Source: an uncultured Paracoccaceae bacterium (lineage in GTDB: Bacteria; Pseudomonadota; Alphaproteobacteria; Rhodobacterales; Rhodobacteraceae). Taken from it: DNA of 64,000 nucleotides. The translations under genes were made by a program, and so were the position numbers. Each line of letters opens with the position of its first letter. The first letter of the stretch is position 1. Below are positions 1 through 64,000 of this stretch, in pieces. The notes beneath the pieces are model-generated. The model searched no databases. It was not told the origin of the DNA and saw nothing but the letters and a program-made list of their open reading frames with translations. The DNA lies in assembly GCA_947494445.1 (NCBI GenBank), contig CANLVD010000002.1:248001-312000 (forward strand). The letters run 5' to 3'.

Positions 1-545
1 AGGCGCTGACGTCCTACCGCACACGGCTTGCGGTTCTGACTGCGCCAATGGACGCGCTGCCGCTTGATATCATCGCGCCCGAGGATGTGACCAAGCTGCT
101 TGAGATTGCGCAATCGTCTTATGACTTCATCGTTGTCGACATGCCTCAGGCGCTGGTGCACTGGTCCGACGATGTGCTGCGCATGTCCGAGACCTATTTT
201 GCGATCATGGAAGCCGATCTGCGGTCTGCCCAGAACTGCCTGCGTTTCCTGCGTGCGCTGAAAGCGGAAGAACTGCCCTTCGAGAAAGTGCAATTCGGCC
301 TCAATCGCGCGCCCGGCTCCTTCGACATGAACGGCAAGGCCCGGGTGAAACGGCTGGCGGAATCGCTTGGTGTGGACATCAACATCCTGCTGCCGGACGG
401 CGGCAAAGGCGTTCTGTCTGCTTGCGATGAGGGTGCACCCCTTGAGATCGCAGCATCGAAAAATGCGTTGCGTAAGGAAATTCGCAACATCGCAAAGTCA
501 ATCTTCGACGCGGTGGAAGCGCAAAAAGCCGCCGTGGTCCAGTAA
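1..545 (+). CDS. tadZ: TadZ/CpaE-like pilus localisation ATPase, 3' part
   Basis: This is the C-terminal 180 residues of a gene that begins outside the window (reading frame starts at base 3). The sequence resembles the deviant-Walker MinD/ParA-like domain of TadZ/CpaE, with the typical strand FIVVDMPQ followed by a helix-rich tail. TadZ places the Tad (Flp) pilus machine at the pole or membrane. It is followed after 12 bp by tadA, with a purine-rich ribosome site (AAGGGGAA) just after its stop, so it belongs to the same operon. The internal ATG at 48 is not the start, because the frame stays open to the window edge. Confidence 0.85.
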   Translation, partial: ALTSYRTRLAVLTAPMDALPLDIIAPEDVTKLLEIAQSSYDFIVVDMPQALVHWSDDVLRMSETYFAIMEADLRSAQNCLRFLRALKAEELPFEKVQFGLNRAPGSFDMNGKARVKRLAESLGVDINILLPDGGKGVLSACDEGAPLEIAASKNALRKEIRNIAKSIFDAVEAQKAAVVQ

Positions 546-557
546 GGGGAATCATCC

Positions 558-1985
558 ATGTTTCGACGCTATCAACGTCCCAACGACGTCCCTGCCCCAC
601 CGTCCATTGACGTGACGCCCAAGGAGGCGGCCTTCAAGGCGCGCCAGCGCATGGACAAGGCCAAGACACAGGCAACAGCCGAGGAAATGGCCGAGCTTAG
701 CCGCGACGCAAAACGGCAGGAAAAGCTGATCGATGTGCGGATGGATCTGCACAAACGTCTTCTTGAGACGCTGAACCTGTCGGTTCTGGACAAGGCAGCC
801 GAAGCCGATCTGCGCCGTGAAATCGGCACCATCAGCCGTGAAGGCCTGCGTGAAGCGGGCGTTGTCCTGAACAACAAGGAAATCGAACAGCTCAATCAGG
901 ATCTGTTTGACGAGGTCAAAGGTCTTGGTCCGCTTGAGATCCTGCTGCGCGACCCGACCGTGAACGATATTCTGGTCAACGGACCGGAGCAGGTATTCGT
1001 GGAACGCGGCGGCAAGCTGGAACTGACCAATGTGCGCTTCAAGGACGAACGCCACCTGCTGCGTGTGATCGACAAGATCGTGTCGGCAGTTGGTCGTCGC
1101 GTCGATGAAAGCCACCCTTATGTGGATGCGCGTCTGGCCGATGGTTCGCGTTTCAACGCGATGGTCCCGCCCTGTGCGGTCGACGGCTCGCTCGTCTCCA
1201 TTCGTAAGTTTTCCAAGGAAAAGCTGTCGATCGATGAATTGATCGACTTTGGCGCTTTCACCGAAGAGATGGCCGCCTATTTGCAGGCCGCTGTGGCCAC
1301 ACGCCTGAACGTGATCGTCTCGGGCGGTACGGGTTCTGGTAAGACAACAACGCTTAACGCGCTGTCGGGCTTTATCGACGACAAAGAGCGGATCGTAACC
1401 ATCGAGGATACGGCTGAACTTCAGCTTCAGCAGGTCCATGTGGGCCGGATGGAGAGCCGCCCGCCCAACGTGGAAGGCAAAGGCGCAGTTGACCAGCGCG
1501 ACTTGCTGCGCAACGCACTGCGGATGCGCCCCGACCGCATCATCGTGGGCGAGACCCGTGGTGATGAGGTGATCGACATGCTGCAGGCCATGAACACTGG
1601 CCATGACGGCTCGATGACCACAATCCACGCAAACTCTGCCCGTGACGCGGTCAGCCGACTTGAGAACATGGTTGCAATGTCCGGCATCGAGATGCCGCTC
1701 AAGGCTGTTCGGTCCCAGATCGCATCGGCTGTGAACGTCATCGTGCAGGTCAGCCGCCTTCAGGATGGCTCTCGCCGCATGGTGTCGATCACCGAAGTGA
1801 CCGGCATGGAAGGCGAAATCATTTCCATGCAGGAAATCTTCAAGTTTCGCCGCGATGGTGTCGGCGAAGACAACAAGATCATCGGTGCTTTCACACCCAC
1901 GGGCCTGCGCTCCAACTACGCCGAGCGTTTCAAGCTTTGGGGCTACGACCTGCCATCGAGCATCTATACTGCATTGGCCGGCTGA
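558..1985 (+). CDS. tadA: TadA/CpaF-family pilus assembly ATPase
   Basis: 475 residues, the normal length for a CpaF-type type II/IV secretion ATPase. The Walker A motif GGTGSGKT lies at residues 256-263, and the Walker B region [11 protein letters not shown] at about 327-337, followed by the His-containing [12 protein letters not shown] segment. A helical N-terminal region of about 120 residues precedes the NTPase domains. It powers extension of the Tad pilus from the cytoplasmic face of the inner membrane. The start ATG at 558 has AAGGGGAA upstream. It sits between tadZ and tadB in a same-strand run, as in other Tad loci. Confidence 0.95.
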
Positions 1986-2019
1986 TCATCCGTTGGCCGC
2001 CTGAGAGAAGAGAGAGACC

Positions 2020-2982
2020 ATGAGTCCAGAACCACTGATTTACGCACTGATCTTTGTCGGCGTCCTGTTCATGGTCGAAGGCATCTATCTGGTCGTTTTC
2101 GGCAAGTCGGTCCGCTTGGAATCCAAGGTCAACCGCAGACTTGAACTGCTGGAGAAGGGCGAAGATCCCGAAGAGGTGCTGAACACCCTTCGCAAGGAGC
2201 GCGAACAGCATCGCGAAAACCGTGGAATCCCGGGGCTTGCCCCGCTCAGCGAAAAAGCAGCTCAGGCCAATATCGCCTTCAGCCCGGTCGCCCTGTTCAT
2301 TGTCATGGTGATCGTTGGTGTGACCAGTTTTCTGGCGCTCACCTTCTTCACAGGCGCCGATCTGATGATCCGCATCGCAATATCCTGTGTCATGGGTTAT
2401 GCCGCCGTCTATATCTGGCTGAATAACAAGGCCAAGAAACGACTGTCCCTGTTTGAAGAGCAACTGCCTGACGCGGTCGAACTGATCGTCCGCTCGCTGC
2501 GCGTTGGTCACCCTTTTTCCTCGGCCATCAACATCGTTGCGCAGGAAATGCCCGACCCGCTCGGCACTGAATTCGGCATGATCGCGGATGAAGCAACCTA
2601 CGGCATGGATGTCACGGAATCACTCAACAAAATGGCCACTCGGATTGACGTACAGGACGTGAAATTCCTCTCCGTTGCCGTGACCATCCAGAATGGTTCA
2701 GGTGGTAACCTCGCAGAAATTCTCGACGGGTTGGCCAAAGTGATCCGGGCGCGGTTCAAACTGTTTCGCCGGGTGCGTGCGATCACGGCTGAAGCCCGCT
2801 GGTCCGGCTGGTTCCTGTCGGTCTTCCCGATCTGTGCGCTGGTTCTAATCCAGGTGATGGAACCCAACTATTATGACGCAGTCAAGGAAAGCACAGCCTT
2901 CGTGCCCGCAGCGATCGTGGTTGGTGTGTTTTTGCTCATCAATGTGATTTTCATGCGCATGATGGTCGATATTAAGGTGTAA
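2020..2982 (+). CDS. tadB: TadB, inner-membrane T2SF-type pilus protein
   Basis: 320 residues. An N-terminal membrane segment, a cytoplasmic stretch, two further hydrophobic segments at about residues 88-140, then the T2SSF domain (LPDAVELIVRSLRVGHPFS) and two C-terminal membrane segments. TadB and TadC form the inner-membrane platform on which TadA acts. The start has GAGAGAGA a few bases upstream. It lies 34 bp after tadA and 10 bp before tadC. Confidence 0.93.
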   Translation: MSPEPLIYALIFVGVLFMVEGIYLVVFGKSVRLESKVNRRLELLEKGEDPEEVLNTLRKEREQHRENRGIPGLAPLSEKAAQANIAFSPVALFIVMVIVGVTSFLALTFFTGADLMIRIAISCVMGYAAVYIWLNNKAKKRLSLFEEQLPDAVELIVRSLRVGHPFSSAINIVAQEMPDPLGTEFGMIADEATYGMDVTESLNKMATRIDVQDVKFLSVAVTIQNGSGGNLAEILDGLAKVIRARFKLFRRVRAITAEARWSGWFLSVFPICALVLIQVMEPNYYDAVKESTAFVPAAIVVGVFLLINVIFMRMMVDIKV

Positions 2983-2992
2983 TGAGGTAAGT

Positions 2993-3970
2993 ATGGCCAG
3001 CTTCAATCTTGCCCTGGAATTCCTGACAGCTGCCTTCGGGCCGCTGGGGCCGCTTTATGCTGCCGCCTTTGCAGGCTTCCTGATGATCCTGATTTCGGCA
3101 CCTCTGGCGTTCAAACCAAAGGAAGATCCCTTCAAGAAGCTGCGCGGCTCTGGCGGTGCAATGGTCATCAAAGGGGGCCCGCAGAAAGAAGCGGCTGTGC
3201 GCCTGCGCTACGATGGCGGTGGGGCCAACCTTGAAAAACTTGCGCCGTTTCTGGAGCCCAAGGACCAGAAGGAATTTTCCGAAACCCGCCTGAAACTGAT
3301 CCAGGCTGGCTACCGTGCCCGCTCGGCTGTATCGACCTATCACCTGTTCCGCTTCGTGCTGGGTGTAGGTGCTCTGGCCCTTGGCACATTGTCGGTTTTT
3401 GTGCGCCCGGACAGCCCTGGCCTTGCCACGGTGATCCTCAGCGTTCTAATCCCGGGCTGCGTCGGCTATTTCCTGCCGAACTACTGGGTGGAACGTCGCC
3501 GTCAGACGCGACAGGAAGAAGTGCAAAACGGCTTTCCCGATGCGCTTGATCTGATGCTGGTCTGCGTCGAGGCCGGTCAGTCTCTGGATCAGGCAATTTT
3601 GCGCGTGGCCACGGAAATTCGCGGGTCTTCACCGACACTGGCCGAGGAATATGAAGTTGTTGCCAACGAGATGCGTGCCGGTAAGGACCGCGTGACCGTT
3701 CTGCGCGACATGGCGGAGCGTTGCGGTGTTCCCGATATTTCATCCTTCGTGACCGTGCTGGTTCAGTCGGCCACCTTCGGTACATCGATCTCGGACGCGC
3801 TTCGGGTCTATGCCTCGGAGATGCGTGACAAGCGCGTCATGCGCGCCGAAGAAAAAGCCAACACCCTGCCGACCAAGTTGACGCTGGGCACGATGATGTT
3901 CACAGTCCCCCCACTTCTGATCATCCTTGTGGGGCCATCGATCTATGACATGTCCAAAACCCTGTTCTGA
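2993..3970 (+). CDS. tadC: TadC, inner-membrane T2SF-type pilus protein
   Basis: 325 residues with a T2SSF domain (PDALDLMLVCVEAGQSLDQAI) preceded by two membrane segments and ending with another (MMFTVPPLLIILVGPSIY). It is paired with tadB in the usual order. The ATG at 2993 follows GAGGT. Its 3' end overlaps the next lipoprotein gene by 26 bp, which suggests translational coupling. Confidence 0.93.
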   Translation: MASFNLALEFLTAAFGPLGPLYAAAFAGFLMILISAPLAFKPKEDPFKKLRGSGGAMVIKGGPQKEAAVRLRYDGGGANLEKLAPFLEPKDQKEFSETRLKLIQAGYRARSAVSTYHLFRFVLGVGALALGTLSVFVRPDSPGLATVILSVLIPGCVGYFLPNYWVERRRQTRQEEVQNGFPDALDLMLVCVEAGQSLDQAILRVATEIRGSSPTLAEEYEVVANEMRAGKDRVTVLRDMAERCGVPDISSFVTVLVQSATFGTSISDALRVYASEMRDKRVMRAEEKANTLPTKLTLGTMMFTVPPLLIILVGPSIYDMSKTLF

Positions 3971-4529
3971 TCCAATCAGCCGCGCCATTGCCGCGGCTGT
4001 ACTGTCAGTTCTGGTTTTGGCAGGTTGTGAACCCACCTCCCAGAACATTCTGGATTCCATCGAAGATACCGAGCAATCCCGCGCGATGGCCCAGCTTGAT
4101 CCGCTGATCCTTGGGCACAGCTTCATGGATGCAGGTGACCCCGAGGCCGCTCTGAAAGCCTTTTACCGGGCAGGTGCCGAACAGGGTCTGACTGCGGAAA
4201 TCCTGTCCGGACTGGGGTCAGCCAACCTTGCACTTGGCCGATTGGGACAGGCGGAAAAGCTGCTCAGAACTGCTGTCGAAGAGGATCCCAAGTTTACTGC
4301 AGCCTGGAACAATCTGGGCGTTGTGCTGGCAAATCGGCAGATTTGGGGCGAGGCGCGTGAGGTGTTTCGCCTCGCATTCGCACTCAGCAATGGCGAAAGC
4401 ACCGAAATTCGGGACAATCTTGCGCTGGCTGAAGACAAATTTGAGGAAATACCCACGATTTCCGACCCGAATGCCAAATTCCGCTTGGTCAGACAGGGCA
4501 ATGGGCGGTATCTTCTCACCGGGACATAA
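3945..4529 (+). CDS. tadD: TadD-like TPR lipoprotein (first copy)
   Basis: 194 residues from ATG 3945. A lipoprotein signal ends in the lipobox LVLAGC, followed by tetratricopeptide-like helices (for example GLGSANLALGRLGQAEKLL and AWNNLGVVLANRQIWGEA). TadD proteins are outer-membrane-associated pilotin-like TPR lipoproteins needed for assembly of the Tad secretin. A TTG at 3927 in the same frame would add six residues, but the ATG gives a better signal peptide. It is followed closely by a second TPR lipoprotein. Confidence 0.82.
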   Translation: MTCPKPCSDPISRAIAAAVLSVLVLAGCEPTSQNILDSIEDTEQSRAMAQLDPLILGHSFMDAGDPEAALKAFYRAGAEQGLTAEILSGLGSANLALGRLGQAEKLLRTAVEEDPKFTAAWNNLGVVLANRQIWGEAREVFRLAFALSNGESTEIRDNLALAEDKFEEIPTISDPNAKFRLVRQGNGRYLLTGT

Positions 4530-4552
4530 AAAAACGAGCAGAGGATCCCGTT

Positions 4553-5419
4553 ATGCGCATCAGGAGCGAATGCCTGAAGCCGTTGGCCTTGGTTATGGTA
4601 ACCGGGCTTGCGGCTTGTAACGATCCCGAGGCGGACCGGGCAGAGATCGCCGGTCTGGGTGACTTGAACGTCATCGACGAGAGCAACCTCAACGACATCA
4701 TGCTGAATTTCGCGGACCCTAACGAGGCCTCGAACTACTTCCGCCGGTCATTGGCAGCCAATCCCGAGCGTGAGGATCTGCGCCGCGGCTACGCCCTGTC
4801 GCTGATGCGTGCCGGGCGCTCGGATGAAGCGGTGCTTGCCTATTCGCAGCTTGATGCCGAAGGGAAAGCCAATGATCAGGATCGACTGAACTATGCAGAG
4901 GCGCTGATCCAGAACAACGCCTGGGATGAGGCCGGTGTGCAACTGGCCAAGATCCCGCCAACCATCGAGACCTATGACCGCTACCGGCTAGAGGCGATGA
5001 TGGCGGACTATCGTCAGGAATGGGCCAAGTCCGACACTTTCTATGAAAACGCCCGCGGCCTGACCACGCGCCCCGCACCGGTCTACAACAACTGGGGAAT
5101 TTCGATGCTGAGCCGTGGCAACCCCACCGGCGCAGAAGAAAAATTCCGTCAGGCCATCAGCTTCGAGCCGACCATGTTCAACGCAAAGAACAACCTTGCG
5201 ATCAGCCGGGCCAAACGCGGTGTCTACGAACTGCCGGTCATTCCGATGAGTGAAGAGGAAGAGGCACAGTTGCTGCACAATATGGCACTGCAAGCACTGC
5301 GCAACGGCAAGACCGATGTTGGTAAGGGCCTGCTGGAACAAGCTGTCGAGACCCATCCATTGTATTTCGAGGAAGCTGCCAAAAAGCTCGAAGCGCTCAG
5401 CAAGACGGTCTCACGCTGA
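4553..5419 (+). CDS. TadD-like TPR lipoprotein (second copy)
   Basis: 288 residues. The signal peptide ends in lipobox GLAAC at about residue 22. TPR-type repeats follow (EDLRRGYALSLMRAGRSDEA, PVYNNWGISMLSRGNPTGAE). It is longer than the preceding copy. The two lie in tandem in the operon and probably act together in Tad secretin assembly or stability. Which of them is the functional TadD cannot be told from sequence alone. Confidence 0.82.
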   Translation: MRIRSECLKPLALVMVTGLAACNDPEADRAEIAGLGDLNVIDESNLNDIMLNFADPNEASNYFRRSLAANPEREDLRRGYALSLMRAGRSDEAVLAYSQLDAEGKANDQDRLNYAEALIQNNAWDEAGVQLAKIPPTIETYDRYRLEAMMADYRQEWAKSDTFYENARGLTTRPAPVYNNWGISMLSRGNPTGAEEKFRQAISFEPTMFNAKNNLAISRAKRGVYELPVIPMSEEEEAQLLHNMALQALRNGKTDVGKGLLEQAVETHPLYFEEAAKKLEALSKTVSR

Positions 5420-5423
5420 TCTG

Positions 5424-5930
5424 ATGTCTGCGTCGGTTGCCCTCGTCTTTCTGGTGCTGACGCTGCCCTTTTGCTTCTATGCGGCCTGGAGCGATCTGAG
5501 CCGCATGCGCATTCCCAACAAACTGAACCTGTGGCTTTTTGCGGTTTTCCTGGTCTCAGGCATCCTGCTTCTGCCGATCGAGGATTACGGGCTGCGCATT
5601 GCCGTGGCACTGGCCGCACTGGTGATCGGTTTCATCCTGAATGCCGCCGGTGTGCTGGGTGGCGGGGACGCGAAGTTCGTAGCCGCCATGATCCCATTTG
5701 TAGCGATCGAACACCTCTACCCCTTCGTGATGGTATTCTTCGGCATGATGCTGGCGGCCTTTGTCACCCATAGGCTGTTTCGCGCCATGCCTGCGCTCAG
5801 GGCTGATACGGAAAGCTGGGTGTCCTGGGGATCAGGCAAGAAGTTTCCGATGGGGCTCGCGCTGTCAGGCTCGTTGATGTTCTATCTGACCTGCGTCGCC
5901 TTCTTCAGGTTCCCGTTCTTAGGAGTATGA
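5424..5930 (+). CDS. tadV: Prepilin peptidase of the Tad locus (TadV/CpaA, A24 family)
   Basis: 168 residues from ATG 5424, 4 bp after the previous stop; longer upstream readings run into the preceding gene and lack the hydrophobic start. It is a polytopic membrane protein with the two aspartates of A24 peptidases, in AAWSDLSRMRIPN near the N-terminus and GVLGGGDAKF near the middle (the GxGD type). It cleaves Flp prepilins and pseudopilins. It is the last gene of this run, and its 3' end overlaps the convergent membrane-protein gene by 26 bp. Confidence 0.9.
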   Translation: MSASVALVFLVLTLPFCFYAAWSDLSRMRIPNKLNLWLFAVFLVSGILLLPIEDYGLRIAVALAALVIGFILNAAGVLGGGDAKFVAAMIPFVAIEHLYPFVMVFFGMMLAAFVTHRLFRAMPALRADTESWVSWGSGKKFPMGLALSGSLMFYLTCVAFFRFPFLGV

Positions 5931-7494
5931 AGTCCGGGGTGCGCAATACTTCCTGCATGTCCGGATGAAGCCGCTCAAGCGCGTCCAGCTTTTCGCTGCG
6001 TGCGGTTTGGGACAGCGGGCAAAGCGGCACGATGATAGCATCGGCGTCAGCAAAGCCGGCCTCACCAATGTAGTACCACGGCGCAGATGTCCGGTTCAGC
6101 GCCACATCGCCAAGCAACCACAATCCATCATAAAGATCAGCCACCTGCACGATGCGATCAGGCCCGAGTGCTTGAGTGACTGCACCCGTCATCCGGGTCA
6201 TGATCCCGGTCAGCCCGGTTTTCAATTTGCAGTCAGGCAGAACCTCACCGCGAAAGCGTGTCGGTGGGCGCGGATCATCCGGTTCAGGTTGATCGGGAAC
6301 AGGGCTAAGGCCAACGGTTCCGAAAACCCGCGTGTTGCGCGCCATGGCAACATGGATGTCCTGCGCACGTTCCTCGGCCAGCAACGGTTCGAACTTAACC
6401 GCAGGCAGGGCCAGGTGCCGCAAGGGGCTGTAGGCCATGTTGATGATCGAGGGCGATGAAATGGCAAGAGCCGCCACAGCGGCGCCCAGCGATATCTGAC
6501 GGGCCTGATCAGCAAGCGTCAGGCTTCCAGCCAGAAACAAGACGGCCAGCAGCACCAGCCACTTGGGATCATTGCCCCAGTTCTGATAGGTGATGTAGGC
6601 AAATCCCGGCAGGCAGAGCAACAAGACCAACCCGGTCTGGTTCATTCCGTTCTGCCGGAAGAAAATCACTGCAAAGAAGGCCAGAAGCGTACCAAGAAGA
6701 TAACTTGGCGTGGCCAGCGTGTCTGCGAGATTGAGGCCCGGGAAAGCCCTTACGGAACTTCCCGAGACGGCAATCAGGTCATTGGCATAAGCCAGCCAGA
6801 ACCCGATGCCCCCCATCAACACTGTCATAACCCCAAACAAGATCACAGCCGTGATCACACCTGTTGCAATCAGACGCGGGTCGCGGCGGATCAGCAAATA
6901 GGCGAAAAATGCGGGCAGGATGGCAATCAGATAGGTGACTTTCAGTCCGGCCAGCACCATCATCAGGATCGCCAGAATTGCCCCATCACTGACAGACAAG
7001 GATCGGGAAAGACGGCTAGGCATCAGGATGATAACAAAGATGCAAAAGGCAATCGTCCAGGCCCAGCGGTTGTAGAACATCGACACCGACACTGTGGCCT
7101 GATCCCCGCCATAGACAAGAGATGTCATCAGGATCATGCAATAGAGACCAAACAGCCAGCGAGCCGCGCCCTCCAACCGGGTGATGGCCACATAAGAAAC
7201 GAAGGGCAGTAATACGAGTGCAGCAAGCGCGAAGGCTGCCAGAATGGCCTTGCCCACCGGCAGGCCGAACCCCATCAGATAGGTAACCGGCGCATACGAC
7301 AGCCAGCCCATCGGGGTCATGAAATCCTGATGTGGACGCAACCCGCTTTCAAAGCGCAGGGCCAGATCGATCAAATGCAGAAGATCGGCCTCATGGCCAT
7401 TGGTGCGCAGGGCGGAGGGAATCAGCAAAAAGACGCATTGCACCAACGTGAACACGCTCACGACCACCATGAATTTCAAAGCGCTCGCAGTCAT
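5905..7494 (-). CDS. Polytopic membrane protein of unknown function
   Basis: 529 residues from ATG 7494. About eleven hydrophobic segments occupy residues 1-380, followed by a hydrophilic C-terminal part of about 150 residues (DDPRPPTRFRGEV... to the end). The topology resembles GT-C-type glycosyltransferases or O-antigen-ligase-like proteins, but I see no diagnostic motif. A longer in-frame start at 7545 would add 17 polar residues before the first membrane helix and is less likely. It converges on the Tad prepilin peptidase with a 26-bp overlap. Function not recognised. Confidence 0.75.
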   Translation of the reverse strand: MTASALKFMVVVSVFTLVQCVFLLIPSALRTNGHEADLLHLIDLALRFESGLRPHQDFMTPMGWLSYAPVTYLMGFGLPVGKAILAAFALAALVLLPFVSYVAITRLEGAARWLFGLYCMILMTSLVYGGDQATVSVSMFYNRWAWTIAFCIFVIILMPSRLSRSLSVSDGAILAILMMVLAGLKVTYLIAILPAFFAYLLIRRDPRLIATGVITAVILFGVMTVLMGGIGFWLAYANDLIAVSGSSVRAFPGLNLADTLATPSYLLGTLLAFFAVIFFRQNGMNQTGLVLLLCLPGFAYITYQNWGNDPKWLVLLAVLFLAGSLTLADQARQISLGAAVAALAISSPSIINMAYSPLRHLALPAVKFEPLLAEERAQDIHVAMARNTRVFGTVGLSPVPDQPEPDDPRPPTRFRGEVLPDCKLKTGLTGIMTRMTGAVTQALGPDRIVQVADLYDGLWLLGDVALNRTSAPWYYIGEAGFADADAIIVPLCPLSQTARSEKLDALERLHPDMQEVLRTPDFILLRTGT

Positions 7495-7619
7495 ATGACC
7501 CCCGAAATCTTCACCTTTGGCTCGTTGACCATGACTTTCCGGCAATATTCAGGCGAAACATCCTTTTTTAGCCGCAAAGATGCTTTACCCTTTCGGATAG
7601 GTAATTTCGGAGCTGCCCG

Positions 7620-8930
7620 ATGAACGATATGTCTGCCCGCCCAGAAATGGAATTTGCGCCCAAAGCGCCGCTGCATCTTGAGGACACGGGCCTCGAGATG
7701 ATCCTGATGCGGGACATCCTGCTCAAGACCATGTTCCGCCGTTCGCTGACCGGCCTGAACGAGATTGCAAACGTTCTGTGCGTCAACCCACCCATCGCGA
7801 TGGAGCTGATCGAAGCCGGACGCGCGGATAATCTGATCGAAACGCTCGGCTCTCTGGCGGTGTCTGATACCAAGGAAGTGCGCTATCAGCTGACAGACAG
7901 CGGCAAGGCGCGCGCTATGGATGCGCTGACGCAGTCCGAATATTATGGTGCATTGCCGGTGCCGCTTGATGACTACTGGAAACAGACCGCGCGCCAGTCC
8001 ATTGGTGACGCCGTCATCACGCAGGAACGGCTTGAGGACAGCATGTCCCATCTGGTTTTGCCCTCTGGCATGTTGGACCAGCTTGGCCCGGCAGTGAACT
8101 CTGGTCGATCGGTTCTTCTCTACGGCCCTCCGGGCAACGGTAAATCCTCGATCTCCAACGGGATCAGGGATGCATTGGGTGACAGCATCTTTGTGCCGCG
8201 CTTCATCGAGTATGCCGGTCAGGTGATCTCGGTCTATGACCCGATCGTGCACACAATTACCGAACCCACCGTGGATGAGGGCGCCAATGCGCTGCGGCGC
8301 ACCGGGCCAAATTATGACAAGCGCTACCTGCTTTGTCGTCGCCCGTCTGTCATGACCGGTGGTGAATTGACGCTCGATATGCTGGATCTGAACTACAACA
8401 AGGTCAGCCGGACCTATCAGGCGCCTTTGCAGCTTAAGGCTACCGGCGGCGTTTTCATCGTGGATGACCTTGGACGTCAGCAGGAACCGCCACAGGCACT
8501 GATCAACCGTTGGATTGTTCCAATGGAAAGTTCGTTCGATATTCTGTCCCTGCAATCGGGTCAGAAGTTCATGGTGCCGTTTGACACGCTTGTGATCTTC
8601 TCGACCAACTTCCTGCCATCCGAGATGTTCGACGGCGCGGCTCTTCGCCGGATCTACTACAAGATCAAGGTCGATAACCCGAGCCGCGATGACTTCATCA
8701 AAATCTTCATCAAGATTTCGCGCCATTACAAACTGAAGCCCGAAGAGGATGTTCTGACCCATCTGCTGAAGGTCAAATACCCCTCTGTGGGCAACCAGTT
8801 TGCATCCTATCACGCGCCGTTTCTGATTGATCAGATGCTCTCGATTGCGGATTATCAGGGGCTGGATCGCAAGATGACCATCGATCTGGTTGATCTGGCC
8901 TGGGAGAACCTGTTCGTCGACGAAAGCTGA
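7620..8930 (+). CDS. AAA-type ATP-binding protein
   Basis: 436 residues. An N-terminal helical region of about 130 residues precedes an AAA core with Walker A GPPGNGKS at 169-176, a Walker B-like strand GGVFIVDDLGRQ, and a sensor-like LVIFSTNF. I do not assign it to a characterised family; proteins like it occur near Tad pilus loci in this bacterial group as far as I recall. The start lies just after GGAGCTGCCCG. The following reductase gene begins 6 bp after its stop, so the two are probably co-transcribed. Confidence 0.8.
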   Translation: MNDMSARPEMEFAPKAPLHLEDTGLEMILMRDILLKTMFRRSLTGLNEIANVLCVNPPIAMELIEAGRADNLIETLGSLAVSDTKEVRYQLTDSGKARAMDALTQSEYYGALPVPLDDYWKQTARQSIGDAVITQERLEDSMSHLVLPSGMLDQLGPAVNSGRSVLLYGPPGNGKSSISNGIRDALGDSIFVPRFIEYAGQVISVYDPIVHTITEPTVDEGANALRRTGPNYDKRYLLCRRPSVMTGGELTLDMLDLNYNKVSRTYQAPLQLKATGGVFIVDDLGRQQEPPQALINRWIVPMESSFDILSLQSGQKFMVPFDTLVIFSTNFLPSEMFDGAALRRIYYKIKVDNPSRDDFIKIFIKISRHYKLKPEEDVLTHLLKVKYPSVGNQFASYHAPFLIDQMLSIADYQGLDRKMTIDLVDLAWENLFVDES

Positions 8931-8936
8931 TTTCTG

Positions 8937-9740
8937 ATGATTGGCGTGGCCGGATGCGGCCGGATGGGCCAGCCGATGGCGCTGGCCCTTTTGCGTGCGG
9001 GTTTCGATGTTGTGGGATTCGATGTCAGAGCCCCGTCCGAGATGGGTGAAATGGCTCTGCACATGCGCGGCGACCAGGAATTTGCAGCCGAAATAAAGAC
9101 GCTGATCACGGTCGTGCGCGATGCAAAGCAAACCGATGACGTTCTGTTTGGCGCGCAAAACTTCACGGCAATAGCCCCGAACCTTCAGACAATCATCATC
9201 TCTTCGACCCTTTCACCACGTTATGTCCGCGACTTGCGCAACCGGGTCCCAGAACACATCGCCCTCATTGATGCGCCCATGTCCGGCGCTGCTGTTGCAG
9301 CAACGGAGGCGCGTCTGTCCTTCATGCTGGGGGGTGCGCCCGATGATCTGGCGCAGGCAAAGCCGATGTTTCTGGCCATGGGCAAGCACCTGCACGTGAT
9401 GGGCCCGTTTGGATCGGGCATGGCTGCCAAGGTTCTGAACAATCTTGCCGCCGCCTCCTCCACCGCGATCACCCGGCTGGCACTGGACTGGGCCGATGCA
9501 CTTGGTGTGGATGAAGGGAAACTGCTGGCGCTGATGCATGACAGCTCAGGTCAGACATGGTTCGGCAGCAATTTCGACCAGATCGAGTTTGCCCGCGACG
9601 GGTTGGAGCCGGACAACACCATAAGCATTCTGGTCAAGGATGTTGAGGCCGCAATCGACGGCGCGCCGCAAGGTGCCGACACCGACTTGCCCGAGGCCCT
9701 GATCCGCGCCATATCCAAGTTGAGGCCGCGCGACACCTGA
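8937..9740 (+). CDS. NAD(P)-dependent reductase of the 3-hydroxyisobutyrate dehydrogenase family
   Basis: 267 residues. The Rossmann motif is at the very N-terminus (GVAGCGRMGQPMA), then the substrate-binding DAPMSGAAVAATEARLSFM and the catalytic-lysine region GSGMAAKVLNNLAAASS. This is the layout of beta-hydroxyacid dehydrogenases (3-hydroxyisobutyrate or tartronate semialdehyde reductases). At 267 residues it is slightly shorter than usual (about 290). The substrate cannot be told. It is coupled to the AAA ATPase gene upstream. Confidence 0.85.
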   Translation: MIGVAGCGRMGQPMALALLRAGFDVVGFDVRAPSEMGEMALHMRGDQEFAAEIKTLITVVRDAKQTDDVLFGAQNFTAIAPNLQTIIISSTLSPRYVRDLRNRVPEHIALIDAPMSGAAVAATEARLSFMLGGAPDDLAQAKPMFLAMGKHLHVMGPFGSGMAAKVLNNLAAASSTAITRLALDWADALGVDEGKLLALMHDSSGQTWFGSNFDQIEFARDGLEPDNTISILVKDVEAAIDGAPQGADTDLPEALIRAISKLRPRDT

Positions 9741-9765
9741 CCCGGCCCAATAGGAGCAGAGCCTC

Positions 9766-12195
9766 GTGTCGGAAATGTTGCCAGAACCATTGGCCGGGTG
9801 GTTTGCCGGACAGGGATGGACGCCACACCGTCACCAGCTTGATCTGCTGGAAAATGCGCAAAGGCCCTCGACCCTGCTGATTGCCCCCACCGGTGGCGGC
9901 AAGACCCTTGCCGGATTTCTGCCGACACTTGTCGATCTTGCCCAAGCGCCGCACAAGGGCATGCACACGCTTTATGTCTCACCGCTCAAAGCGCTGGCGG
10001 CAGATATTCGGCGCAATCTGCAACGCCCGGTCGAAGAGATGGGACTCGACATCCGGATCGAGGATCGAACCGGCGACACCAGCCAATCAGCCCGTCAGCG
10101 TCAGCGTGCCGATCCGCCCCATATCCTGCTCACCACACCGGAAAGTCTGGCGCTTTTGCTGTCCTATGAGGATGCGCCGCGCATTTTTGCCGGATTGAAA
10201 CGCGTGGTCGTGGATGAGATCCACGCGCTCGCAGAGGGCAAGCGCGGCGATCAACTGATGCTTGGCCTGTCGCGTCTTCAGGCGCTGCGCCCGGACCTGC
10301 ACCGCGTCGGACTGTCTGCCACGGTTGAGAATCCTGTTGCGCTCTCGCACTATCTGGCCCCTCGGGAGTGCCATATCCTGAACGCCGATCCCGGGCCGGA
10401 ACCGCAGATCACGCTTCTTGAGACCGAAATCCCGCCACCATGGTCAGGTGCCGGCGGGCGCTATGCTGCCGGTCACGTCATGGAGGAAATCCGCAAGGCC
10501 GACACCACGCTGGTTTTCATCAACACCCGTGCACAGGCCGAACTGTTCTTTCAGGCGCTCTGGTCAGAAAACACCGATGGGCTGCCGATTGCGATCCATC
10601 ATGGCTCCCTTGCCCGCGATGCCCGCAACAAGGTTGAGACAGCAATGGTCGCCGGTGATCTGCGCGCGATCGTATGCACCGGCAGTCTTGATCTGGGCAT
10701 CGACTGGGGCAATGTCGATCTGGTGATCCAGATCGGCGCGCCCAAGAACGTCAAACGACTGGTCCAACGCATCGGGCGCGCGGGCCACCGCTATGACACC
10801 CCGTCCCGGGCCATTCTTGTGCCCGCCAACCGGTTTGAAGTCCTTGAATGTCGCGCTGCACTTGAGGCGGTTTTTGCGGGCGATCTGGACAGCTCCCCCA
10901 GAACCCACGGTCCGCTGGATGTGCTCTGCCAGCACGTACTCCTGATGGCCTGCTCGGCCCCGCTGGACGCAGATGCGCTTTTTGCAGAAGTGCGCAGCGC
11001 GGGGCCGTACGCTGATCTTGAGCGGTCCGATTTTGATCTGGTTCTGGAGTTCTGCGCGACCGGGGGCTATGCGCTCCGGGCCTATGATCGCTGGCAACGG
11101 TTGGTGCAGCGGGACGGCAAATGGCAGTTGCGGGACCCCCGTGCGGCACGGGGCCTGCGCATGAACATCGGAACCATCATCGACATCGAAACCCTGAAAG
11201 TGAAAATCAAGGGACGCGGCGGCGGAGGTGCGTCACTGGGCGAGGTCGAGGAAAGCTTTGCCGCCACATTAATCCCCGGCGACACCTTCCTGATCGGCGG
11301 CCAGACCGTGCGCTATGAGGGCCTGCGCGAGATGAGTGTCGAGGTCACGCGCACCCCCGGCAAGGAACCGAAGATCGCCGTTTTCTCAGGCATCCGCATG
11401 GCCACTTCGGTGGAACTGTCGCACCGGCTGGTCGCCCTCATGCAGGATCGCGCTGGGTGGAAGAACCTGCCGGATCACACTCGATCATGGCTCTCGCTCC
11501 AGGACCACATCTCAAGCCTGCCACCCGAAGGCGGGCTTCTGAGCGAAAGTTTTCTGCGCGGCGACCGGGCTTACTGGTGCCTCTATTCCTTTGCCGGGCG
11601 CAACGCCAACCAGACCCTTGGCCTGCTGCTTACCAAACGGATGGAGGAAATGGGCACCGGCCCGATGGGATTTGTCGCAAATGATTATGCGCTTCTGATC
11701 TGGGGCATAGAGCCCATACGCGACCCGCTCCCCCTGTTGAGTGCACAGAACCTGCGGGATGGGTTGCAGACATGGCTGAATGAAAACGCGGTGATGAAGC
11801 GTACCTTCCGGGCCTCCGCAATCATCGCGGGCCTGATCGAGAAGAACATGCCGGGCAAACGCAAGACCGGACGGCAGGCAACGTTCTCCTCTGACATCCT
11901 TTATGACACGCTGCTGAAATATGACCCCGATCACCTGATGATGCGCATCACGCGGGAAGAGGCGAACAGGGGTCTGGTCGATTTTGAACGGATCGAAGAG
12001 ATGTTGAGCCGCGCAGCCGGCAGGATCATTCACGTCAATGCCCCCCATGTGACGCCCTTTGCAGCACCGGTGATGCTGGAAGTGGGTCGCGTGCCGATCA
12101 AGGGTATGGCCGAAGAGCAACTGCTTGAGGAAGAAACGACCCGGCTTTTGTCCGAGTCCGGGTTGGCTGACATCTCTGTGCTTGCGCAGCGCTAG
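9766..12195 (+). CDS. Ligase-associated DNA damage response DEXH helicase (Lhr-like)
   Basis: 809 residues from GTG 9766, preceded by AGGAG at a 9-base spacing. Helicase motifs: Walker A PTGGGKT (41-47), box VVVDEIHALAEGKRG, SAT (LSATV), and the C-terminal motif VQRIGRAGHR. The long C-terminal region matches the Lhr-like DEXH helicases that accompany a bacterial ATP-dependent DNA ligase. It likely unwinds nucleic acid during repair. It is followed directly by the PdeM phosphoesterase gene, the usual partner. Confidence 0.9.
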   Translation: MSEMLPEPLAGWFAGQGWTPHRHQLDLLENAQRPSTLLIAPTGGGKTLAGFLPTLVDLAQAPHKGMHTLYVSPLKALAADIRRNLQRPVEEMGLDIRIEDRTGDTSQSARQRQRADPPHILLTTPESLALLLSYEDAPRIFAGLKRVVVDEIHALAEGKRGDQLMLGLSRLQALRPDLHRVGLSATVENPVALSHYLAPRECHILNADPGPEPQITLLETEIPPPWSGAGGRYAAGHVMEEIRKADTTLVFINTRAQAELFFQALWSENTDGLPIAIHHGSLARDARNKVETAMVAGDLRAIVCTGSLDLGIDWGNVDLVIQIGAPKNVKRLVQRIGRAGHRYDTPSRAILVPANRFEVLECRAALEAVFAGDLDSSPRTHGPLDVLCQHVLLMACSAPLDADALFAEVRSAGPYADLERSDFDLVLEFCATGGYALRAYDRWQRLVQRDGKWQLRDPRAARGLRMNIGTIIDIETLKVKIKGRGGGGASLGEVEESFAATLIPGDTFLIGGQTVRYEGLREMSVEVTRTPGKEPKIAVFSGIRMATSVELSHRLVALMQDRAGWKNLPDHTRSWLSLQDHISSLPPEGGLLSESFLRGDRAYWCLYSFAGRNANQTLGLLLTKRMEEMGTGPMGFVANDYALLIWGIEPIRDPLPLLSAQNLRDGLQTWLNENAVMKRTFRASAIIAGLIEKNMPGKRKTGRQATFSSDILYDTLLKYDPDHLMMRITREEANRGLVDFERIEEMLSRAAGRIIHVNAPHVTPFAAPVMLEVGRVPIKGMAEEQLLEEETTRLLSESGLADISVLAQR

Positions 12196-12217
12196 GCGTT
12201 CCTGTTTTGTCTCTCCC

Positions 12218-12880
12218 ATGTCCGGGTTCGATTTCACATTCTGCGGCGTTGCGCTGGAAGCGCGGGCCAGCGGCGTGCTTTACTGGCCCGAGGCACAGCT
12301 TCTGGCCGTCAGCGATCTGCATCTGGGTAAATCCGAGCGGATGGCGCGGCGTGGTGGGCAGCTTCTGCCCCCATATGAGACGCTGGAGACACTGAACCGG
12401 CTGGCGGTCGAGATTGCAGATCTGAACCCGCGCACGGTGATCTGTCTGGGTGACAGCTTTGATGATCTGGCAGCAGAGCGTGCACTGGAACAGGACAGCC
12501 GAGACCGCTTGACCGCACTTATGGGCGGACGGCGCTGGATCTGGATCGAAGGCAATCACGACGCCGGTCCGGTACAGATCGGTGGCACCCATCTGGCCGA
12601 GGTCGAGCGCGGACCGCTCACCTTCCGCCACATCGCGGATCCGGCAGCCGGTGTGGGCGAGGTTTCAGGCCATTATCATCCCAAACACCGGATCAACCTG
12701 CGCGGGCGCATCATCTCGCGCCCCTGTTTTTTGGCAGGCAATGCCAAGCTGATCCTGCCCGCGTTCGGAACCTATACGGGCGGCCTGCCGACCTCTTCGG
12801 ATGTGCTGGTTGATGTGATCGGCAGGGATGGTCTGGCCATCCTGACCGGACGCACTGCACGGGCCATGCCGCTCAACTGA
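12218..12880 (+). CDS. pdeM: Ligase-associated DNA damage response endonuclease PdeM
   Basis: 220 residues from ATG 12218. The calcineurin-like metallophosphoesterase motifs occur in order: SDLHLGKSERMARRG, CLGDSFDD, EGNHD and GHYHPKHR, giving the Asp, Asn and His metal ligands. PdeM belongs to a four-gene repair set (ligase, helicase, MBL-fold exonuclease, phosphoesterase). Only helicase and PdeM are present here. The gene ends 3 bp before the end of the convergent alpha/beta hydrolase gene. Confidence 0.88.
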   Translation: MSGFDFTFCGVALEARASGVLYWPEAQLLAVSDLHLGKSERMARRGGQLLPPYETLETLNRLAVEIADLNPRTVICLGDSFDDLAAERALEQDSRDRLTALMGGRRWIWIEGNHDAGPVQIGGTHLAEVERGPLTFRHIADPAAGVGEVSGHYHPKHRINLRGRIISRPCFLAGNAKLILPAFGTYTGGLPTSSDVLVDVIGRDGLAILTGRTARAMPLN

Positions 12881-12883
12881 TCC

Positions 12884-13693
12884 CTATCCAAGCAGGCAGG
12901 ACACAAGCGGGCTGTCTGCTTTCCGCAACCCGTCAATCACGTCAAAATGGTGGGTTCCGGCATCCTTGACCTGCGCCATGTCAGCGCCCAGCCCGGTCCA
13001 GATATTGGCCAGTAGCGTGGTCTGGCGCACAAACTCGGGGCGCTCTTCTGCACCGACCCAAGCAGTGATGCGCGCGCCCTCAAGCGGCCTGTGCAGCGCC
13101 GGGCTGGCAAGGGCGGCGGCAGCATCATCCAGCCCAAGCGTTTCATTGACCTTGGTGCGCAGCAAGGGGCGCAGATCATGCACGCCCGAGATTGACAGCG
13201 TGTGTTCGATGCGCCCCAGCAAATCGCGGGGCAACGGGCTGTCATCGCAGACCATCCGACTGACCAGATGTCCGCCCGCGGAATGCCCGCACAGCCGGAT
13301 CGGGCCAGCCACCCGGCTTGCAGAAAATCCGATGGCCTGAGCGATCTCTGCCTCAATACCCGCGATGGAAATGTCAGGCGTCAACGTGTAGCTTGGCATC
13401 GCCACGGTCCAGCCCGCATCCAGCGGTCCTTGGGCGAAATGCGACCAGAACGACCGGTCAAAGCGCAACCAATAGCCGCCATGAACAAAAACGACCAAGC
13501 CTTTGCTGTCGTCTTCAGGAGAGAAAATGTCTACCCGATTGCGCGGCCCTGCCCCATAAGCCAGATCGCAGGCGGCACGCCTCCCAAGGCTGCTGCGGTA
13601 TGCAGCGGCTTCTACCGGCCAGCGGGCGATGAAGTCTTCTGCGCCCGCGATGTGATCGGCATTTGCATAGGCGTCATCCCAGTCGGAGATCAT
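12884..13693 (-). CDS. Alpha/beta hydrolase, kynurenine-formamidase-like
   Basis: 269 residues. It carries the oxyanion motif VFVHGGYWLRFDRSFW (HGGxW type) and nucleophile elbow LCGHSAGGHL, as in arylformamidases (KynB/AFMID-like) and related amide hydrolases. The start ATG 13693 has GAGGAG upstream. It is the last gene of an apparent operon ureohydrolase - glutamine synthetase - DAO oxidase - hydrolase, starting 13 bp after the DAO stop. No tryptophan genes are nearby, so an amide in polyamine catabolism is a more likely substrate than formylkynurenine; that is inference. Confidence 0.8.
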   Translation of the reverse strand: MISDWDDAYANADHIAGAEDFIARWPVEAAAYRSSLGRRAACDLAYGAGPRNRVDIFSPEDDSKGLVVFVHGGYWLRFDRSFWSHFAQGPLDAGWTVAMPSYTLTPDISIAGIEAEIAQAIGFSASRVAGPIRLCGHSAGGHLVSRMVCDDSPLPRDLLGRIEHTLSISGVHDLRPLLRTKVNETLGLDDAAAALASPALHRPLEGARITAWVGAEERPEFVRQTTLLANIWTGLGADMAQVKDAGTHHFDVIDGLRKADSPLVSCLLG

Positions 13694-13706
13694 GTTTCCC
13701 GTCTCC

Positions 13707-15020
13707 TCACAGTCGGTCGCGCAGTGCGTACCAGGTCATGGCCAAGACCAGAAGCGGGTGACGCATCTTTGGCCCACCGGGGAAGCGTTGCGATTTCAAC
13801 CCGGCATACAAATCAAACTGTTCGGCCTGCCCGCGCAACTTGTCGGCCACGATCTTGCCCGCGATTGACGCCGTCGGCACCCCGTGACCTGAAAAGCCGG
13901 ATGCACTGAAAACCGTCGGGGCCAGTTGCACGAAATGCGGCATGCGGGTCATCGTGATCCCCAGCGTGCCGCCCCAGGAATAGTCGATCTTAACATCGCC
14001 CAAGTCGGGATAAATCTCCGCCATACTCGGCCGCACGACCGAAGCTATATCCTTGGGAAATTTGTAGGAATAGGTCTCGCCCCCACCAAAGAGCAGCCGT
14101 TTGTCAGCCGTCATCCGGTAGTAGTTCACGACAAATTTGCTGTCGGCCACGCAGACATCATTGGGGATCAGATCCCGCGCCTTGGCTTCCCCCAATGGCT
14201 CGGTGACTGCAATGAAATTGTTGATCGGCATGACATGATTGGCAACGACGGGCAGGAACTCTCCCAACTCACCCAGATAGCCATTGCAGGCGATGATCAG
14301 ATGGGCTGCGTCCAGCGGGCCTGCATCGGTCTCGACCCTGTGGCGCTCACTCTGACTGACCACACGCCGCACCTGCACCCGCTCATGAAGCCGCGCGCCA
14401 GCAGCAAGGGCCGCATCGGCCAGCCCCAGCGCATAATTCAGCGGATGCAGATGGCCCGCACCCATATCGATCGCACCACAGGCATAGGCGTCCGACCCGA
14501 TATGCGCACCCATCTGCTCACGTTCCAGAAATTCGATCTGCTCGTAGCCATACTCCTCGCGCAGAAGCGTCGTCTCGCGCAGCCGGTCATCGCGGTAGCG
14601 CGGTTTGATGTCTGCATGCAACTGACCAGCTTTCAGATCACAATCAATCTGATGCTTGGCAATGCGTCCACGCACGGTGGCTTTGGCCTCTTCTCCCAGA
14701 TCCCACAGCCTGCGCGCGGTATCAGCGCCAAGCTCGGCCTTCAGCTGCAATTGTCCCTGCCGCTGACCCGAGCCGATCTGCCCGCCATTGCGCCCCGATG
14801 CGCCAAAAGCAATCCGCTGCGCTTCCAACAGCACGACGTCATATCCCGCTTCTGCCAGATTGAGCGCTGCCGAAAGTCCGGTAAACCCACCACCAATGAT
14901 GCAGACATCCGCTTTGGCCGGCCCCTCGAAAGGCTCGGTCGTCAGGTGCCGGTTGGCCGTAGCCGCGTAATAGCTGTCAGGATAGACGCCCGGACGGTCG
15001 TTGAGATGCAGCAGGTCCAT
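13707..15020 (-). CDS. puuB: FAD-dependent DAO-family oxidase, PuuB-like
   Basis: 437 residues. The start is fixed by a TGATG overlap with the stop of the glutamine synthetase gene. An N-terminal segment (YPDSYYAATANR) precedes the FAD-binding GGGFTGLSAALNLAEAG, and the segment FGASGRNGGQIGSG follows, all typical of the DAO family that includes gamma-glutamylputrescine oxidase. It would oxidise the free amine of a gamma-glutamylated polyamine to an aldehyde. Two paralogues lie at 17637 and 23158. Confidence 0.85.
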   Translation of the reverse strand: MDLLHLNDRPGVYPDSYYAATANRHLTTEPFEGPAKADVCIIGGGFTGLSAALNLAEAGYDVVLLEAQRIAFGASGRNGGQIGSGQRQGQLQLKAELGADTARRLWDLGEEAKATVRGRIAKHQIDCDLKAGQLHADIKPRYRDDRLRETTLLREEYGYEQIEFLEREQMGAHIGSDAYACGAIDMGAGHLHPLNYALGLADAALAAGARLHERVQVRRVVSQSERHRVETDAGPLDAAHLIIACNGYLGELGEFLPVVANHVMPINNFIAVTEPLGEAKARDLIPNDVCVADSKFVVNYYRMTADKRLLFGGGETYSYKFPKDIASVVRPSMAEIYPDLGDVKIDYSWGGTLGITMTRMPHFVQLAPTVFSASGFSGHGVPTASIAGKIVADKLRGQAEQFDLYAGLKSQRFPGGPKMRHPLLVLAMTWYALRDRL

Positions 15021-16393
15021 CAGACGTTCAACAGGAGATGCTCCCGCTCCCAAGGTGAGATCACGGTCAGAAAGCTTTCCGCCTCATGGGCCTTCAGGGC
15101 CTTGTAGACATCGCAAAACCCGGGCCCCAGTAAGTCACGAAGCTCCGCGTTTTCATCAAAGGCCTGCAACGCGTCCAACAAGGATCGTGGCAAAGAATAG
15201 TCTCCGTCATAGGCCTCTCCGGCCAGAGGCTTGCGCGGCTTCACACCATTGACCATCCCCAGATACCCGCAGGCCAGCGAGGCCGCGAGTGCCAAATAGG
15301 GGTTCACATCCATGCCCACGATGCGGTTTTCAATCCGCCGCGCAGGTGGCTCTGAAATCGGGATGCGCAGGCCCGTCGTGCGATTGTCCGCGCCCCATTC
15401 CAGATTGATCGGAGCAGCACCCGAGCGCACATAGCGGCGATAGGAGTTCACATAAGGCGCAAGCATCGGGATCACAAAAGGCAGGTATTTCTGCTGGCCA
15501 CCGAGAAAACTCTTGAACAAGGGCGTTTCCTTGCCGGCAGGCGTGGAAAACACCGTCTGACCGCTGTCCAGTTCGACCACGGATTGGTGGATATGCATGG
15601 CGGAACCCGGCTCATGCTGCATCGGTTTGGCCATGAAGGTGGCAAAACAGTTCTGCCGAAGCGCCGCCTCGCGGATCGTGCGTTTGAAGAAAAACACCTG
15701 ATCGGCCAGTTTCAACGGATCGCCATGCATGAAGTTGATCTCGACCTGCCCGGCCCCGCCTTCCTGAATGATCGTGTCGATCTCGAAGCCCTGCGCCTCG
15801 GCAAAATCATAGATGTCATCGATCACCGGACCGTATTCATCCACAGCACTCATCGAATAGGCCTGACGCGAGGCCGCAATCCGGCCGGTGCGACCGATCG
15901 GAGGCTCGATCGGCAGATCCGGGTCAGTGTTGGGCTTGGTCAGATAGAACTCCATTTCAGGAGCAACGATCGGCTTCCAGCCTTTAGCATGATACGCATT
16001 CAGCACCCGTTTGAGCACATTGCGCGGTGCTGCCTCGACCGGCCTGCCCCGCAAATCCTGCACATCATGGATCACTTGCAAGGTTACGTCTTCGGCCCAG
16101 GGGCAGGCCACGACCGCGTCCAAGTCGGGCACAAGAACCATATCGCTTTCGGTCCATTGATGCGCGATGTCCATATCGACGTAGTCACCATCAATGGTCT
16201 GGTAAAAGACGGATGTGGGCAGGAACATCCGGTCCGAGCGGGCAAATTTTGCCGCCGGCATCGCCTTGCCGCGCGACATGCCCGCAATGTCCGAGATCAC
16301 ACATTCAACCTCCTCGACCCGACGCCCATTCAGCCAGGTCTGGACCGTGTCGGGCAAATGCGCTGTCCAGCTTGTCGTTGATCGTTCACCCAT
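15020..16393 (-). CDS. puuA: Glutamine synthetase family, PuuA-like gamma-glutamylpolyamine synthetase
   Basis: 457 residues from ATG 16393, with GAGGAGC upstream. GS catalytic segments are visible: APEMEFYLTKPN, GAGQVEINFMHGDPLKLADQ and EPGSAMHIHQS. GS-family proteins coupled to DAO oxidases are typically gamma-glutamylputrescine synthetases rather than nitrogen-assimilating GlnA. The stop overlaps the DAO start by one base. The gene starts 11 bp downstream of the ureohydrolase stop, so agmatine-derived putrescine could pass straight to it. Confidence 0.86.
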   Translation of the reverse strand: MGERSTTSWTAHLPDTVQTWLNGRRVEEVECVISDIAGMSRGKAMPAAKFARSDRMFLPTSVFYQTIDGDYVDMDIAHQWTESDMVLVPDLDAVVACPWAEDVTLQVIHDVQDLRGRPVEAAPRNVLKRVLNAYHAKGWKPIVAPEMEFYLTKPNTDPDLPIEPPIGRTGRIAASRQAYSMSAVDEYGPVIDDIYDFAEAQGFEIDTIIQEGGAGQVEINFMHGDPLKLADQVFFFKRTIREAALRQNCFATFMAKPMQHEPGSAMHIHQSVVELDSGQTVFSTPAGKETPLFKSFLGGQQKYLPFVIPMLAPYVNSYRRYVRSGAAPINLEWGADNRTTGLRIPISEPPARRIENRIVGMDVNPYLALAASLACGYLGMVNGVKPRKPLAGEAYDGDYSLPRSLLDALQAFDENAELRDLLGPGFCDVYKALKAHEAESFLTVISPWEREHLLLNV

Positions 16394-16404
16394 CTCCGTG
16401 CTCC

Positions 16405-17373
16405 TCAAATACGCCCGACAGGGGCTCGTTTCGCACCCTTGTGTTCTGCCAGCAGACACAGCCAGTCATGTGCCACATGGGCCGCCGCCAGAGCGGTTAT
16501 CTCGGCATGATCATAGGGTGGCGAAACCTCGACCACATCCATGCCCACCAGGTTCAATCCACCCAGCCCCCGGATCAGCTCCAACGCCTGCCAACTGGCA
16601 AGACCTCCGGGCACCGGTGTGCCTGTGCCCGGTGCAAAGGCAGGATCAAGCCCGTCGATGTCGAAGGAAATATAGAGAGGCGCATCACCGGCACGGGCTC
16701 TGATCACCTCCAATGCTGCATCGATGCCGTTGCGGTGAACCCAGGGTGCGCTGAGGATCTCGAACCCATGATCGCTTTCATTATAGGTCCGCAATCCGAT
16801 CTGGGTGGAGCGGGCAACATCGATGATCCCCTCTCCTGCTGCCCGGGCGAACATGGTGCCATGATCCAGCATCACGCCATCATCTTCCCAGGTGTCGCAA
16901 TGGGCATCGAATTGCAGCAGTGCAAGCGGTCCGTGCACAGCCGCATGGGCCTTGAGAAGCGGATAGGCCACAAGATGATCACCGCCAAGGCTCAACAGCT
17001 TGGTTCCCGTGTTCAGGATCTCAAGCGCATGAGCCTCGATGGCGGGCAAAACCGTTTCGGGGTGATGCGGATCCATCAGGCAATCGCCATAGTCCACCAT
17101 GCTCAGCACCTCGAACGGATCGAAGCCGAAGGGAAAGGCTTTCAGTTCGGCCAGTTGCACTGACGCTGCCCGCACTGCACGTGGCCCAAGTCGGGCACCG
17201 GGGCGGTAGGTGACAGAGGCATCAAAGGGAATGCCAGTGACAGCAACATCCACGCCCTCAAGCGCGCGGCTGTAACGCCGCCTGAGAAAACTCAGCGCAC
17301 CTCCATAGGTGTTTTCCATCCACCGCCCGGTGGTTTGCTCCGATCTGAACGCCTGGTCGGTCTTACGCTCCAT
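16405..17373 (-). CDS. speB: Ureohydrolase, agmatinase-like
   Basis: 322 residues from ATG 17373, with a strong AGGAGG 5 bases upstream. Arginase/agmatinase metal-binding motifs: SLGGDHLVAYPLL, QFDAHCDTW and SFDIDGLDPAFAPGTGTP. It would release urea from agmatine (or guanidinobutyrate) to give putrescine (or GABA). It is the first gene of the operon that continues with the GS- and DAO-type genes, supporting a guanidino-amine route. Substrate specificity within the family is not certain from motifs. Confidence 0.85.
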   Translation of the reverse strand: MERKTDQAFRSEQTTGRWMENTYGGALSFLRRRYSRALEGVDVAVTGIPFDASVTYRPGARLGPRAVRAASVQLAELKAFPFGFDPFEVLSMVDYGDCLMDPHHPETVLPAIEAHALEILNTGTKLLSLGGDHLVAYPLLKAHAAVHGPLALLQFDAHCDTWEDDGVMLDHGTMFARAAGEGIIDVARSTQIGLRTYNESDHGFEILSAPWVHRNGIDAALEVIRARAGDAPLYISFDIDGLDPAFAPGTGTPVPGGLASWQALELIRGLGGLNLVGMDVVEVSPPYDHAEITALAAAHVAHDWLCLLAEHKGAKRAPVGRI

Positions 17374-17408
17374 GCGCCACCTCCTGTACCTGTTGTCCGC
17401 TGTAGGAT

Positions 17409-17440
17409 GCCTCCGGCGGGGATATTTCAACCAAGAAGTA
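17409..17440 (+). repeat. Dispersed intergenic repeat, left arm of an inverted pair
   Basis: This arm begins GCCTCCGGCGGGGATATTT and ends CCAAGAAGT. Its reverse complement recurs at 17544-17574 with three mismatches over 31 bases. Related copies occur at 43097 and 50555. It lies between the DAO gene (stop 17637) and the ureohydrolase gene (start 17373). Confidence 0.85.
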
Positions 17441-17504
17441 AGGCATTTGAGTCAGATCCGAGGGGCGGCACAGGCGGGGATGCCGATGACCGTCCAAGGT
17501 CTCG

Positions 17505-17535
17505 ACCCTTCGTCTGTCGCGTTCAGGCGAAGGGT
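17505..17535. repeat. Small inverted repeat nested between the repeat arms
   Basis: ACCCTTCG at 17505-17512 and CGAAGGGT at 17528-17535 form an 8-bp perfect inverted repeat with a 15-base loop. It lies in the middle of the larger 31-bp inverted pair, so the whole 17409-17574 segment could fold as a compound hairpin in RNA. It may end transcription from the upstream GS-DAO pair. Confidence 0.6.
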
Positions 17536-17543
17536 TGCCATTC

Positions 17544-17574
17544 ACTTCTTGGCCCAAATATCCCCGCCGGAGGC
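17544..17574 (-). repeat. Dispersed intergenic repeat, right arm of an inverted pair
   Basis: Reverse-strand copy of the 31-base element at 17409-17440. The three mismatches are clustered between the ATATTT and CCAAGAAGT parts. The arms are separated by about 103 bases. Confidence 0.85.
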
Positions 17575-17636
17575 AAATCCGGCCCGCAGGGCCTGAACGG
17601 AATGGCCCGGAACGGGCTGCACTAATCCTGCCCATG

Positions 17637-18926
17637 CTACACGCCCATCCGGTCACGCAGCCCATACCACCAGCTGCCCAGCACCGAATAGGGCACGCGC
17701 AAGGTCTTGCCGCCGGGAAACGGCTTCCATTTCAGGGCCGCAAATGTGTCGAAGCGCGTCAGGTCTCCCTGAATGGCCTGTGCCAGAATGCGCCCGAACA
17801 GGTGACTTCCCGTGACCCCATGGCCTGAATATCCATGCGCAAAATAGGTCGAGGACCCAAGTCGTCCCATCTGCGGTACACGGGTGAAGCTGAGCGCAAA
17901 ATTGCCCGACCAGGCGTGATCAATCCGGACACCGTCAAGCTGTGGGAAAACCTTGATCATGTTCCGCGTCAGTTTCTTGCGAATATCCGACGGATCTGCA
18001 CCCCCATAGACCGTGCCACCACCGAACAGCAGTCGGCCATCGGCACTCAGCCGGTAATAGTCCAGAATGTAGCGCACATCCTCGACGCACAGACCGGTGG
18101 GCAAAAGTGCCTCGGCATCTTTCAGAGGTTCGGTCGCCATCACCTGTGTGGAACAGGGCAGAACGCGGCGGCTCAGTTCGGGCAGCGCATCACCCAGATA
18201 AGCATTGCCGCAGACGATGAGCGTCTTGCAGCGGACCTCACCCTTAGCCGTTTTCACAACTGGATCCTGCCTGTCCCAATCGACATGGGTGACTGCGCTC
18301 TGCTCATGGATGATCCCGCCGCAGGCCTCAAAGGCGGCAGCCTCGCCCAGCGCAAGGTTGAGCGGATGCATATGCCCGCCCGTGTGATCGATCATGCCAC
18401 CAGCATAGACATCCGAGGCCACATGATCGCGCATCTGATCGCGCGAGATCATCTCGTGATCATCCATGCCGAACCGCTTCCAAAGCGCCTTTTTGGCCTC
18501 CAGTTCACGCATATGCGCATCTGTATAGGCTGCAAACAGGTTGCCTTCACGCAGATCGCAGTCAATCTTGTAGCGCGCGATGCGGTCCCGAATGATTTTT
18601 CCGCCTTCCTGCACAAGACCGGCTACGAAAGCCTGCGTTGTCGCGCCATACTCGCGCTCGATCTTGTCGAGCGAGGCGTTCAGGCCATTGACGATCTGCC
18701 CACCGTTGCGCCCCGAGGCCCCCCAGCCGATTTTCGCGGCCTCAATCAGACGCACCTGAAAACCAGCCTCGGCCAGATCGAGGGCGGCTGAAAGGCCTGA
18801 AAACCCTCCACCGATCACGCAGATATCGGTCTCGATCGTTCCTTGCAAGGCAGGGCGTTCCGGCACCGGATTGGCGGATGCGGCATAATATGAGCCGGGA
18901 TAACTGCCGTCACCAAATCCGCTCAT
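17637..18926 (-). CDS. FAD-dependent DAO-family oxidase, PuuB-like (second copy)
   Basis: 429 residues. The start is fixed by a TGATG overlap with the stop of the second glutamine synthetase gene; a GTG one codon further upstream is unlikely. FAD motif GGGFSGLSAALDLAEAG and WGASGRNGGQIVNG match the first copy at 13707 closely, including the N-terminal YPGSYYAASANP. Probably an oxidase of gamma-glutamylated amines with a different chain or branch preference. Confidence 0.85.
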   Translation of the reverse strand: MSGFGDGSYPGSYYAASANPVPERPALQGTIETDICVIGGGFSGLSAALDLAEAGFQVRLIEAAKIGWGASGRNGGQIVNGLNASLDKIEREYGATTQAFVAGLVQEGGKIIRDRIARYKIDCDLREGNLFAAYTDAHMRELEAKKALWKRFGMDDHEMISRDQMRDHVASDVYAGGMIDHTGGHMHPLNLALGEAAAFEACGGIIHEQSAVTHVDWDRQDPVVKTAKGEVRCKTLIVCGNAYLGDALPELSRRVLPCSTQVMATEPLKDAEALLPTGLCVEDVRYILDYYRLSADGRLLFGGGTVYGGADPSDIRKKLTRNMIKVFPQLDGVRIDHAWSGNFALSFTRVPQMGRLGSSTYFAHGYSGHGVTGSHLFGRILAQAIQGDLTRFDTFAALKWKPFPGGKTLRVPYSVLGSWWYGLRDRMGV

Positions 18927-20272
18927 CACACCACATCCAGATAGCTGGCCAGTTCAAATTCCGAGACACGGGCAGCAAACCGCGCCATCTCCTGCCGTTT
19001 TGCCATGGCAAATCCTGTCATCAGCGGCTCGGGCAGATAGCGACGCAGCACCTCGCCCGCTTCAAAAGCAAGGACCGACTGCTCCCAGCTGTCTGCCAGT
19101 CGTGGCAGGTCAAGCTCATAGAGGTTTCCACTGACAGCCGGTGCCGGTGCCTGTGCTGCCTCCAGCCCGTGGAACATGCCAGCAAGCACGCTGGCCAGAA
19201 CCAGATAGGGGTTGGCATCCGCACCCGAGACACGGTGTTCGATCCGCCGTGCCGCATTGGGCCCGTCAGGAATACGCACAGCAGCGAAACGATTTTCGTA
19301 AGCCCAGCCGATCTGCCCCGGTGCATGAGCGCCGCTCAACCGGCGATAGGAATTCAGATGGGGTGCGAAGAACAGTGCAGCCTCGGGCATGGTTTCGAGC
19401 AGACCTGCCACCGCATGATGCAAACGTTCGGAGCCTTCCGGCCCGCCATTGTCGAAGATGTTCGCCCCTGTTTCGTCCAGCACGGAGATATGCACATGCT
19501 GGCCCGAGCCGAACTTGTTGGCCAAGGGTTTCGCCATGAAACTTGCAACAAGTCCATGGGCGCGGGCCACGCCACGCACGATGGTCTTGAACAGGATCGC
19601 ATCATCTGCGGCTTTCAAAGCATCATCGACATGGGCAAAGTTGATCTCGAACTGGCTGGGGCCGCCTTCGGCAATGGCCGCACCAATGGGAATGTCAGCC
19701 AGTTCGCATGCTGCCTCAATATCAGCCAGCACTGCCTCAAACCCGTCCAGCGCATCAATCGACAGAACACCATCTGCAATCACAGGCGCGCCTGTCAAAG
19801 GATGCTCGGGCGTTTTGGCGTTCTCGGCAGGCAACAGGTAGAACTCAAGCTCCATCGCCACCACCGGGCGCAGACCTTTGGCCTGAAACCGCTTCAGCAC
19901 GCTGGCCAGTACCTGGCGCGGATCGGTCTCGCTAGGGCGCCCATCCGTGTGCTCAAACCACATCGGCAGCAATGCCGAGCCGGGGTTGAGCCATGTCATC
20001 GGGATCGCAGCCCGCCCGGTCGGGCGTACGATGGCATCGGCATCCCCCATCAGAACCATCGGATTGTCTTCGACATCGCGCCCCCAGATGTCCTGAAGCG
20101 ACAGCGACAGGGGCATGCGCATCCCGTCGAGCGCCTTTGGCGCATCGGCACGGGGCAGGCGTTTGCCACGCAGGCAACCATTTATATCAACGATGGCAAT
20201 GCGCAGCGAGCGCAATGCGGGATCAACGTCAAAGGCATTGAGCAGGGATCGAGGAATGGGGGTGTCCGACAT
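18926..20272 (-). CDS. Glutamine synthetase family, PuuA-like (second copy)
   Basis: 448 residues from ATG 20272, with CCGGAG upstream. GS segments include VAMELEFYLLPAEN, GGPSQFEINFAHVDDALKA and KFGSGQHVHISVLD. It is divergent from the first copy (for example VDINGCLRGKRLP in place of ISDIAGMSRGKAMP), so the two enzymes may take different amines. It is translationally coupled to the second DAO gene. The 132-bp gap upstream separates it from the divergent SMP-30 gene. Confidence 0.85.
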   Translation of the reverse strand: MSDTPIPRSLLNAFDVDPALRSLRIAIVDINGCLRGKRLPRADAPKALDGMRMPLSLSLQDIWGRDVEDNPMVLMGDADAIVRPTGRAAIPMTWLNPGSALLPMWFEHTDGRPSETDPRQVLASVLKRFQAKGLRPVVAMELEFYLLPAENAKTPEHPLTGAPVIADGVLSIDALDGFEAVLADIEAACELADIPIGAAIAEGGPSQFEINFAHVDDALKAADDAILFKTIVRGVARAHGLVASFMAKPLANKFGSGQHVHISVLDETGANIFDNGGPEGSERLHHAVAGLLETMPEAALFFAPHLNSYRRLSGAHAPGQIGWAYENRFAAVRIPDGPNAARRIEHRVSGADANPYLVLASVLAGMFHGLEAAQAPAPAVSGNLYELDLPRLADSWEQSVLAFEAGEVLRRYLPEPLMTGFAMAKRQEMARFAARVSEFELASYLDVV

Positions 20273-20404
20273 GGGACGGCTCCGGATGGCAATTGAACAC
20301 AAGGATATCACAGCATAAACCGGCGTCCAGCGCTGGTTGCGTCACCGCTTGCCAGTATGGAGTCCGATCTACAGATCTGCTCAAAGCGCTAAGGGGGTTT
20401 GAAA

Positions 20405-21262
20405 ATGACTGCAACGCTTATCTGGCCATCGGCCTGTCATCTGGGGGAAGGTCCGCTTTTTGCCCATGGCAGGTTCTGGGCTTTCGACATTCTGGCCGGT
20501 CGGCTGCTCAGTTGCTTGCCTGGTGGCGAGGACAAGCGAGACTGGCAGATGGGAGAGCCTGCCTCGGCTGCGGTAGCAACAACCGATGGGGGGTTCATCG
20601 TTGCAACGGCAACCGCGTTGCGACGCTTTCACCCTGATACAGGGCTAGGCGATGTTGTTGTCCCACTGGACACTGACACTGACCTCACACGCTCAAATGA
20701 CGGGCGGGCCGACCGACAGGGTGGGTTCTGGATCAGCACGATGGGCCGGGCGGCTCAGGCCGGTGCGGGTGCGATCTATCGCTGGTACAAGGGCGAACTC
20801 AGGTGCCTGAGGTCGCAGATCACCATTCCCAATGCCATTTGCTTTGCCCCTGATGGAAGCTGCGCCTATTTCACCGACACAGCCAAGGGTCACCTCATGC
20901 GCTGGACACTGGATGCCGAAGGGTGGCCGCTGGGTGAGCCGGTCTCAATCCTTGATGCCTCTGGCAAGACGTATGGTCTTGATGGCGCAGTGACGGACAG
21001 CGAAGGGCACCTCTGGATCGCGCTCTGGGAAGGCCACAGGCTGATCCGCGTCTCGCCTGAGGGACAACTCACCGACGAACGGCCCCTGCCCGTCAGTCGC
21101 CCGACCTGTCCTGCATGGGGGCCAGACCTCAAGACACTTTTCGTGACCAGCGCCCGGCAGGGCATGAGCGAGGCCGAGATTTCAGCAGAACCGCAGGCAG
21201 GCCATATCTACACAGTTCAGGTCGATATCCCCGGCATGCCTGAGCCAATGCTCGACGCTTAA
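20405..21262 (+). CDS. SMP-30/gluconolactonase-like protein
   Basis: 285 residues from ATG 20405, preceded by GGGGG. A six-bladed propeller of the SMP-30/regucalcin/gluconolactonase family: HLGEGPLFAHGRFWAFDI at the N-terminus and RSNDGRADRQGGFWISTMG with the Asn/Asp metal ligands. It would hydrolyse a sugar-acid lactone. It stands alone, divergent from GS2 and convergent with the aminotransferase gene. It could supply the lactonase missing from the galactose route at 53713-63093, but it is far away. Confidence 0.85.
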   Translation: MTATLIWPSACHLGEGPLFAHGRFWAFDILAGRLLSCLPGGEDKRDWQMGEPASAAVATTDGGFIVATATALRRFHPDTGLGDVVVPLDTDTDLTRSNDGRADRQGGFWISTMGRAAQAGAGAIYRWYKGELRCLRSQITIPNAICFAPDGSCAYFTDTAKGHLMRWTLDAEGWPLGEPVSILDASGKTYGLDGAVTDSEGHLWIALWEGHRLIRVSPEGQLTDERPLPVSRPTCPAWGPDLKTLFVTSARQGMSEAEISAEPQAGHIYTVQVDIPGMPEPMLDA

Positions 21263-21266
21263 AGCA

Positions 21267-21296
21267 AAACGCCCGGACGTTGCCGTCCGGGCGTTT
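21267..21296. terminator. Bidirectional hairpin terminator between convergent genes
   Basis: A perfect 13-bp stem (21267-21279 with 21284-21296) closes a 4-base loop TTGC. A-rich bases before and TTT at the end give weak U-tracts in both directions. It lies between the ends of the SMP-30 gene (+) and the aminotransferase gene (-). Confidence 0.9.
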
Positions 21297-21315
21297 GCAA
21301 ATCTGGTCATGTCAA

Positions 21316-22635
21316 TCAGGCGACATGCTGATCCAGTGTTTTGCGGATCTTGTCCGTGATCTCATCGATATGCGCGCGCTCCGAGATGAACATCGGGGCC
21401 ACAATCGCCACGTCTCCGGTGAACTTCACATGGCAACCGTTCCAGAACAGATCTTTCTGCATCTGGGTGCCGCGCTTGCCCGGTGCTGTGTCCTTGTGGA
21501 CCTCGACACCTGCCATCATGCCCTCGGTCCGCACATCCATGACCAGTTCATGGTCAAAGAGCGAATGCATCGCGTCCTGGAAGTAGGGTGTCATCTCTGC
21601 CGCGCGGGCAAAAAGCCCCTCTTCTTCATAGATGCTGAGCGAGGCAAGACCCGCGGCACAAGCGGCCGGGTGGCCGGAATAGGTATAGCCATGGAAGAAC
21701 TCGATCGCACCCGGTGCCGAGGTGTCGGTCACGGTCTCATAAATCTCGTCCTTCACCGCCACAGCGCCCATCGGCATGGAGCCGTTGGTGATCGCCTTGG
21801 CCATGGTCATCATATCCGGCACAACGCCGTATTTCTGCGAGGCAAACGGCGTGCCCAGACGACCAAATCCGGTGATGACCTCATCGAACACCAGCAAAAT
21901 GCCGTGCTCGTCACAGATTTCGCGCAGCCGCTCAAGATATCCGACAGGTGGAACAAGCGTACCGGTCGACCCTGCGACAGGCTCCACGAAACAGGCGGCA
22001 ATCGTGTTGCCTCCATAGGTCGCGCAATGCCGCTCCAGATCATTGGCAAGCTCGCGGCCGTGCTGTGGCTGGCCCTTCACGTTCAGGTCATCGCCGGTGA
22101 AGGTGTGGCGCATGGTGACCACGTTGGGCATGGTGACCGGGAATGTACGGCGGTTGTTGACCATGCCCGACAGGCTGACGCCACCGATGTTCACACCGTG
22201 ATAGGCCCGCTCGCGGCTGACGAACCGGTGACGGTTGTCACCACGTGCTGAATGGTACGCCATCACGATCTTGAGCGCGGTATCAATCGCCTCGGAACCA
22301 GAGTTCACGAAGAACACGTGATCCATACCCTCGGGCGTCAGTTGAGCCACCTTGTCGGCCAGCGCGAAGGAGGCCGGATGCCCCAACCCGAATGGCGCGG
22401 TGTAGGTGTTGATCTGCATCTGGCTGTGCACGGCCTCGATGATCTTTGGGTGGCAGTGCCCGGCAGGCGAGCAGAACAATCCGCTGGAACCATCAATCAC
22501 CTGCGTGCCGCGGTGCGACGTGGCGTAGACCCCTTTGGCCTCGACCAAAAGGCGCGGATCGGCCTTGAAGCCACGGTTGTCCGTGAACGGCATCCACTGT
22601 TTCTCAAGACTGTTGGGCACAACATCATGGGCCAT
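21316..22635 (-). CDS. Class III omega-amino acid:pyruvate-type aminotransferase
   Basis: 439 residues. PLP fold type I, class III. The PLP lysine is K280 in MTMAKAITNG, and the pyridine-binding aspartate is D251 in LVFDEVITGFGRLG. The N-terminal QWMPFTDNRGFKADPRLL resembles beta-alanine (omega-amino acid):pyruvate transaminases. It lies downstream of a cupin and a DAO oxidase gene, which start at an IclR-type site. It may transaminate an omega-amine or beta-amino acid formed in the same route; taurine:pyruvate activity is possible but not indicated. Confidence 0.85.
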   Translation of the reverse strand: MAHDVVPNSLEKQWMPFTDNRGFKADPRLLVEAKGVYATSHRGTQVIDGSSGLFCSPAGHCHPKIIEAVHSQMQINTYTAPFGLGHPASFALADKVAQLTPEGMDHVFFVNSGSEAIDTALKIVMAYHSARGDNRHRFVSRERAYHGVNIGGVSLSGMVNNRRTFPVTMPNVVTMRHTFTGDDLNVKGQPQHGRELANDLERHCATYGGNTIAACFVEPVAGSTGTLVPPVGYLERLREICDEHGILLVFDEVITGFGRLGTPFASQKYGVVPDMMTMAKAITNGSMPMGAVAVKDEIYETVTDTSAPGAIEFFHGYTYSGHPAACAAGLASLSIYEEEGLFARAAEMTPYFQDAMHSLFDHELVMDVRTEGMMAGVEVHKDTAPGKRGTQMQKDLFWNGCHVKFTGDVAIVAPMFISERAHIDEITDKIRKTLDQHVA

Positions 22636-22751
22636 GGCGCGACTCCTCTCGCTGGCGTTTCATTTTCCGGCCACGCTAGGAGGGTCGAGCGCTTTCGAAT
22701 AGGGCCAGAAAACGGGTCGTTTAGAGCCAGAACGATGATGCTTTTTCAGGC

Positions 22752-23108
22752 CTACTCGGGAACCGAGACAATCACCCATTGTTTCCTGACCCTGTCCTTG
22801 ACGGTCCAAACCGGCTGCAAGCCATTGTCCATCACGAAACCATCACCTGCGCAGACTTCGAACTCGGTCCCGTCCTGAAGTCGGATCGTCGCGGATCCTT
22901 CCAGAATATGGCAGTATTCGATCTGCCCGTTCTGGGGTCCGTGAAAGACGCCAGCGGTACTTTCCCAGACACCTGCCCGGACCTGATCATCCGCGCCCTT
23001 GAAATGAACCCAGACCGTATGCTCTGGCGCGCCGGAAATCGCGACGCCGGAAGTGTCCTGTGATACCGCCTCAGGGGATTGGTCCGAGAATTTGGTGAGA
23101 GTGGTCAT
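22752..23108 (-). CDS. Small cupin-domain protein
   Basis: 118 residues forming one cupin barrel (GQIEYCHILEGSATIRLQDG, then CAGDGFVMDNGLQPVWTV), of the cupin_3 type related to the ureidoglycine aminohydrolase cupin domain. Single-domain cupins of this kind often accompany DAO and GS genes in polyamine loci; a sensor or small catalytic role is possible. It lies between the DAO gene (49 bp upstream) and the aminotransferase gene (116 bp downstream). Confidence 0.8.
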   Translation of the reverse strand: MTTLTKFSDQSPEAVSQDTSGVAISGAPEHTVWVHFKGADDQVRAGVWESTAGVFHGPQNGQIEYCHILEGSATIRLQDGTEFEVCAGDGFVMDNGLQPVWTVKDRVRKQWVIVSVPE

Positions 23109-23157
23109 TGTTGCTGCTCGCTTTCATGGAAATGGGCGTGATACCAAGGCCGCCAGA

Positions 23158-24453
23158 TCAGGCTCCATTCGTGACTGTGTCGAACCTGTCCTTGAGGGTC
23201 ATCGCAGGTGCAGCCAGCGGGATCAGGCGGCGTGTGATCCCGTGCATCGGAATTGGCGAGATCGGAAGCACCGGGAACGGCAAGTCATCACCGGATGTGC
23301 CCAGCAATTTGGACGACAGGGCCCGCCCCATCACAGACGTCATCGCAATGCCACGCCCGCTGAACCCGATGCCTGCCAGCACACCGGGTGCTGGCTCATG
23401 CATATGGGGCATCATCTCGGGCGTCACGGCGATCCGGCCAGCCCATTTCCGCTCGACCGGGATGTCGGCAATCTGCGGAAAGACGGTTTTCAGCCCCCTG
23501 CGCAACCGGCCATAGCCGCCCAAAGTGTCGACGTTGTCATTGCTGCCCACACACCCGAAAATCAGACGGCCATCGCGGTCATATCGGGCATAGTAAATTG
23601 CCAGCCGGGAGTCCGACAGCGTGACCGATCCCGGAAGCACTGTCCTGCGCTGATCCTCGCTCAACGGTGTTGTCGCGATGGAGATGCTGACCAAAGGGTG
23701 AAAGGTTTTTTTCAGATCGGGCCAAAGGTCATCGGTGTAGGCATTGGTCGTCAGAACCACATTCTCAGCCGTGATCTCACCGGCCCCGGCCTTCGCACGC
23801 CACTTGCCATCCAACCGCTCAAGCCTGGTGACAGGGGTGTCCCGAAACATTTGCGCGCCCCGGGCAATGGCGGCCTTTGCATAGCCGCGTGTGAGCGACA
23901 GGGGATGGACATGGCCACCAGCCTTGTGGCGCAGGGCCCATTTGTAGGCGGTGGAGCCGCTGGCGTCGTAAACCTCGGTGCCTTCCATCTCGGTGATGTC
24001 TGCGCCAGCATCGGACCAGGCTTTGCCAAGCGCACGCATTGTTTTAACCGCCCGACGCGTATGGGCCGCCTGTACCCAGCCAGCTTGCACCGCATCACAA
24101 TCCACCTGATAGGTCCGAATGTCGGAGAACAGATCATCTGCTGCCGTCAAAGTGGTCCGCACAAGATTGTCTCCATGGCGAGCACCCAATATCCGGCCCA
24201 GCTCTGCTGGTGTCTTGCGCCAGATCGGGTTGCACTGCCCCCCGCTGCGGCCAGATGCTCCCCAGCCGATGTTTTTTCCATCAACCAGCGCGACAGACAC
24301 GCCCGCCTCTGCCAGACCAAGCGCGGTTCGACAGCCCGTCAATCCACCACCAACCACCAGCACATCCACAGAAAGCGAGGTTTTCAAAGGCTCGACATCC
24401 GGCGCTGACTGGGCTGTTGTTGTCCAATGAATTTCGTCTTTGACCGTCATCAT
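23158..24453 (-). CDS. FAD-dependent DAO-family oxidase (third copy)
   Basis: 431 residues from ATG 24453 (a second ATG follows at once). FAD motif GGGLTGCRTALGLAEAG and WGASGRSGGQCNP. It is more divergent than the other two copies and lacks their YPxSYYA leader. No GS partner is adjacent, so it probably oxidises a free amine or N-substituted amino acid rather than a gamma-glutamylated one. It heads the operon DAO - cupin - aminotransferase, with a palindromic 17-mer 18 bp upstream of its start. Confidence 0.85.
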   Translation of the reverse strand: MMTVKDEIHWTTTAQSAPDVEPLKTSLSVDVLVVGGGLTGCRTALGLAEAGVSVALVDGKNIGWGASGRSGGQCNPIWRKTPAELGRILGARHGDNLVRTTLTAADDLFSDIRTYQVDCDAVQAGWVQAAHTRRAVKTMRALGKAWSDAGADITEMEGTEVYDASGSTAYKWALRHKAGGHVHPLSLTRGYAKAAIARGAQMFRDTPVTRLERLDGKWRAKAGAGEITAENVVLTTNAYTDDLWPDLKKTFHPLVSISIATTPLSEDQRRTVLPGSVTLSDSRLAIYYARYDRDGRLIFGCVGSNDNVDTLGGYGRLRRGLKTVFPQIADIPVERKWAGRIAVTPEMMPHMHEPAPGVLAGIGFSGRGIAMTSVMGRALSSKLLGTSGDDLPFPVLPISPIPMHGITRRLIPLAAPAMTLKDRFDTVTNGA

Positions 24454-24470
24454 CCGCTCGCATTTCAATA

Positions 24471-24487
24471 GTTTCATATTTCGAAAC
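24471..24487. promoter_or_regulatory. Putative IclR operator A (DAO-cupin-aminotransferase operon)
   Basis: GTTTCATATTTCGAAAC: perfect 5-bp arms GTTTC/GAAAC with a 7-base centre. It matches the site at 25743 in 14 of 17 positions. It lies immediately upstream of the DAO start and divergent from the IclR gene. Confidence 0.65.
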
Positions 24488-24656
24488 ATATGTATTGTAT
24501 AAAAAAACTATTCCCCTATTCTGTTTCAGTCAACATTTGTTTGGATCGAGGGTCCAAGCGTTTCATAACTTGGCGCAAAGCGCAGGATTCCCCCACCCGG
24601 CAGGCGTTCCAGCCAAGCACATTGTTCACAAACAGCACTCACCCAGAAGTATATCT

Positions 24657-24673
24657 GTTTCGAAATGCAAGAT
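24657..24673. promoter_or_regulatory. Putative IclR operator B (iclR gene)
   Basis: GTTTCGAAATGCAAGAT matches the reverse complement of the site at 29154 in 12 of 17 positions. The left arm is intact, the right arm is degenerate. It lies 95 bp before the IclR start, so autoregulation is plausible. Confidence 0.45.
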
Positions 24674-24767
24674 TGATGTTCCAATACCTGAAATTTGCTG
24701 CTCTTGTGGGTCTCAGCAAGTGCGTTCCGAAGTCAGATAGAAAAGTCACACCGGCGGTAACCTGAAT

Positions 24768-25550
24768 ATGCAGAGCTCGATCGTTCACAAGTTGTTGGGA
24801 CTGTTGTCGGTCATCAGTGAAGCGCAGAAGCCGCTGACTTTCTCCGAAGTGGTCGACAAGACGGGTCTCAACAAAAGCACGATCCACAGATTGCTGGCCA
24901 TCGGCGTGGAAGAGCGGATGCTGCGCTATGACAGCCACCGAAAGGTGTATCTGCTGGGGCCACGGGTCTTCGATCTCGTGCGCAACGCCTATAACGGCTA
25001 CGACATTCAGGCGATAGCACTTGATGAAATGATCCGTCTGTTTGACCTGTACGATGCGAATGTGACCATCGGCGTGCCCGGCGGGCATGAGGTGATCTAT
25101 CTGCGCGTCCTGGAATCCGCCCGCTCCATGGGCGGTGTCCAGCGTCCGGGCATGCGCGATCCGATCCACTGTTCCGCATCGGGCAAGGCTCTCTTGGCTT
25201 ATTACCCCGACAAGGTGCTGACCTCTCTGCTCAAGAACTATGACTTCTCGCAACTGACCGAGCGCACGATCACAGACATAGACGCCTTCAAGGCGGAACT
25301 GGAATTTGTGCGTGAACATGGCTACGGCAAGAATGACCGGGAGGAGTACGACCATTTCCTCGGCATCTCGGCTCCGGTTTTCAACTATATTGGCGAACCC
25401 ATTGCCGTGCTGAACATCTGGTCATCCCACTCCCGCCATACCATGACCGATCTGATGGGCTGGAGCGGCGAGCTGAAAGCCTCAGCCGCACGCGTGACCG
25501 AAATGATCGGTGGTGTCGCGCCCGACGTCGCGTCCTTGCGGGCCCTCTGA
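24768..25550 (+). CDS. IclR-family transcriptional regulator
   Basis: 260 residues. The N-terminal winged helix-turn-helix (LTFSEVVDKTGLNKSTIHRLLA, about residues 24-45, is the helix-turn-helix) is followed by the IclR effector domain with the usual CSASGKALLAYYP segment. It lies between a divergent amine-oxidation operon and a downstream ABC transporter operon. Related 17-bp sites occur before both, before its own gene, and before the hydroxylase gene at 29186, making it the likely regulator of all four units. The ligand is unknown. Confidence 0.9.
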   Translation: MQSSIVHKLLGLLSVISEAQKPLTFSEVVDKTGLNKSTIHRLLAIGVEERMLRYDSHRKVYLLGPRVFDLVRNAYNGYDIQAIALDEMIRLFDLYDANVTIGVPGGHEVIYLRVLESARSMGGVQRPGMRDPIHCSASGKALLAYYPDKVLTSLLKNYDFSQLTERTITDIDAFKAELEFVREHGYGKNDREEYDHFLGISAPVFNYIGEPIAVLNIWSSHSRHTMTDLMGWSGELKASAARVTEMIGGVAPDVASLRAL

Positions 25551-25695
25551 ACAAAGCGACAGCGATAATGCCAATCAGCGACAATCGCTGAGGCCAGCAT
25601 GTGCAAGCTGTTTGACCGAACCCTTGCAAATATGGCTTAGAAGTTGGGCAGAGTTGCAATTTATTGCGCCCAGCCACCTATCTGCGTAAAAAACA

Positions 25696-25725
25696 TTGAC
25701 GTATGGCAGATTACGTCCCTACTCT
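25696..25725 (+). promoter_or_regulatory. Putative sigma70 promoter of the ABC transporter operon
   Basis: TTGACG (25696-25701) followed after 18 bases by TACTCT (25720-25725). The -35 is good, the -10 weak. The IclR-type site at 25743 lies just downstream, where a repressor would block transcription. Confidence 0.45.
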
Positions 25726-25742
25726 CGAAACGCGGAATGCTA

Positions 25743-25759
25743 GTTTCATAATACAAAAC
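25743..25759. promoter_or_regulatory. Putative IclR operator C (ABC transporter operon)
   Basis: GTTTCATAATACAAAAC differs at only two positions from the reverse complement of the 29154 site (15 of 17 identical). It lies 43 bp upstream of the transporter binding-protein start. The remaining 25551-25742 segment holds a short 6-bp hairpin (25575-25591) without a T-tract and no gene. Confidence 0.65.
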
Positions 25760-25802
25760 TAAATGCTGCCCGCGCACTAAAAGTTTGTTCAGGGAGAACA
25801 GC

Positions 25803-26801
25803 ATGAAAAAATTCACACTCGGCATGATTGCCGGCGCCATGACCGCCATCGCTGCAGGACCCGCAGTCGCAGATGGCCATGGTGAGATCACCGTGGCCTA
25901 CTTTCTTGAGTGGCCAATGCCCATGATGGTTGCCAAAGCGTCGGGCGCATATGACGAAGCGCTTGGTATGAAGGTCAATTGGGTTTCCTTCGAGACCGGT
26001 ACCGCGATGAGCGCCGCGATGGCCTCCGGCGACGTACAGATTGCCCTGTCACAAGGTCTTCCACCATTCGTGGTTGCAACCTCGGGCGGTCAGGACCTTC
26101 AGCTGGTCGATGTGGCTGTGAGCTACGCCGAGAACCAGGGCTGTGCGGTACATTCCGATCTGGAAATCGACAAGGATTCCGCAGGCGAGCTGGCTGGCAA
26201 GAAAGTTGCTGTTCCGCTGGGCACCGCTGCTCACTACAGCTTCATTCGTCAGATGAACCACTTTGGCGTTCCTCTTGAGAGCCTCCAGATCGTCGACATG
26301 CCTCCACCAGAAGGCGCCAACGCGCTTGCTCAGAAATCTGTTGATTTCGCATGTGGCTATGGCGGCGGCTGGGCCCGTATGCAGGAAGTCGGTGACGTCC
26401 TTCTCAACGGTGCTGAAAAGCAAGAGATCGGCATCCTCGTGTTTGATGTGACATCCGTTCCTGCGTCCTTTGCAGCTGAAAACGGTGAAACGCTGGCCAA
26501 ATTCCTCAAGGTCACTGCTGATGCGAACGCTGCTTGGGCTGCAAACCCAACGGACGAAATGATGGCCACGATTGCTGAAGAAGCAGGCATGGATCTGGAC
26601 GCTGCCAAGGCCGCGATCGCAACCATGTCGTTCCCGACAATCGACGAGCAGCTTTCTGAAGCCTGGCTCGGCGGTACTGCTGCGCCATTCATGAAAGGCG
26701 TCGCTGACGTCTTCGTTGAAGCAGGTTCCATCGATTCCGCGCTCGACAGCTATGAAGATGCTCTGAACACCGGCCCGCTTGAAGCGGCCAAGGGCATGTA
26801 A
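25803..26801 (+). CDS. ABC transporter periplasmic binding protein, TauA/SsuA-like
   Basis: 332 residues from ATG 25803, with GGGAGA upstream. A signal peptide (MKKFTLGMIAGAMTAIAAGP, cleavage near AVA-DG) is followed by a NMT1/TauA-type binding fold (EWPMPMMVAKASGAYDEALG, SGDVQIALSQGLPPFVVA). Family members bind taurine, sulfonates, nitrate or pyrimidine precursors; the ligand here is not evident. The gene is followed by a strong hairpin and then the ATPase and permease genes. Confidence 0.9.
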   Translation: MKKFTLGMIAGAMTAIAAGPAVADGHGEITVAYFLEWPMPMMVAKASGAYDEALGMKVNWVSFETGTAMSAAMASGDVQIALSQGLPPFVVATSGGQDLQLVDVAVSYAENQGCAVHSDLEIDKDSAGELAGKKVAVPLGTAAHYSFIRQMNHFGVPLESLQIVDMPPPEGANALAQKSVDFACGYGGGWARMQEVGDVLLNGAEKQEIGILVFDVTSVPASFAAENGETLAKFLKVTADANAAWAANPTDEMMATIAEEAGMDLDAAKAAIATMSFPTIDEQLSEAWLGGTAAPFMKGVADVFVEAGSIDSALDSYEDALNTGPLEAAKGM

Positions 26802-26810
26802 TCAGCCTTG

Positions 26811-26838
26811 AAGGGCGCAGGGGAAACCCTGCGCCCTT
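26811..26838 (+). terminator. Intercistronic hairpin after the binding-protein gene
   Basis: A 12-bp perfect stem (26811-26822 with 26827-26838) and a GAAA tetraloop, followed by TCTTCTT. It lies between the binding protein and the ATPase genes. It probably reduces read-through or protects the upstream mRNA, so that the binding protein is made in excess. Confidence 0.8.
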
Positions 26839-26916
26839 TCTTCTTGCGGCGACCGGATAATTTAGCCGGGCGACCATTGCCGAACAAATCATTGCAACAG
26901 ACTGGAAGGGGAACCG

Positions 26917-27723
26917 ATGTCTGGGCTGTCCCTACAAGACATATCGATGCGCTTCGACCTGCCCAACGGGTCAGCCGTGCAAGCGCTGGAAAATGTTTCG
27001 CTTGACCTGAAGCCAGGCGAATTGATGAGCGTGCTCGGGCCCTCTGGCTGCGGCAAAACCACGTTGCTGAACATCGTGGCAGGTTTTCTTGCACAGACCA
27101 GCGGCAAGCTGGTGCTCAACGACCACGAGATCCACGGTCCCGACGCCGAACGCGGCATGGTGTTCCAGAAAGGTGCCCTGTTCGAGTGGATGTCGGTGCG
27201 TGACAACGTCGGATTTGGCCCCTCGATGAAGGGCATGCCCCGCGGCGAGAAAGCTAAGATTGTCGATCACCTTCTGGACGTCGTCGGCCTTCAGGACTTC
27301 AAGGAAAAAGCGGTCTACGAGCTTTCGGGCGGCATGCAGCAGCGCGTGGCCCTTGCCCGCTGTCTGGCCAATGACCCCGACGTGATCCTGATGGACGAGC
27401 CGCTGGGCGCGCTGGATGCGTTGACCCGTGAAAAGATGCAAAGCCTTGTGCTTAAGCTCTGGAAAGAGACCGGCAAGACCATCATCCTGATCACCCACTC
27501 GGTCGAGGAAGCCCTTCTTCTGGGCGAGCGTCTGATCGTGATGGCCCCTCGTCCGGGACGGATCCACAAGGAATACCGTCTGCCGTTTGCCGAACTGGGC
27601 GTTGGCGCGGACCTGCGAGAGGTCAAGAAACATCCTGAATTTGGCCCCAAGCGCGATGAGATCCTCGCGATGATCTGGGACATGGAAGAAGAGATTATGG
27701 GCCGGACGGAGGAAGCATCATGA
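26917..27723 (+). CDS. ABC transporter ATPase, TauB/SsuB-like
   Basis: 268 residues. Walker A GPSGCGKT at 41-48, signature LSGGMQQRV, Walker B VILMDEPLGALD, and the H-loop ITHSVEEALLLG. Closest by pattern to nitrate/sulfonate/taurine importer ATPases. The start has GGAAGGGGAA upstream. The stop overlaps the permease start (ATGA). Confidence 0.92.
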   Translation: MSGLSLQDISMRFDLPNGSAVQALENVSLDLKPGELMSVLGPSGCGKTTLLNIVAGFLAQTSGKLVLNDHEIHGPDAERGMVFQKGALFEWMSVRDNVGFGPSMKGMPRGEKAKIVDHLLDVVGLQDFKEKAVYELSGGMQQRVALARCLANDPDVILMDEPLGALDALTREKMQSLVLKLWKETGKTIILITHSVEEALLLGERLIVMAPRPGRIHKEYRLPFAELGVGADLREVKKHPEFGPKRDEILAMIWDMEEEIMGRTEEAS

Positions 27724-28994
27724 CCGGATTGTTTGTTCTGTTCATCTACGTCGGCATCTTTGTCGGTTCCTTTTTCGTCGTCACGAAAGTAATTGATCGG
27801 GCAACCGCAAAAGACTTCACCTCCCTCAAGACCGTGACCTTCGGGGATGAAAGCGCTGTGCGGCCCAATCGGATTGCTGGTGTTCTGTCCATCCTGACGA
27901 TCTTCCTGATCTGGGGGATGTTCACTGGCTCCTCTCTCTTGCCAAAATTCCTTCATGCACCTGGCCCGTTTGTCGGCACACTGGAATTCACCTACACGGC
28001 TGAGGCCGATGGTCAGCGCGATGATGGCACGGTTACGGTTGTGATCTATCCAAGGGACTCGGAAACCGAAGCCCCGGAGGTTGATCCCGGTGACGGCTTT
28101 GCCAAGAACGACAGCTCGGCAATCGCCAAATGGCGGACAGGTCTGGTCCGCGTGGATGCCAATGACGAGATCAAGAAAAAAGACGGCGCCGAAGTGGTGG
28201 CCATCAACGGCCAGCCCATTGCGCGCGGCGAGACCGTCAAGATCGAGAACGGCACGGTCACGCTGTCTGACAAGGGCACCCCGAACCTTGCGCCCTATCG
28301 TGGCTGGCAGATGGAACCGCTTTATCTGCCCGCGCCCGAAACCGTGTGGAGCCGGACATTGCAGGTGGTCAGCGAAGGGTTCCGCAGCTTCACCCTTTGG
28401 GAGCATCTAGGCTACTCGCTGTTTCGCGTGATCGCGGGGTTCCTGCTGGGCGCGCTTGTGGGCATCCCCTTGGGATATGCGATGGGCCTCAGCGACTGGT
28501 TCCGCGGCTGGTTTGACCCGATCGTGGAATTCATGCGCCCGGTCCCGCCGTTGGCTCTGATCCCCTTGGTCATCATCTGGTTCGGCATCGGTGAGACAGG
28601 AAAGATCATCCTGTTGTTCCTCGCGGCCCTGTGGATCATGGCCATCGCATCACGATCTGGTGTCTCAGGCGTGAACATCTCGAAGGTGCATGCTGCCTAT
28701 TCACTGGGGGCGAGCAAATGGCAGATCATGCGGCATGTGATCGTGCCCAACTCCCTGCCGGAGATTTTCACCGGTGCACGTGTTGCCATGGGCGTTTGCT
28801 GGGGCACGGTTGTTGCGGCCGAACTGGTCGCAGCGGAACAGGGTGCAGGTATGATGATCATGGTCGCCTCGCGCTTCCAGAACACCGACATCGTGATCCT
28901 GGGCATCATCCTGATCGGCGTGATCGGCTTCGGGATCGACATGCTGATGCGATGGGCAGAGCGTCTTCTGGTGCCTTGGAAAGGCAAGGCCTGA
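27720..28994 (+). CDS. ABC transporter permease with extra N-terminal domain
   Basis: 424 residues, against about 260-280 for TauC/SsuC permeases. Residues from about 210 onward form a normal BPD_transp_1 domain with the EAA-type loop (AAYSLGASKWQIMRHVIVP). Before it lie a membrane segment at 4-24, a second at about 55-73, then a soluble insert of about 125 residues (GTLEFTYTAEADGQRDDGTV to APYRGWQMEPLYLP). That insert, by topology, is probably periplasmic. It may contact the binding protein or substrate. The extra part is in frame and shows no sign of gene fusion error. Confidence 0.88.
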   Translation: MTGLFVLFIYVGIFVGSFFVVTKVIDRATAKDFTSLKTVTFGDESAVRPNRIAGVLSILTIFLIWGMFTGSSLLPKFLHAPGPFVGTLEFTYTAEADGQRDDGTVTVVIYPRDSETEAPEVDPGDGFAKNDSSAIAKWRTGLVRVDANDEIKKKDGAEVVAINGQPIARGETVKIENGTVTLSDKGTPNLAPYRGWQMEPLYLPAPETVWSRTLQVVSEGFRSFTLWEHLGYSLFRVIAGFLLGALVGIPLGYAMGLSDWFRGWFDPIVEFMRPVPPLALIPLVIIWFGIGETGKIILLFLAALWIMAIASRSGVSGVNISKVHAAYSLGASKWQIMRHVIVPNSLPEIFTGARVAMGVCWGTVVAAELVAAEQGAGMMIMVASRFQNTDIVILGIILIGVIGFGIDMLMRWAERLLVPWKGKA

Positions 28995-29032
28995 CCCCCG
29001 AGCACCACCGCTCCGGACAAACCAATACAGGC

Positions 29033-29060
29033 AGGCCCCTTTTCGGGGCCTGTTTTTTTG
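29033..29060 (+). terminator. Rho-independent terminator after the ABC operon
   Basis: Stem CAGGCCCC (29033-29040) with GGGGCCTG (29046-29053), loop TTTTC, followed by seven T residues. A textbook intrinsic terminator 38 bp after the permease stop. Confidence 0.95.
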
Positions 29061-29115
29061 GACAAGTTGCGTACTAAATGGCCCATGGCGCCAGATCCGA
29101 GAGATCAACGAATTC

Positions 29116-29144
29116 TTGACGCAAGACCAATCGACGCATAAAAT
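29116..29144 (+). promoter_or_regulatory. Putative sigma70 promoter of the hydroxylase-reductase operon
   Basis: TTGACG (29116-29121), 17-base spacer, TAAAAT (29139-29144). A good match to the consensus, with the IclR-type site starting 9 bases after the -10. The -35 is identical to that proposed for the ABC operon. Confidence 0.7.
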
Positions 29145-29153
29145 AAAACACAA

Positions 29154-29170
29154 GTTTTGCATTATAAAAC
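29154..29170. promoter_or_regulatory. Putative IclR operator D (hydroxylase operon)
   Basis: GTTTTGCATTATAAAAC: perfect GTTTT/AAAAC arms around 7 bases. It overlaps the expected transcription start region of the promoter at 29116-29144, 15 bp before the hydroxylase start codon. Confidence 0.65.
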
Positions 29171-29185
29171 TTTGGAATCTGAACC

Positions 29186-30226
29186 ATGTCCGCCACCGAG
29201 ACCTCAGACCCTGCACCGTCTTCACCAAAGACCACGCCCTACTTGCCTGCAGGCTCTTCGCGGGACTGGAACTTCCACCCTGCTCTGCCCATTGGAATGT
29301 CGCCTGTCTTCGACATCCCATTCCGGGCGAAGGCCGCGTTCAAATGGATCATGGGCACATGGTTCAAGCTGACCCCACCGGTCAGCCACATGATCTTTGC
29401 AATCATCACATTCACCCTGTTCTGGCCCGCAATGACAGACATGCAAACCCTCTCATGGGGTTGGGTGCTTCAGATCCTGGCCATTCACTATGGCGCTGTG
29501 CTCCTGCTGGGCGGTGGGCTTCATCTGTATCTCTATGTCTTTGCCAGCCAGAAGATGCGCCTGAAATTCGACATCCGCCCCATGGAAAAAAGTGCCCGCT
29601 TCACCTTCGGCAATCAGGTCTGGGACAACGTCTTCTGGTCGCTCGCCTCGGGCGTCCCGATCTGGACGGCCTGGGTCATCCTGTATTTCCATGCAGCCGC
29701 CAATGACTGGATCCCGCGCCTCGACAGCATCAGTGCGTCACCGCTCTGGTTCGTGCTGTTTTTCGTCCTGTTGCGCTTCTGGCAATCGTTTCACTTCTAC
29801 TGGATCCACCGTCTGATCCACATCCCGTGGCTGTTTCGCAACGTGCATCACCTGCACCACCGCAACGTCAATGTCGGGCCATGGTCGGGGCTTGCGATGC
29901 ACCCGGTCGAACATCTGCTTTATTACTCTGCCATTCTGATCCATTTCGTCGTGCCGTCGCACCCGCTGCACGTGATCTTTCACATGTATGCCTTGAGCCT
30001 TGGCGCCCTCTTTTCCCATGCGGGATTTGAAAAGCTGCTGATCAGGGACAAGGAGACGGTGAAGGCGGGCTCGTTTCACCACCAGCTTCATCACCGGTAT
30101 TTCGAATGCAACTATGGCAATGAGGAAATGCCGCTGGACCGCTGGTTCGGCAGTTTCCACGATGGCACGCCGGAGGCCACTCAACGCATCCGCGCGCGCA
30201 AAAAGCTGATCTTCGCGCGCAAATGA
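29186..30226 (+). CDS. Membrane di-iron hydroxylase (sterol desaturase/fatty acid hydroxylase family)
   Basis: 346 residues with about four membrane segments and the histidine boxes of the family: HRLIH, HHLHHRN and HHQLHHRYFE, plus a conserved His in HPVEH. These bind a di-iron centre that uses O2 and electrons to hydroxylate an alkyl C-H bond. The start is taken as ATG 29186. The next gene encodes a flavin/2Fe-2S reductase that can deliver electrons, making a two-component monooxygenase likely. The natural substrate cannot be inferred; it need not be a sterol or lipid. Confidence 0.87.
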   Translation: MSATETSDPAPSSPKTTPYLPAGSSRDWNFHPALPIGMSPVFDIPFRAKAAFKWIMGTWFKLTPPVSHMIFAIITFTLFWPAMTDMQTLSWGWVLQILAIHYGAVLLLGGGLHLYLYVFASQKMRLKFDIRPMEKSARFTFGNQVWDNVFWSLASGVPIWTAWVILYFHAAANDWIPRLDSISASPLWFVLFFVLLRFWQSFHFYWIHRLIHIPWLFRNVHHLHHRNVNVGPWSGLAMHPVEHLLYYSAILIHFVVPSHPLHVIFHMYALSLGALFSHAGFEKLLIRDKETVKAGSFHHQLHHRYFECNYGNEEMPLDRWFGSFHDGTPEATQRIRARKKLIFARK

Positions 30227-30288
30227 TCCGTCAAGCCACCCATGCATGACAGGTCCCGCGCCCGGTACATCCAACGGGGTCTCCAGCA

Positions 30289-31248
30289 ATGGCCCTGATC
30301 AACGTGAAAGTCGCCGGGATCATTGTCGAGGCCGAAGGTGTGAAATCATTCCTGCTGGCCCGGACCGGACTTTTCCCGATGCCCCGATACGCGCCCGGCG
30401 CGCACATAGACATTCATTGCGGCAAGGGGATCATCCGTCAGTACTCGCTCTGCGGCGATCCATCCGACCGGCGGCGTCTGATGATCGCGGTCAAGATGGG
30501 CGAGTCCTCCCGGGGTGGATCAGACCTGATGCACAAGACGGTGCGCGTCGGTGACCGGCTGGAGATCGGCAGCCCTCGCAACACGTTCCCACTGGATGAA
30601 AGTGCAGCGCATACGATCCTCATTGCGGGTGGCATCGGCATCACACCGATCATTGCGATGGCCGACCAGCTCCATGTGCAGGGCCGGTCCTTTGCTCTTC
30701 AGTATTTCACGCGCTCCGCACAGCACACGGCCTTTCGACGACGGCTGCTAAAAGGGCCATATGGCGATCAGGTCACCTGCCACGAAGGGCTGAACATCTC
30801 ACAAACGAGCGCGGAGCTTGCCGCCTGCCTGAACCAGCCAACAGCCGGCACGCAGGTCTATATCTGCGGCCCGGGCCCCTTCATGGACACGGCCGAACAG
30901 CTTGCCAAGGCAACTCTGCCCGATCAATCCGTGCATCTGGAACGCTTCGCCGCCAATCCCGCACTGTCCGGCGCGCCCACAGCCCCCTTCCGCGTGACGC
31001 TTGCCCGTTCAGGGGTGACACTGGAGGTGGGTGAAGACGAAACAATCCTCGACGTGCTCGATGAAAACGGCATCCTCGCCGCCTTTTCCTGCGAGCAGGG
31101 CGTTTGCGGCACCTGCGTCACTCAGGTCATCGACGGCACGCCGGATCACAGGGACAGTTTCCTGTCCTCAAAACACCGCAGCCCGGGCAAGCAGATGTGC
31201 ATCTGCGTCTCCCGCGCGAAGGGAGAGGCACTGATTCTGGACCTATGA
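30289..31248 (+). CDS. PDR/VanB-family ferredoxin reductase (flavin, NAD, 2Fe-2S)
   Basis: 319 residues. Flavin-binding motif RQYSLCGDP, NAD-binding IAGGIGITPIIAMA, and a C-terminal plant-type ferredoxin domain with CEQGVCGTC plus a later Cys (KQMCICVS). This is the architecture of phthalate dioxygenase reductase and VanB, which feed electrons to oxygenases. It follows the di-iron hydroxylase by 62 bp on the same strand and is its likely partner. Confidence 0.9.
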   Translation: MALINVKVAGIIVEAEGVKSFLLARTGLFPMPRYAPGAHIDIHCGKGIIRQYSLCGDPSDRRRLMIAVKMGESSRGGSDLMHKTVRVGDRLEIGSPRNTFPLDESAAHTILIAGGIGITPIIAMADQLHVQGRSFALQYFTRSAQHTAFRRRLLKGPYGDQVTCHEGLNISQTSAELAACLNQPTAGTQVYICGPGPFMDTAEQLAKATLPDQSVHLERFAANPALSGAPTAPFRVTLARSGVTLEVGEDETILDVLDENGILAAFSCEQGVCGTCVTQVIDGTPDHRDSFLSSKHRSPGKQMCICVSRAKGEALILDL

Positions 31249-31456
31249 CACAGTCATCCCTCTGAAAAGTATCGAAAATTGTCCGCACTCTGCCACTTTC
31301 GCCGCAAAACCCATCCGAAAGGCTAGGCGGTCCTCCGCTTAGGCAGTCATCAATCTCTATTAATCGCTTTCCTGCCGCAATCCACTCCCGGTTGCATGTC
31401 ATTCCTTGCCCCGCGATCACAGAATCGCTGAGCGAAAATTGCAAGGAGCCCCCAAT

Positions 31457-32350
31457 ATGCAGTTTGTGGAATTTACAATTACTGGTGATGTGAATGTTCA
31501 CGTCACGATTACCGAGAATGACAACGGCACGCTGACCTTTGATGTGGTCGTGCTAGATGATACCGGCAGCATCGGCGATCTTCAGGGACTGTTCTTCGAT
31601 CTTGCCGATGACAGCATCGCGGACAGCCTGTCTGCCGAAGGCGCGGATGTCACCTACACCAAATTCAACGACGATGGCGTGACCAAGCTGACAAGCGGCG
31701 TGAACATCAATGGCGAAGTGCTCAACGAATACGGCAAATTCGACGGCGGCATCCAGTTCGGCACCGCTGGCATCGGCAAGGACGACATTCAGGAAACCAG
31801 CTTCGTGCTGTCCTCCACCGACGGGCCACTGACGCTCGCCGATTTCCTGTCACAGGATATGGCCATCCGTTTGACGTCTGTCGGCGAAGAGGGCGGCAGC
31901 CGCGACGACAGCCTCAAGCTCGGCGGCTCGGTTCCCGAAGACCCCACAACCGAAGAACCCCCGGTGGAGCCTCCGGTTGTCAACACGGCGCTTGATGACT
32001 TCCTGACAGTTTTCGCATCCGAGGATGCAGGCAATCTGGAAACACTCGATGATGGCGCGACAACCGTGCTGGCCAATGACCTGACCGACGCGGTCGCCTA
32101 CACCGGTGCCGTCACTGCCGTGAACGGCGATGCGCTCAGCGTGGCCGCTGTGGTCGAGGGCAGCAACGGCGGCTTCATGACCATCTATTCCGACGGCTCG
32201 ATCGACTTCGACGCCGCGGGCGAATTCGATGACCTCGAAGAAGACGCCGAGATTGTCACCCAGTTCTCCTACACAATCGACGGCGGAGACACCGCAGACG
32301 TCTTTGTCACCGTCATCGGCGAAGACAGCGGCGACGGCGGCTTCTTCTGA
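31457..32350 (+). CDS. Acidic Asp-rich protein with cadherin/VCBS-like region
   Basis: 297 residues from ATG 31457, with AAGGAG upstream. Very rich in Asp, Glu, Gly and Thr. Residues 1-165 form a beta-rich region (VHVTITENDNGTLTFDVVVL, FDLADDSIADSLSAEGADV), then a Pro/Glu linker (PEDPTTEEPPVEPPV), then a VCBS/cadherin-like unit (NDLTDAVAYTGAVTAVNGD, YSDGSIDFDAAG). There is no Sec signal. The composition suggests a calcium-binding protein exported by type I secretion, but no transporter genes are near. Function not known. Confidence 0.75.
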   Translation: MQFVEFTITGDVNVHVTITENDNGTLTFDVVVLDDTGSIGDLQGLFFDLADDSIADSLSAEGADVTYTKFNDDGVTKLTSGVNINGEVLNEYGKFDGGIQFGTAGIGKDDIQETSFVLSSTDGPLTLADFLSQDMAIRLTSVGEEGGSRDDSLKLGGSVPEDPTTEEPPVEPPVVNTALDDFLTVFASEDAGNLETLDDGATTVLANDLTDAVAYTGAVTAVNGDALSVAAVVEGSNGGFMTIYSDGSIDFDAAGEFDDLEEDAEIVTQFSYTIDGGDTADVFVTVIGEDSGDGGFF

Positions 32351-32370
32351 TCCGGACCAGGATATTCCCA

Positions 32371-32398
32371 AAGGGCCGCCGTTGAGCGGCCCTTTTTT
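32371..32398 (+). terminator. Rho-independent terminator
   Basis: Stem AAGGGCCGC (32371-32379) with GCGGCCCTT (32386-32394) and a T-run to 32398. It ends the acidic-protein gene and marks the left edge of an AT-rich stretch. Confidence 0.92.
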
Positions 32399-32503
32399 AT
32401 GGTGTGGTCTGATGTGGCTATAATTACCGAACCGCAACTGTATCTTGGATTGAGTTGAGGTGGGATATTATCAGGTCAGTACACAAGCAAAAAAGGTAAT
32501 AGA

Positions 32504-32872
32504 ATGGAAATTAAAGGGATATGGGGCGACTGCAGCCAAACTGTGATAATGGGTTTTTCTTTCTTGGCACCCGATATACTCGAAGTTCATTTGGAAAGCA
32601 GAGAGGATGATTCATTCAAACTGACAATAAATTTCGAAGAGGTTGTTAAACTCAAATATTCTGACTTTAAATTTGCGTTGTCCCAAGACTATAATGTCAA
32701 CGGTGAAAATAGAGACCCTGTTATCGCACTAGTAGATAATTCAAGTTCAGCTAGAAGCATACGATCTGACGCATATGGTGACAAAGAAGGTTTTGAGATT
32801 TTTCACTATATTGTTTTCGGGACGGAAAGAATTATCGAGATATTTTGCCACACCAAGTTTCTTGACATCTAA
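32504..32872 (+). CDS. Small hypothetical protein, AT-rich gene
   Basis: 122 residues, no recognised family. Mixed strand/helix pattern with no membrane segment or signal. A weak ribosome site AAGGTAAT precedes the ATG. The codon use (many AAA, ATA, TTT, AGA) contrasts sharply with neighbouring high-GC genes, suggesting recent transfer. The size and orphan state would fit an immunity or antitoxin-type protein, but nothing shows this directly. Confidence 0.55.
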   Translation: MEIKGIWGDCSQTVIMGFSFLAPDILEVHLESREDDSFKLTINFEEVVKLKYSDFKFALSQDYNVNGENRDPVIALVDNSSSARSIRSDAYGDKEGFEIFHYIVFGTERIIEIFCHTKFLDI

Positions 32873-32983
32873 TTTCCCTAGAACGACTATGAATAGATAG
32901 ATGCGAAAGCTAACTTCTACGAAGAGGCCACAAAGGCAGAATTCCAGCAGTAATTTTGCCTGTAGGTCCTTCATTTTGATGAA

Positions 32984-33226
32984 ATGAATGACTTGGAACG
33001 GGATAAGCAAGAAATTTTACACTTTTTATCGAGGTTGTTGAAAGACTTGCGGGCTACCTCAAATGATCCCAAAACACTAAAGTTGACAAACATTGTTCAC
33101 AACACACCAGCAAAAATTGCGTGCGGAATACCAACTTGGAAAATTATAGAAGAAATAATTGAGAAGGCAAAATCGGAAGATTGTGAAGAGTACGTGCGGC
33201 AATTGTTACAGAAGAAAGATTGTTGA
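32984..33226 (+). CDS. Small hypothetical protein, AT-rich gene
   Basis: 80 residues, highly charged and mostly helical (ERDKQEILHFLSRLLKDLRA at the N-terminus, EIIEKAKSEDCEEYVRQLL at the C-terminus). No family recognised and the ribosome site is poor. It shares the AT-rich codon use of the preceding orphan gene. It may be a small regulator, an immunity protein or the remnant of a larger transferred unit. Confidence 0.45.
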   Translation: MNDLERDKQEILHFLSRLLKDLRATSNDPKTLKLTNIVHNTPAKIACGIPTWKIIEEIIEKAKSEDCEEYVRQLLQKKDC

Positions 33227-33596
33227 TGCATTGATGACCATCTATCGAAATAAAAGAAACAAAGAACTGTCCTCCAACATCCTTCAACACTGCATCCACC
33301 AGTCTTCTCCACCTCAGGATCCATCTTGCCCCGGCTGACTGTTCCACCTGAATAGGTCCGCAACGCCGCTCGTCCCATCAACGGCAGAGGTGCTTCTTAT
33401 GCTATATTCAAACGGCTCGCGTTGTTATGATCGAGCTCCACCAAAGGCCTATCTCTTTGGGCCGGGCACGTCTCCCGATCATCCGCACCTCACCGTCACG
33501 CCTTTACTGCACCTATAGAATGGTCGCAAAATCCAGCTCCAGCCCCCTTCCCTTAAGTCCAGTTCCAGCGTAGATAAGTCCAAACAGGACATCCCC
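33227..33596. other. Gene-free segment before tauR
   Basis: 370 bp. The first half continues the AT-rich island and drifts back to the local composition around 33290. Short open frames here on either strand have no recognisable product. The last 50 bp hold the TauR-type boxes. Confidence 0.6.
33553..33583 (-). promoter_or_regulatory. TauR-type box pair before tauR, facing left
   Basis: TTAAGTCCAG (33553-33562) is the exact reverse complement of CTGGACTTAA, which fits the CTGGACYTAA consensus that I recall for Rhodobacter capsulatus TauR. A second, weaker copy ATAAGTCCAA lies at 33574-33583, 21 bp away. The boxes point away from tauR, as expected for a divergent taurine gene, yet no such gene lies to the left. 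Confidence 0.6.
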
Positions 33597-35066
33597 ATGC
33601 CGCTGACCGAAGACACCTTCTTTCTGGACCCCAATTTCAAGGGCTCGTTGCAGACCCAGATCCGGCAGATCGTGGCGGGCTCGATTCTGGCCGGGCGCAT
33701 TCGTCATGGAGACCGGCTGCCCTCGTCCCGGCGGCTGGCCGATCATCTTGGGATCAGCCGGATTACCGTGACGCTGGCCTATCAGGATCTCGTGGCCGAC
33801 GGATACCTCGAAAGCCGTGATCGTTCCGGCTATTTCGTGGCCGACACGGCACCTTTGCCGGAGCTTTCGGCCTCGGGCGCGCGCGCATCCGGCGACAGCG
33901 TCGACTGGGACCGGGTCTTGCGCGTGCCTGCCACGCCCTGGCAGCTTGTGGAAAAGACCCTGAACTGGCGCGACTATCGCTATCCGTTCATCTACGGTCA
34001 GACCGATCCGACGCTGTTTTCCCATTCCGCATGGCGGTCCTGCGCGCATCAGGCACTTGGCCTGCGCGACATCGACAGTCTGACCGCCGATTACGCCTCC
34101 ACCGATGATCCGCAGCTGATCGATTTCATCGTGCGGCAGACCCTGCCCCGCCGCGGCATTGCCGCGCGTCCCGAAGAGGTGCTGATCACTGCAGGCGCAC
34201 AGAACGCGCTCTGGCTGACCGCGGAATTGTTGCTTGGCCCCGGCAAGCGTGCCGCGTTTGAGAACCCCGGCTATCCCGGCCTGCGCGCCGTGCTCAGCCG
34301 CTCGGGCGCGGATGTGATGCCGATCAATGTCGATGCCGATGGCCTGCCCCCCGATCTGCTGCCGGACGACCTGACGGCAGCCTTCGTCACCCCCTCCCAC
34401 CACGCACCAACCACCGTGACCATGCCGATGATCCGCAGGCGGCAAATACTGGAGCGCGCCAAGGCCGAAGACTTCGTGGTGATCGAGGATGATTATGAGT
34501 TCGAGATGGCCTATCTGCGCCCGCCCACGCCTGCGCTCAAATCCATCGACGAGGATGGTCGGGTGATCTATGTCGGCAGCTTCTCGAAGTCGCTTTTCCC
34601 CGGGCTGCGGCTTGGCTATCTCGTTGGTCCCGAACGTTTTATCGAGGCCGCGCGCTCTCTGCGTACAGTCACCCTGCGCCACTTGCCCGGCCACATCCAG
34701 CGCACCACCGCCTATTTTCTGGAACGCGGCCACTATGATGCACTGGTCAAGCGGATGCGTGATGCCTTTGCAGAGAGGCGCGAGGTCATGGCGCGCGAGT
34801 TCGACCTGCACGGTCTGCGCATGGCAACCGAACAAGGCTCAGGTGGCACGAGTTTCTGGATGCGAGCGCCAGAAGGGGTGGACACTGATGAGCTGGCGCT
34901 CGCTTTGCGGGAAAAATCAGTGCTGATCGAACCGGGCCGTCCGTTCTTCGCAGGTCTCAACAAGCCCCGCAATTTCTATCGTCTGGCCTATTCGTCAGTG
35001 CCGGCCAGCGCCATTCCCGCAGGCATTGACCGGCTGTCCGGCGTGCTTAAAGAGATGACCGGCTGA
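33597..35066 (+). CDS. tauR: TauR-type MocR regulator (GntR HTH fused to aminotransferase fold)
   Basis: 489 residues. A GntR winged-helix domain lies at about residues 10-80 (LPSSRRLADHLGISRITVTL). A fold-type-I aminotransferase-like domain follows, with PLP lysine K331 in GSFSKSLFPGLRLGYLV and Asp/Tyr in VIEDDYEFE. MocR proteins of this kind, including TauR, activate taurine and sulfonate genes. Identity as TauR rests on the nearby xsc, pta and soeABC and on the boxes upstream. The 3' end overlaps the convergent VPLPA-type gene by 20 bp. Confidence 0.85.
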   Translation: MPLTEDTFFLDPNFKGSLQTQIRQIVAGSILAGRIRHGDRLPSSRRLADHLGISRITVTLAYQDLVADGYLESRDRSGYFVADTAPLPELSASGARASGDSVDWDRVLRVPATPWQLVEKTLNWRDYRYPFIYGQTDPTLFSHSAWRSCAHQALGLRDIDSLTADYASTDDPQLIDFIVRQTLPRRGIAARPEEVLITAGAQNALWLTAELLLGPGKRAAFENPGYPGLRAVLSRSGADVMPINVDADGLPPDLLPDDLTAAFVTPSHHAPTTVTMPMIRRRQILERAKAEDFVVIEDDYEFEMAYLRPPTPALKSIDEDGRVIYVGSFSKSLFPGLRLGYLVGPERFIEAARSLRTVTLRHLPGHIQRTTAYFLERGHYDALVKRMRDAFAERREVMAREFDLHGLRMATEQGSGGTSFWMRAPEGVDTDELALALREKSVLIEPGRPFFAGLNKPRNFYRLAYSSVPASAIPAGIDRLSGVLKEMTG

Positions 35067-35673
35067 CCGGTACCGCCACGCGCCTGCGCAGGCTGACCAG
35101 CGACAGACCGATCAGGGCCGCAAAGCTTAGCAAAAGAGGCTGAGGCAGCGGAACTGCCGACACTGTCGTGATCAGTGTCGAGGCCCCGCCATTGGCAAAT
35201 GCCGTCCACGCCCCTGCTGTGGTCGCAATCGACCCTGCAAAGCCCAGAACCACAGGCGCGACGACGCTGCTGACGTTCAATCGATACCCAGCAATGTCAG
35301 GCCCGGCGCCGGAAAATTCCGTCTGCACCAGAGAGACACCCAGAATGGTCACCGGATCGGCCAGCAATCCCATGCTCTGACCCAAGGCCCCAAACCAGGC
35401 GGTCTCGTTCAGCTCAGCAACCAAGGCGCCGTCGCCAACACTGATCGTGCCGGTCACTGCATTGGTTGCGAACAGAAATGATGATCCGGCCGGGCTGACA
35501 AAATCGGTGTCTCCACTCAGATCAAGCTGGAAACCACCGCTGTAGTCCGCACCGTCGATGGTGAACGTGCCACTGCCGCTCCAGACATAAGACACCGGCA
35601 CCGCACTGGCAGGCACCATCCACAACAATCCAAGAAGACCGAAAACACCGGCGAGAAGCTGAGGAAACCTCAT
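35047..35673 (-). CDS. Exported protein with VPLPA-CTERM-like sorting signal
   Basis: 208 residues. A signal peptide (residues 1 to about 24, ending ASA) is followed by a beta-rich domain (YVWSGSGTFTIDGADYSGGF). The C-terminus has VPLPQPLLLSFAALIGLSL and then SLRRR, the tripartite motif, membrane helix and basic cluster of VPLPA/PEP-CTERM-type proteins processed by an exosortase. The motif reads VPLPQ in place of VPLPA. The passenger domain is not recognised. Confidence 0.78.
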   Translation of the reverse strand: MRFPQLLAGVFGLLGLLWMVPASAVPVSYVWSGSGTFTIDGADYSGGFQLDLSGDTDFVSPAGSSFLFATNAVTGTISVGDGALVAELNETAWFGALGQSMGLLADPVTILGVSLVQTEFSGAGPDIAGYRLNVSSVVAPVVLGFAGSIATTAGAWTAFANGGASTLITTVSAVPLPQPLLLSFAALIGLSLVSLRRRVAVPVSRSSL

Positions 35674-35767
35674 AACAAAAACCCTTTGCGCAACGACAGA
35701 ACCACTGATTCTGCCCGATTACGCCCCACACAAAGAGTTTGTTAACCATAGATGAGGGCGAGATTTT

Positions 35768-35795
35768 TGCCCAAATGCGTCCAGACTGCCCAAAT
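35768..35795. repeat. Direct repeat TGCCCAAAT in the VPLPA/chemoreceptor gap
   Basis: TGCCCAAAT occurs at 35768-35776 and again at 35787-35795, 19 bp apart. It lies about 95-120 bp upstream of the VPLPA-type gene start (minus strand) and about 160 bp before the chemoreceptor start. The spacing is near two helical turns, so it could be a regulator site. The rest of the 281-bp gap shows no gene. Confidence 0.4.
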
Positions 35796-35954
35796 TCAAT
35801 GTGAACCTGTTCTTTCGAGAAAGCGCCTTTCGCGCCGGCAAACACAACCCCTGGTTGCTATTCGCCCGGTTTTGGGACCTATTCTCTCAATGTCAAACAA
35901 TTGGTAACGAACTCAGCGTATGCCCCGCAAACACTGGAGACGCGGGAGATTACA

Positions 35955-37781
35955 ATGGACAGGATGTTGCAAGCCATTTTGGCATGTCAGGCCATGCTGG
36001 TTGCGGGACTGTCCATCACCAAACAGCCGATTTTCGCGATGGCCCTGATCGGGGTCACCATCCTTTTATGGTGGCGATTGCGCTTTGGCATCAGTCAGGC
36101 GGATGCGCCAGCACAACAGGCGGAAGATGTCTTGCCTGAAGAAAGCGCAGATGACCCTGTGCCCGATGAGATCGACGACACGCCCCCGCCATTTGACTGG
36201 AATCCCATGTTCAAGGCCGTGGTGGAAGGTGATTTCACTCTGCGCGCCGCAGCGGAAGCAGGCGAAACCGGCAAGACAGCCAATGCCGCCATGGACCAGT
36301 TGCAAACCGCCGTGGATGAAGCGCTCGCGCTTTCCGATTTGATGGCGCGTGGTGATCTGTCGACACAGGCCAACGGCAAGTATAGTGGCACATTGGCGTT
36401 GTTGCGCGACTCGCTGAACACAGTGCAGAACAACCTTCGCCAGATGATCACCGCAGCCCAGAAAACAGCCGATGGCGTTTCTGATCTCTCTGCGGATGTG
36501 CGCGGAGCGACCGATGCTCTGCTCACGCGGATCGAAGGTCAGGGCGACGTGGTCAACCAGGTCGATGCTGGCATCAACAGCTTGTCTGGCTCGGTGTCCG
36601 AGATCGAAGGCCATGTCAGCCGCTGCCGTGATGCCACTGAAAACGCGCTCAATACGGTAGAGGATGGCAAGAACGCCTCCAAATCCACTCAGGCCGCGTT
36701 GACCCGCATGGAACAGGAGGCCGGGCGCGTTGGTGGCATGCTGGGCCAGATTGAATCGATTGCCCAGCAAACCAGCCTTCTGGCCATCAACGCCTCGGTG
36801 GAGGCAGCACGTGCGGGCGCCGCCGGGCGCGGCTTTGCCGTGGTCAGCGACGAGGTGAAGGCACTTGCTGCCCGTGCAGCAGAAGCCGCAGGCGACATTC
36901 GCGGCATCGTCAGCCAGGTCAGCGCATCCGTGGGCGAGTGTGCCCGCCACGTCAGCCAGACCTCCGAACTTATGGAAACTGTTTCGGGCCATGTGGCCGA
37001 GATCAACGACATCAGCTCTGACATCATTGCCTCAAGTGCGGCACAAACCGGGATCTTGAACGACAACAAGACCCGCATCGCAACCTTGCGCGATCATTCC
37101 GAGCAAACTGCGCGTGTCACCCGGTCGGCCCGTGAAACGGCCAGCCATCTTGATCTGCTGTCTGCCGACCTCCATTCCGAGCTGCGCCATTTCCGGCTCA
37201 AGGACAAGACCATGGTGGCCGAGGTTCAGGCCCGAGCCGCCGAGGTCAGCCGCCTTTTCGAGGCCGGAATTGCCAATGGTGCGATCAGCCGCGATGACCT
37301 GTTCAGCCGCAGCTATCAGTCCCAGGGCGGGGCCGAACCGGCACAGCACAGCTGTCCATTCGTTGACTTTACCGACAAGGTGTTGCCGCAGCTTCTGGAA
37401 AGCGCCCTCGACATTCACGAAGGCGTGGTCTTTTCCGCTGCCGTCAATCTCGATGGTTTCCTGCCGACACATAATCGGAAGTTTTCCCAGAAACCCCGCA
37501 TGGGCGACCCGGTCTGGAATGCTGCCAACGCGCGCAATCGTCGGTTCTTCGCAGATCGCGTCGGCCTGAACGCCGGCACCTCAACTGCACCGGTCCTGAT
37601 CCAGTCCTATCGACGGGATATGGGCGGCGGCAATTTCGTGACCATGAAGGACATCTCGGCCCCGATCATGGTCAATGGTCGGCACTGGGGTGGCTTGCGC
37701 ATCGGCTACAGACCGCAAACCGGCGCTGTCTCCAAAGCGGCCAGCCCTCCGACAGCGCCCGCCAAACGCACGGCTGCCTGA
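35955..37781 (+). CDS. Methyl-accepting chemotaxis protein with C-terminal sensory-like domain
   Basis: 608 residues from ATG 35955, with GGGAG upstream. Two hydrophobic segments at residues 1-42 have no periplasmic domain between them. HAMP-like helices follow, then the MCP signalling hairpin ([20 protein letters not shown]). After this lies a C-terminal part of about 150 residues ([46 protein letters not shown]) that looks like a PDC/Cache-type fold. Sensing is therefore probably cytoplasmic. No other che genes are near; it sits between tauR and xsc. Confidence 0.85.
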
Positions 37782-37882
37782 CCTCGATTTTCATCATCTG
37801 ACGGGCTGAAATGGCCCGACCGACGTCCTGTCGCAAAGCGGGCAAACCCGGTGTTTCTGTGCGCTGTCCGATAATGGGATTT

Positions 37883-37914
37883 CTGGCCTTAACAATGCAC
37901 CGATCTGGCCCTAA
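37883..37914 (+). promoter_or_regulatory. TauR-type box pair before xsc
   Basis: CTGGCCTTAA (37883-37892) and CTGGCCCTAA (37905-37914), direct repeats with 22-bp spacing, 67 bp before the xsc start. They fit the remembered TauR consensus CTGGACYTAA except for C at position 5. Confidence 0.65.
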
Positions 37915-37980
37915 GCTTGCGCCTCGCCTGTCGGCAAAACCTTCTTCAAACTTTCACTTCCGAAAAACACTGGGCAAACC

Positions 37981-39762
37981 ATGACACGTATGACGACCGA
38001 AGAAGCCTTCGTAAAAGTCCTCCAGCGCCACGGCATCGACACGGCATTCGGGATCATCGGCTCGGCCATGATGCCGATCTCCGATCTGTTCCCGGCCGCC
38101 GGCATCAAGTTCTGGGACTGTGCGCATGAATGCAACGCCGGCATGATGGCCGATGGCTTCACCCGTGCCTCTGGCAAGATGTGCATGGCGATCGCCCAGA
38201 ACGGCCCCGGCATCACCAATTTCGTGACGCCCGTGAAAACCGCCTACTGGAACCACACACCAATGCTGCTGGTCACACCGCAGGCCGCCAACAAGACCAT
38301 CGGCCAGGGCGGCTTTCAGGAAATCGAGCAAATGAAACTGTTCGAGGACATGGTCTGCTATCAGGAAGAGGTCCGCGATCCTTCCCGCATGGCCGAAGTG
38401 CTGAACCGGGTGATCGAAAAGGCGTGGCGTGGATCGGCCCCTGCCCAGATCAACGTCCCGCGCGACTACTGGACGCAAGTCATCGACATCGACCTGCCGC
38501 AGGTTGTCCAGCTTGAGCTTCCCGCAGGCGGCCCCTCGGCCGTATCGGAAGCTGCAAAACTGCTGACAGAAGCGAAGTTCCCCGTCATTCTGAACGGCGC
38601 AGGCGTTGTCATCGGTGGCGCGATCCCGGCCTCTCAGGCACTGGCCGAGCGGCTTGATGCGCCCGTGTGCTGTGGCTACCAGCACAATGACGCCTTCCCC
38701 GGCTCGCATCCCCTGTCCGTCGGCCCGCTTGGCTACAATGGTTCCAAGGCCGCGATGGAACTGATCGCCAAGGCCGATGTTGTGCTGGCGCTCGGCACTC
38801 GGCTGAACCCGTTCTCCACCCTGCCCGGCTACGGCATCGACTACTGGCCGCAGGACGCCAAGATCATTCAGGTCGACATCAACTCCGACCGGATCGGCCT
38901 GACCAAAAAGGTCTCCGTCGGCATTCAGGGCGACGCCAAACAGGTGGCCGAGGCCATCCTTGCCCAGCTGGGCGACACAGCCGGTGACGCAGGCCGCGAG
39001 GACCGCAAGAACCTGATCTCGACCACCAAGTCGCGCTGGCTGCAGGCCCTCAGCTCCATGGATCATGAGGATGACGATCCCGGCACAACCTGGAACGAAC
39101 GTGCCCGCAATGCCAAGCCCGATCACATGAGCCCACGCATGGCCTGGCGCGCGATCCAGTCAGCCCTGCCGAAAGAGGCGATCATCTCGTCGGACATCGG
39201 CAACAACTGCGCCATCGGCAACGCCTATCCAACCTTCGAGGAAGGGCGTAAATACCTCGCTCCCGGCCTCTTCGGCCCCTGCGGCTACGGCCTGCCCGCC
39301 ATCCTTGGCGCCAAGATCGCGAAACCATCGGTTCCGGTCGTGGGCTTTGCCGGTGACGGCGCGTTTGGCATCTCCATGAACGAGATGACCGCCTGCGGCC
39401 GCGGCGATTGGCCTGCGATTACCATGATCATATTCCGCAACTACCAGTGGGGCGCGGAAAAGCGCAACACGACCCTGTGGTATCAGGACAACTTCGTCGG
39501 CACCGAGCTGAACCTTGGCGTCGAATATGCCAAGGTGGCAGAAGGCTGCGGCCTGAAAGGCGTGCAGGTCCGCTCCATGGACGAACTGACAGAGGCGCTC
39601 AACACCGCCATCAAGGAGCAGATGAACGACAACGTCACCACCTTCCTTGAGGTCGTCCTCAATCAGGAACTGGGCGAGCCGTTCCGCCGCGACGCCATGA
39701 AGGCTCCGGTTGCCGTGGCTGGCATCGACGCTGCCGACATGCAGCAGCAGCGTGTCGGCTGA
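37981..39762 (+). CDS. xsc: Sulfoacetaldehyde acetyltransferase
   Basis: 593 residues, a full-length ThDP-dependent enzyme of the acetohydroxyacid-synthase type. The N-terminal pyrimidine-binding part includes HGIDTAFGIIGSAMMPISDL, and the ThDP/Mg site is GFAGDGAFGISMNEMT with FRNYQWGAEKRN. The sequence pattern is that of Xsc, which turns sulfoacetaldehyde plus phosphate into acetyl phosphate and sulfite. An alternative start lies at 37990. It is followed directly by ackA and shares the TauR-type control with the sulfite-disposal genes. Confidence 0.93.
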   Translation: MTRMTTEEAFVKVLQRHGIDTAFGIIGSAMMPISDLFPAAGIKFWDCAHECNAGMMADGFTRASGKMCMAIAQNGPGITNFVTPVKTAYWNHTPMLLVTPQAANKTIGQGGFQEIEQMKLFEDMVCYQEEVRDPSRMAEVLNRVIEKAWRGSAPAQINVPRDYWTQVIDIDLPQVVQLELPAGGPSAVSEAAKLLTEAKFPVILNGAGVVIGGAIPASQALAERLDAPVCCGYQHNDAFPGSHPLSVGPLGYNGSKAAMELIAKADVVLALGTRLNPFSTLPGYGIDYWPQDAKIIQVDINSDRIGLTKKVSVGIQGDAKQVAEAILAQLGDTAGDAGREDRKNLISTTKSRWLQALSSMDHEDDDPGTTWNERARNAKPDHMSPRMAWRAIQSALPKEAIISSDIGNNCAIGNAYPTFEEGRKYLAPGLFGPCGYGLPAILGAKIAKPSVPVVGFAGDGAFGISMNEMTACGRGDWPAITMIIFRNYQWGAEKRNTTLWYQDNFVGTELNLGVEYAKVAEGCGLKGVQVRSMDELTEALNTAIKEQMNDNVTTFLEVVLNQELGEPFRRDAMKAPVAVAGIDAADMQQQRVG

Positions 39763-39769
39763 GCCGGAC

Positions 39770-40936
39770 GTGACTGACAAGACGGGGGACATTCTGGTAC
39801 TCAACGCCGGATCGTCCTCCGTCAAATTTGCCGTTTTCGACGGACAGCTGGCCCCGCGCATCACCGGCATGGTGGCCGAGATTGGCGGGGCAGCAACCCT
39901 GACCACGGGCTCGGACGCGACCCATGTCACCTGCCCCGACCACACCTCCGCCATTGCCCAGATCCTGGAAGTCCTGTCGCGCCGTGGCATCAAACCGGCC
40001 AAGCTGGCGGCAGCGGCCCATCGGGTGGTCCACGGTGGCGCGCATCTGGCGGCGCCGGTAGAACTTGACCGCAAGGTCATCAGCCGCATCGAAAGCTGCA
40101 CGCCGTTGGCCCCCTTGCACAACCCGCACAATCTGGCAGCCATCCGCGCGGTCGGCACCGCAGCGCCGAACTTGCGCCAGTTTGCCAGTTTCGACACCGC
40201 CTTTCACGCCACCAACCCCGAAGTGGCCACGCAATATGCGATCCCGTCCACGAAACAGACCGAGGGCATCCGCCGCTACGGCTTTCACGGGCTGAGCTAT
40301 GCCAGTCTCGTGCGCGCGCTCCCGCAAGTGTCCAAGGAGCCGCTGCCCGATCGCCTTCTGGCCTTTCATCTGGGCAATGGCGCAAGCCTTTGCGCGATCA
40401 AGGGTGGCAAATCAGTGGCAACCACCATGGGCTATTCCCCGATTGACGGGCTGACCATGGGCACACGCTGTGGCGGGATCGACGCCAATGCCGTTCTGCG
40501 GCTGGTCGAATTGCACGGGCTGGATGAAACGAAATCCCTTTTGAACAATCAATCCGGCCTGCTCGGCCTGTCGGGCGGCAAATCGGACATGCGTCGTCTG
40601 ATGATGGACACATCCGCTGCCTCGGCCTTCGCGATTGACCATTTCTGCTACTGGTCCACTCGCCACGCTGGCTCGCTCGTGGCGGCAATGGGCGGTGTGG
40701 ATGCCATCGCGTTTACCGGCGGCATTGGCGAGAACGCCCTCGGGGTGCGCACCCGCATTCTTCAGCATCTCAACTGGCTGGGTGTGGTGCTGGATCCGGA
40801 CGCCAATCACCGGGGCAAACGGCGTCTTCATGCAGAAAGTTCAAAAGTCGCGATCTGGATCATTCCGGCCGAAGAAGAACGACAGATCGCCATGGATGCA
40901 CTGGCCCTGATGGCGGATGAGCCGGCAGACATATGA
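39770..40936 (+). CDS. ackA: Acetate kinase
   Basis: 388 residues from GTG 39770; a GTG at 39752 inside the xsc end is possible. Motifs LVLNAGSSSVKFAVFD, YGFHGLSYASLVRAL, HLGNGASLCAI and TMGYSPIDGLTMGTRCG identify AckA. It interconverts acetyl phosphate and ADP with acetate and ATP, letting the cell gain ATP from the acetyl phosphate made by Xsc. It lies 7 bp after the xsc stop and converges on pta with a 10-bp gap. Confidence 0.92.
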   Translation: MTDKTGDILVLNAGSSSVKFAVFDGQLAPRITGMVAEIGGAATLTTGSDATHVTCPDHTSAIAQILEVLSRRGIKPAKLAAAAHRVVHGGAHLAAPVELDRKVISRIESCTPLAPLHNPHNLAAIRAVGTAAPNLRQFASFDTAFHATNPEVATQYAIPSTKQTEGIRRYGFHGLSYASLVRALPQVSKEPLPDRLLAFHLGNGASLCAIKGGKSVATTMGYSPIDGLTMGTRCGGIDANAVLRLVELHGLDETKSLLNNQSGLLGLSGGKSDMRRLMMDTSAASAFAIDHFCYWSTRHAGSLVAAMGGVDAIAFTGGIGENALGVRTRILQHLNWLGVVLDPDANHRGKRRLHAESSKVAIWIIPAEEERQIAMDALALMADEPADI

Positions 40937-40946
40937 CATCCGAGCA

Positions 40947-41861
40947 CTACACCTGTGCCAGCGTCACCAGCGTGGCCGCGACGATGTCGTCAACGCTCGC
41001 CCCCCGGCTGAGATCGCAGACCGGTCGGGCAAAGCCCTGCAGGCAGGGCCCGATGGCCTGGTACCCGCCCAGTTCCTGCATCAGCTTGTACGCAATGTTG
41101 CCTGCATCAAGGCCGGGGAAGATCAGCACATTGGCATCCCCCGCCCCGTCCAGACCCTTCTTTGCAGCAATGCCCGCGTTCAGGGCGGCATCCGCCTGCA
41201 CCGGCCCATCGAGGGCCGCTTCAGGCGCGCGCACCCGCGCGGTCTCAACCGCTGAACGCACCAGATCCACGCTCGGACCTGCCCCGCTGTCACCGGTGGA
41301 ATACGACAGAAACGCCAGATGGGCCGCCCCCAGAAGCGCAAGCGCATTGGCCCGCGTTGCCAGTCCGATTGCCGCCAGAGTGTCCGCATCGGGAGCGACG
41401 TTGAGCGCGCAATCCGCAAGCAACAAGGGCACTGCCCCGTCGCGCTCCATCAAGAAGAAGCTGGATGCGACAGCACCTGGCTCAAGTCCGATGGTCAGCG
41501 AAGCCGCCTCGATCACCCGGCGCGTCGGCACATCTGCACCCGCGACCAGCGCATCGGCTGCACCAGCGGCCACGAGCGCGCCCCCGAGATACAGCGGCTT
41601 GGCCAGCATCTTGGCGGCCACCGGGGGTTTGAGCTTGGGACGCGCGGCCAGAATGGGCGCGATCAGCGTCGCCTCCTCAACATCGGGCGCAGCCGCAGTT
41701 CCCTTTGGCAGATCATCGGTCTGCAACAGGATCGGCCGCGCCAGATCTTCCGCTGCCAAAATGGCAGCCGCCTCCCGGATCCGGGCGTCATTGCCCTCTG
41801 GGAACACCACTTTCAACCCTGTGCCACGGAGCTTCTTCCGTGCTGCATCGACCACTGACAT
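40947..41861 (-). CDS. pta: Phosphate acetyltransferase
   Basis: 304 residues from ATG 41861, with GAGGAGG at ideal spacing; a much longer frame upstream is antisense to the citrate synthase gene and not coding. PTA_PTB domain features: KVVFPEGNDARIREAA at the N-terminus, GLEPGAVASSFFLMERDG, and DANVLIFPGLDAGNIAYKLM at the C-terminus. It converts acetyl phosphate from Xsc to acetyl-CoA. This is the short form without the N-terminal regulatory domains of enteric Pta. It is divergent from the citrate synthase gene. Confidence 0.92.
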   Translation of the reverse strand: MSVVDAARKKLRGTGLKVVFPEGNDARIREAAAILAAEDLARPILLQTDDLPKGTAAAPDVEEATLIAPILAARPKLKPPVAAKMLAKPLYLGGALVAAGAADALVAGADVPTRRVIEAASLTIGLEPGAVASSFFLMERDGAVPLLLADCALNVAPDADTLAAIGLATRANALALLGAAHLAFLSYSTGDSGAGPSVDLVRSAVETARVRAPEAALDGPVQADAALNAGIAAKKGLDGAGDANVLIFPGLDAGNIAYKLMQELGGYQAIGPCLQGFARPVCDLSRGASVDDIVAATLVTLAQV

Positions 41862-41924
41862 AAACGCCTCCTCAATCGCCGCGACGCTAGGCGCTGGGGA
41901 GAGCATATGCAAGGAGCCAACCCA

Positions 41925-43064
41925 ATGAGCGAGCCAGAAAAAATCCGGATCAACCGTGGCCTGAAAGGCGTTTATTTCGAGCGCTCGGGCGTCTCTCACA
42001 TCGATGGCTCCAAGGGTGAGTTGAGCTATCGCGGCTATTCGATCCACGACCTTGCTGGCCAAGCCAGTTTCGAGGAGGTCGGCTATCTGCTGATCCATGG
42101 CGAATTGCCAACGGCCGACCAACTGGCGGCATTCAACGCCAACCTGATTGCCGCCCGCCAACTGCCGGACGAGATCTACCGGCTGATCGAGCTGATCAAG
42201 GACGGGCATCCGATGGATGTGCTGCGCACGGCGGTGTCCGCGCTGGCGGCACTGGATGCATCCAGCACTGACGCCAGTGAAGCCGGGTTCCTGAAAAACG
42301 GCATCGCGCTGACCTCGCAGGTGCCGATGATCGTGGCAGCCCATGAAGCGATCCGGAACGGGCGCGCGCCCGTGGCAGCCGACCCCTCACTTGGTCATGC
42401 GGCCAACTGGCTCTGGATGCTCAAGGGCGAAAAACCCTCAGCCGAGGCGGCAGCGCTGGCTGACGTCGATTTTGTCCTGCACGCCGAACATGGCTCCAAC
42501 GCATCGGCCTTTGCCGCCCGCGTGACCGTCGGCACAGAGGCCAATTTCCACGGCGCTTGCGTGACCGCCCTTGCGACCCTCGCAGGCCCCGCTCACGGTG
42601 GCGCGGCTGAGGATGTGATGAAAATGGTCGGTGAGATCGGCACACCGGAAAACGCCGCCGCCTACGTGAAAGCCAAGCGTGGCAATCGCGAGGCGGTCAC
42701 GGGCTTTGGCCACCGGGTCTACCGGGCCGAGGATCCGCGCGCGCGCCACATGCGCGACGGCGTGGAGAAACTGGGCAAGGAGATGGGCCAGCCGCAATGG
42801 TTCGAGATCCTGCAAGCGGTCGTCGAAGCGATGAAGCCCTATTCCCGTCACGGCCTGAACGTGAATGTGGATTTCTATTCCGGTGCGATCTACCAGCTTC
42901 ACGGCATTCCACAGGATCTTTACGTGCCGATCTTTGCCATCGGTCGTGTTCCGGGCTGGCTCACCCAATGTGTGGAGCAACTGCGCTCCAACATCCTGAT
43001 CCGCCCGCTTACACAGTATAACGGCCCGGAACCGCGCAGCTTCAAGCCCATCGCCGAGCGGTGA
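41925..43064 (+). CDS. Citrate synthase family (short type, citrate/2-methylcitrate synthase)
   Basis: 379 residues from ATG 41925, with AAGGAG upstream. Catalytic regions: HAEHGSNASAFAARV, GPAHGGAAEDVMKM, TGFGHRVYRAEDPRARH and NVNVDFYSGAIYQL, including the catalytic His and Asp. Length fits the short citrate/methylcitrate synthases, not the long hexameric GltA (about 430). Divergent from pta, it would feed acetyl-CoA from sulfonate breakdown into the TCA cycle. A methylcitrate role cannot be excluded, though no prp genes are seen. Confidence 0.88.
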   Translation: MSEPEKIRINRGLKGVYFERSGVSHIDGSKGELSYRGYSIHDLAGQASFEEVGYLLIHGELPTADQLAAFNANLIAARQLPDEIYRLIELIKDGHPMDVLRTAVSALAALDASSTDASEAGFLKNGIALTSQVPMIVAAHEAIRNGRAPVAADPSLGHAANWLWMLKGEKPSAEAAALADVDFVLHAEHGSNASAFAARVTVGTEANFHGACVTALATLAGPAHGGAAEDVMKMVGEIGTPENAAAYVKAKRGNREAVTGFGHRVYRAEDPRARHMRDGVEKLGKEMGQPQWFEILQAVVEAMKPYSRHGLNVNVDFYSGAIYQLHGIPQDLYVPIFAIGRVPGWLTQCVEQLRSNILIRPLTQYNGPEPRSFKPIAER

Positions 43065-43073
43065 TATCGCAAA

Positions 43074-43096
43074 TGCCCGGACCATTGGCCCGGGCA
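43074..43096 (+). terminator. Hairpin after citrate synthase
   Basis: TGCCCGG (43074-43080) pairs with CCGGGCA (43090-43096) around a 9-base loop. No T-tract follows directly; the dispersed repeat at 43097 does, and includes TATTTTT. Confidence 0.65.
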
Positions 43097-43127
43097 GCCT
43101 CCGGCGGGGATATTTTTGCCAAGAAGT
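43097..43127 (+). repeat. Dispersed intergenic repeat copy
   Basis: Starts GCCTCCGGCGGGGATATTTT and ends CCAAGAAGT, the same element as at 17409. It lies just after the hairpin that ends the citrate synthase gene. Together they may act as a terminator unit. Confidence 0.85.
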
Positions 43128-43260
43128 GACAGGGCAAGCGCGGGCAAACGCGCCGTCTGTCTTTGGATTAATTTTTGGCAAAACTGCGCAAAATCACAGG
43201 CTTGGGTGCGAAACCTGTGCTAGCCTTGCGTCAGATGATGTGAGGTGATCGGGTCCGCAA

Positions 43261-45129
43261 ATGGCGAAACATCTGGTTCTGGTGGTGCATGGCATTGGCG
43301 AACAGGCGCCCGGTGAGACCGTCGGCGCCCTGACCGGTGCGGCCTGCTCCGAGGCCACGGATGACCCGGTCGTGCAGCAAAGCAGCATTACGCGACTGGC
43401 TGAAGACGGGCCAGAGACCGCACGCGATCCGGGCTATTTCCCTTGCCACACGCACCGGGTTCACCGCACGGGCCACTCAGAAGATGACACGCTTCTGGCC
43501 GAGGTTTACTGGGCAGACCTGTCACCTGCCCCAACCGGTCCGATTCAGACTTTCATTGATCTTCTGCGGCTGATCCTTGGTCTTGGGTTTCTGGCCCGCG
43601 ACAACGCCCGGAACGGTCAGGGACCGCGGGACATGCGCGCGGTCGAACTGGTCAACATGTTCACCTGGCTGATGTGGGGGCCGATTGCAGGGTTGAACTT
43701 CTTTCTCCTGATCGCAGCCGGAGTGGTGCTTGCCATGCAGGCGGTTGGTCTGGTGATCCCGCCGGTCCGCGACCTGCCCGGTGAACTGGCGCTTGTCATC
43801 ATTTCGCTGGTCACCATCGCCATTGCCTGGATCATTCACAAACGTGGCCCGACCAAAGCCCTTGCGATCCTGTCACACACGCTGGCAGCCGCTGCTCTGG
43901 TCACTCTTGGACTTGTGATCACGCATCTTTTCGGGGCGCCCTATCTCGATGCGCTGACCGCACTTGTCGAGACGCAGCAGACCGCCGATCTGGACAATCC
44001 CCTGATCGGCTATGCGGGTGTGATCCTTCTGTCGCTCTATTTCTTCTGGTTCACCACCATTGTCGTGTGCATTGTGATCCTTGCATATGCGGTGGTTGTC
44101 CAGATCGCCCTGAAGGATCGGCACAACCTGATCTATCCCGCCATCTGTTCGGCCATGCTTCTGTTCTGGTTCATCTTCACCTCCGCCTTCTGGGTAGGGT
44201 TCGAGGCGCTGACCAAGACGCTGGAGTTTTCTGCCACCCTGCAACAGATTTTCGAGGTGCATTTCTCCAGCGCCACAGCGCCGCTTTCGGTCTCGGTAAT
44301 CGCGCTCATGCTGGTGATTGCCATCACGATCTTCGCGCTCGTGCGGCGGCAGCGCGGCCATGACCTGCGGCGCATAGCCCATGAGGATGCAACGCCTGCG
44401 GATCGGATTATCCTCAACGGAATGGTCGGGGCCTCGCTGGTGATTGCCCCGCTGCTGCTCTGCTTCAGCTCCATCGCGATCACCTATGCATCGCTTGATC
44501 TGAACCCGATCGCCACCGCCGGCCCGCTGGACTGGTTTCTTGATTTCCACAAACAGGCCTATCCGGTGGCATTGGCCGGGCTGCTGCTGTTGGGCGGGAT
44601 GCTGTATCGCAACCATGCGGTGGTGGCGACCGGGCTGGGGATTTTCCGCGACATCATCGTCTATGCCCGGCTTGGCCGGGATCCCGCCCATCGCCATCCT
44701 GAGCGCACAAGGATCGAGGCGCGTTTTGCCGCCGTCATGCGCCACATGATCGCGGCCGAAACGCCCGAGCGGGTCACCGTCATCTCGCATTCACAAGGGA
44801 CCGTGGTGGCCCTGCGCAACCTGATCGGTCCGTCCGCACCTGCTGGTCTGACAGGGGAGCGCGCGGTCAATCTGGTCACCATGGGCTGTCCCTACACGCA
44901 TCTTTACCGCACTTATTTCCCCGGCAGTTACCCCGGCGACAACATCGCGGGCACGGTCGTCGCGCGCTGGACAAACATCTATCGTCTGGATGATTTTGTC
45001 GGCACCACCGTGGACGGGATCGCGGATGTCGAAAACCTGCCTGTGCGCGCGGCTGGCCACACCGGCTATTGGTCTGATAGGGATGTGTGGACGCACCTCA
45101 ATGCGGACGAGAGATTCAAGCTGTTTTAA
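43261..45129 (+). CDS. Membrane protein with split alpha/beta-hydrolase signature
   Basis: 622 residues. The N-terminus has a hydrolase-type strand and turn, HLVLVVHGIGEQAPGETV. Residues from about 130 to 470 contain roughly eight hydrophobic segments. The C-terminal part holds a lipase-type nucleophile elbow, VTVISHSQGTVVALRNL, then CPYTHLYRTYFPG. So the catalytic pieces of one hydrolase fold may be separated by a membrane domain, placing the active site at the cytoplasmic membrane face. No characterised relative is recognised. It stands alone between citrate synthase and the TSUP gene. Confidence 0.78.
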   Translation: MAKHLVLVVHGIGEQAPGETVGALTGAACSEATDDPVVQQSSITRLAEDGPETARDPGYFPCHTHRVHRTGHSEDDTLLAEVYWADLSPAPTGPIQTFIDLLRLILGLGFLARDNARNGQGPRDMRAVELVNMFTWLMWGPIAGLNFFLLIAAGVVLAMQAVGLVIPPVRDLPGELALVIISLVTIAIAWIIHKRGPTKALAILSHTLAAAALVTLGLVITHLFGAPYLDALTALVETQQTADLDNPLIGYAGVILLSLYFFWFTTIVVCIVILAYAVVVQIALKDRHNLIYPAICSAMLLFWFIFTSAFWVGFEALTKTLEFSATLQQIFEVHFSSATAPLSVSVIALMLVIAITIFALVRRQRGHDLRRIAHEDATPADRIILNGMVGASLVIAPLLLCFSSIAITYASLDLNPIATAGPLDWFLDFHKQAYPVALAGLLLLGGMLYRNHAVVATGLGIFRDIIVYARLGRDPAHRHPERTRIEARFAAVMRHMIAAETPERVTVISHSQGTVVALRNLIGPSAPAGLTGERAVNLVTMGCPYTHLYRTYFPGSYPGDNIAGTVVARWTNIYRLDDFVGTTVDGIADVENLPVRAAGHTGYWSDRDVWTHLNADERFKLF

Positions 45130-45153
45130 CATATTTTTCAAAAACTGAGACCG

Positions 45154-45185
45154 CTGGTCCCATATATCAGGCCATCTGGTCCTAA
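45154..45185 (+). promoter_or_regulatory. TauR-type box pair before TSUP-soeABC
   Basis: CTGGTCCCAT (45154-45163) and CTGGTCCTAA (45176-45185), direct repeats with exactly the 22-bp spacing seen before xsc, 55 bp before the TSUP start. This would place sulfite export and oxidation under the same regulator as sulfite production. Confidence 0.6.
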
Positions 45186-45239
45186 TCCGCTCATCACTCC
45201 TTTCGATAGATTGGGCTTGTCTGCACGCATTGGACCATC

Positions 45240-45998
45240 ATGACCGCCCTTCTCACCTTCACCGCGCTGTCGCCCAGCGCGCTGGCCTTTGCCGCCTTCG
45301 CCACCTTTGTGGCAGGTATGGTGCGCGGCTTTTCGGGCTTTGCGCTGTCGGCACTGGTCATGGCCAGTCTGACGGTGATCCTTGCTCCGGTCGATCTGAT
45401 CCCGATCTGCTGGTTTCTTGAGATGTCAGCGTCCGCCCTGATGGTGCGCGGCGGGTTTGCCGAGGCCGACAAGACGGTGGTGACCGGGCTGGTGATCGGC
45501 TCGGCAATGGGCTTGCCCGTTGGCCTTCTGCTGACCACATCGGTGCCCGAAGACACGTCAAAACTGATCGCTCTTCTGTTGATCCTTGCCCTTGCCGCGA
45601 CCCAGATGGCCAGGATCCGCATGCCCTTTCTGGCGACCAAACCGGGGCTTTACGGCTCGGGCTTTACCGCAGGCATCGCCACCGGACTTGCCTCGGTCGG
45701 GGGGATGGTGGTGGCGCTATACGTGCTGGCCCAGAACGCCCCGGCCCGCTCCATGCGCGCCAGCCTCGTGATGTTCCTTTTCGTCTCCGCCGTGATTTCC
45801 TTCGTCACCCTGACGCTCTACGGCCTGATGACCAGCCAGACGGTCGCGCGCGGCCTGATCCTCGCCATTCCCGCAGCCCTTGGCGTGATCGTCGGCAAGC
45901 GCCTCTTCATCCCGCGGTTCGAACCTTACTACCGCCCGTTTTGTCTCACCCTTCTCATGGGCCTTGCCGCTTTGGGCATTGTGCGCATGAGCCTTTGA
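45240..45998 (+). CDS. TSUP-family anion exporter (TauE/SafE-like)
   Basis: 252 residues and about eight membrane segments, with the N-terminal FVAGMVRGFSGFALSALVMA pattern of TSUP transporters. Family members export sulfite or sulfoacetate or move other sulfur anions. The soeA start is only 16 bp after its stop, so export and oxidation of sulfite appear to be one operon. Confidence 0.88.
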   Translation: MTALLTFTALSPSALAFAAFATFVAGMVRGFSGFALSALVMASLTVILAPVDLIPICWFLEMSASALMVRGGFAEADKTVVTGLVIGSAMGLPVGLLLTTSVPEDTSKLIALLLILALAATQMARIRMPFLATKPGLYGSGFTAGIATGLASVGGMVVALYVLAQNAPARSMRASLVMFLFVSAVISFVTLTLYGLMTSQTVARGLILAIPAALGVIVGKRLFIPRFEPYYRPFCLTLLMGLAALGIVRMSL

Positions 45999-46014
45999 GA
46001 GGTAGATACCATCC

Positions 46015-48825
46015 ATGACCATACAGCCAAAAATCGACACCTCTCCCAAGGTCGCGGACGAGATCCGCAAAACCACATGCTACATGTGCGCCTGCCGCTG
46101 CGGCATCAACGTGCACATGCGCGACGGCAAGGTAAAATACATCGAGGGCAACCGCGATCACCCGGTCAATCGGGGCGTGTTGTGCGCCAAGGGCTCTGCC
46201 GGGATCATGCAGCATTATGCGCCCTCGCGGCTGCGCGCACCTATGAAACGGGTCGGCGAGCGCGGCTCGGGAGAGTTCGAAGAAATCTCATGGGATGAGG
46301 CGTTTGATCTGGCCGCTGAATGGCTTGCCCCAGTGCGCGAAACCGCGCCCGAGCGTCTGGCGTTCTTCACAGGCCGTGATCAATCGCAGTCGCTCACATC
46401 ATGGTGGGCGCAGCAGTTTGGAACTCCCAACTATGCGGCCCACGGCGGGTTCTGTTCGGTCAACATGGCGGCCGCCGGCATCTACACGCTGGGCGGCGCA
46501 TTCTGGGAGTTTGGCTCACCCGATTGGGAACAGACCGAGATGTTCATGATCTTCGGCGTGGCCGAGGATCACGACAGCAACCCGATCAAGATGGGTCTGG
46601 GCCGCCTGAAAGAGCGCGGCGCCAAGGTTGTCGGCGTCAACCCCGTGCGCACCGGCTATAACGCGATTGCGGATGAGTGGGTGGGCATCACACCGGGCAC
46701 CGATGGCCTTTTCATCATCGCGCTCATCCATGAGTTGCTGAAGGCGGGCAAGGTTGATCTGCCATACCTGATGCGCACCACCAACGCGCCCGTTCTGGTC
46801 GGCGAAGACGGCCTCTTCCTGCGCGATGACGATGGCAAGGAACTGGTCTGGGATCTCAACTCAAACAGCACGCAGCCTTTCGATGCGGCTGGCCTGAAAC
46901 CTGCGCTCCATGGTGAACATCGCATTGCGGGCCAGACCGTGCGCCCGGTCTTTCACCTGCTGGCCGAGAAATACCTTGATGACAGCAACGCCGCAGAACA
47001 CGTCGCCGAACGTTGCGGCCTGAAGCCTGAGACGATCAAGCGACTGGCCGCTGAACTTGCCGATTGTGCCTTCAACAAGGAAATCACGATCAACAGGGAG
47101 TGGACCGATTTCCGAGGTGTCACCCACAAGACGATCACCGGTCGCCCTGTCTCCTTCCACGCCATGCGCGGCATCTCGGCCCATTCCAACGGCTTCCAGA
47201 CCTGCCGCGCGCTGCATGTCCTGCAACTGCTGCTCGGCTCGGTCGAGGTGCCCGGTGGGTTCCGCTTCAAGCCGCCCTACCCCAAGCCGGTTGCAGCCCA
47301 TCCCAGGCCGCACCACACGGTGACACCGGGCAAGCCGCTCGATGGCCCCCATCTGGGATACCCCCGCGGGCCGGAGGATCTGGCGCTGAACCCCGACGGC
47401 ACGGCCAAACGCATCGACAAGGCCTACACGTGGGAAAACCCCATGTCGGCCCATGGCATGATGCATATGGTCATCTCCAACGCCCATGCGGGCGATCCCT
47501 ACCCCGTCGATGTGCTCTTCATGTACATGGCCAACATGTCGTGGAACTCGTCCATGAACACGCGCGGCGTGATGGACATGCTCACCGACAAGGATGAAAG
47601 CGGCGCGTACAAGATCCCCAAGATCATCTACTCGGACGCCTATTCCTCCGAGATGGTGGCTTTCGCCGATCTGATCCTGCCCGACACCACCTATCTGGAG
47701 CGGCATGATTGCATCTCACTCTTGGATCGTCCGATCTCCGAACAGGACGCCATGGCCGACAGCATCCGCTGGCCCGTGGTCGAGCCGGATCGCGATGTGC
47801 GCGGCTTTCAGACAGCGCTTATTCAACTTGGCGTCAAACTGGGCCTGCCCGGCATGGTCGATGCCGATGGCAAGGCGATCTACACCGATTACGCCGATTA
47901 CATCACCAACCACCAGCGCCGCCCCGGCGTTGGCCCGCTCGCGGGGTTCCGTGGAGAGGATGGTCAGGGCAAGGGACGCGGCGCGCCCAACCCCAACCAG
48001 ATTCAGGCCTATATCGACAATGGCGGCTTCTGGATGGACCACGTGCCCGAGGATGCGCAGTACAACCGCCCCTCCAACGTTGCCTATCAGGACTGGGCGG
48101 TGGAACGCGGCATCTATGACGCCCCGCAGCCCTACATCTTCCAGCTTTACGTCGAGCCGATGGCCAAGTTCCGGCTGGCAGCACAGGGCAAGGGCGAACA
48201 GCAACCGCCCGAGCATCTGCGCGAGCGTCTGATCGCCACGATGGACCCACTGCCCGTCTGGTACCAACCGTTCGAGGAGCAGGGCGTCGATCTGGACGAA
48301 TACCCGCTGCACGCGCTGACCCAGCGCCCGGCCGCGATGTACCACTCCTGGGGCTCGCAGAACGCATGGTTGCGCCAGATCCACGGCCACAACCCGCTTT
48401 ACGTCTCAACCGACATCTGGATCGAGCATGGCTTTGCCGAGGGCGACTGGGCGGATCTGACCTCGCATCATGGCACCATCACCGTGCCCGTGGTGCGGAT
48501 GGACGCGCTGAATGCCCGCACCGTCTGGACCTGGAATGCCATCGGCAAACGCAAAGGCGCCTGGGCGCTCGATCGCGATGCGCCCGAGACCACCAAGGGC
48601 TTCCTCCTGAACCATCTGATCCACGAACTTCTGCCCCCCAAGGGCGACGGTCTGCGCTGGTCGAACTCCGATCCCATCACCGGACAGGCTGCGTGGTATG
48701 ACCTGCGGGTCAAGATCAAGAAAGCGGCACCCGGAACTCAGACCAAACCCGAGATACCGGCACAGAAATCGCCCGTCGGGCGCGGCCCGGACAGTCTGGC
48801 CTATGGCAAGGAGTGGACCAAATGA
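46015..48825 (+). CDS. soeA: Molybdopterin oxidoreductase, SoeA-like sulfite dehydrogenase catalytic subunit
   Basis: 936 residues. A DMSO-reductase-family enzyme with a 4Fe-4S site near the N-terminus (C22, C25, C29 in CYMCACRC and C57 in GVLCAKG) and then the bis-MGD domains. There is no Tat signal (MTIQPKIDTSPKVADEIRKT), so it faces the cytoplasm, as SoeA does and unlike DmsA. Followed by soeB and soeC. SoeABC oxidises sulfite to sulfate in the cytoplasm and passes electrons to the quinone pool. The link with xsc and TSUP supports this over DMSO or thiosulfate reduction. Confidence 0.85.
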   Translation: MTIQPKIDTSPKVADEIRKTTCYMCACRCGINVHMRDGKVKYIEGNRDHPVNRGVLCAKGSAGIMQHYAPSRLRAPMKRVGERGSGEFEEISWDEAFDLAAEWLAPVRETAPERLAFFTGRDQSQSLTSWWAQQFGTPNYAAHGGFCSVNMAAAGIYTLGGAFWEFGSPDWEQTEMFMIFGVAEDHDSNPIKMGLGRLKERGAKVVGVNPVRTGYNAIADEWVGITPGTDGLFIIALIHELLKAGKVDLPYLMRTTNAPVLVGEDGLFLRDDDGKELVWDLNSNSTQPFDAAGLKPALHGEHRIAGQTVRPVFHLLAEKYLDDSNAAEHVAERCGLKPETIKRLAAELADCAFNKEITINREWTDFRGVTHKTITGRPVSFHAMRGISAHSNGFQTCRALHVLQLLLGSVEVPGGFRFKPPYPKPVAAHPRPHHTVTPGKPLDGPHLGYPRGPEDLALNPDGTAKRIDKAYTWENPMSAHGMMHMVISNAHAGDPYPVDVLFMYMANMSWNSSMNTRGVMDMLTDKDESGAYKIPKIIYSDAYSSEMVAFADLILPDTTYLERHDCISLLDRPISEQDAMADSIRWPVVEPDRDVRGFQTALIQLGVKLGLPGMVDADGKAIYTDYADYITNHQRRPGVGPLAGFRGEDGQGKGRGAPNPNQIQAYIDNGGFWMDHVPEDAQYNRPSNVAYQDWAVERGIYDAPQPYIFQLYVEPMAKFRLAAQGKGEQQPPEHLRERLIATMDPLPVWYQPFEEQGVDLDEYPLHALTQRPAAMYHSWGSQNAWLRQIHGHNPLYVSTDIWIEHGFAEGDWADLTSHHGTITVPVVRMDALNARTVWTWNAIGKRKGAWALDRDAPETTKGFLLNHLIHELLPPKGDGLRWSNSDPITGQAAWYDLRVKIKKAAPGTQTKPEIPAQKSPVGRGPDSLAYGKEWTK

Positions 48826-48913
48826 CCCGGCCATTTGAGCTACGAAAGAGTTATGAAAGAGTTATGCTTGAGGCCTGTTGCCAAACAGCAACCACAACAG
48901 TGACGGATTTGCC

Positions 48914-49663
48914 ATGACCACGCTTCCAACCGCGACCCAAAAGAAGCTCGGACTGGTCATCGATCTGGACACCTGCGTCGGCTGCCACGCCTGCGTGATC
49001 TCCTGCAAGGAATGGAATACGGGCTCCTACGGCGCACCCCTTTCCGATCAGGATCCCTATGGCGCAGACCCTGTCGGCACCTTCCTCAATCGTGTGCATA
49101 CCTTTGAAGTCAAAGCAGAAAACACGCCCGCACAGGTCGTCCACTTTCCCAAATCCTGCCTTCATTGCGAAGACGCGCCCTGCGTGACCGTCTGCCCGAC
49201 AGGTGCCTCCTACAAACGCGAGGAAGACGGCATCGTTCTGGTCAATGAAAGCGACTGCATCGGCTGCGGCCTGTGCGCATGGGCCTGCCCCTACGGCGCG
49301 CGCGAGATGGATCAGGCCGAAGGCGTGATGAAGAAATGCACCCTCTGTGTCGACAGAATATACAATGAAAACATACCGATAGAGGATCAGGTCCCGTCTT
49401 GCGTGCGCACCTGTCCCGCAGGCGCCCGCCACTTCGGCGATCTTGCCGATCCCACAAGCGGCGTCTTCAAACTGGTAGAAGAGCGCGGCGGCATGGACCT
49501 GATGCCCGAACAGGGCACCAAACCGGTCAACAAATACCTGCCCCCCCGCCCCAAAACCGACACCGCGCCCGAACTCGACGTGCTCGGCCCCCTTCTTGCC
49601 GAAAGCACTGACGGCGCAGGCGGCTTCTTCGGCTGGCTCGACCGCACTTTGGAGAAACTCTGA
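48914..49663 (+). CDS. soeB: SoeB-like iron-sulfur electron-transfer subunit
   Basis: 249 residues from ATG 48914. Four cysteine clusters of a DmsB-type subunit: CVGCHACVISCKEW, CLHCEDAPCVTVCPTGA, CIGCGLCAWACPYGA, and CTLC with CVRTCPAGA, enough for four 4Fe-4S centres. It relays electrons between the catalytic subunit and the membrane anchor. It starts 88 bp after soeA; the gap carries a direct repeat of AAAGAGTTATG. The stop overlaps the soeC start as TGATG. Confidence 0.88.
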   Translation: MTTLPTATQKKLGLVIDLDTCVGCHACVISCKEWNTGSYGAPLSDQDPYGADPVGTFLNRVHTFEVKAENTPAQVVHFPKSCLHCEDAPCVTVCPTGASYKREEDGIVLVNESDCIGCGLCAWACPYGAREMDQAEGVMKKCTLCVDRIYNENIPIEDQVPSCVRTCPAGARHFGDLADPTSGVFKLVEERGGMDLMPEQGTKPVNKYLPPRPKTDTAPELDVLGPLLAESTDGAGGFFGWLDRTLEKL

Positions 49664-50541
49664 TGCATCCCGCAAAATCCATCATTCTCTTCACCGCCCT
49701 CTCGGGTCTCGGCTTTGGCCTGATGATCTGGCTGGGGATCGTACCGGGCGACAAGGGCACCTGGGTTGCGGCCGTATTTTGCCTTATGGCTCTGGCACTT
49801 AGCGGCATCGGCCTTCTGTCGTCGCTGTTCCATCTCGGCCACCCTGAACGTGCGGTCAAAGCCCTGTCCCAATGGCGCTCCTCATGGCTCAGCCGCGAGG
49901 GTGTGGTGGCCATTGCCACGATGGTCGTCTTCACACTTTATGCCGCAATCTGGGTTTTGGGCGGTACGCCTGTTGCCCTGCTCGGCTGGCTCGCAGCCGC
50001 ATTGGCCGCGGTCACCGTCTACTGCACGGCGATGATCTACACCCAGATGAAAACCGTTCCTCGCTGGAATTCACCGCTCACACCAGCGCTTTTCCTGCTC
50101 TTTGCCCTCGCGGGCGGTGCGCTTCTCGCAGGCAAGGTCACAATCTCGCTCTGGCTGCTCGCAGCATTGGGTGCGGTTCAGATTGTTCAATGGATGCAAG
50201 GAGATAAGGCACTTGGCGACAGCGGCTCCACGATGGAGACGGCAACGGGCCTGGGTAATCTGGGCACGGTGCGCCTGCTGGAATCCCCTCACACCGGTGG
50301 TCCCAATTATTTGTTAACCGAGATGGTCTATAAGATCGGACGCAAGCACGCGCAAAAGCTGCGCATCATCGGCTTTGCACTGGCCATCGGGCTGCCTGTT
50401 CTTCTGGGCCTTGTGTTTGAGGTCAAGCACATGCTCGCCGGCATCATTGTGCTGATGCATCTCGCAGGTCTGCTGACCCTGCGCTGGCTCTTCTTTGCCG
50501 AAGCCGAACATGTGGTGGGTCTCTACTACGGAAAGCGCTGA
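49663..50541 (+). CDS. soeC: SoeC-like membrane anchor (DmsC type)
   Basis: 292 residues with about eight membrane segments, of the DmsC-type anchor family. A heme- or quinone-site pattern is seen in the N-terminal half (SSLFHLGHPERAVKALSQW with a nearby serine-rich start). Translation is coupled to soeB. It anchors the complex and passes electrons to quinone. Confidence 0.85.
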   Translation: MHPAKSIILFTALSGLGFGLMIWLGIVPGDKGTWVAAVFCLMALALSGIGLLSSLFHLGHPERAVKALSQWRSSWLSREGVVAIATMVVFTLYAAIWVLGGTPVALLGWLAAALAAVTVYCTAMIYTQMKTVPRWNSPLTPALFLLFALAGGALLAGKVTISLWLLAALGAVQIVQWMQGDKALGDSGSTMETATGLGNLGTVRLLESPHTGGPNYLLTEMVYKIGRKHAQKLRIIGFALAIGLPVLLGLVFEVKHMLAGIIVLMHLAGLLTLRWLFFAEAEHVVGLYYGKR

Positions 50542-50554
50542 ACCTTTCGAGTTT

Positions 50555-50577
50555 CCCCAAATACTCCCGCCGGAGGC
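50555..50577 (-). repeat. Dispersed intergenic repeat, partial copy
   Basis: Reverse-strand copy of the first part of the element at 17409 (reads GCCTCCGGCGGGAGTATTT on the minus strand, one base change). It fills the gap between the convergent soeC and transporter genes and lacks the AAGAAGT end. Confidence 0.75.
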
Positions 50578-50595
50578 TCCCGTCTCCGGCGCCTG

Positions 50596-51489
50596 TTACC
50601 CCAGCAGGATCATCACGATCCCCGCCATCACCAGTGCGATCCCGGCCAGTTCCGCTTTCGAGATCTTCTCACGGAAAAACAGGACAGAGGCCGCAAGCGT
50701 GAACACCAGTTCGATCTGACCCACCGCCTTGACCAGTGCCGCATTCATCAGTGTAAAGGCTGCAAACCAGCCCAGCGACCCCAGCATGGATGTCAGTCCG
50801 ACCCAGCGCGACACCCGCCAGCTTGCCAGCGTGCGCATCACTTCACCGGGTTCGCGCCATCGCAGCCATATGGCCATGACACCTGCCTGAAACGCGGTCA
50901 CAAAGGCCAGAGTCAGTGAGGCCCGGATCAGAAAATCACCCTCTTCCAGCGCCAGAGCCGCGCCACGATACCCGATGGAGGCCATCGAGAATATCGCGCC
51001 CGAGGCCAGCCCGACCAGAGCGGGTGTGCTGAAAATCCCGCTGCGCCAGTTCTGCGCCGATGGCAGGCCCGAAAGCACAAGAACCCCCGCCAAGGTCACC
51101 AGAATGGCCAGCATGGCAAAGCCGCTCACCCATTCCCCCAGCACAAGTGCGGACAACAGAACGGTCATCATCGTCTCGGTCTTGGAGAAGGTCACTCCGA
51201 CTGCAAAGTTGCGATAGCTGAACAATTGCACGAGCAGGGCTGTTGCAACGATCTGTGCGATCCCACCCCAGATCGCATAGAGCACAAAGGCAGGCGTCAT
51301 CCCCGGCCAAACCTGCCCGCTCAGCCCCCAGACCCCCAGAAAGGTCAGCAAGGCCAAAGGCGCCCCGAAGACAAAGCGCGAGAACGTAACGCCAAGCGTC
51401 GACAACTGCCCTTTGAGCATCTTTTGCAGCATAAACCGGATGTTCTGGAAAAATGCCGCGGCAATGGTGATGAGAATCCACAATTCCAT
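50596..51489 (-). CDS. DMT-superfamily transporter (EamA)
   Basis: 297 residues with about ten membrane segments in two EamA repeats (start MELWILITIAAAFFQNIRF; second half GLASGAIFSMASIGYRGAAL). Exports or imports small metabolites; substrate unknown. It converges on soeC with only the repeat between. Confidence 0.85.
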   Translation of the reverse strand: MELWILITIAAAFFQNIRFMLQKMLKGQLSTLGVTFSRFVFGAPLALLTFLGVWGLSGQVWPGMTPAFVLYAIWGGIAQIVATALLVQLFSYRNFAVGVTFSKTETMMTVLLSALVLGEWVSGFAMLAILVTLAGVLVLSGLPSAQNWRSGIFSTPALVGLASGAIFSMASIGYRGAALALEEGDFLIRASLTLAFVTAFQAGVMAIWLRWREPGEVMRTLASWRVSRWVGLTSMLGSLGWFAAFTLMNAALVKAVGQIELVFTLAASVLFFREKISKAELAGIALVMAGIVMILLG

Positions 51490-51547
51490 GCCCGACTTGA
51501 ATCACGTTTGCCCAAGCCTGACCAGCGCTCTTGTTTCAGGGCGCTTT

Positions 51548-52081
51548 ATGTGGAATTCCACAGCCATGGCACCACCGAAGTCCATTCAGAAAAAGATCGA
51601 CCGTCGTCTGCTCAAGGGCGATGCCAAGACACCTGTCAAACAGGTGGCTGCCCTGTGTTATCGTGTGACCAAGTCTGGCAAATTGAAAGTCCTGCTCGTG
51701 ACTTCAAGGCGCACGAGACGCTGGATCATTCCCAAAGGCTGGCCAATGCGCAACCAGCCCGACCACAAGGCCGCCGCACGCGAGGCCTATGAAGAGGCTG
51801 GCATTCGCGGCAAGGTCCGCAACAAGCCCGTTGGAAAATTCACCTATCGCAAGCTGCTGAGCGCGGGCAAATCAATCCGCTGCCGGGTACAGGTTTTCGA
51901 GCTTCGCACCGCCGAGATCAAGGACATCTATCCCGAAAGCGACCAGCGCCAGCGCCGATGGTTCAGCCCAAAGAAAGCTGCAAACCGGATCAGTGACCGG
52001 CAGGTCGGCCCGATCATTCTGGCACTGGCCCGCAAGTTTCAGGACAAGAAATCCAAGGGTTTAAACCTGACCAACCCCTGA
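51548..52081 (+). CDS. Nudix hydrolase
   Basis: 177 residues from ATG 51548; ATG 51566 is an alternative and neither has a strong ribosome site. The Nudix box is KGWPMRNQPDHKAAAREAYEEAGI (listed here as KGWPMRNQPDHK then AAAREAYEEAGI). The first Glu of GX5E is Gln here; the metal-binding REAYEEAG part is intact. This resembles diphosphoinositol/dinucleoside polyphosphate hydrolase-like proteins of Alphaproteobacteria. The 3' end overlaps the convergent PhnD-like gene by 43 bp. Confidence 0.83.
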   Translation: MWNSTAMAPPKSIQKKIDRRLLKGDAKTPVKQVAALCYRVTKSGKLKVLLVTSRRTRRWIIPKGWPMRNQPDHKAAAREAYEEAGIRGKVRNKPVGKFTYRKLLSAGKSIRCRVQVFELRTAEIKDIYPESDQRQRRWFSPKKAANRISDRQVGPIILALARKFQDKKSKGLNLTNP

Positions 52082-52746
52082 ACATGAAGGCTCTTGCGCA
52101 GGGGCGCAGGCATATCCGAAATCGCTGCGTCCAATGCCTGACGCAAGACCGGGACCATCTGCGCATGGCTCGTGACCAGGGGCAGACCGGGGGTCGGCGG
52201 GGTCCGCTGAACCACTTGCAAACTCTCTGACAGCGCTGGCTCCAGATCACAGGCAAAGGCAAAACTCTGGGCATCGATCGCCGCAAGATCGGCCTGCCCG
52301 CCCAGCACCGCCTTGATTGAGGCCGCATGGCTGCCAGTGACCACGGGAGGAGTTTTTAATGACCCAACTGCGGCAACAAGGGCAGCATGGCCTGACTGGC
52401 TGTCGTAACTGTTGATGGTTGGGGTCAGGTTTTCCAAACACTCAGCCGCCACGCCGGGCCGGGTGATCAGGACCGAGTTGTAATACCCCGGCACGCATCC
52501 CGGCAATCCGAAATCAAACGCGCCTATGACCTGAAGATGATGGTGCAGCCCTGCCCGGTAGGGAAAGCTGCATGTCTGGCTGAGAAGCACGTCTCCTGCC
52601 CTCAGGTATTCCGTATCCCCGGGCCAAATCAACTGATCCGGCGCATCTATCTCCTTTGGCAAATGCGCCCTGATCAGCGCCCAGAACTCCTGCCACTGCG
52701 GGCGCAATGCCGGGGCGTCAAACATGGGCAGGCTGACATGGCTCAC
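52039..52746 (-). CDS. PhnD-like binding-protein-fold protein without signal peptide
   Basis: 235 residues of the periplasmic phosphate/phosphonate-binding-like family (LRAGDVLLSQTCSFPYRAGL, PGYYNSVLITRPG, NSYDSQSGHAALVA, ADLAAIDAQSFAFAC). No signal peptide is present (it starts MSHVSLPMFDAPALRPQW), so it is probably cytoplasmic. No ABC partner genes are adjacent. The start overlaps the stop of the desaturase gene upstream (ATGA), implying co-translation. Confidence 0.78.
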   Translation of the reverse strand: MSHVSLPMFDAPALRPQWQEFWALIRAHLPKEIDAPDQLIWPGDTEYLRAGDVLLSQTCSFPYRAGLHHHLQVIGAFDFGLPGCVPGYYNSVLITRPGVAAECLENLTPTINSYDSQSGHAALVAAVGSLKTPPVVTGSHAASIKAVLGGQADLAAIDAQSFAFACDLEPALSESLQVVQRTPPTPGLPLVTSHAQMVPVLRQALDAAISDMPAPLRKSLHVQGLVRFKPLDFLS

Positions 52747-53648
52747 GGTCGGTTGCGACCGGGCAGAGGGTGGATCACAGGCTCTTTCCGAGCCACCAGA
52801 TAACGTCGGAAGATCTCGCCATATCCGGCAAAGACGTAACCCCGGTTGCGGGCCTGATATTGCTGGCGGCGCGATCGATAAAGCCGGGGCAGATCATACC
52901 ACGGCACGGCCGGATGGGCATGATGCACCGAATGCAGGTTGTTGTTGAGAAACAACAAGGCAAGTGGTCCACGATCCTCAATGATGACAGACCGGCCCGA
53001 GACCTGCTCATGAGCCTGATGTTCAAGATAGGTTCTGATTTTCAGGATCGATTGCGACATGTAGACGGCGGCAAGATAGGCCCACCACTCAATCTGACCC
53101 ATGGTCAGCAGCCAAAGAACAACCAGCGCCACGGCTGGCACATGCAGACCCCAATCCATCCAGACCTGCCGGGATCGTGCGCGCAACAACTGAAGTTCAG
53201 TCCTGTAAAACGCCTCAATCCCCAGTGCCGGTCCGACCAGCATCCGCCCCAGAAGTGTGTTGTTAAATTCCAGCAGCTTTTTCATCGGGCCCGACAGGGT
53301 GCTGTACATCTCAGGTGCGAAATAGGCGCTTTCAGGATCATCGTATGGATCGGTCAGCGTTGCGTCCTTGTGGTGGGTCAGGTGCAGATCGCGAAACCGG
53401 CCATAGGGGACCAGAAGGCCCAGAGCAGGGAATACCAGCGCCACTGACAGCGTGCGATTGGGCAGCGGATGACCGTGCAGGGTTTCATGCTGAAGCGAGG
53501 AATGCATGGTCATCGTCAGCGCGAGAACAGGAATGGCCAAAGGCCCGATGGACTGTGCATGAATCGTGGTCAGACACCAGATCAGATAGGTTGCTGCCAG
53601 CAAGGCAAGGGTTGGCCACTCATACTCGGATCGCGCGGGCGAAGGCAT
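52743..53648 (-). CDS. Fatty acid desaturase family protein
   Basis: 301 residues. The three histidine boxes of membrane desaturases are visible: HETLHGH, HLTHHKDATL and SVHHAHP, among about four hydrophobic segments. It introduces a double bond or hydroxyl in a lipid acyl chain using a di-iron centre. Its stop overlaps the start of the PhnD-like gene. The 64 bp upstream separate it from the end of the GH42 gene. Confidence 0.88.
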   Translation of the reverse strand: MPSPARSEYEWPTLALLAATYLIWCLTTIHAQSIGPLAIPVLALTMTMHSSLQHETLHGHPLPNRTLSVALVFPALGLLVPYGRFRDLHLTHHKDATLTDPYDDPESAYFAPEMYSTLSGPMKKLLEFNNTLLGRMLVGPALGIEAFYRTELQLLRARSRQVWMDWGLHVPAVALVVLWLLTMGQIEWWAYLAAVYMSQSILKIRTYLEHQAHEQVSGRSVIIEDRGPLALLFLNNNLHSVHHAHPAVPWYDLPRLYRSRRQQYQARNRGYVFAGYGEIFRRYLVARKEPVIHPLPGRNRP

Positions 53649-53712
53649 ACAGGTCCTTTGATGTCAGGGGGATGCGCGCGCTTGGGCGTCGCATCATCAC
53701 GAGGATGTTACC

Positions 53713-55644
53713 TCAGATCGCCACCCAGGCAACGTCTCCCGGCGACAGTATCTGCGTCGCTTTCAGACCCTGTATTTCGCCCAGATCGACAGGAACTGCA
53801 TCGTAATTGAAGACAAACCGGGTGCTGCCAGCATCAGCAAAACGCACTCCTTCGGGCATGTCGATCACCGGCAGATCCGCGTCCAGAAGTGCCGTCTTGA
53901 CAAGTCGCAGCATCGCGACCGGATCAGGCCAACCGGCCAGATAGCGGATGTTACCAGACTCCGTGACAGCCGCCTGCCCGTCCTGACTACGCTCCAGCAC
54001 CGTGGCGGAACCTGATATCTCCTCGCGCCAGATGTGAAAAGCGCCACCGCCTTCCAGCGCAACAGGCGCATCGGCCCGCAGGCTCTCGACCCTTTCAACC
54101 AGCACCTGTGCGGCAGGCAAATCAGGCGGCATCGCATCTGGAATGCTGAACGTATCAGTCTTCGACCCACTGCGGGGGCCAACCACACAAAGGCCCTTGT
54201 GGTCGGTTATCTGCGCCCGCAGCCCGTCTGGCCAATGCATCAGACCCGGAGCAAACACCACGGCATAATCAGACAGGTCGGACACACAAGGTGGCAGAAT
54301 ATCAACCATCTGACCGGAGCGGCGCAAAGCGCGATAGACCTCGAAAACCAGTCGGAAATAGTCGAAATCGCGGCCCTGTGGCTGGACCGACCAGGCCCAT
54401 GCGCTCTCATAGTCGAAAATCAGCGCCACACGCGGCCTGGGCAGGGCAACATCCGGCAATTCGGCCAATTCACGTGCAACTTGTGTCGCTTCAGCCAGCG
54501 CAGGCGCAGGCGCTGCATCGCTGCGCAACAGGCCCGCGTGCATCTGCTCCTGGGCAAAAGGCGCCTGACGCCAGCGGAAGTAGCAGACGGCCTCAGCCCC
54601 ATGGGCAAACGCCTCCCACGCCCAGAGCCGCGCCATTCCAGCCAAGGGCGACGGGTTGTAGGGCGCCCAGTTCACCGGGCCCGGTTGTTGCTCCATCACC
54701 CACCAGCGCCCTCGCCCGACACTGCGGTACAGGTCATGATGAAAGGCCTGAAAGTCAGGATCGCCCTGCCGCATGAAACGTTTGGTCCAGACTGCCCCTT
54801 CGTCCGAGCGGTCTTCGAGAAATCCTAGCGGATAGCTGTCCCAACTGGCCACATCCAGATCGGCACCAACGGCGAAATGGTCAAACTCAACCGTGCGCCC
54901 CATGTAATTGTGGATGAGCGGCGCATCGGTGACGGCGCGGATTGCTCCGGCCTGTGCCCTGTTGAACGCCACCACCTGATCCGAGGAAAACCGATGGAAA
55001 TCCAGCCAATGGGCCGGGTTGGCCTCTGTCACCGTCTGGTTGGGCAGGTCGACCTCGTCGTAGGTGCGGTATTCCATCGACCAGAAGACATTGCCCCAAG
55101 CAGCATTCAGCGCGTCGATCTGGCCGTATTTTTCAGACAGCCAGTTGCGAAACCCGGCACAGGCTGCATCTGAATAGCTGCGCGTGGTATCATGGCAGCC
55201 ATATTCATTGTCGATCTGCCAGGCTTGAACAGCCGGGTTTCTGCCATAACGTTCAGCCATCTGACGCGCGATGCGCACCGCCTCATCCCGAAAGCCATCA
55301 TGCGAAAAGCAATAATGCCTGCGCGACCCAAACTTGCGTGGTTGGTCATATGCATCAAGCGCCAGCATGTCGGGGTATTTGTCCAGAACCCAGCGCGGCG
55401 GCGTGGCTGATGGCGTGCCCATGATGATCTGCAGCCCCGCATCGCCAAGCGTCTTGACTGCGCGATCCAGCCAATCCCAACGCAGATCACCCTCGACCGG
55501 TTCCAGCCTGGACCAGGAAAATTCTCCGATGCGGACCCAGCTCAGGCCGGCTTCCACCATCTGAGCAGCATCGAGCGCCCAGCGCTCCTCAGGCCAGTGT
55601 TCTGGATAGTAGCAGACGCCAAGCCTGCGTCTGGTATCAGGCAT
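53713..55644 (-). CDS. GH42 beta-galactosidase
   Basis: 643 residues from ATG 55644, overlapping the dgoA end by 8 bp (ATG 55653 is possible). The GH42 TIM barrel starts LGVCYYPEHWPEERW. The acid/base is E147 in QIDNEYGCHD, and the nucleophile is E318 in WWVMEQQPGPVNW. No signal peptide, so it acts on imported galactosides. Last gene of the eight-gene galactoside operon. Confidence 0.9.
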   Translation of the reverse strand: MPDTRRRLGVCYYPEHWPEERWALDAAQMVEAGLSWVRIGEFSWSRLEPVEGDLRWDWLDRAVKTLGDAGLQIIMGTPSATPPRWVLDKYPDMLALDAYDQPRKFGSRRHYCFSHDGFRDEAVRIARQMAERYGRNPAVQAWQIDNEYGCHDTTRSYSDAACAGFRNWLSEKYGQIDALNAAWGNVFWSMEYRTYDEVDLPNQTVTEANPAHWLDFHRFSSDQVVAFNRAQAGAIRAVTDAPLIHNYMGRTVEFDHFAVGADLDVASWDSYPLGFLEDRSDEGAVWTKRFMRQGDPDFQAFHHDLYRSVGRGRWWVMEQQPGPVNWAPYNPSPLAGMARLWAWEAFAHGAEAVCYFRWRQAPFAQEQMHAGLLRSDAAPAPALAEATQVARELAELPDVALPRPRVALIFDYESAWAWSVQPQGRDFDYFRLVFEVYRALRRSGQMVDILPPCVSDLSDYAVVFAPGLMHWPDGLRAQITDHKGLCVVGPRSGSKTDTFSIPDAMPPDLPAAQVLVERVESLRADAPVALEGGGAFHIWREEISGSATVLERSQDGQAAVTESGNIRYLAGWPDPVAMLRLVKTALLDADLPVIDMPEGVRFADAGSTRFVFNYDAVPVDLGEIQGLKATQILSPGDVAWVAI

Positions 55645-56239
55645 GGGCGTCATAGGCAGCAACCGCCGCGCGTGCGCTGGCTGCCACATCTTCCACCGAT
55701 TTGCCCGGCTTGAAAAGCGAAGAGCCCAAACCAAACCCGGTGGCACCCGCTGCCATCCATTGTGCGAAATTGTCAGGTTCCGCACCGCCAACCGCATAGA
55801 CGTCTGTCTCTGGCGGCAACACCGCACGGATCGCCTTTAACCCTCCGGTGCCCATCATCGTCACCGGGAAAATCTTCAACGCATCCGCACCTGCCTGAAG
55901 AGCAGCAAAACACTCGCTGGGAGAGAACACGCCGGGATAGGACCCAAGGCCCGCGGCTTTGGTGGCCCGGATCACGTCCGTATCGCAATTGGGCGAGACG
56001 ATGAACTGCCCCCCTACATCTGCAACTTCACGCACCTGATCGGTCGTCAGCACAGTGCCTGCGCCAAACATTCCCTGCCCCGACAACTCGCGTGCCATGG
56101 CACCAATGCTGTTCAGCGGATCGGGAGAGTTCAGCGGAACCTCGATCCATGTGATGCCCGCATTCAGAATGGCACGCGCCATTGGCAGGGCATCTGCTGG
56201 TTCCAGGCCACGGAGAATGGCAATAAGCGGTCGGGACAT
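55637..56239 (-). CDS. dgoA: 2-dehydro-3-deoxy-6-phosphogalactonate aldolase
   Basis: 200 residues. The start is fixed by a TGATG overlap with dgoK. KDPG/KDPGal aldolase class I motifs: R10 in AILRG, E33 in TWIEVPL, and the Schiff-base K122 in ALKIFPVTM. It splits KDPGal into pyruvate and glyceraldehyde 3-phosphate. Pairing with dgoK supports the galactonate assignment over KDPG aldolase. Confidence 0.9.
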   Translation of the reverse strand: MSRPLIAILRGLEPADALPMARAILNAGITWIEVPLNSPDPLNSIGAMARELSGQGMFGAGTVLTTDQVREVADVGGQFIVSPNCDTDVIRATKAAGLGSYPGVFSPSECFAALQAGADALKIFPVTMMGTGGLKAIRAVLPPETDVYAVGGAEPDNFAQWMAAGATGFGLGSSLFKPGKSVEDVAASARAAVAAYDAHA

Positions 56240-57150
56240 CAGACGGTCTCTTTCATCGAAGAATAGGCAGCGGTGAGCCCTGCCAGAACAGCATCCGTGC
56301 CGTTCATGATCTGCGGGTTCAGGCCGACATGGGAGCAGGCGGCGGCATAAGCCTCGACAATGGCATTCGCCCCGATCAACACAAGGTTCTGGCCCAGCCA
56401 ATAGGGCTTTGCACCGGCCAGTTCCAGCCCGATCAGATAGCCCGACAGACGGGACCGGGCCTTGACCGGGTCAGACGCCTGCAGCAATCCGCCAGCGCGC
56501 AGGCCGAAAAGCTTAGCGCCGATGGCCTCGGGCCGGGTGATGGTGTCGTCAAAGGCATCAAGAAACACGTCGCGGTCAAAGCCCGTATCGCTAACCGAAT
56601 GGCGCAGAACGGACTTTTCCGCCAGTAGCGCGAACAACTCCCCCGTCAGGAACGTGTTGAAATGGAAAATCTCCCTGTCCACCACATGGACCCATTTGGA
56701 ATGGGTGCCCGGCAGGCAGATGATACCGTCGAAATCAGGCGATGAGGCCAGATAGCCCGCGATCTGTGTCTCTTCCCCGCGCATCACATCGGGCGGTGTT
56801 TCCTGACAGATGCCGTTCATGACGAAGACCTGCAAGCGGGGGTCCTTCACGGGTGCGCGGACAAACGCCTCGCCGCGCGGTGCGGTGGGAACACTCAGGT
56901 AAGACGCCTCCACCCAGCCTTGGCGGGAGCCGACCATACCACAGGCAATCACCGGTTTCCGGCCACTGCCAAGCCAACCAGTGATCAGGTCCAGCAACGC
57001 AGGCTCAAACTCGTCCTTTGACAGGCTCACTGCACCTGCCTTGCTTTCCAGCCGACCCAGAGTTTCACCCGTCCGGGACATCGCATAGGCCCTGAGCCGG
57101 GTTGAACCCCAGTCAAGTGCAATCCAGTCCGGGTCGAGTTTGTCTGTCAT
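56239..57150 (-). CDS. dgoK: 2-dehydro-3-deoxygalactonokinase
   Basis: 303 residues. ASKHA-type sugar kinase with the phosphate motif WIALDWGSTRLRAYAM at the N-terminus and the DgoK patterns ACGMVGSRQGWVEASYL and CLPGTHSKWVHV. It phosphorylates 2-keto-3-deoxygalactonate for the aldolase. The start overlaps the SDR stop (ATGA) and its stop overlaps the dgoA start. Confidence 0.92.
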   Translation of the reverse strand: MTDKLDPDWIALDWGSTRLRAYAMSRTGETLGRLESKAGAVSLSKDEFEPALLDLITGWLGSGRKPVIACGMVGSRQGWVEASYLSVPTAPRGEAFVRAPVKDPRLQVFVMNGICQETPPDVMRGEETQIAGYLASSPDFDGIICLPGTHSKWVHVVDREIFHFNTFLTGELFALLAEKSVLRHSVSDTGFDRDVFLDAFDDTITRPEAIGAKLFGLRAGGLLQASDPVKARSRLSGYLIGLELAGAKPYWLGQNLVLIGANAIVEAYAAACSHVGLNPQIMNGTDAVLAGLTAAYSSMKETV

Positions 57151-57914
57151 CCCGTCACCACAACGCCACCATCAATTACCAACGCCTGCCCGGTCATCAT
57201 CCGGGAGGTCTTGGAGGCAAGATAAAGCGTTCCGTCAACAATGTCGCGGGGGATCAGGTGTTCTTTCAGGCATTGCCGCTCAAGATGGGCCGCCAGGCTT
57301 TCTGGTGTCGCCCATTTGTCCATCTGCGCCTGCGTCAGAACCCAGCCGGGCATCAGCGCGTTGATGCGGATCTTGTCCGGACCAAGCTCGCGCGCAAGCG
57401 CCCGGGTCAGACCGGTGATGCCTGCCTTGGCCGCGACATAGGACGCATAGCCTCCGTTGCCCATCATGTAGGAAATCGAGGAAAAGTTGATCACCGCACC
57501 TCCGCCTGCGGCCTTCATTCCCGGTGCTGCATGCTGGATGGTGAAATAATGCGGGCGGATGTTGATTGCCTGCGCCTTGTCCCAGGCCTCGACCGTGTAG
57601 CCTTCCAACTCATGCCGCATGTCATTGGCGGCATTGTTGACCAGCACCGTGATCGGGCCATGTGCGGCTGCCGACTGATCCATGGATGCCTTCAGCCCGT
57701 CCACATCCGTGACATCGCATTTGATGAATAGCGGACGACGCCCGTGTTTGGCTTCCATCTGGTCACAGAACTCGGTCGCATCCGAGCGCTGGACAAAGGC
57801 CACATGCGCGCCCTGTTCCATGAACCCGTCCGTCAGATCAGCGCCGATGCCGGACCCACCCCCGGTGATGTAGACCGATTGGCCTTCAAGGTCGTGAAAA
57901 CTCGCGTATTTCAT
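57147..57914 (-). CDS. SDR-family sugar dehydrogenase, probably galactose 1-dehydrogenase
   Basis: 255 residues. Cofactor motif TGGGSGIG at 17-24, NNAAND at about 93-98, and the active site S145/146, Y159 and K163. Its place between the GH36 alpha-galactosidase and dgoK suggests oxidation of galactose (or another aldose) to the lactone, the first step of the De Ley-Doudoroff route. The exact sugar is inferred from context. Confidence 0.82.
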   Translation of the reverse strand: MKYASFHDLEGQSVYITGGGSGIGADLTDGFMEQGAHVAFVQRSDATEFCDQMEAKHGRRPLFIKCDVTDVDGLKASMDQSAAAHGPITVLVNNAANDMRHELEGYTVEAWDKAQAINIRPHYFTIQHAAPGMKAAGGGAVINFSSISYMMGNGGYASYVAAKAGITGLTRALARELGPDKIRINALMPGWVLTQAQMDKWATPESLAAHLERQCLKEHLIPRDIVDGTLYLASKTSRMMTGQALVIDGGVVVTG

Positions 57915-60004
57915 ATCCGTTCTCCGGTCAAAACCCAGATCGTGTTGGGAAAGGCATTGGGAAGTTGCAGGCCGTTGTGCATCAGGTATGCGCCGCTCAA
58001 CCGCACCGTCTTGCCTGCAATCAGGGGAGACTTCGCACCACGGTTCATGACCTCTTCCACTTCGTCGGCATTTTCGAGGCGGATGTCATAAAGCGCATCC
58101 GGCGTCAGCCCAGCAAGTCTGAGCGGGCGGGCAAACTGCTGTGCCGAGGGTTGCATCTGACCGCTGTAGAGCATGAAGCGATCCTGCCCGGGCGCGACCT
58201 GCACCTCCGCCAGAACATTGGCGTCATCGCTATCGAGCCGGTGCAAGAGGCCGCTGCGCATGTCAGAGCGCCAGTCCTTGAACCGGGCAATGGCCTGCTT
58301 GATCAGATCAGCCTCGTCATCGGTCAACTCGCGCAGGTCCATCTCAAGCCCCATGGCGCGTGACGCCGCAACGCTGGCCCGGAACGACATCGGAAACTGG
58401 CGACCCGATGTGTGACAGACCCGGGGGCCGATGTGGGACCCGGCAATCTCGGGTGGGAAGAAATAGGATGCTCCGCGCTGGATTTTCCACCGCTCATAGG
58501 CGTCGTTGCTGTCAGACGTCCAGAACCGTTCGGTGTGTTCCAGTATGCCAAAATCGATCCGGGCCCCACCTGAGGCACAGGTCTCGATCTCGACATTCGG
58601 GTGCGCCTCGTGGATGCGCGAGAAAAGCGCATAAAGGCTTTCTGTCTGGGCCGGACGGATCGAGGGGAGCGCGCGGTTGTGGTCCCATTTCAGATAATCG
58701 ATGTCATATTCGTTCAGCAGGTTGTCGATCCGCTCGAACAGGAACTGGGCTACCTGCGGATTGCTCAGATTCAGAACTTGCTGGTTGCGTCCCTGATAGC
58801 GTCCGGTGCCCAGCATCCATTTCGGTTCGGAGCGGAAAAGATCGCTTTCCTCATTCACCATTTCGGGCTCAACCCAAAGACCAAAGGTCATGCCGAGCGA
58901 TTTCACGTGGTCGATCAGCGGCCCCAGACCGTCGGGCCATTTGCGCGGATCCACTGACCAGTCACCAAGCGAGGTGGTGTCATCATCGCGCTGCCCGAAC
59001 CAGCCGTCATCCAGCACGAAACGCTCCACGCCAAGACCTGCGGCCTGGGTGGCCAGATCCTTCAGTACCTGGGGCTTGTGGTCAAAATAGACCGCTTCCC
59101 AGCAGTTGTAATGCACAGGGCGCGGGCGTTCGGGGTCGGGAAACTTGACGATTTCCTCGCGCACATGGGCGTGAAAGGACTGGCTGACGCCATTCAGCCC
59201 AGCGCCTGAACGGGTCACGTAAAGCTTTGGCGTCGAATAGGGATTGTCCTTGGTCACCGGGACGGACGCGTCCTGAAGCGCGCCGAACTGCACCTGACGG
59301 CGGCCATCTGACAGCTCTTCCGCGATCATCCGGTGACCGCCGGACCAGCCAAGGTGAAAGCCGAAAGCCTCGCCCTGGGTCTGGGTCGCGCCTGTGGTGG
59401 GGATCAGAATGCCGGGAAAATCGGTGTGGGACGTGCGTCCTTCCCAGCTTTCACGAAGTCGCGCACCCTTGGACCATGGAACGAGGTTGGTTTGAAACTC
59501 ACCACACCAGCGGCCCGAGAATTCCAGAATGTCCGTCGCATTCTGCGGTGCTGGCAGAACCGGTGCGGGCATCCAGTCGACCTCGCAAATGCTGTCAGAC
59601 AGGGTCTTGATGGTCGCCCAAAGTGCAATGACATTGGTCGATGCATTGAGGCGGATCGTCAGTTCATATTGGGTCTGCGTGGGCTCATCGCGGTACAGAA
59701 TCACCGCGCCATCGGGCAGGTCCTGAGCAAACTCCAAGGTGAAAACAGATTGCAGCGGCACGCCGTTGCGCCGGATCGCCGGGTGGCCCAGAAAGCCACC
59801 TGCCTGCTCGGGCGCCACCGAGATATCCGCCACGACATCCAGCATACCACCCGTGGGCGAGACTCGGGTGCTGGCGGCCAAGGCGCGCAGATCCTCAACC
59901 TCCGGCAGGGGCGCCGACCAGTAGACGACCGCCGGAAGGCGGTCGTCGAAGCTTGCGAGAACAAGAGTTTGCGACGGAGTGTCAAACCGCCAAGTTCGGA
60001 TCAC
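57911..60004 (-). CDS. GH36 alpha-galactosidase
   Basis: 697 residues from GTG 60004, which overlaps the permease stop (GTGA). GH36 signatures: RFVLDDGWFGQRDDD, GLWVEPEMVNEESDL, the nucleophile region YLKWDHNR, and the acid/base region TSDSNDAYERW. No signal peptide, so it hydrolyses alpha-galactosides (melibiose, raffinose or galactosylglycerol types) after import by the adjacent ABC transporter. Confidence 0.92.
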   Translation of the reverse strand: MIRTWRFDTPSQTLVLASFDDRLPAVVYWSAPLPEVEDLRALAASTRVSPTGGMLDVVADISVAPEQAGGFLGHPAIRRNGVPLQSVFTLEFAQDLPDGAVILYRDEPTQTQYELTIRLNASTNVIALWATIKTLSDSICEVDWMPAPVLPAPQNATDILEFSGRWCGEFQTNLVPWSKGARLRESWEGRTSHTDFPGILIPTTGATQTQGEAFGFHLGWSGGHRMIAEELSDGRRQVQFGALQDASVPVTKDNPYSTPKLYVTRSGAGLNGVSQSFHAHVREEIVKFPDPERPRPVHYNCWEAVYFDHKPQVLKDLATQAAGLGVERFVLDDGWFGQRDDDTTSLGDWSVDPRKWPDGLGPLIDHVKSLGMTFGLWVEPEMVNEESDLFRSEPKWMLGTGRYQGRNQQVLNLSNPQVAQFLFERIDNLLNEYDIDYLKWDHNRALPSIRPAQTESLYALFSRIHEAHPNVEIETCASGGARIDFGILEHTERFWTSDSNDAYERWKIQRGASYFFPPEIAGSHIGPRVCHTSGRQFPMSFRASVAASRAMGLEMDLRELTDDEADLIKQAIARFKDWRSDMRSGLLHRLDSDDANVLAEVQVAPGQDRFMLYSGQMQPSAQQFARPLRLAGLTPDALYDIRLENADEVEEVMNRGAKSPLIAGKTVRLSGAYLMHNGLQLPNAFPNTIWVLTGERI

Positions 60005-60849
60005 TTAACAGCCCCAAGTGTCAGGCCGGCGATAAAGTGCTTCTGCATCAGGAAGAACATCGCAACCGGAGGCACAGCCGCCAGCAAGGATGCTGCCGAG
60101 ACCAGATGCCAGTTGTTGACGAACTGTCCATTGAGCGCACGCACGCCTGCCGTGATTGGCTTGGAGGCCTCGCCCTGCGTCAGCACCGTGGCCCAGAAGA
60201 AGTCGTTCCAAACGAAGGTAAAGATCAGCACTGCAAGGGCTGCAATCGCAGGACGCACCAGAGGGAGCACGACATACCAGAAGATCCGGAACTCTCCCAC
60301 GCCCTCGATCCGGGCGCTTTCGATCAGATCGAACGGCAGTGCCTTGATGAAGTTGCGCATGAAGAGCGTACAGAACCCTGTCTGGAAGGCCGAATGGAAC
60401 AGCACCAGGCCGGTCACCGTGTCATAAAGCCCGGTTTTGACCGACAGGTCGCGCACCGGCACCATCAGGATCTGGTAGGGTACGAAATTGCCTGCCACGA
60501 AGATGAAAAACAGTGGCAAGGCAGCCCGGAACTTATAAATCGCCAGCGCGTATCCCGCCAGACATGCCAGCGAGACCGAGATGATCATCGTTGGCACCGT
60601 GATCCAGAAGGAGTTCTTCAGGTAGGTCCATGCCTCGGACTGAATGAAGACGGCCGTATAGTTCTCGATCATCTGGAAGTCCGACGGCCAACCGAACACG
60701 TTGCCCGAGTTGATGTCAGCCGCCGGACGGATCGACGTCATGACAATGGCCAGCATCGGCAGCAGCCAGATGAACAGCGCCACAGGCAGAAACAGCTTGT
60801 AGCTCAGTTGCGTGGCCGGGCTGGCCTTTTCAATCGGTTTGGGAAACAT
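60001..60849 (-). CDS. Carbohydrate ABC permease (MalG-like)
   Basis: 282 residues with six hydrophobic segments and the EAA loop ESARIEGVGEFRIFWYVVLP. Ribosome site AGGGAGGA upstream. It is the second membrane subunit of the sugar importer, ending in an overlap with the GH36 gene. Confidence 0.92.
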   Translation of the reverse strand: MFPKPIEKASPATQLSYKLFLPVALFIWLLPMLAIVMTSIRPAADINSGNVFGWPSDFQMIENYTAVFIQSEAWTYLKNSFWITVPTMIISVSLACLAGYALAIYKFRAALPLFFIFVAGNFVPYQILMVPVRDLSVKTGLYDTVTGLVLFHSAFQTGFCTLFMRNFIKALPFDLIESARIEGVGEFRIFWYVVLPLVRPAIAALAVLIFTFVWNDFFWATVLTQGEASKPITAGVRALNGQFVNNWHLVSAASLLAAVPPVAMFFLMQKHFIAGLTLGAVK

Positions 60850-60850
60850 C

Positions 60851-61777
60851 TCAGCGTCCTCCCTTCTCGTCTTGGTACATCCGGTAGAGGAAGTAGCTGA
60901 TGTAGATGAGCATGATCAGGAAGAGCACAGTCGCAATGGCCGAGCCGTATCCCATGCGGAACCCGTATTCCGACAGCGCTGTTTCATACATGTAATAGGC
61001 CAGCACGTTGGACGAGCCATACGGTCCGCCTTGCGTCATGATCGCGATCATATCAAACGAGCGCAGCGCTCCGATCACGGTTACAACGACGGCGATGAAA
61101 GTCGCGGGTTTCAGTTGCGGGATCACCACATACCAGAGCATCTTCCAGCCTTTGGCCCCATCCAGTCGCCCGGCTTCGATCTGATCAGCCGAGACGTTGT
61201 TGAGGCCGGTTAGATACAGGATCATGCAATAGGCAATCTGCGGCCAGAGACCGGCAAAGATGATGCCGAAAGTCACCAGGTCCTCATCCGCCAGAATGGC
61301 AGGTGGGGCGGCTCCGAAGAACTCCCAAATGATGCCTACGACACCGAAGTTGGGATTATAGAACCATGTGAAGATCAGACCGACTACAACTTGCGAGATC
61401 ACGAACGGAAAGAAGAACATCGATTTATAGATGCGCATCCCGGTGACTGTCTGGTTGAGAAACAGGGCAACGGCCAGACCGGCGGGAACCGCCAGCATGA
61501 ACAGCACCAGCCACCAGACGTTGTTGATCAGCGAGGTGTAGAAACGGTCGTCGTCCAGCAATTCGACATAATTGCCCAAACCGACCCATTCTGCTTCGCC
61601 CAGTCCGTCCCACTCGAAAAACGAGATCCAGATCGACTGAAAGATCGGTGCAATGACATAAACGACAAAGAAAAGAATGGCGGGGGCCAGAAAGATCCAG
61701 GGCGTGACCGTCATGCGGTTGCGCTGGAACCAGGTGTTCTTCCGGCTCGCGGAAAGCGTAGTGGACGCGTCAGCCAT
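60851..61777 (-). CDS. Carbohydrate ABC permease (MalF-like)
   Basis: 308 residues, about six membrane segments, EAA-type loop EAGRLDGAKGWKMLWYVVIP. Ribosome site GGGAGGG upstream. It precedes the MalG-like gene by one base and follows the binding-protein gene after an 80-bp gap with a strong hairpin. Confidence 0.92.
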   Translation of the reverse strand: MADASTTLSASRKNTWFQRNRMTVTPWIFLAPAILFFVVYVIAPIFQSIWISFFEWDGLGEAEWVGLGNYVELLDDDRFYTSLINNVWWLVLFMLAVPAGLAVALFLNQTVTGMRIYKSMFFFPFVISQVVVGLIFTWFYNPNFGVVGIIWEFFGAAPPAILADEDLVTFGIIFAGLWPQIAYCMILYLTGLNNVSADQIEAGRLDGAKGWKMLWYVVIPQLKPATFIAVVVTVIGALRSFDMIAIMTQGGPYGSSNVLAYYMYETALSEYGFRMGYGSAIATVLFLIMLIYISYFLYRMYQDEKGGR

Positions 61778-61813
61778 GGTGCCCTCCCGGCAAAATATGA
61801 TTGTGAGGGGTAA

Positions 61814-61841
61814 GGCGGCGGGCCAATTTCAGCCCGCCGCC
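61814..61841 (-). terminator. Intercistronic hairpin after the sugar-binding-protein gene
   Basis: A perfect 10-bp stem, GGCGGCGGGC (61814-61823) with GCCCGCCGCC (61832-61841), 8-base loop, no T-tract. As in the operon at 25803, it lies just after a binding-protein gene and before the permease gene, so it likely lowers downstream expression or stabilises the upstream message. Confidence 0.75.
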
Positions 61842-61857
61842 GCTGGTCCAGAAGGAC

Positions 61858-63093
61858 TTACTTGTAGACGCGCGCCTGAATTTTATCGAGACGCTCGAGG
61901 ATCTTGTCGAGGCGATCAGGCTTGATCATGAACTCCTGGAAGCCTTCCATGCCAGCCTTGGCCATTTCCGCAGGTGCGTCACGGTCATAGAACTGGGCCA
62001 GACCTGCAGCCGTGGACACGGTGGCAAAGCCTTCCTGAATGAACTTGTCATCACCGGCAGTTGCTTCGGAGTTGATGGGAAGCTGGCCGATCGTGGCGTT
62101 CCACTCGGTCTGCACATCAGGACGGGCGACAAAGGCCAGGAACTTGCGTGCATCTTCCTTGTTCTTTGCTCCCGATGGGATGAAGAACGCATCAGCCGGT
62201 GCCTCTTCGGCACGTGGCAGACCAGGCGTGATCTCAGGGAACTGGAAGTAGTCGATCTGGTCGTAGGTCAGACCGGCATTTTTATAGGCATCTACCGAGA
62301 AGTTGCCCATGACATACATGGCCGCTTCACCGTTGGCGAAGGGTGCAACCGCATCCTGCCAGGACATGGTTGCGTGGTTTTCGATGAAGTAACCGGGCTC
62401 AACCAGCTCCTGCCACTTTTCGAAAGTCGCCTTGATCCGTGGGTCGGTGTACTTGATCTCGCCTGCTGTCAGTGCGTTGTGCACGTCATAGCCGTTGGTG
62501 CGCAGGTTCAGGTAGTCAAAGACACCTGCTGCGGTCCACAGGAACTTTGTGCCGATGGTGAACGGAGTAACGCCGTTTTCCTTCAGCTTGGCAGAGGCTG
62601 CCAGAAGCTCGTCCCAGGTGGTTGGCTCTTCGATGCCCAGATTGTCGAAGATGTCTTTGCGGTAGTAGATGCCCCACTGGTAGTATGTGTAGGGCACACC
62701 CCACTGCTTGCCGTCGCGGGTCATGGTCGGCTTGATCGCGGACAGCGTCTCACCAAAGCCCTGCTCTTCCCACAGATCGGATACATCCTCGAACAGACCG
62801 GCATCCACGAATGGACCCATCCGGTTGCCGGGGTACCAAGAGGTCACGTCAGGCGCATCAGCAGACAGGAAGTTGCGGATCGCAGTCTTGTGCGCTTCGC
62901 GGTCGTTGATGTTGACGATGACGTTGATGTCAGGATTCTCGGCCGAGAATTTCGCAACCGCATCCTCAAAGCCCTTCTTCGGGCCTGGGTTCGGATCATC
63001 GAAGTTGATGACCAGATCAGCAGACAGCGCTGCAGACGCCAAGATCGTTGACGCAGCAAAAGCGGCAACGGCCACTTTGGTTTTATGGAACAT
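61858..63093 (-). CDS. Sugar ABC transporter substrate-binding protein
   Basis: 411 residues from ATG 63093, with GGGAGGA upstream. Signal peptide MFHKTKVAVAAFAASTILAS followed by ALSA, then an extracellular solute-binding family 1 fold (DVTSWYPGNRMGPFVDAGLF, GVPYTYYQWGIYYRKDIFD, AMYVMGNFSVDAYKNAG). It delivers an oligosaccharide, probably an alpha- or beta-galactoside judged by the hydrolases in the operon. First gene of the eight-gene operon. Confidence 0.92.
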   Translation of the reverse strand: MFHKTKVAVAAFAASTILASAALSADLVINFDDPNPGPKKGFEDAVAKFSAENPDINVIVNINDREAHKTAIRNFLSADAPDVTSWYPGNRMGPFVDAGLFEDVSDLWEEQGFGETLSAIKPTMTRDGKQWGVPYTYYQWGIYYRKDIFDNLGIEEPTTWDELLAASAKLKENGVTPFTIGTKFLWTAAGVFDYLNLRTNGYDVHNALTAGEIKYTDPRIKATFEKWQELVEPGYFIENHATMSWQDAVAPFANGEAAMYVMGNFSVDAYKNAGLTYDQIDYFQFPEITPGLPRAEEAPADAFFIPSGAKNKEDARKFLAFVARPDVQTEWNATIGQLPINSEATAGDDKFIQEGFATVSTAAGLAQFYDRDAPAEMAKAGMEGFQEFMIKPDRLDKILERLDKIQARVYK

Positions 63094-63125
63094 GTTTTCC
63101 TCCCGCATGTATCCAAGTCGGATTG

Positions 63126-63142
63126 GTTTCAAATAGTGAAAC
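63126..63142. promoter_or_regulatory. Putative IclR-type operator, galactoside operon (site 1)
   Basis: GTTTCAAATAGTGAAAC, perfect 6-bp arms GTTTCA/TGAAAC. It lies 32 bp upstream of the binding-protein start. Confidence 0.65.
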
Positions 63143-63145
63143 TTG

Positions 63146-63163
63146 GTTTTGATTATTGAAAAC
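63146..63163. promoter_or_regulatory. Putative IclR-type operator, galactoside operon (site 2)
   Basis: GTTTTGATTATTGAAAAC, near-palindromic. Its centre is about 20 bp from that of site 1, close to two helical turns, and its edge touches the proposed -10 box of the operon promoter. Confidence 0.6.
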
Positions 63164-63190
63164 TATGGATTCCTAAATTAACGTTGTCAA
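63162..63190 (-). promoter_or_regulatory. Putative sigma70 promoter of the galactoside operon
   Basis: On the minus strand, TTGACA (63190-63185), 17-base spacer, CATAGT (63167-63162). The -35 is a perfect consensus. The two palindromes lie at and downstream of the -10, a repressor arrangement. Confidence 0.7.
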
Positions 63191-63239
63191 CACAATCACA
63201 CCGCGCAGACCTAGAAGTTTGCGGATTTTAGGGAACGAA

Positions 63240-64000
63240 ATGTCGGAACAGGGTCCTCATGCTGATGGGACGGTTGGCAAGGCGCTCGATGTGCTGGAAG
63301 CCGTGGCCTCATTTGCCAAACCTGTAAGGTTTACTGAGCTTCTGGCGCTCGGCCACTGGCCCAAGGCCACGCTTTATCGGCTTTTGCAGACCCTGACCAA
63401 CCAGCGGATGCTGGCCCATGATCCGGCCACCAACACCTATTCGCTCGGCGTCAGACTGATTCGCCTCGCCCATGGTGCATGGCGACAGGCATCGCTGGCC
63501 CCGATCGCGGCGCCCTTCATCGATCAACTGTCCGCCGAGATCGGTGAAACCGTGCATCTGGCCCAGCTTGATCACGGACAGGTTCTGTATGTGGACAAGC
63601 GCAACGCGCTGAAGCCAATCGACATGTTTTCAGACGCAGGCAAGGTCGGACCGGCCTACTGCACCGGCGTGGGAAAGGCGATGCTCGCCTATCTGCCTCA
63701 GGACGATCTGGAAACCGCGCTGAAACAGCAATCCTTTCACCCCCACACAGATCACACGCTGGCCAGCCCGGAGCGCTTGAAGGCTGATCTGTGCGAAATC
63801 AGATCCAGTGGCATCTCGTTCGACCGACAGGAACATGAGCTTTCCATCATTTGCGTGGCCGTGCCGATTCTGGACCGGTCCGAACGTCCATTGGGCGCAA
63901 TTTCCGTGACAAGTTCCACGCTCAGACATTCACTGTCCGATCTGGAAGAATTTGCAGCCTCACTGAAACGAACCGCTGCCGATATTGCGGCAGAGGCACA
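63240..64000 (+). CDS. IclR-family regulator of the galactoside operon, partial at the right edge
   Basis: Starts at ATG 63240 (AGGGAACG upstream) and stays open to the window end, 253 codons, so it is nearly complete for the family. Helix-turn-helix near residues 30-50 (FTELLALGHWPKATLYRLLQ) and IclR effector-domain pattern GPAYCTGVGKAMLAYLP. It is divergent from the sugar operon, with two palindromes between, and probably represses it until a sugar or sugar acid binds. Confidence 0.9.
   Translation, partial: MSEQGPHADGTVGKALDVLEAVASFAKPVRFTELLALGHWPKATLYRLLQTLTNQRMLAHDPATNTYSLGVRLIRLAHGAWRQASLAPIAAPFIDQLSAEIGETVHLAQLDHGQVLYVDKRNALKPIDMFSDAGKVGPAYCTGVGKAMLAYLPQDDLETALKQQSFHPHTDHTLASPERLKADLCEIRSSGISFDRQEHELSIICVAVPILDRSERPLGAISVTSSTLRHSLSDLEEFAASLKRTAADIAAEA

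Follow-up and report, generated by a model that had tools for sequence, protein, structure and literature searches.

Most of the characterized enzymes of the FA_hydroxylase family (PF04116) act on lipids, and reductases of the PDR/VanB type usually partner Rieske oxygenases. In the window, i.e., the whole 64,000-bp stretch of DNA analyzed, a PF04116 gene (HYD) is found directly adjacent to a PDR/VanB-type reductase gene (RED) and close to genes for a TauABC-like importer. This raises the question of whether the two proteins work together, and on what kind of substrate. A limited literature search gave nothing specific on the HYD-RED cluster, and to our knowledge the electron donors of bacterial PF04116 enzymes are mostly unknown. 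The analysis found HYD-RED to be a genuine and well-conserved oxygenase pair, co-regulated within a catabolic regulon.

Identification of the Hydroxylase and the Reductase

HYD (29186–30226, forward strand) was identified by ORF call, Pfam match, histidine boxes and clade membership as an intact ORF encoding a membrane di-iron hydroxylase of 346 aa. The match to PF04116 was above the curated cut-off (E 7.8e-20; 72.1 bits, cut-off 31). The histidine boxes were located at residues 208–212 (HRLIH), 221–227 (HHLHHRN) and 298–307 (HHQLHHRYFE), and His 203, 208, 212, 221, 224, 225, 239, 299, 302, and 303 were invariant in an alignment of 27 family members. The Pfam score and the invariant histidines thus bear out a reading made earlier from the sequence alone (the sequence-only reading), which had placed HYD in the sterol-desaturase/fatty-acid-hydroxylase family by its histidine boxes. 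A PDB sequence search with HYD gave no match, and a fold search with its AlphaFold model (pLDDT 75, moderate) gave no usable match among solved structures. A second HYD-family gene in the same genome (G000:C7:16202-17146; loci L002 and L049), 47% identical to HYD, was located beside genes for a thiamine-diphosphate enzyme and a 3-hydroxyisobutyrate-dehydrogenase-like protein.

RED (30289–31248, forward strand; Pfam match) starts within 66 bp of HYD and encodes 319 aa. Residues 6–319 were aligned to the structure 2PIA, a phthalate dioxygenase reductase (E 7e-59), and the FMN, NAD, C-terminal 2Fe-2S domain order of PDR/VanB reductases was found in both. RED also aligned, again over nearly its entire length, with the reductase portion of self-sufficient P450s. 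It contained the motifs RQYS, GGIGITP and CGPGPF and the cluster motif CEQGVCGTC...C, most residues of which were invariant among nine orthologs. The flavin, NAD and 2Fe-2S reductase motifs previously claimed for the gene after HYD were thereby confirmed. Downstream of RED, an acidic, repeat-like ORF (31406–32350) showed no Pfam match when tested from 31460.

Conserved Linkage of HYD and RED

A scan of genome contigs detected about 20 HYD orthologs (62–75% identity), carried by marine alpha- and gammaproteobacteria. Their hosts were Roseobacter-type bacteria, besides contigs binned as Granulosicoccaceae, Cocleimonas and a Rhizobiaceae-group MAG, single-contig bin labels that may be wrong. In a tree of 165 sequences, which took in only orthologs that were long enough and no characterized lipid or carotenoid hydroxylases, the window HYD and 17 orthologs formed one clade with a support of 1.0. 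Besides HYD, the families recurring in the ortholog loci, by adjacency counts that rest on tblastn, were a DAO-type FAD oxidoreductase (14 loci), an IclR regulator (13), a cupin (11), dihydroxyacetone kinase (Dak; 10–11), RED (9), TauA/B/C-like importer proteins (6–8) and a PanB-like protein (6 as called genes, 7 by tblastn). Except for pairs in two or three loci no other family recurred, and no recurrent lipid-synthesis genes were found in these loci. The absence of a gene from a fetched locus is weak evidence because gene calls there are crude; two contigs were also represented twice, one as L080 and L194 and the other as L083 and L195. In L079, an ORF of 1068 aa (L079:3849-7055) combined reductive-dehalogenase-like 4Fe-4S cysteine motifs with a C-terminal PDR-type reductase domain.

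RED orthologs (61–69% identity) were always located 3′ of HYD. The two genes were directly adjacent in the window and in L085, and in seven loci the order was HYD, PanB-like gene, RED (L075, L077, L080, L082, L086, L088, and L090). These nine loci are on contigs labeled alpha- and gammaproteobacterial; L086 belongs to Epibacterium ulvae U95, a culturable strain. In 9/9 ortholog loci the oxygenase gene beside RED was HYD, and a Rieske oxygenase was absent as a neighbor. Among 395 genomes of the host's family, RED was detected at E ≤ 1e-85 in one other genome, where it is located beside HYD, and at the same threshold the 385 genomes of the host's class contained no RED apart from the host's own. 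Thus, no close RED without HYD alongside was found at E ≤ 1e-85 in about 780 other genomes of the family and class samples, and by these counts the HYD-RED pair is rare but faithful. Together with the nine loci, this agrees with the pairing proposed in the sequence-only reading. The pair was also found beside ABC genes in other genomes, where that reading had suggested looking for it.

The linkage is not strict in the other direction. Several HYD orthologs, e.g., those of L073, L076, L084, and L089, had no adjacent RED, which shows that RED is not obligatory for HYD; donors other than RED can probably serve these orthologs. Such loci, together with the usual partnership of PDR/VanB reductases, would fit a RED that serves an unlinked Rieske oxygenase and stands beside HYD incidentally. 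That explanation is considered very improbable in view of the nine HYD-(PanB-like)-RED arrangements on alpha- and gammaproteobacterial contigs and the lack of any close RED found without HYD. RED is a dedicated reductase by its linkage, and it very probably passes electrons to HYD.

Shared Operator and Its Likely Regulator

The palindrome AGTTTTGYATTATRAAACT was found in the window at 25742–25760 and 29153–29171 with no mismatches in either copy. The copy 5′ of HYD (AGTTTTGCATTATAAAACT; 29153–29171, forward strand) ends 14 bp upstream of the gene, and the copy 5′ of the importer genes (AGTTTTGTATTATGAAACT; 25742–25760) lies on the reverse strand. Both were identified by window and genome scans and by sites in ortholog loci. 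About 0.05 matches at ≤3 mismatches are expected by chance in the 64-kb window. Across all 4.36 Mb of the genome, just two sites matched the palindrome at ≤2 mismatches, one at the importer and one at HYD, compared to none for a reversed control. The two exact copies, unique genome-wide at ≤2 mismatches, show that HYD and the importer share one operator type as claimed earlier, and this evidence is stronger than the earlier reader could know.

The window scan also detected a weaker copy, with three mismatches, where the FAD oxidoreductase gene begins (24470–24488, reverse strand). This gene (23158–24489, reverse strand), found in 14 ortholog loci, was identified by profiles as DAO-type and L-pipecolate-oxidase-like. 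The copy lies inside the called 5′ end of the ORF, yet upstream of a likelier start: an internal ATG pair at 24450–24453 precedes a usual-looking family start, so the ORF appears over-extended and its true start is probably at 24450–24453. For the orthologous gene, the operator copies of L080 and L083 match better, and those of L075 and L082 about equally well. In nine ortholog loci (L074, L075, L076, L077, L080, L081, L082, L083, and L086), operator-like sites with ≤3 mismatches preceded DAO, TauA, HYD, IclR, or Dak genes, as judged by the chance rate of the window (0.05 per 64 kb) and not by a shuffled control in those loci. The operator is likely read by the IclR-family regulator encoded at 24768–25550 (forward strand; Pfam match), whose gene is found together with HYD in the majority of ortholog loci.

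Upstream in the window, a EutQ-like cupin gene (22752–23108, reverse strand; Pfam match) is conserved in the ortholog loci. The class III aminotransferase gene aptA (21316–22635, reverse strand; 577 bits, cut-off 500) is of uncertain regulon membership because it does not belong to the conserved gene set. A polyamine-like cluster on the minus strand (13707–20311) contained two glutamine-synthetase-like genes, an agmatinase-like gene and two DAO oxidoreductase genes. A galactoside cluster (52743–63132) contained genes for GH36, GH42, 2-keto-3-deoxygalactonokinase, an SDR and an ABC importer; a fatty acid desaturase gene (52743–53648) was also located inside it, and near it a weak palindrome at 63146 resembled the HYD operator.

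Two components of related clusters were rejected as parts of the system in the window. The PanB-like gene is absent from the window genome, and the Dak homolog belongs to a sugar cluster on a different contig and has no operator. Both are points against the regulon model.

The Importer and Its Predicted Ligand

The importer genes (25803–28994, forward strand) were assigned by profiles to the TauABC superfamily. They encode a TauA-like binding protein (25803–26801; called from TTG 25785, the ATG at 25803 being better placed), a TauB-like ATPase (26917–27723) and a TauC-like permease (27720–28994) extended at its N terminus by about 150 aa. The permease orthologs were similarly long (421–445 aa). 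All three fell far below the equivalog cut-offs (TauA 141/304, TauB 279/357, and TauC 237/342 bits). TauB-like ATPase genes were located near HYD in 22 loci vs. far from it in 24; the adjacency of such a gene is not informative, since ABC ATPases are found near and far alike.

The nearest solved structure to the binding protein by sequence was E. coli TauA (E 2.7e-21), and its complex with taurine was the reference for the ligand comparison (PMC6906117). Three of the four taurine ligands tested were lost (Gln30, Glu106, and Thr132) and Asp205 was kept. In E. coli TauA, Gln30 binds the sulfonate and Asp205 contacts the amine of taurine (PMC6906117). Every cluster binding protein had Phe at the Gln30 position, with Glu106 and Thr132 replaced as well. 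A taurine or sulfonate ligand is therefore unlikely, and such compounds were rejected as the most likely substrate. The retention of Asp205 with the loss of most sulfonate ligands favors a cationic amine and makes a methylated amine plausible; a cationic methylated amine is tentatively suggested as the imported ligand. Of the amines and sulfonates previously proposed as candidates, the amines thus stay plausible and the sulfonates are unlikely. The small soluble substrate suggested at the same time, probably an amine, is plausible.

The sulfonate question arises because a true sulfoacetaldehyde acetyltransferase gene (xsc) and an acetate kinase gene are located 7–10 kb downstream of the cluster. 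Xsc (37981–39762) scored 937 bits against an equivalog cut-off of 676, and in L076 xsc and the MocR gene are also near, which would fit a cluster that is part of the breakdown of taurine or a related sulfonate. However, L076 was the only fetched ortholog locus besides the window with xsc; xsc and the acetate kinase gene are not conserved with the cluster, and the genome-wide scan found no operator at either. With the residue changes in the binding proteins, this makes a role in sulfonate breakdown unlikely.

The Wider HYD Family and a PanB-Like Companion

HYD relatives at 35–51% identity were found in 122 of the 395 sampled family genomes (E ≤ 1e-50) and in 113 plasmid records. In 162 loci the HYD-family gene was located amid catabolic genes and assorted importers. 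Beside HYD relatives, genes for a MocE-type Rieske ferredoxin and an FAD reductase were found in L181, L182, and L184–L187, and genes for a 2Fe-2S ferredoxin and an FAD reductase in L175–L177. Thus, RED is not the usual partner in the wider family, in which other clades use a Rieske- or plant-type ferredoxin with an FAD reductase. A small soluble substrate had been called unusual for this membrane family, a view contradicted by the 162 loci in catabolic clusters and by the MocDEF-like precedent. Such a role is not exceptional, and a small soluble substrate looks to be general for the PF04116 branch of HYD.

In L091–L099 and L102, HYD relatives were located beside genes that, judged by eye from their sequences, encode nucleoside importers and purine phosphorylases/deaminases, and in L036 and L051 beside AMP-nucleosidase- and adenine-deaminase-like genes; these neighbors would suggest a purine-related role for the clades concerned. 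In L113–L116, HYD relatives were mostly followed by genes resembling the MttB (trimethylamine-methyltransferase) family and ketopantoate reductase, a possible link to methylated amines.

The distribution of the family bears on the explanation that HYD hydroxylates lipids or lipid headgroups, similarly to OlsE or to sterol or carotenoid hydroxylases, and is beside the importer by chance. HYD is membrane-bound and matches PF04116, most characterized members of which have lipid substrates. Nevertheless, the operator is unique to HYD and the importer, HYD stays linked to genes for the importer, DAO, Dak, and IclR with no recurrent lipid-synthesis genes, and the wider family is found across catabolic clusters. 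A lipid substrate is accordingly considered improbable.

A PanB-like gene was located within 3.5 kb of HYD-family genes in 27 loci and at 3.5–8 kb in two. The family includes L082:11024-11863 and relatives in L075, L077, L086, L088, L090, L176, L177, L188, L190, and L193. In the Gemmobacter cluster L193 it occurs with HYD, importer, MocE and inositol 2-dehydrogenase genes. In R. leguminosarum L190 it follows MocDEF, where the oxygenase belongs to PF00487. The PanB-like family is thus found with membrane oxygenases that fall into two Pfam families. Its proteins lack Asp45, Asp84, and Glu114, which we take to be the magnesium ligands in ketopantoate hydroxymethyltransferase, and retain Glu181. 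The annotation as 3-methyl-2-oxobutanoate hydroxymethyltransferase is probably wrong, and the protein would be a companion of dealkylating oxygenases that perhaps handles formaldehyde.

Proposed Function

HYD-RED is, on balance, more likely than not an NADH-dependent membrane monooxygenase within a catabolic regulon, and HYD probably acts on the imported compound. In the proposed mechanism, the IclR-type regulator would sense the nutrient and three promoters would be freed (importer, HYD-RED, and FAD oxidoreductase). The importer would take up a small, probably cationic, amine-bearing molecule, and electrons would pass from NADH through the FMN and the 2Fe-2S cluster of RED to the di-iron center of HYD at the membrane. 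By analogy with MocDEF, the most likely target of hydroxylation by HYD would be a methyl group or another carbon adjacent to N or O in the imported molecule, which would then shed an alkyl group, most likely methyl, as an aldehyde; the chances of oxidative dealkylation and of plain hydroxylation by HYD are nearly balanced, with dealkylation slightly behind. The amine would subsequently be oxidized by the FAD oxidoreductase, and in related clusters Dak would channel the resulting C3 hydroxyketone to central metabolism.

Linkage of Dak in 10–11 ortholog loci and the marine hosts would also fit cleavage of an ether rather than an N-methyl group, e.g., in the glycerol-linked betaine headgroup of algal lipids, with the glycerol part passing to Dak. 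Alkylglycerol monooxygenase, of the same superfamily as HYD, cleaves glycerol ethers. The nearest described case in the family, MocDEF-like, removes a methyl group, and ether cleavage is regarded as quite unlikely. Within the preferred reading of HYD-RED as a monooxygenase of an imported compound, the most specific form is possible but rather doubtful. It would make HYD-RED the first demethylase or C-N/C-O-cleaving oxygenase for a dissolved methylated amine to consist of two proteins, an NADH reductase and a membrane di-iron enzyme. As such it would represent a large unrecognized catabolic FA_hydroxylase branch, in which a PanB-like partner, devoid of the magnesium site, would often take part and might deal with the formaldehyde released.

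If the proposed function is true, genes widely annotated as sterol desaturase and lipid metabolism in marine Rhodobacteraceae would encode oxygenases that open imported small nutrients, on a scale indicated by the 122 of 395 family genomes with a branch member, and an electron donor would be named for bacterial PF04116 enzymes. These results suggest that a mostly lipid-acting enzyme family also degrades small dissolved molecules, e.g., methylated compounds. The regulon, with one operator, one importer and one oxygenase pair, is a directly testable case.

Comparison With Known Systems

The mocDEF genes, known from Rhizobium and Sinorhizobium, are reported to encode a ferredoxin oxygenase system for rhizopine, in which MocD is described to convert 3-O-methyl-scyllo-inosamine to scyllo-inosamine (PMC2593844, PMC10107442). 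Clusters by LacI-type regulators on plasmids of S. meliloti and NGR234 were called mocDEF in a Mesorhizobium paper (PMC3538637), and the S. meliloti plasmid locus L184, with a PF04116-type HYD relative in such a setting, is a candidate match to this published mocDEF. Like HYD-RED, MocDEF pairs a membrane histidine-box oxygenase with an electron chain of its own, encoded in an inducible cluster through which a small water-soluble amine is taken up and degraded. At some loci of rhizobia and Paracoccus, MocE/MocF-type genes have as their neighbor a PF04116 member with 36% identity to HYD. However, R. leguminosarum MocD (L190) belongs to PF00487, whereas HYD belongs to PF04116, which rules out HYD as a canonical MocD. 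The MocDEF electron chain consists of a Rieske ferredoxin and an FAD reductase and that of HYD of one PDR-type protein; no MocE/MocF-like gene was found near HYD in the window, and unlike MocDEF the HYD cluster contains no inositol genes.

HYD shares the domain and histidine boxes of the FA_hydroxylase/sterol desaturase superfamily, but differs from its lipid-acting members in its catabolic setting with an importer and an amine oxidase and in belonging to a branch spread over catabolic clusters. RED resembles phthalate dioxygenase reductase and VanB in its full-length 2PIA match and domain order, but its partner is a membrane di-iron enzyme instead of a Rieske oxygenase. The importer is of the TauABC superfamily with E. 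coli TauA as the nearest solved structure, but differs from the taurine importer by its scores below the Tau cut-offs, the loss of three of four taurine ligands and the N-terminal extension of the permease. In glycine betaine monooxygenase (GbcAB), an oxygenase and a flavin/2Fe-2S reductase remove a methyl group from a quaternary amine. The likeness of HYD-RED to GbcAB is a functional analogy: the match of RED to the GbcB model was weak (62 of 500 bits), and GbcA is a soluble Rieske enzyme, whereas HYD is a membrane di-iron enzyme.
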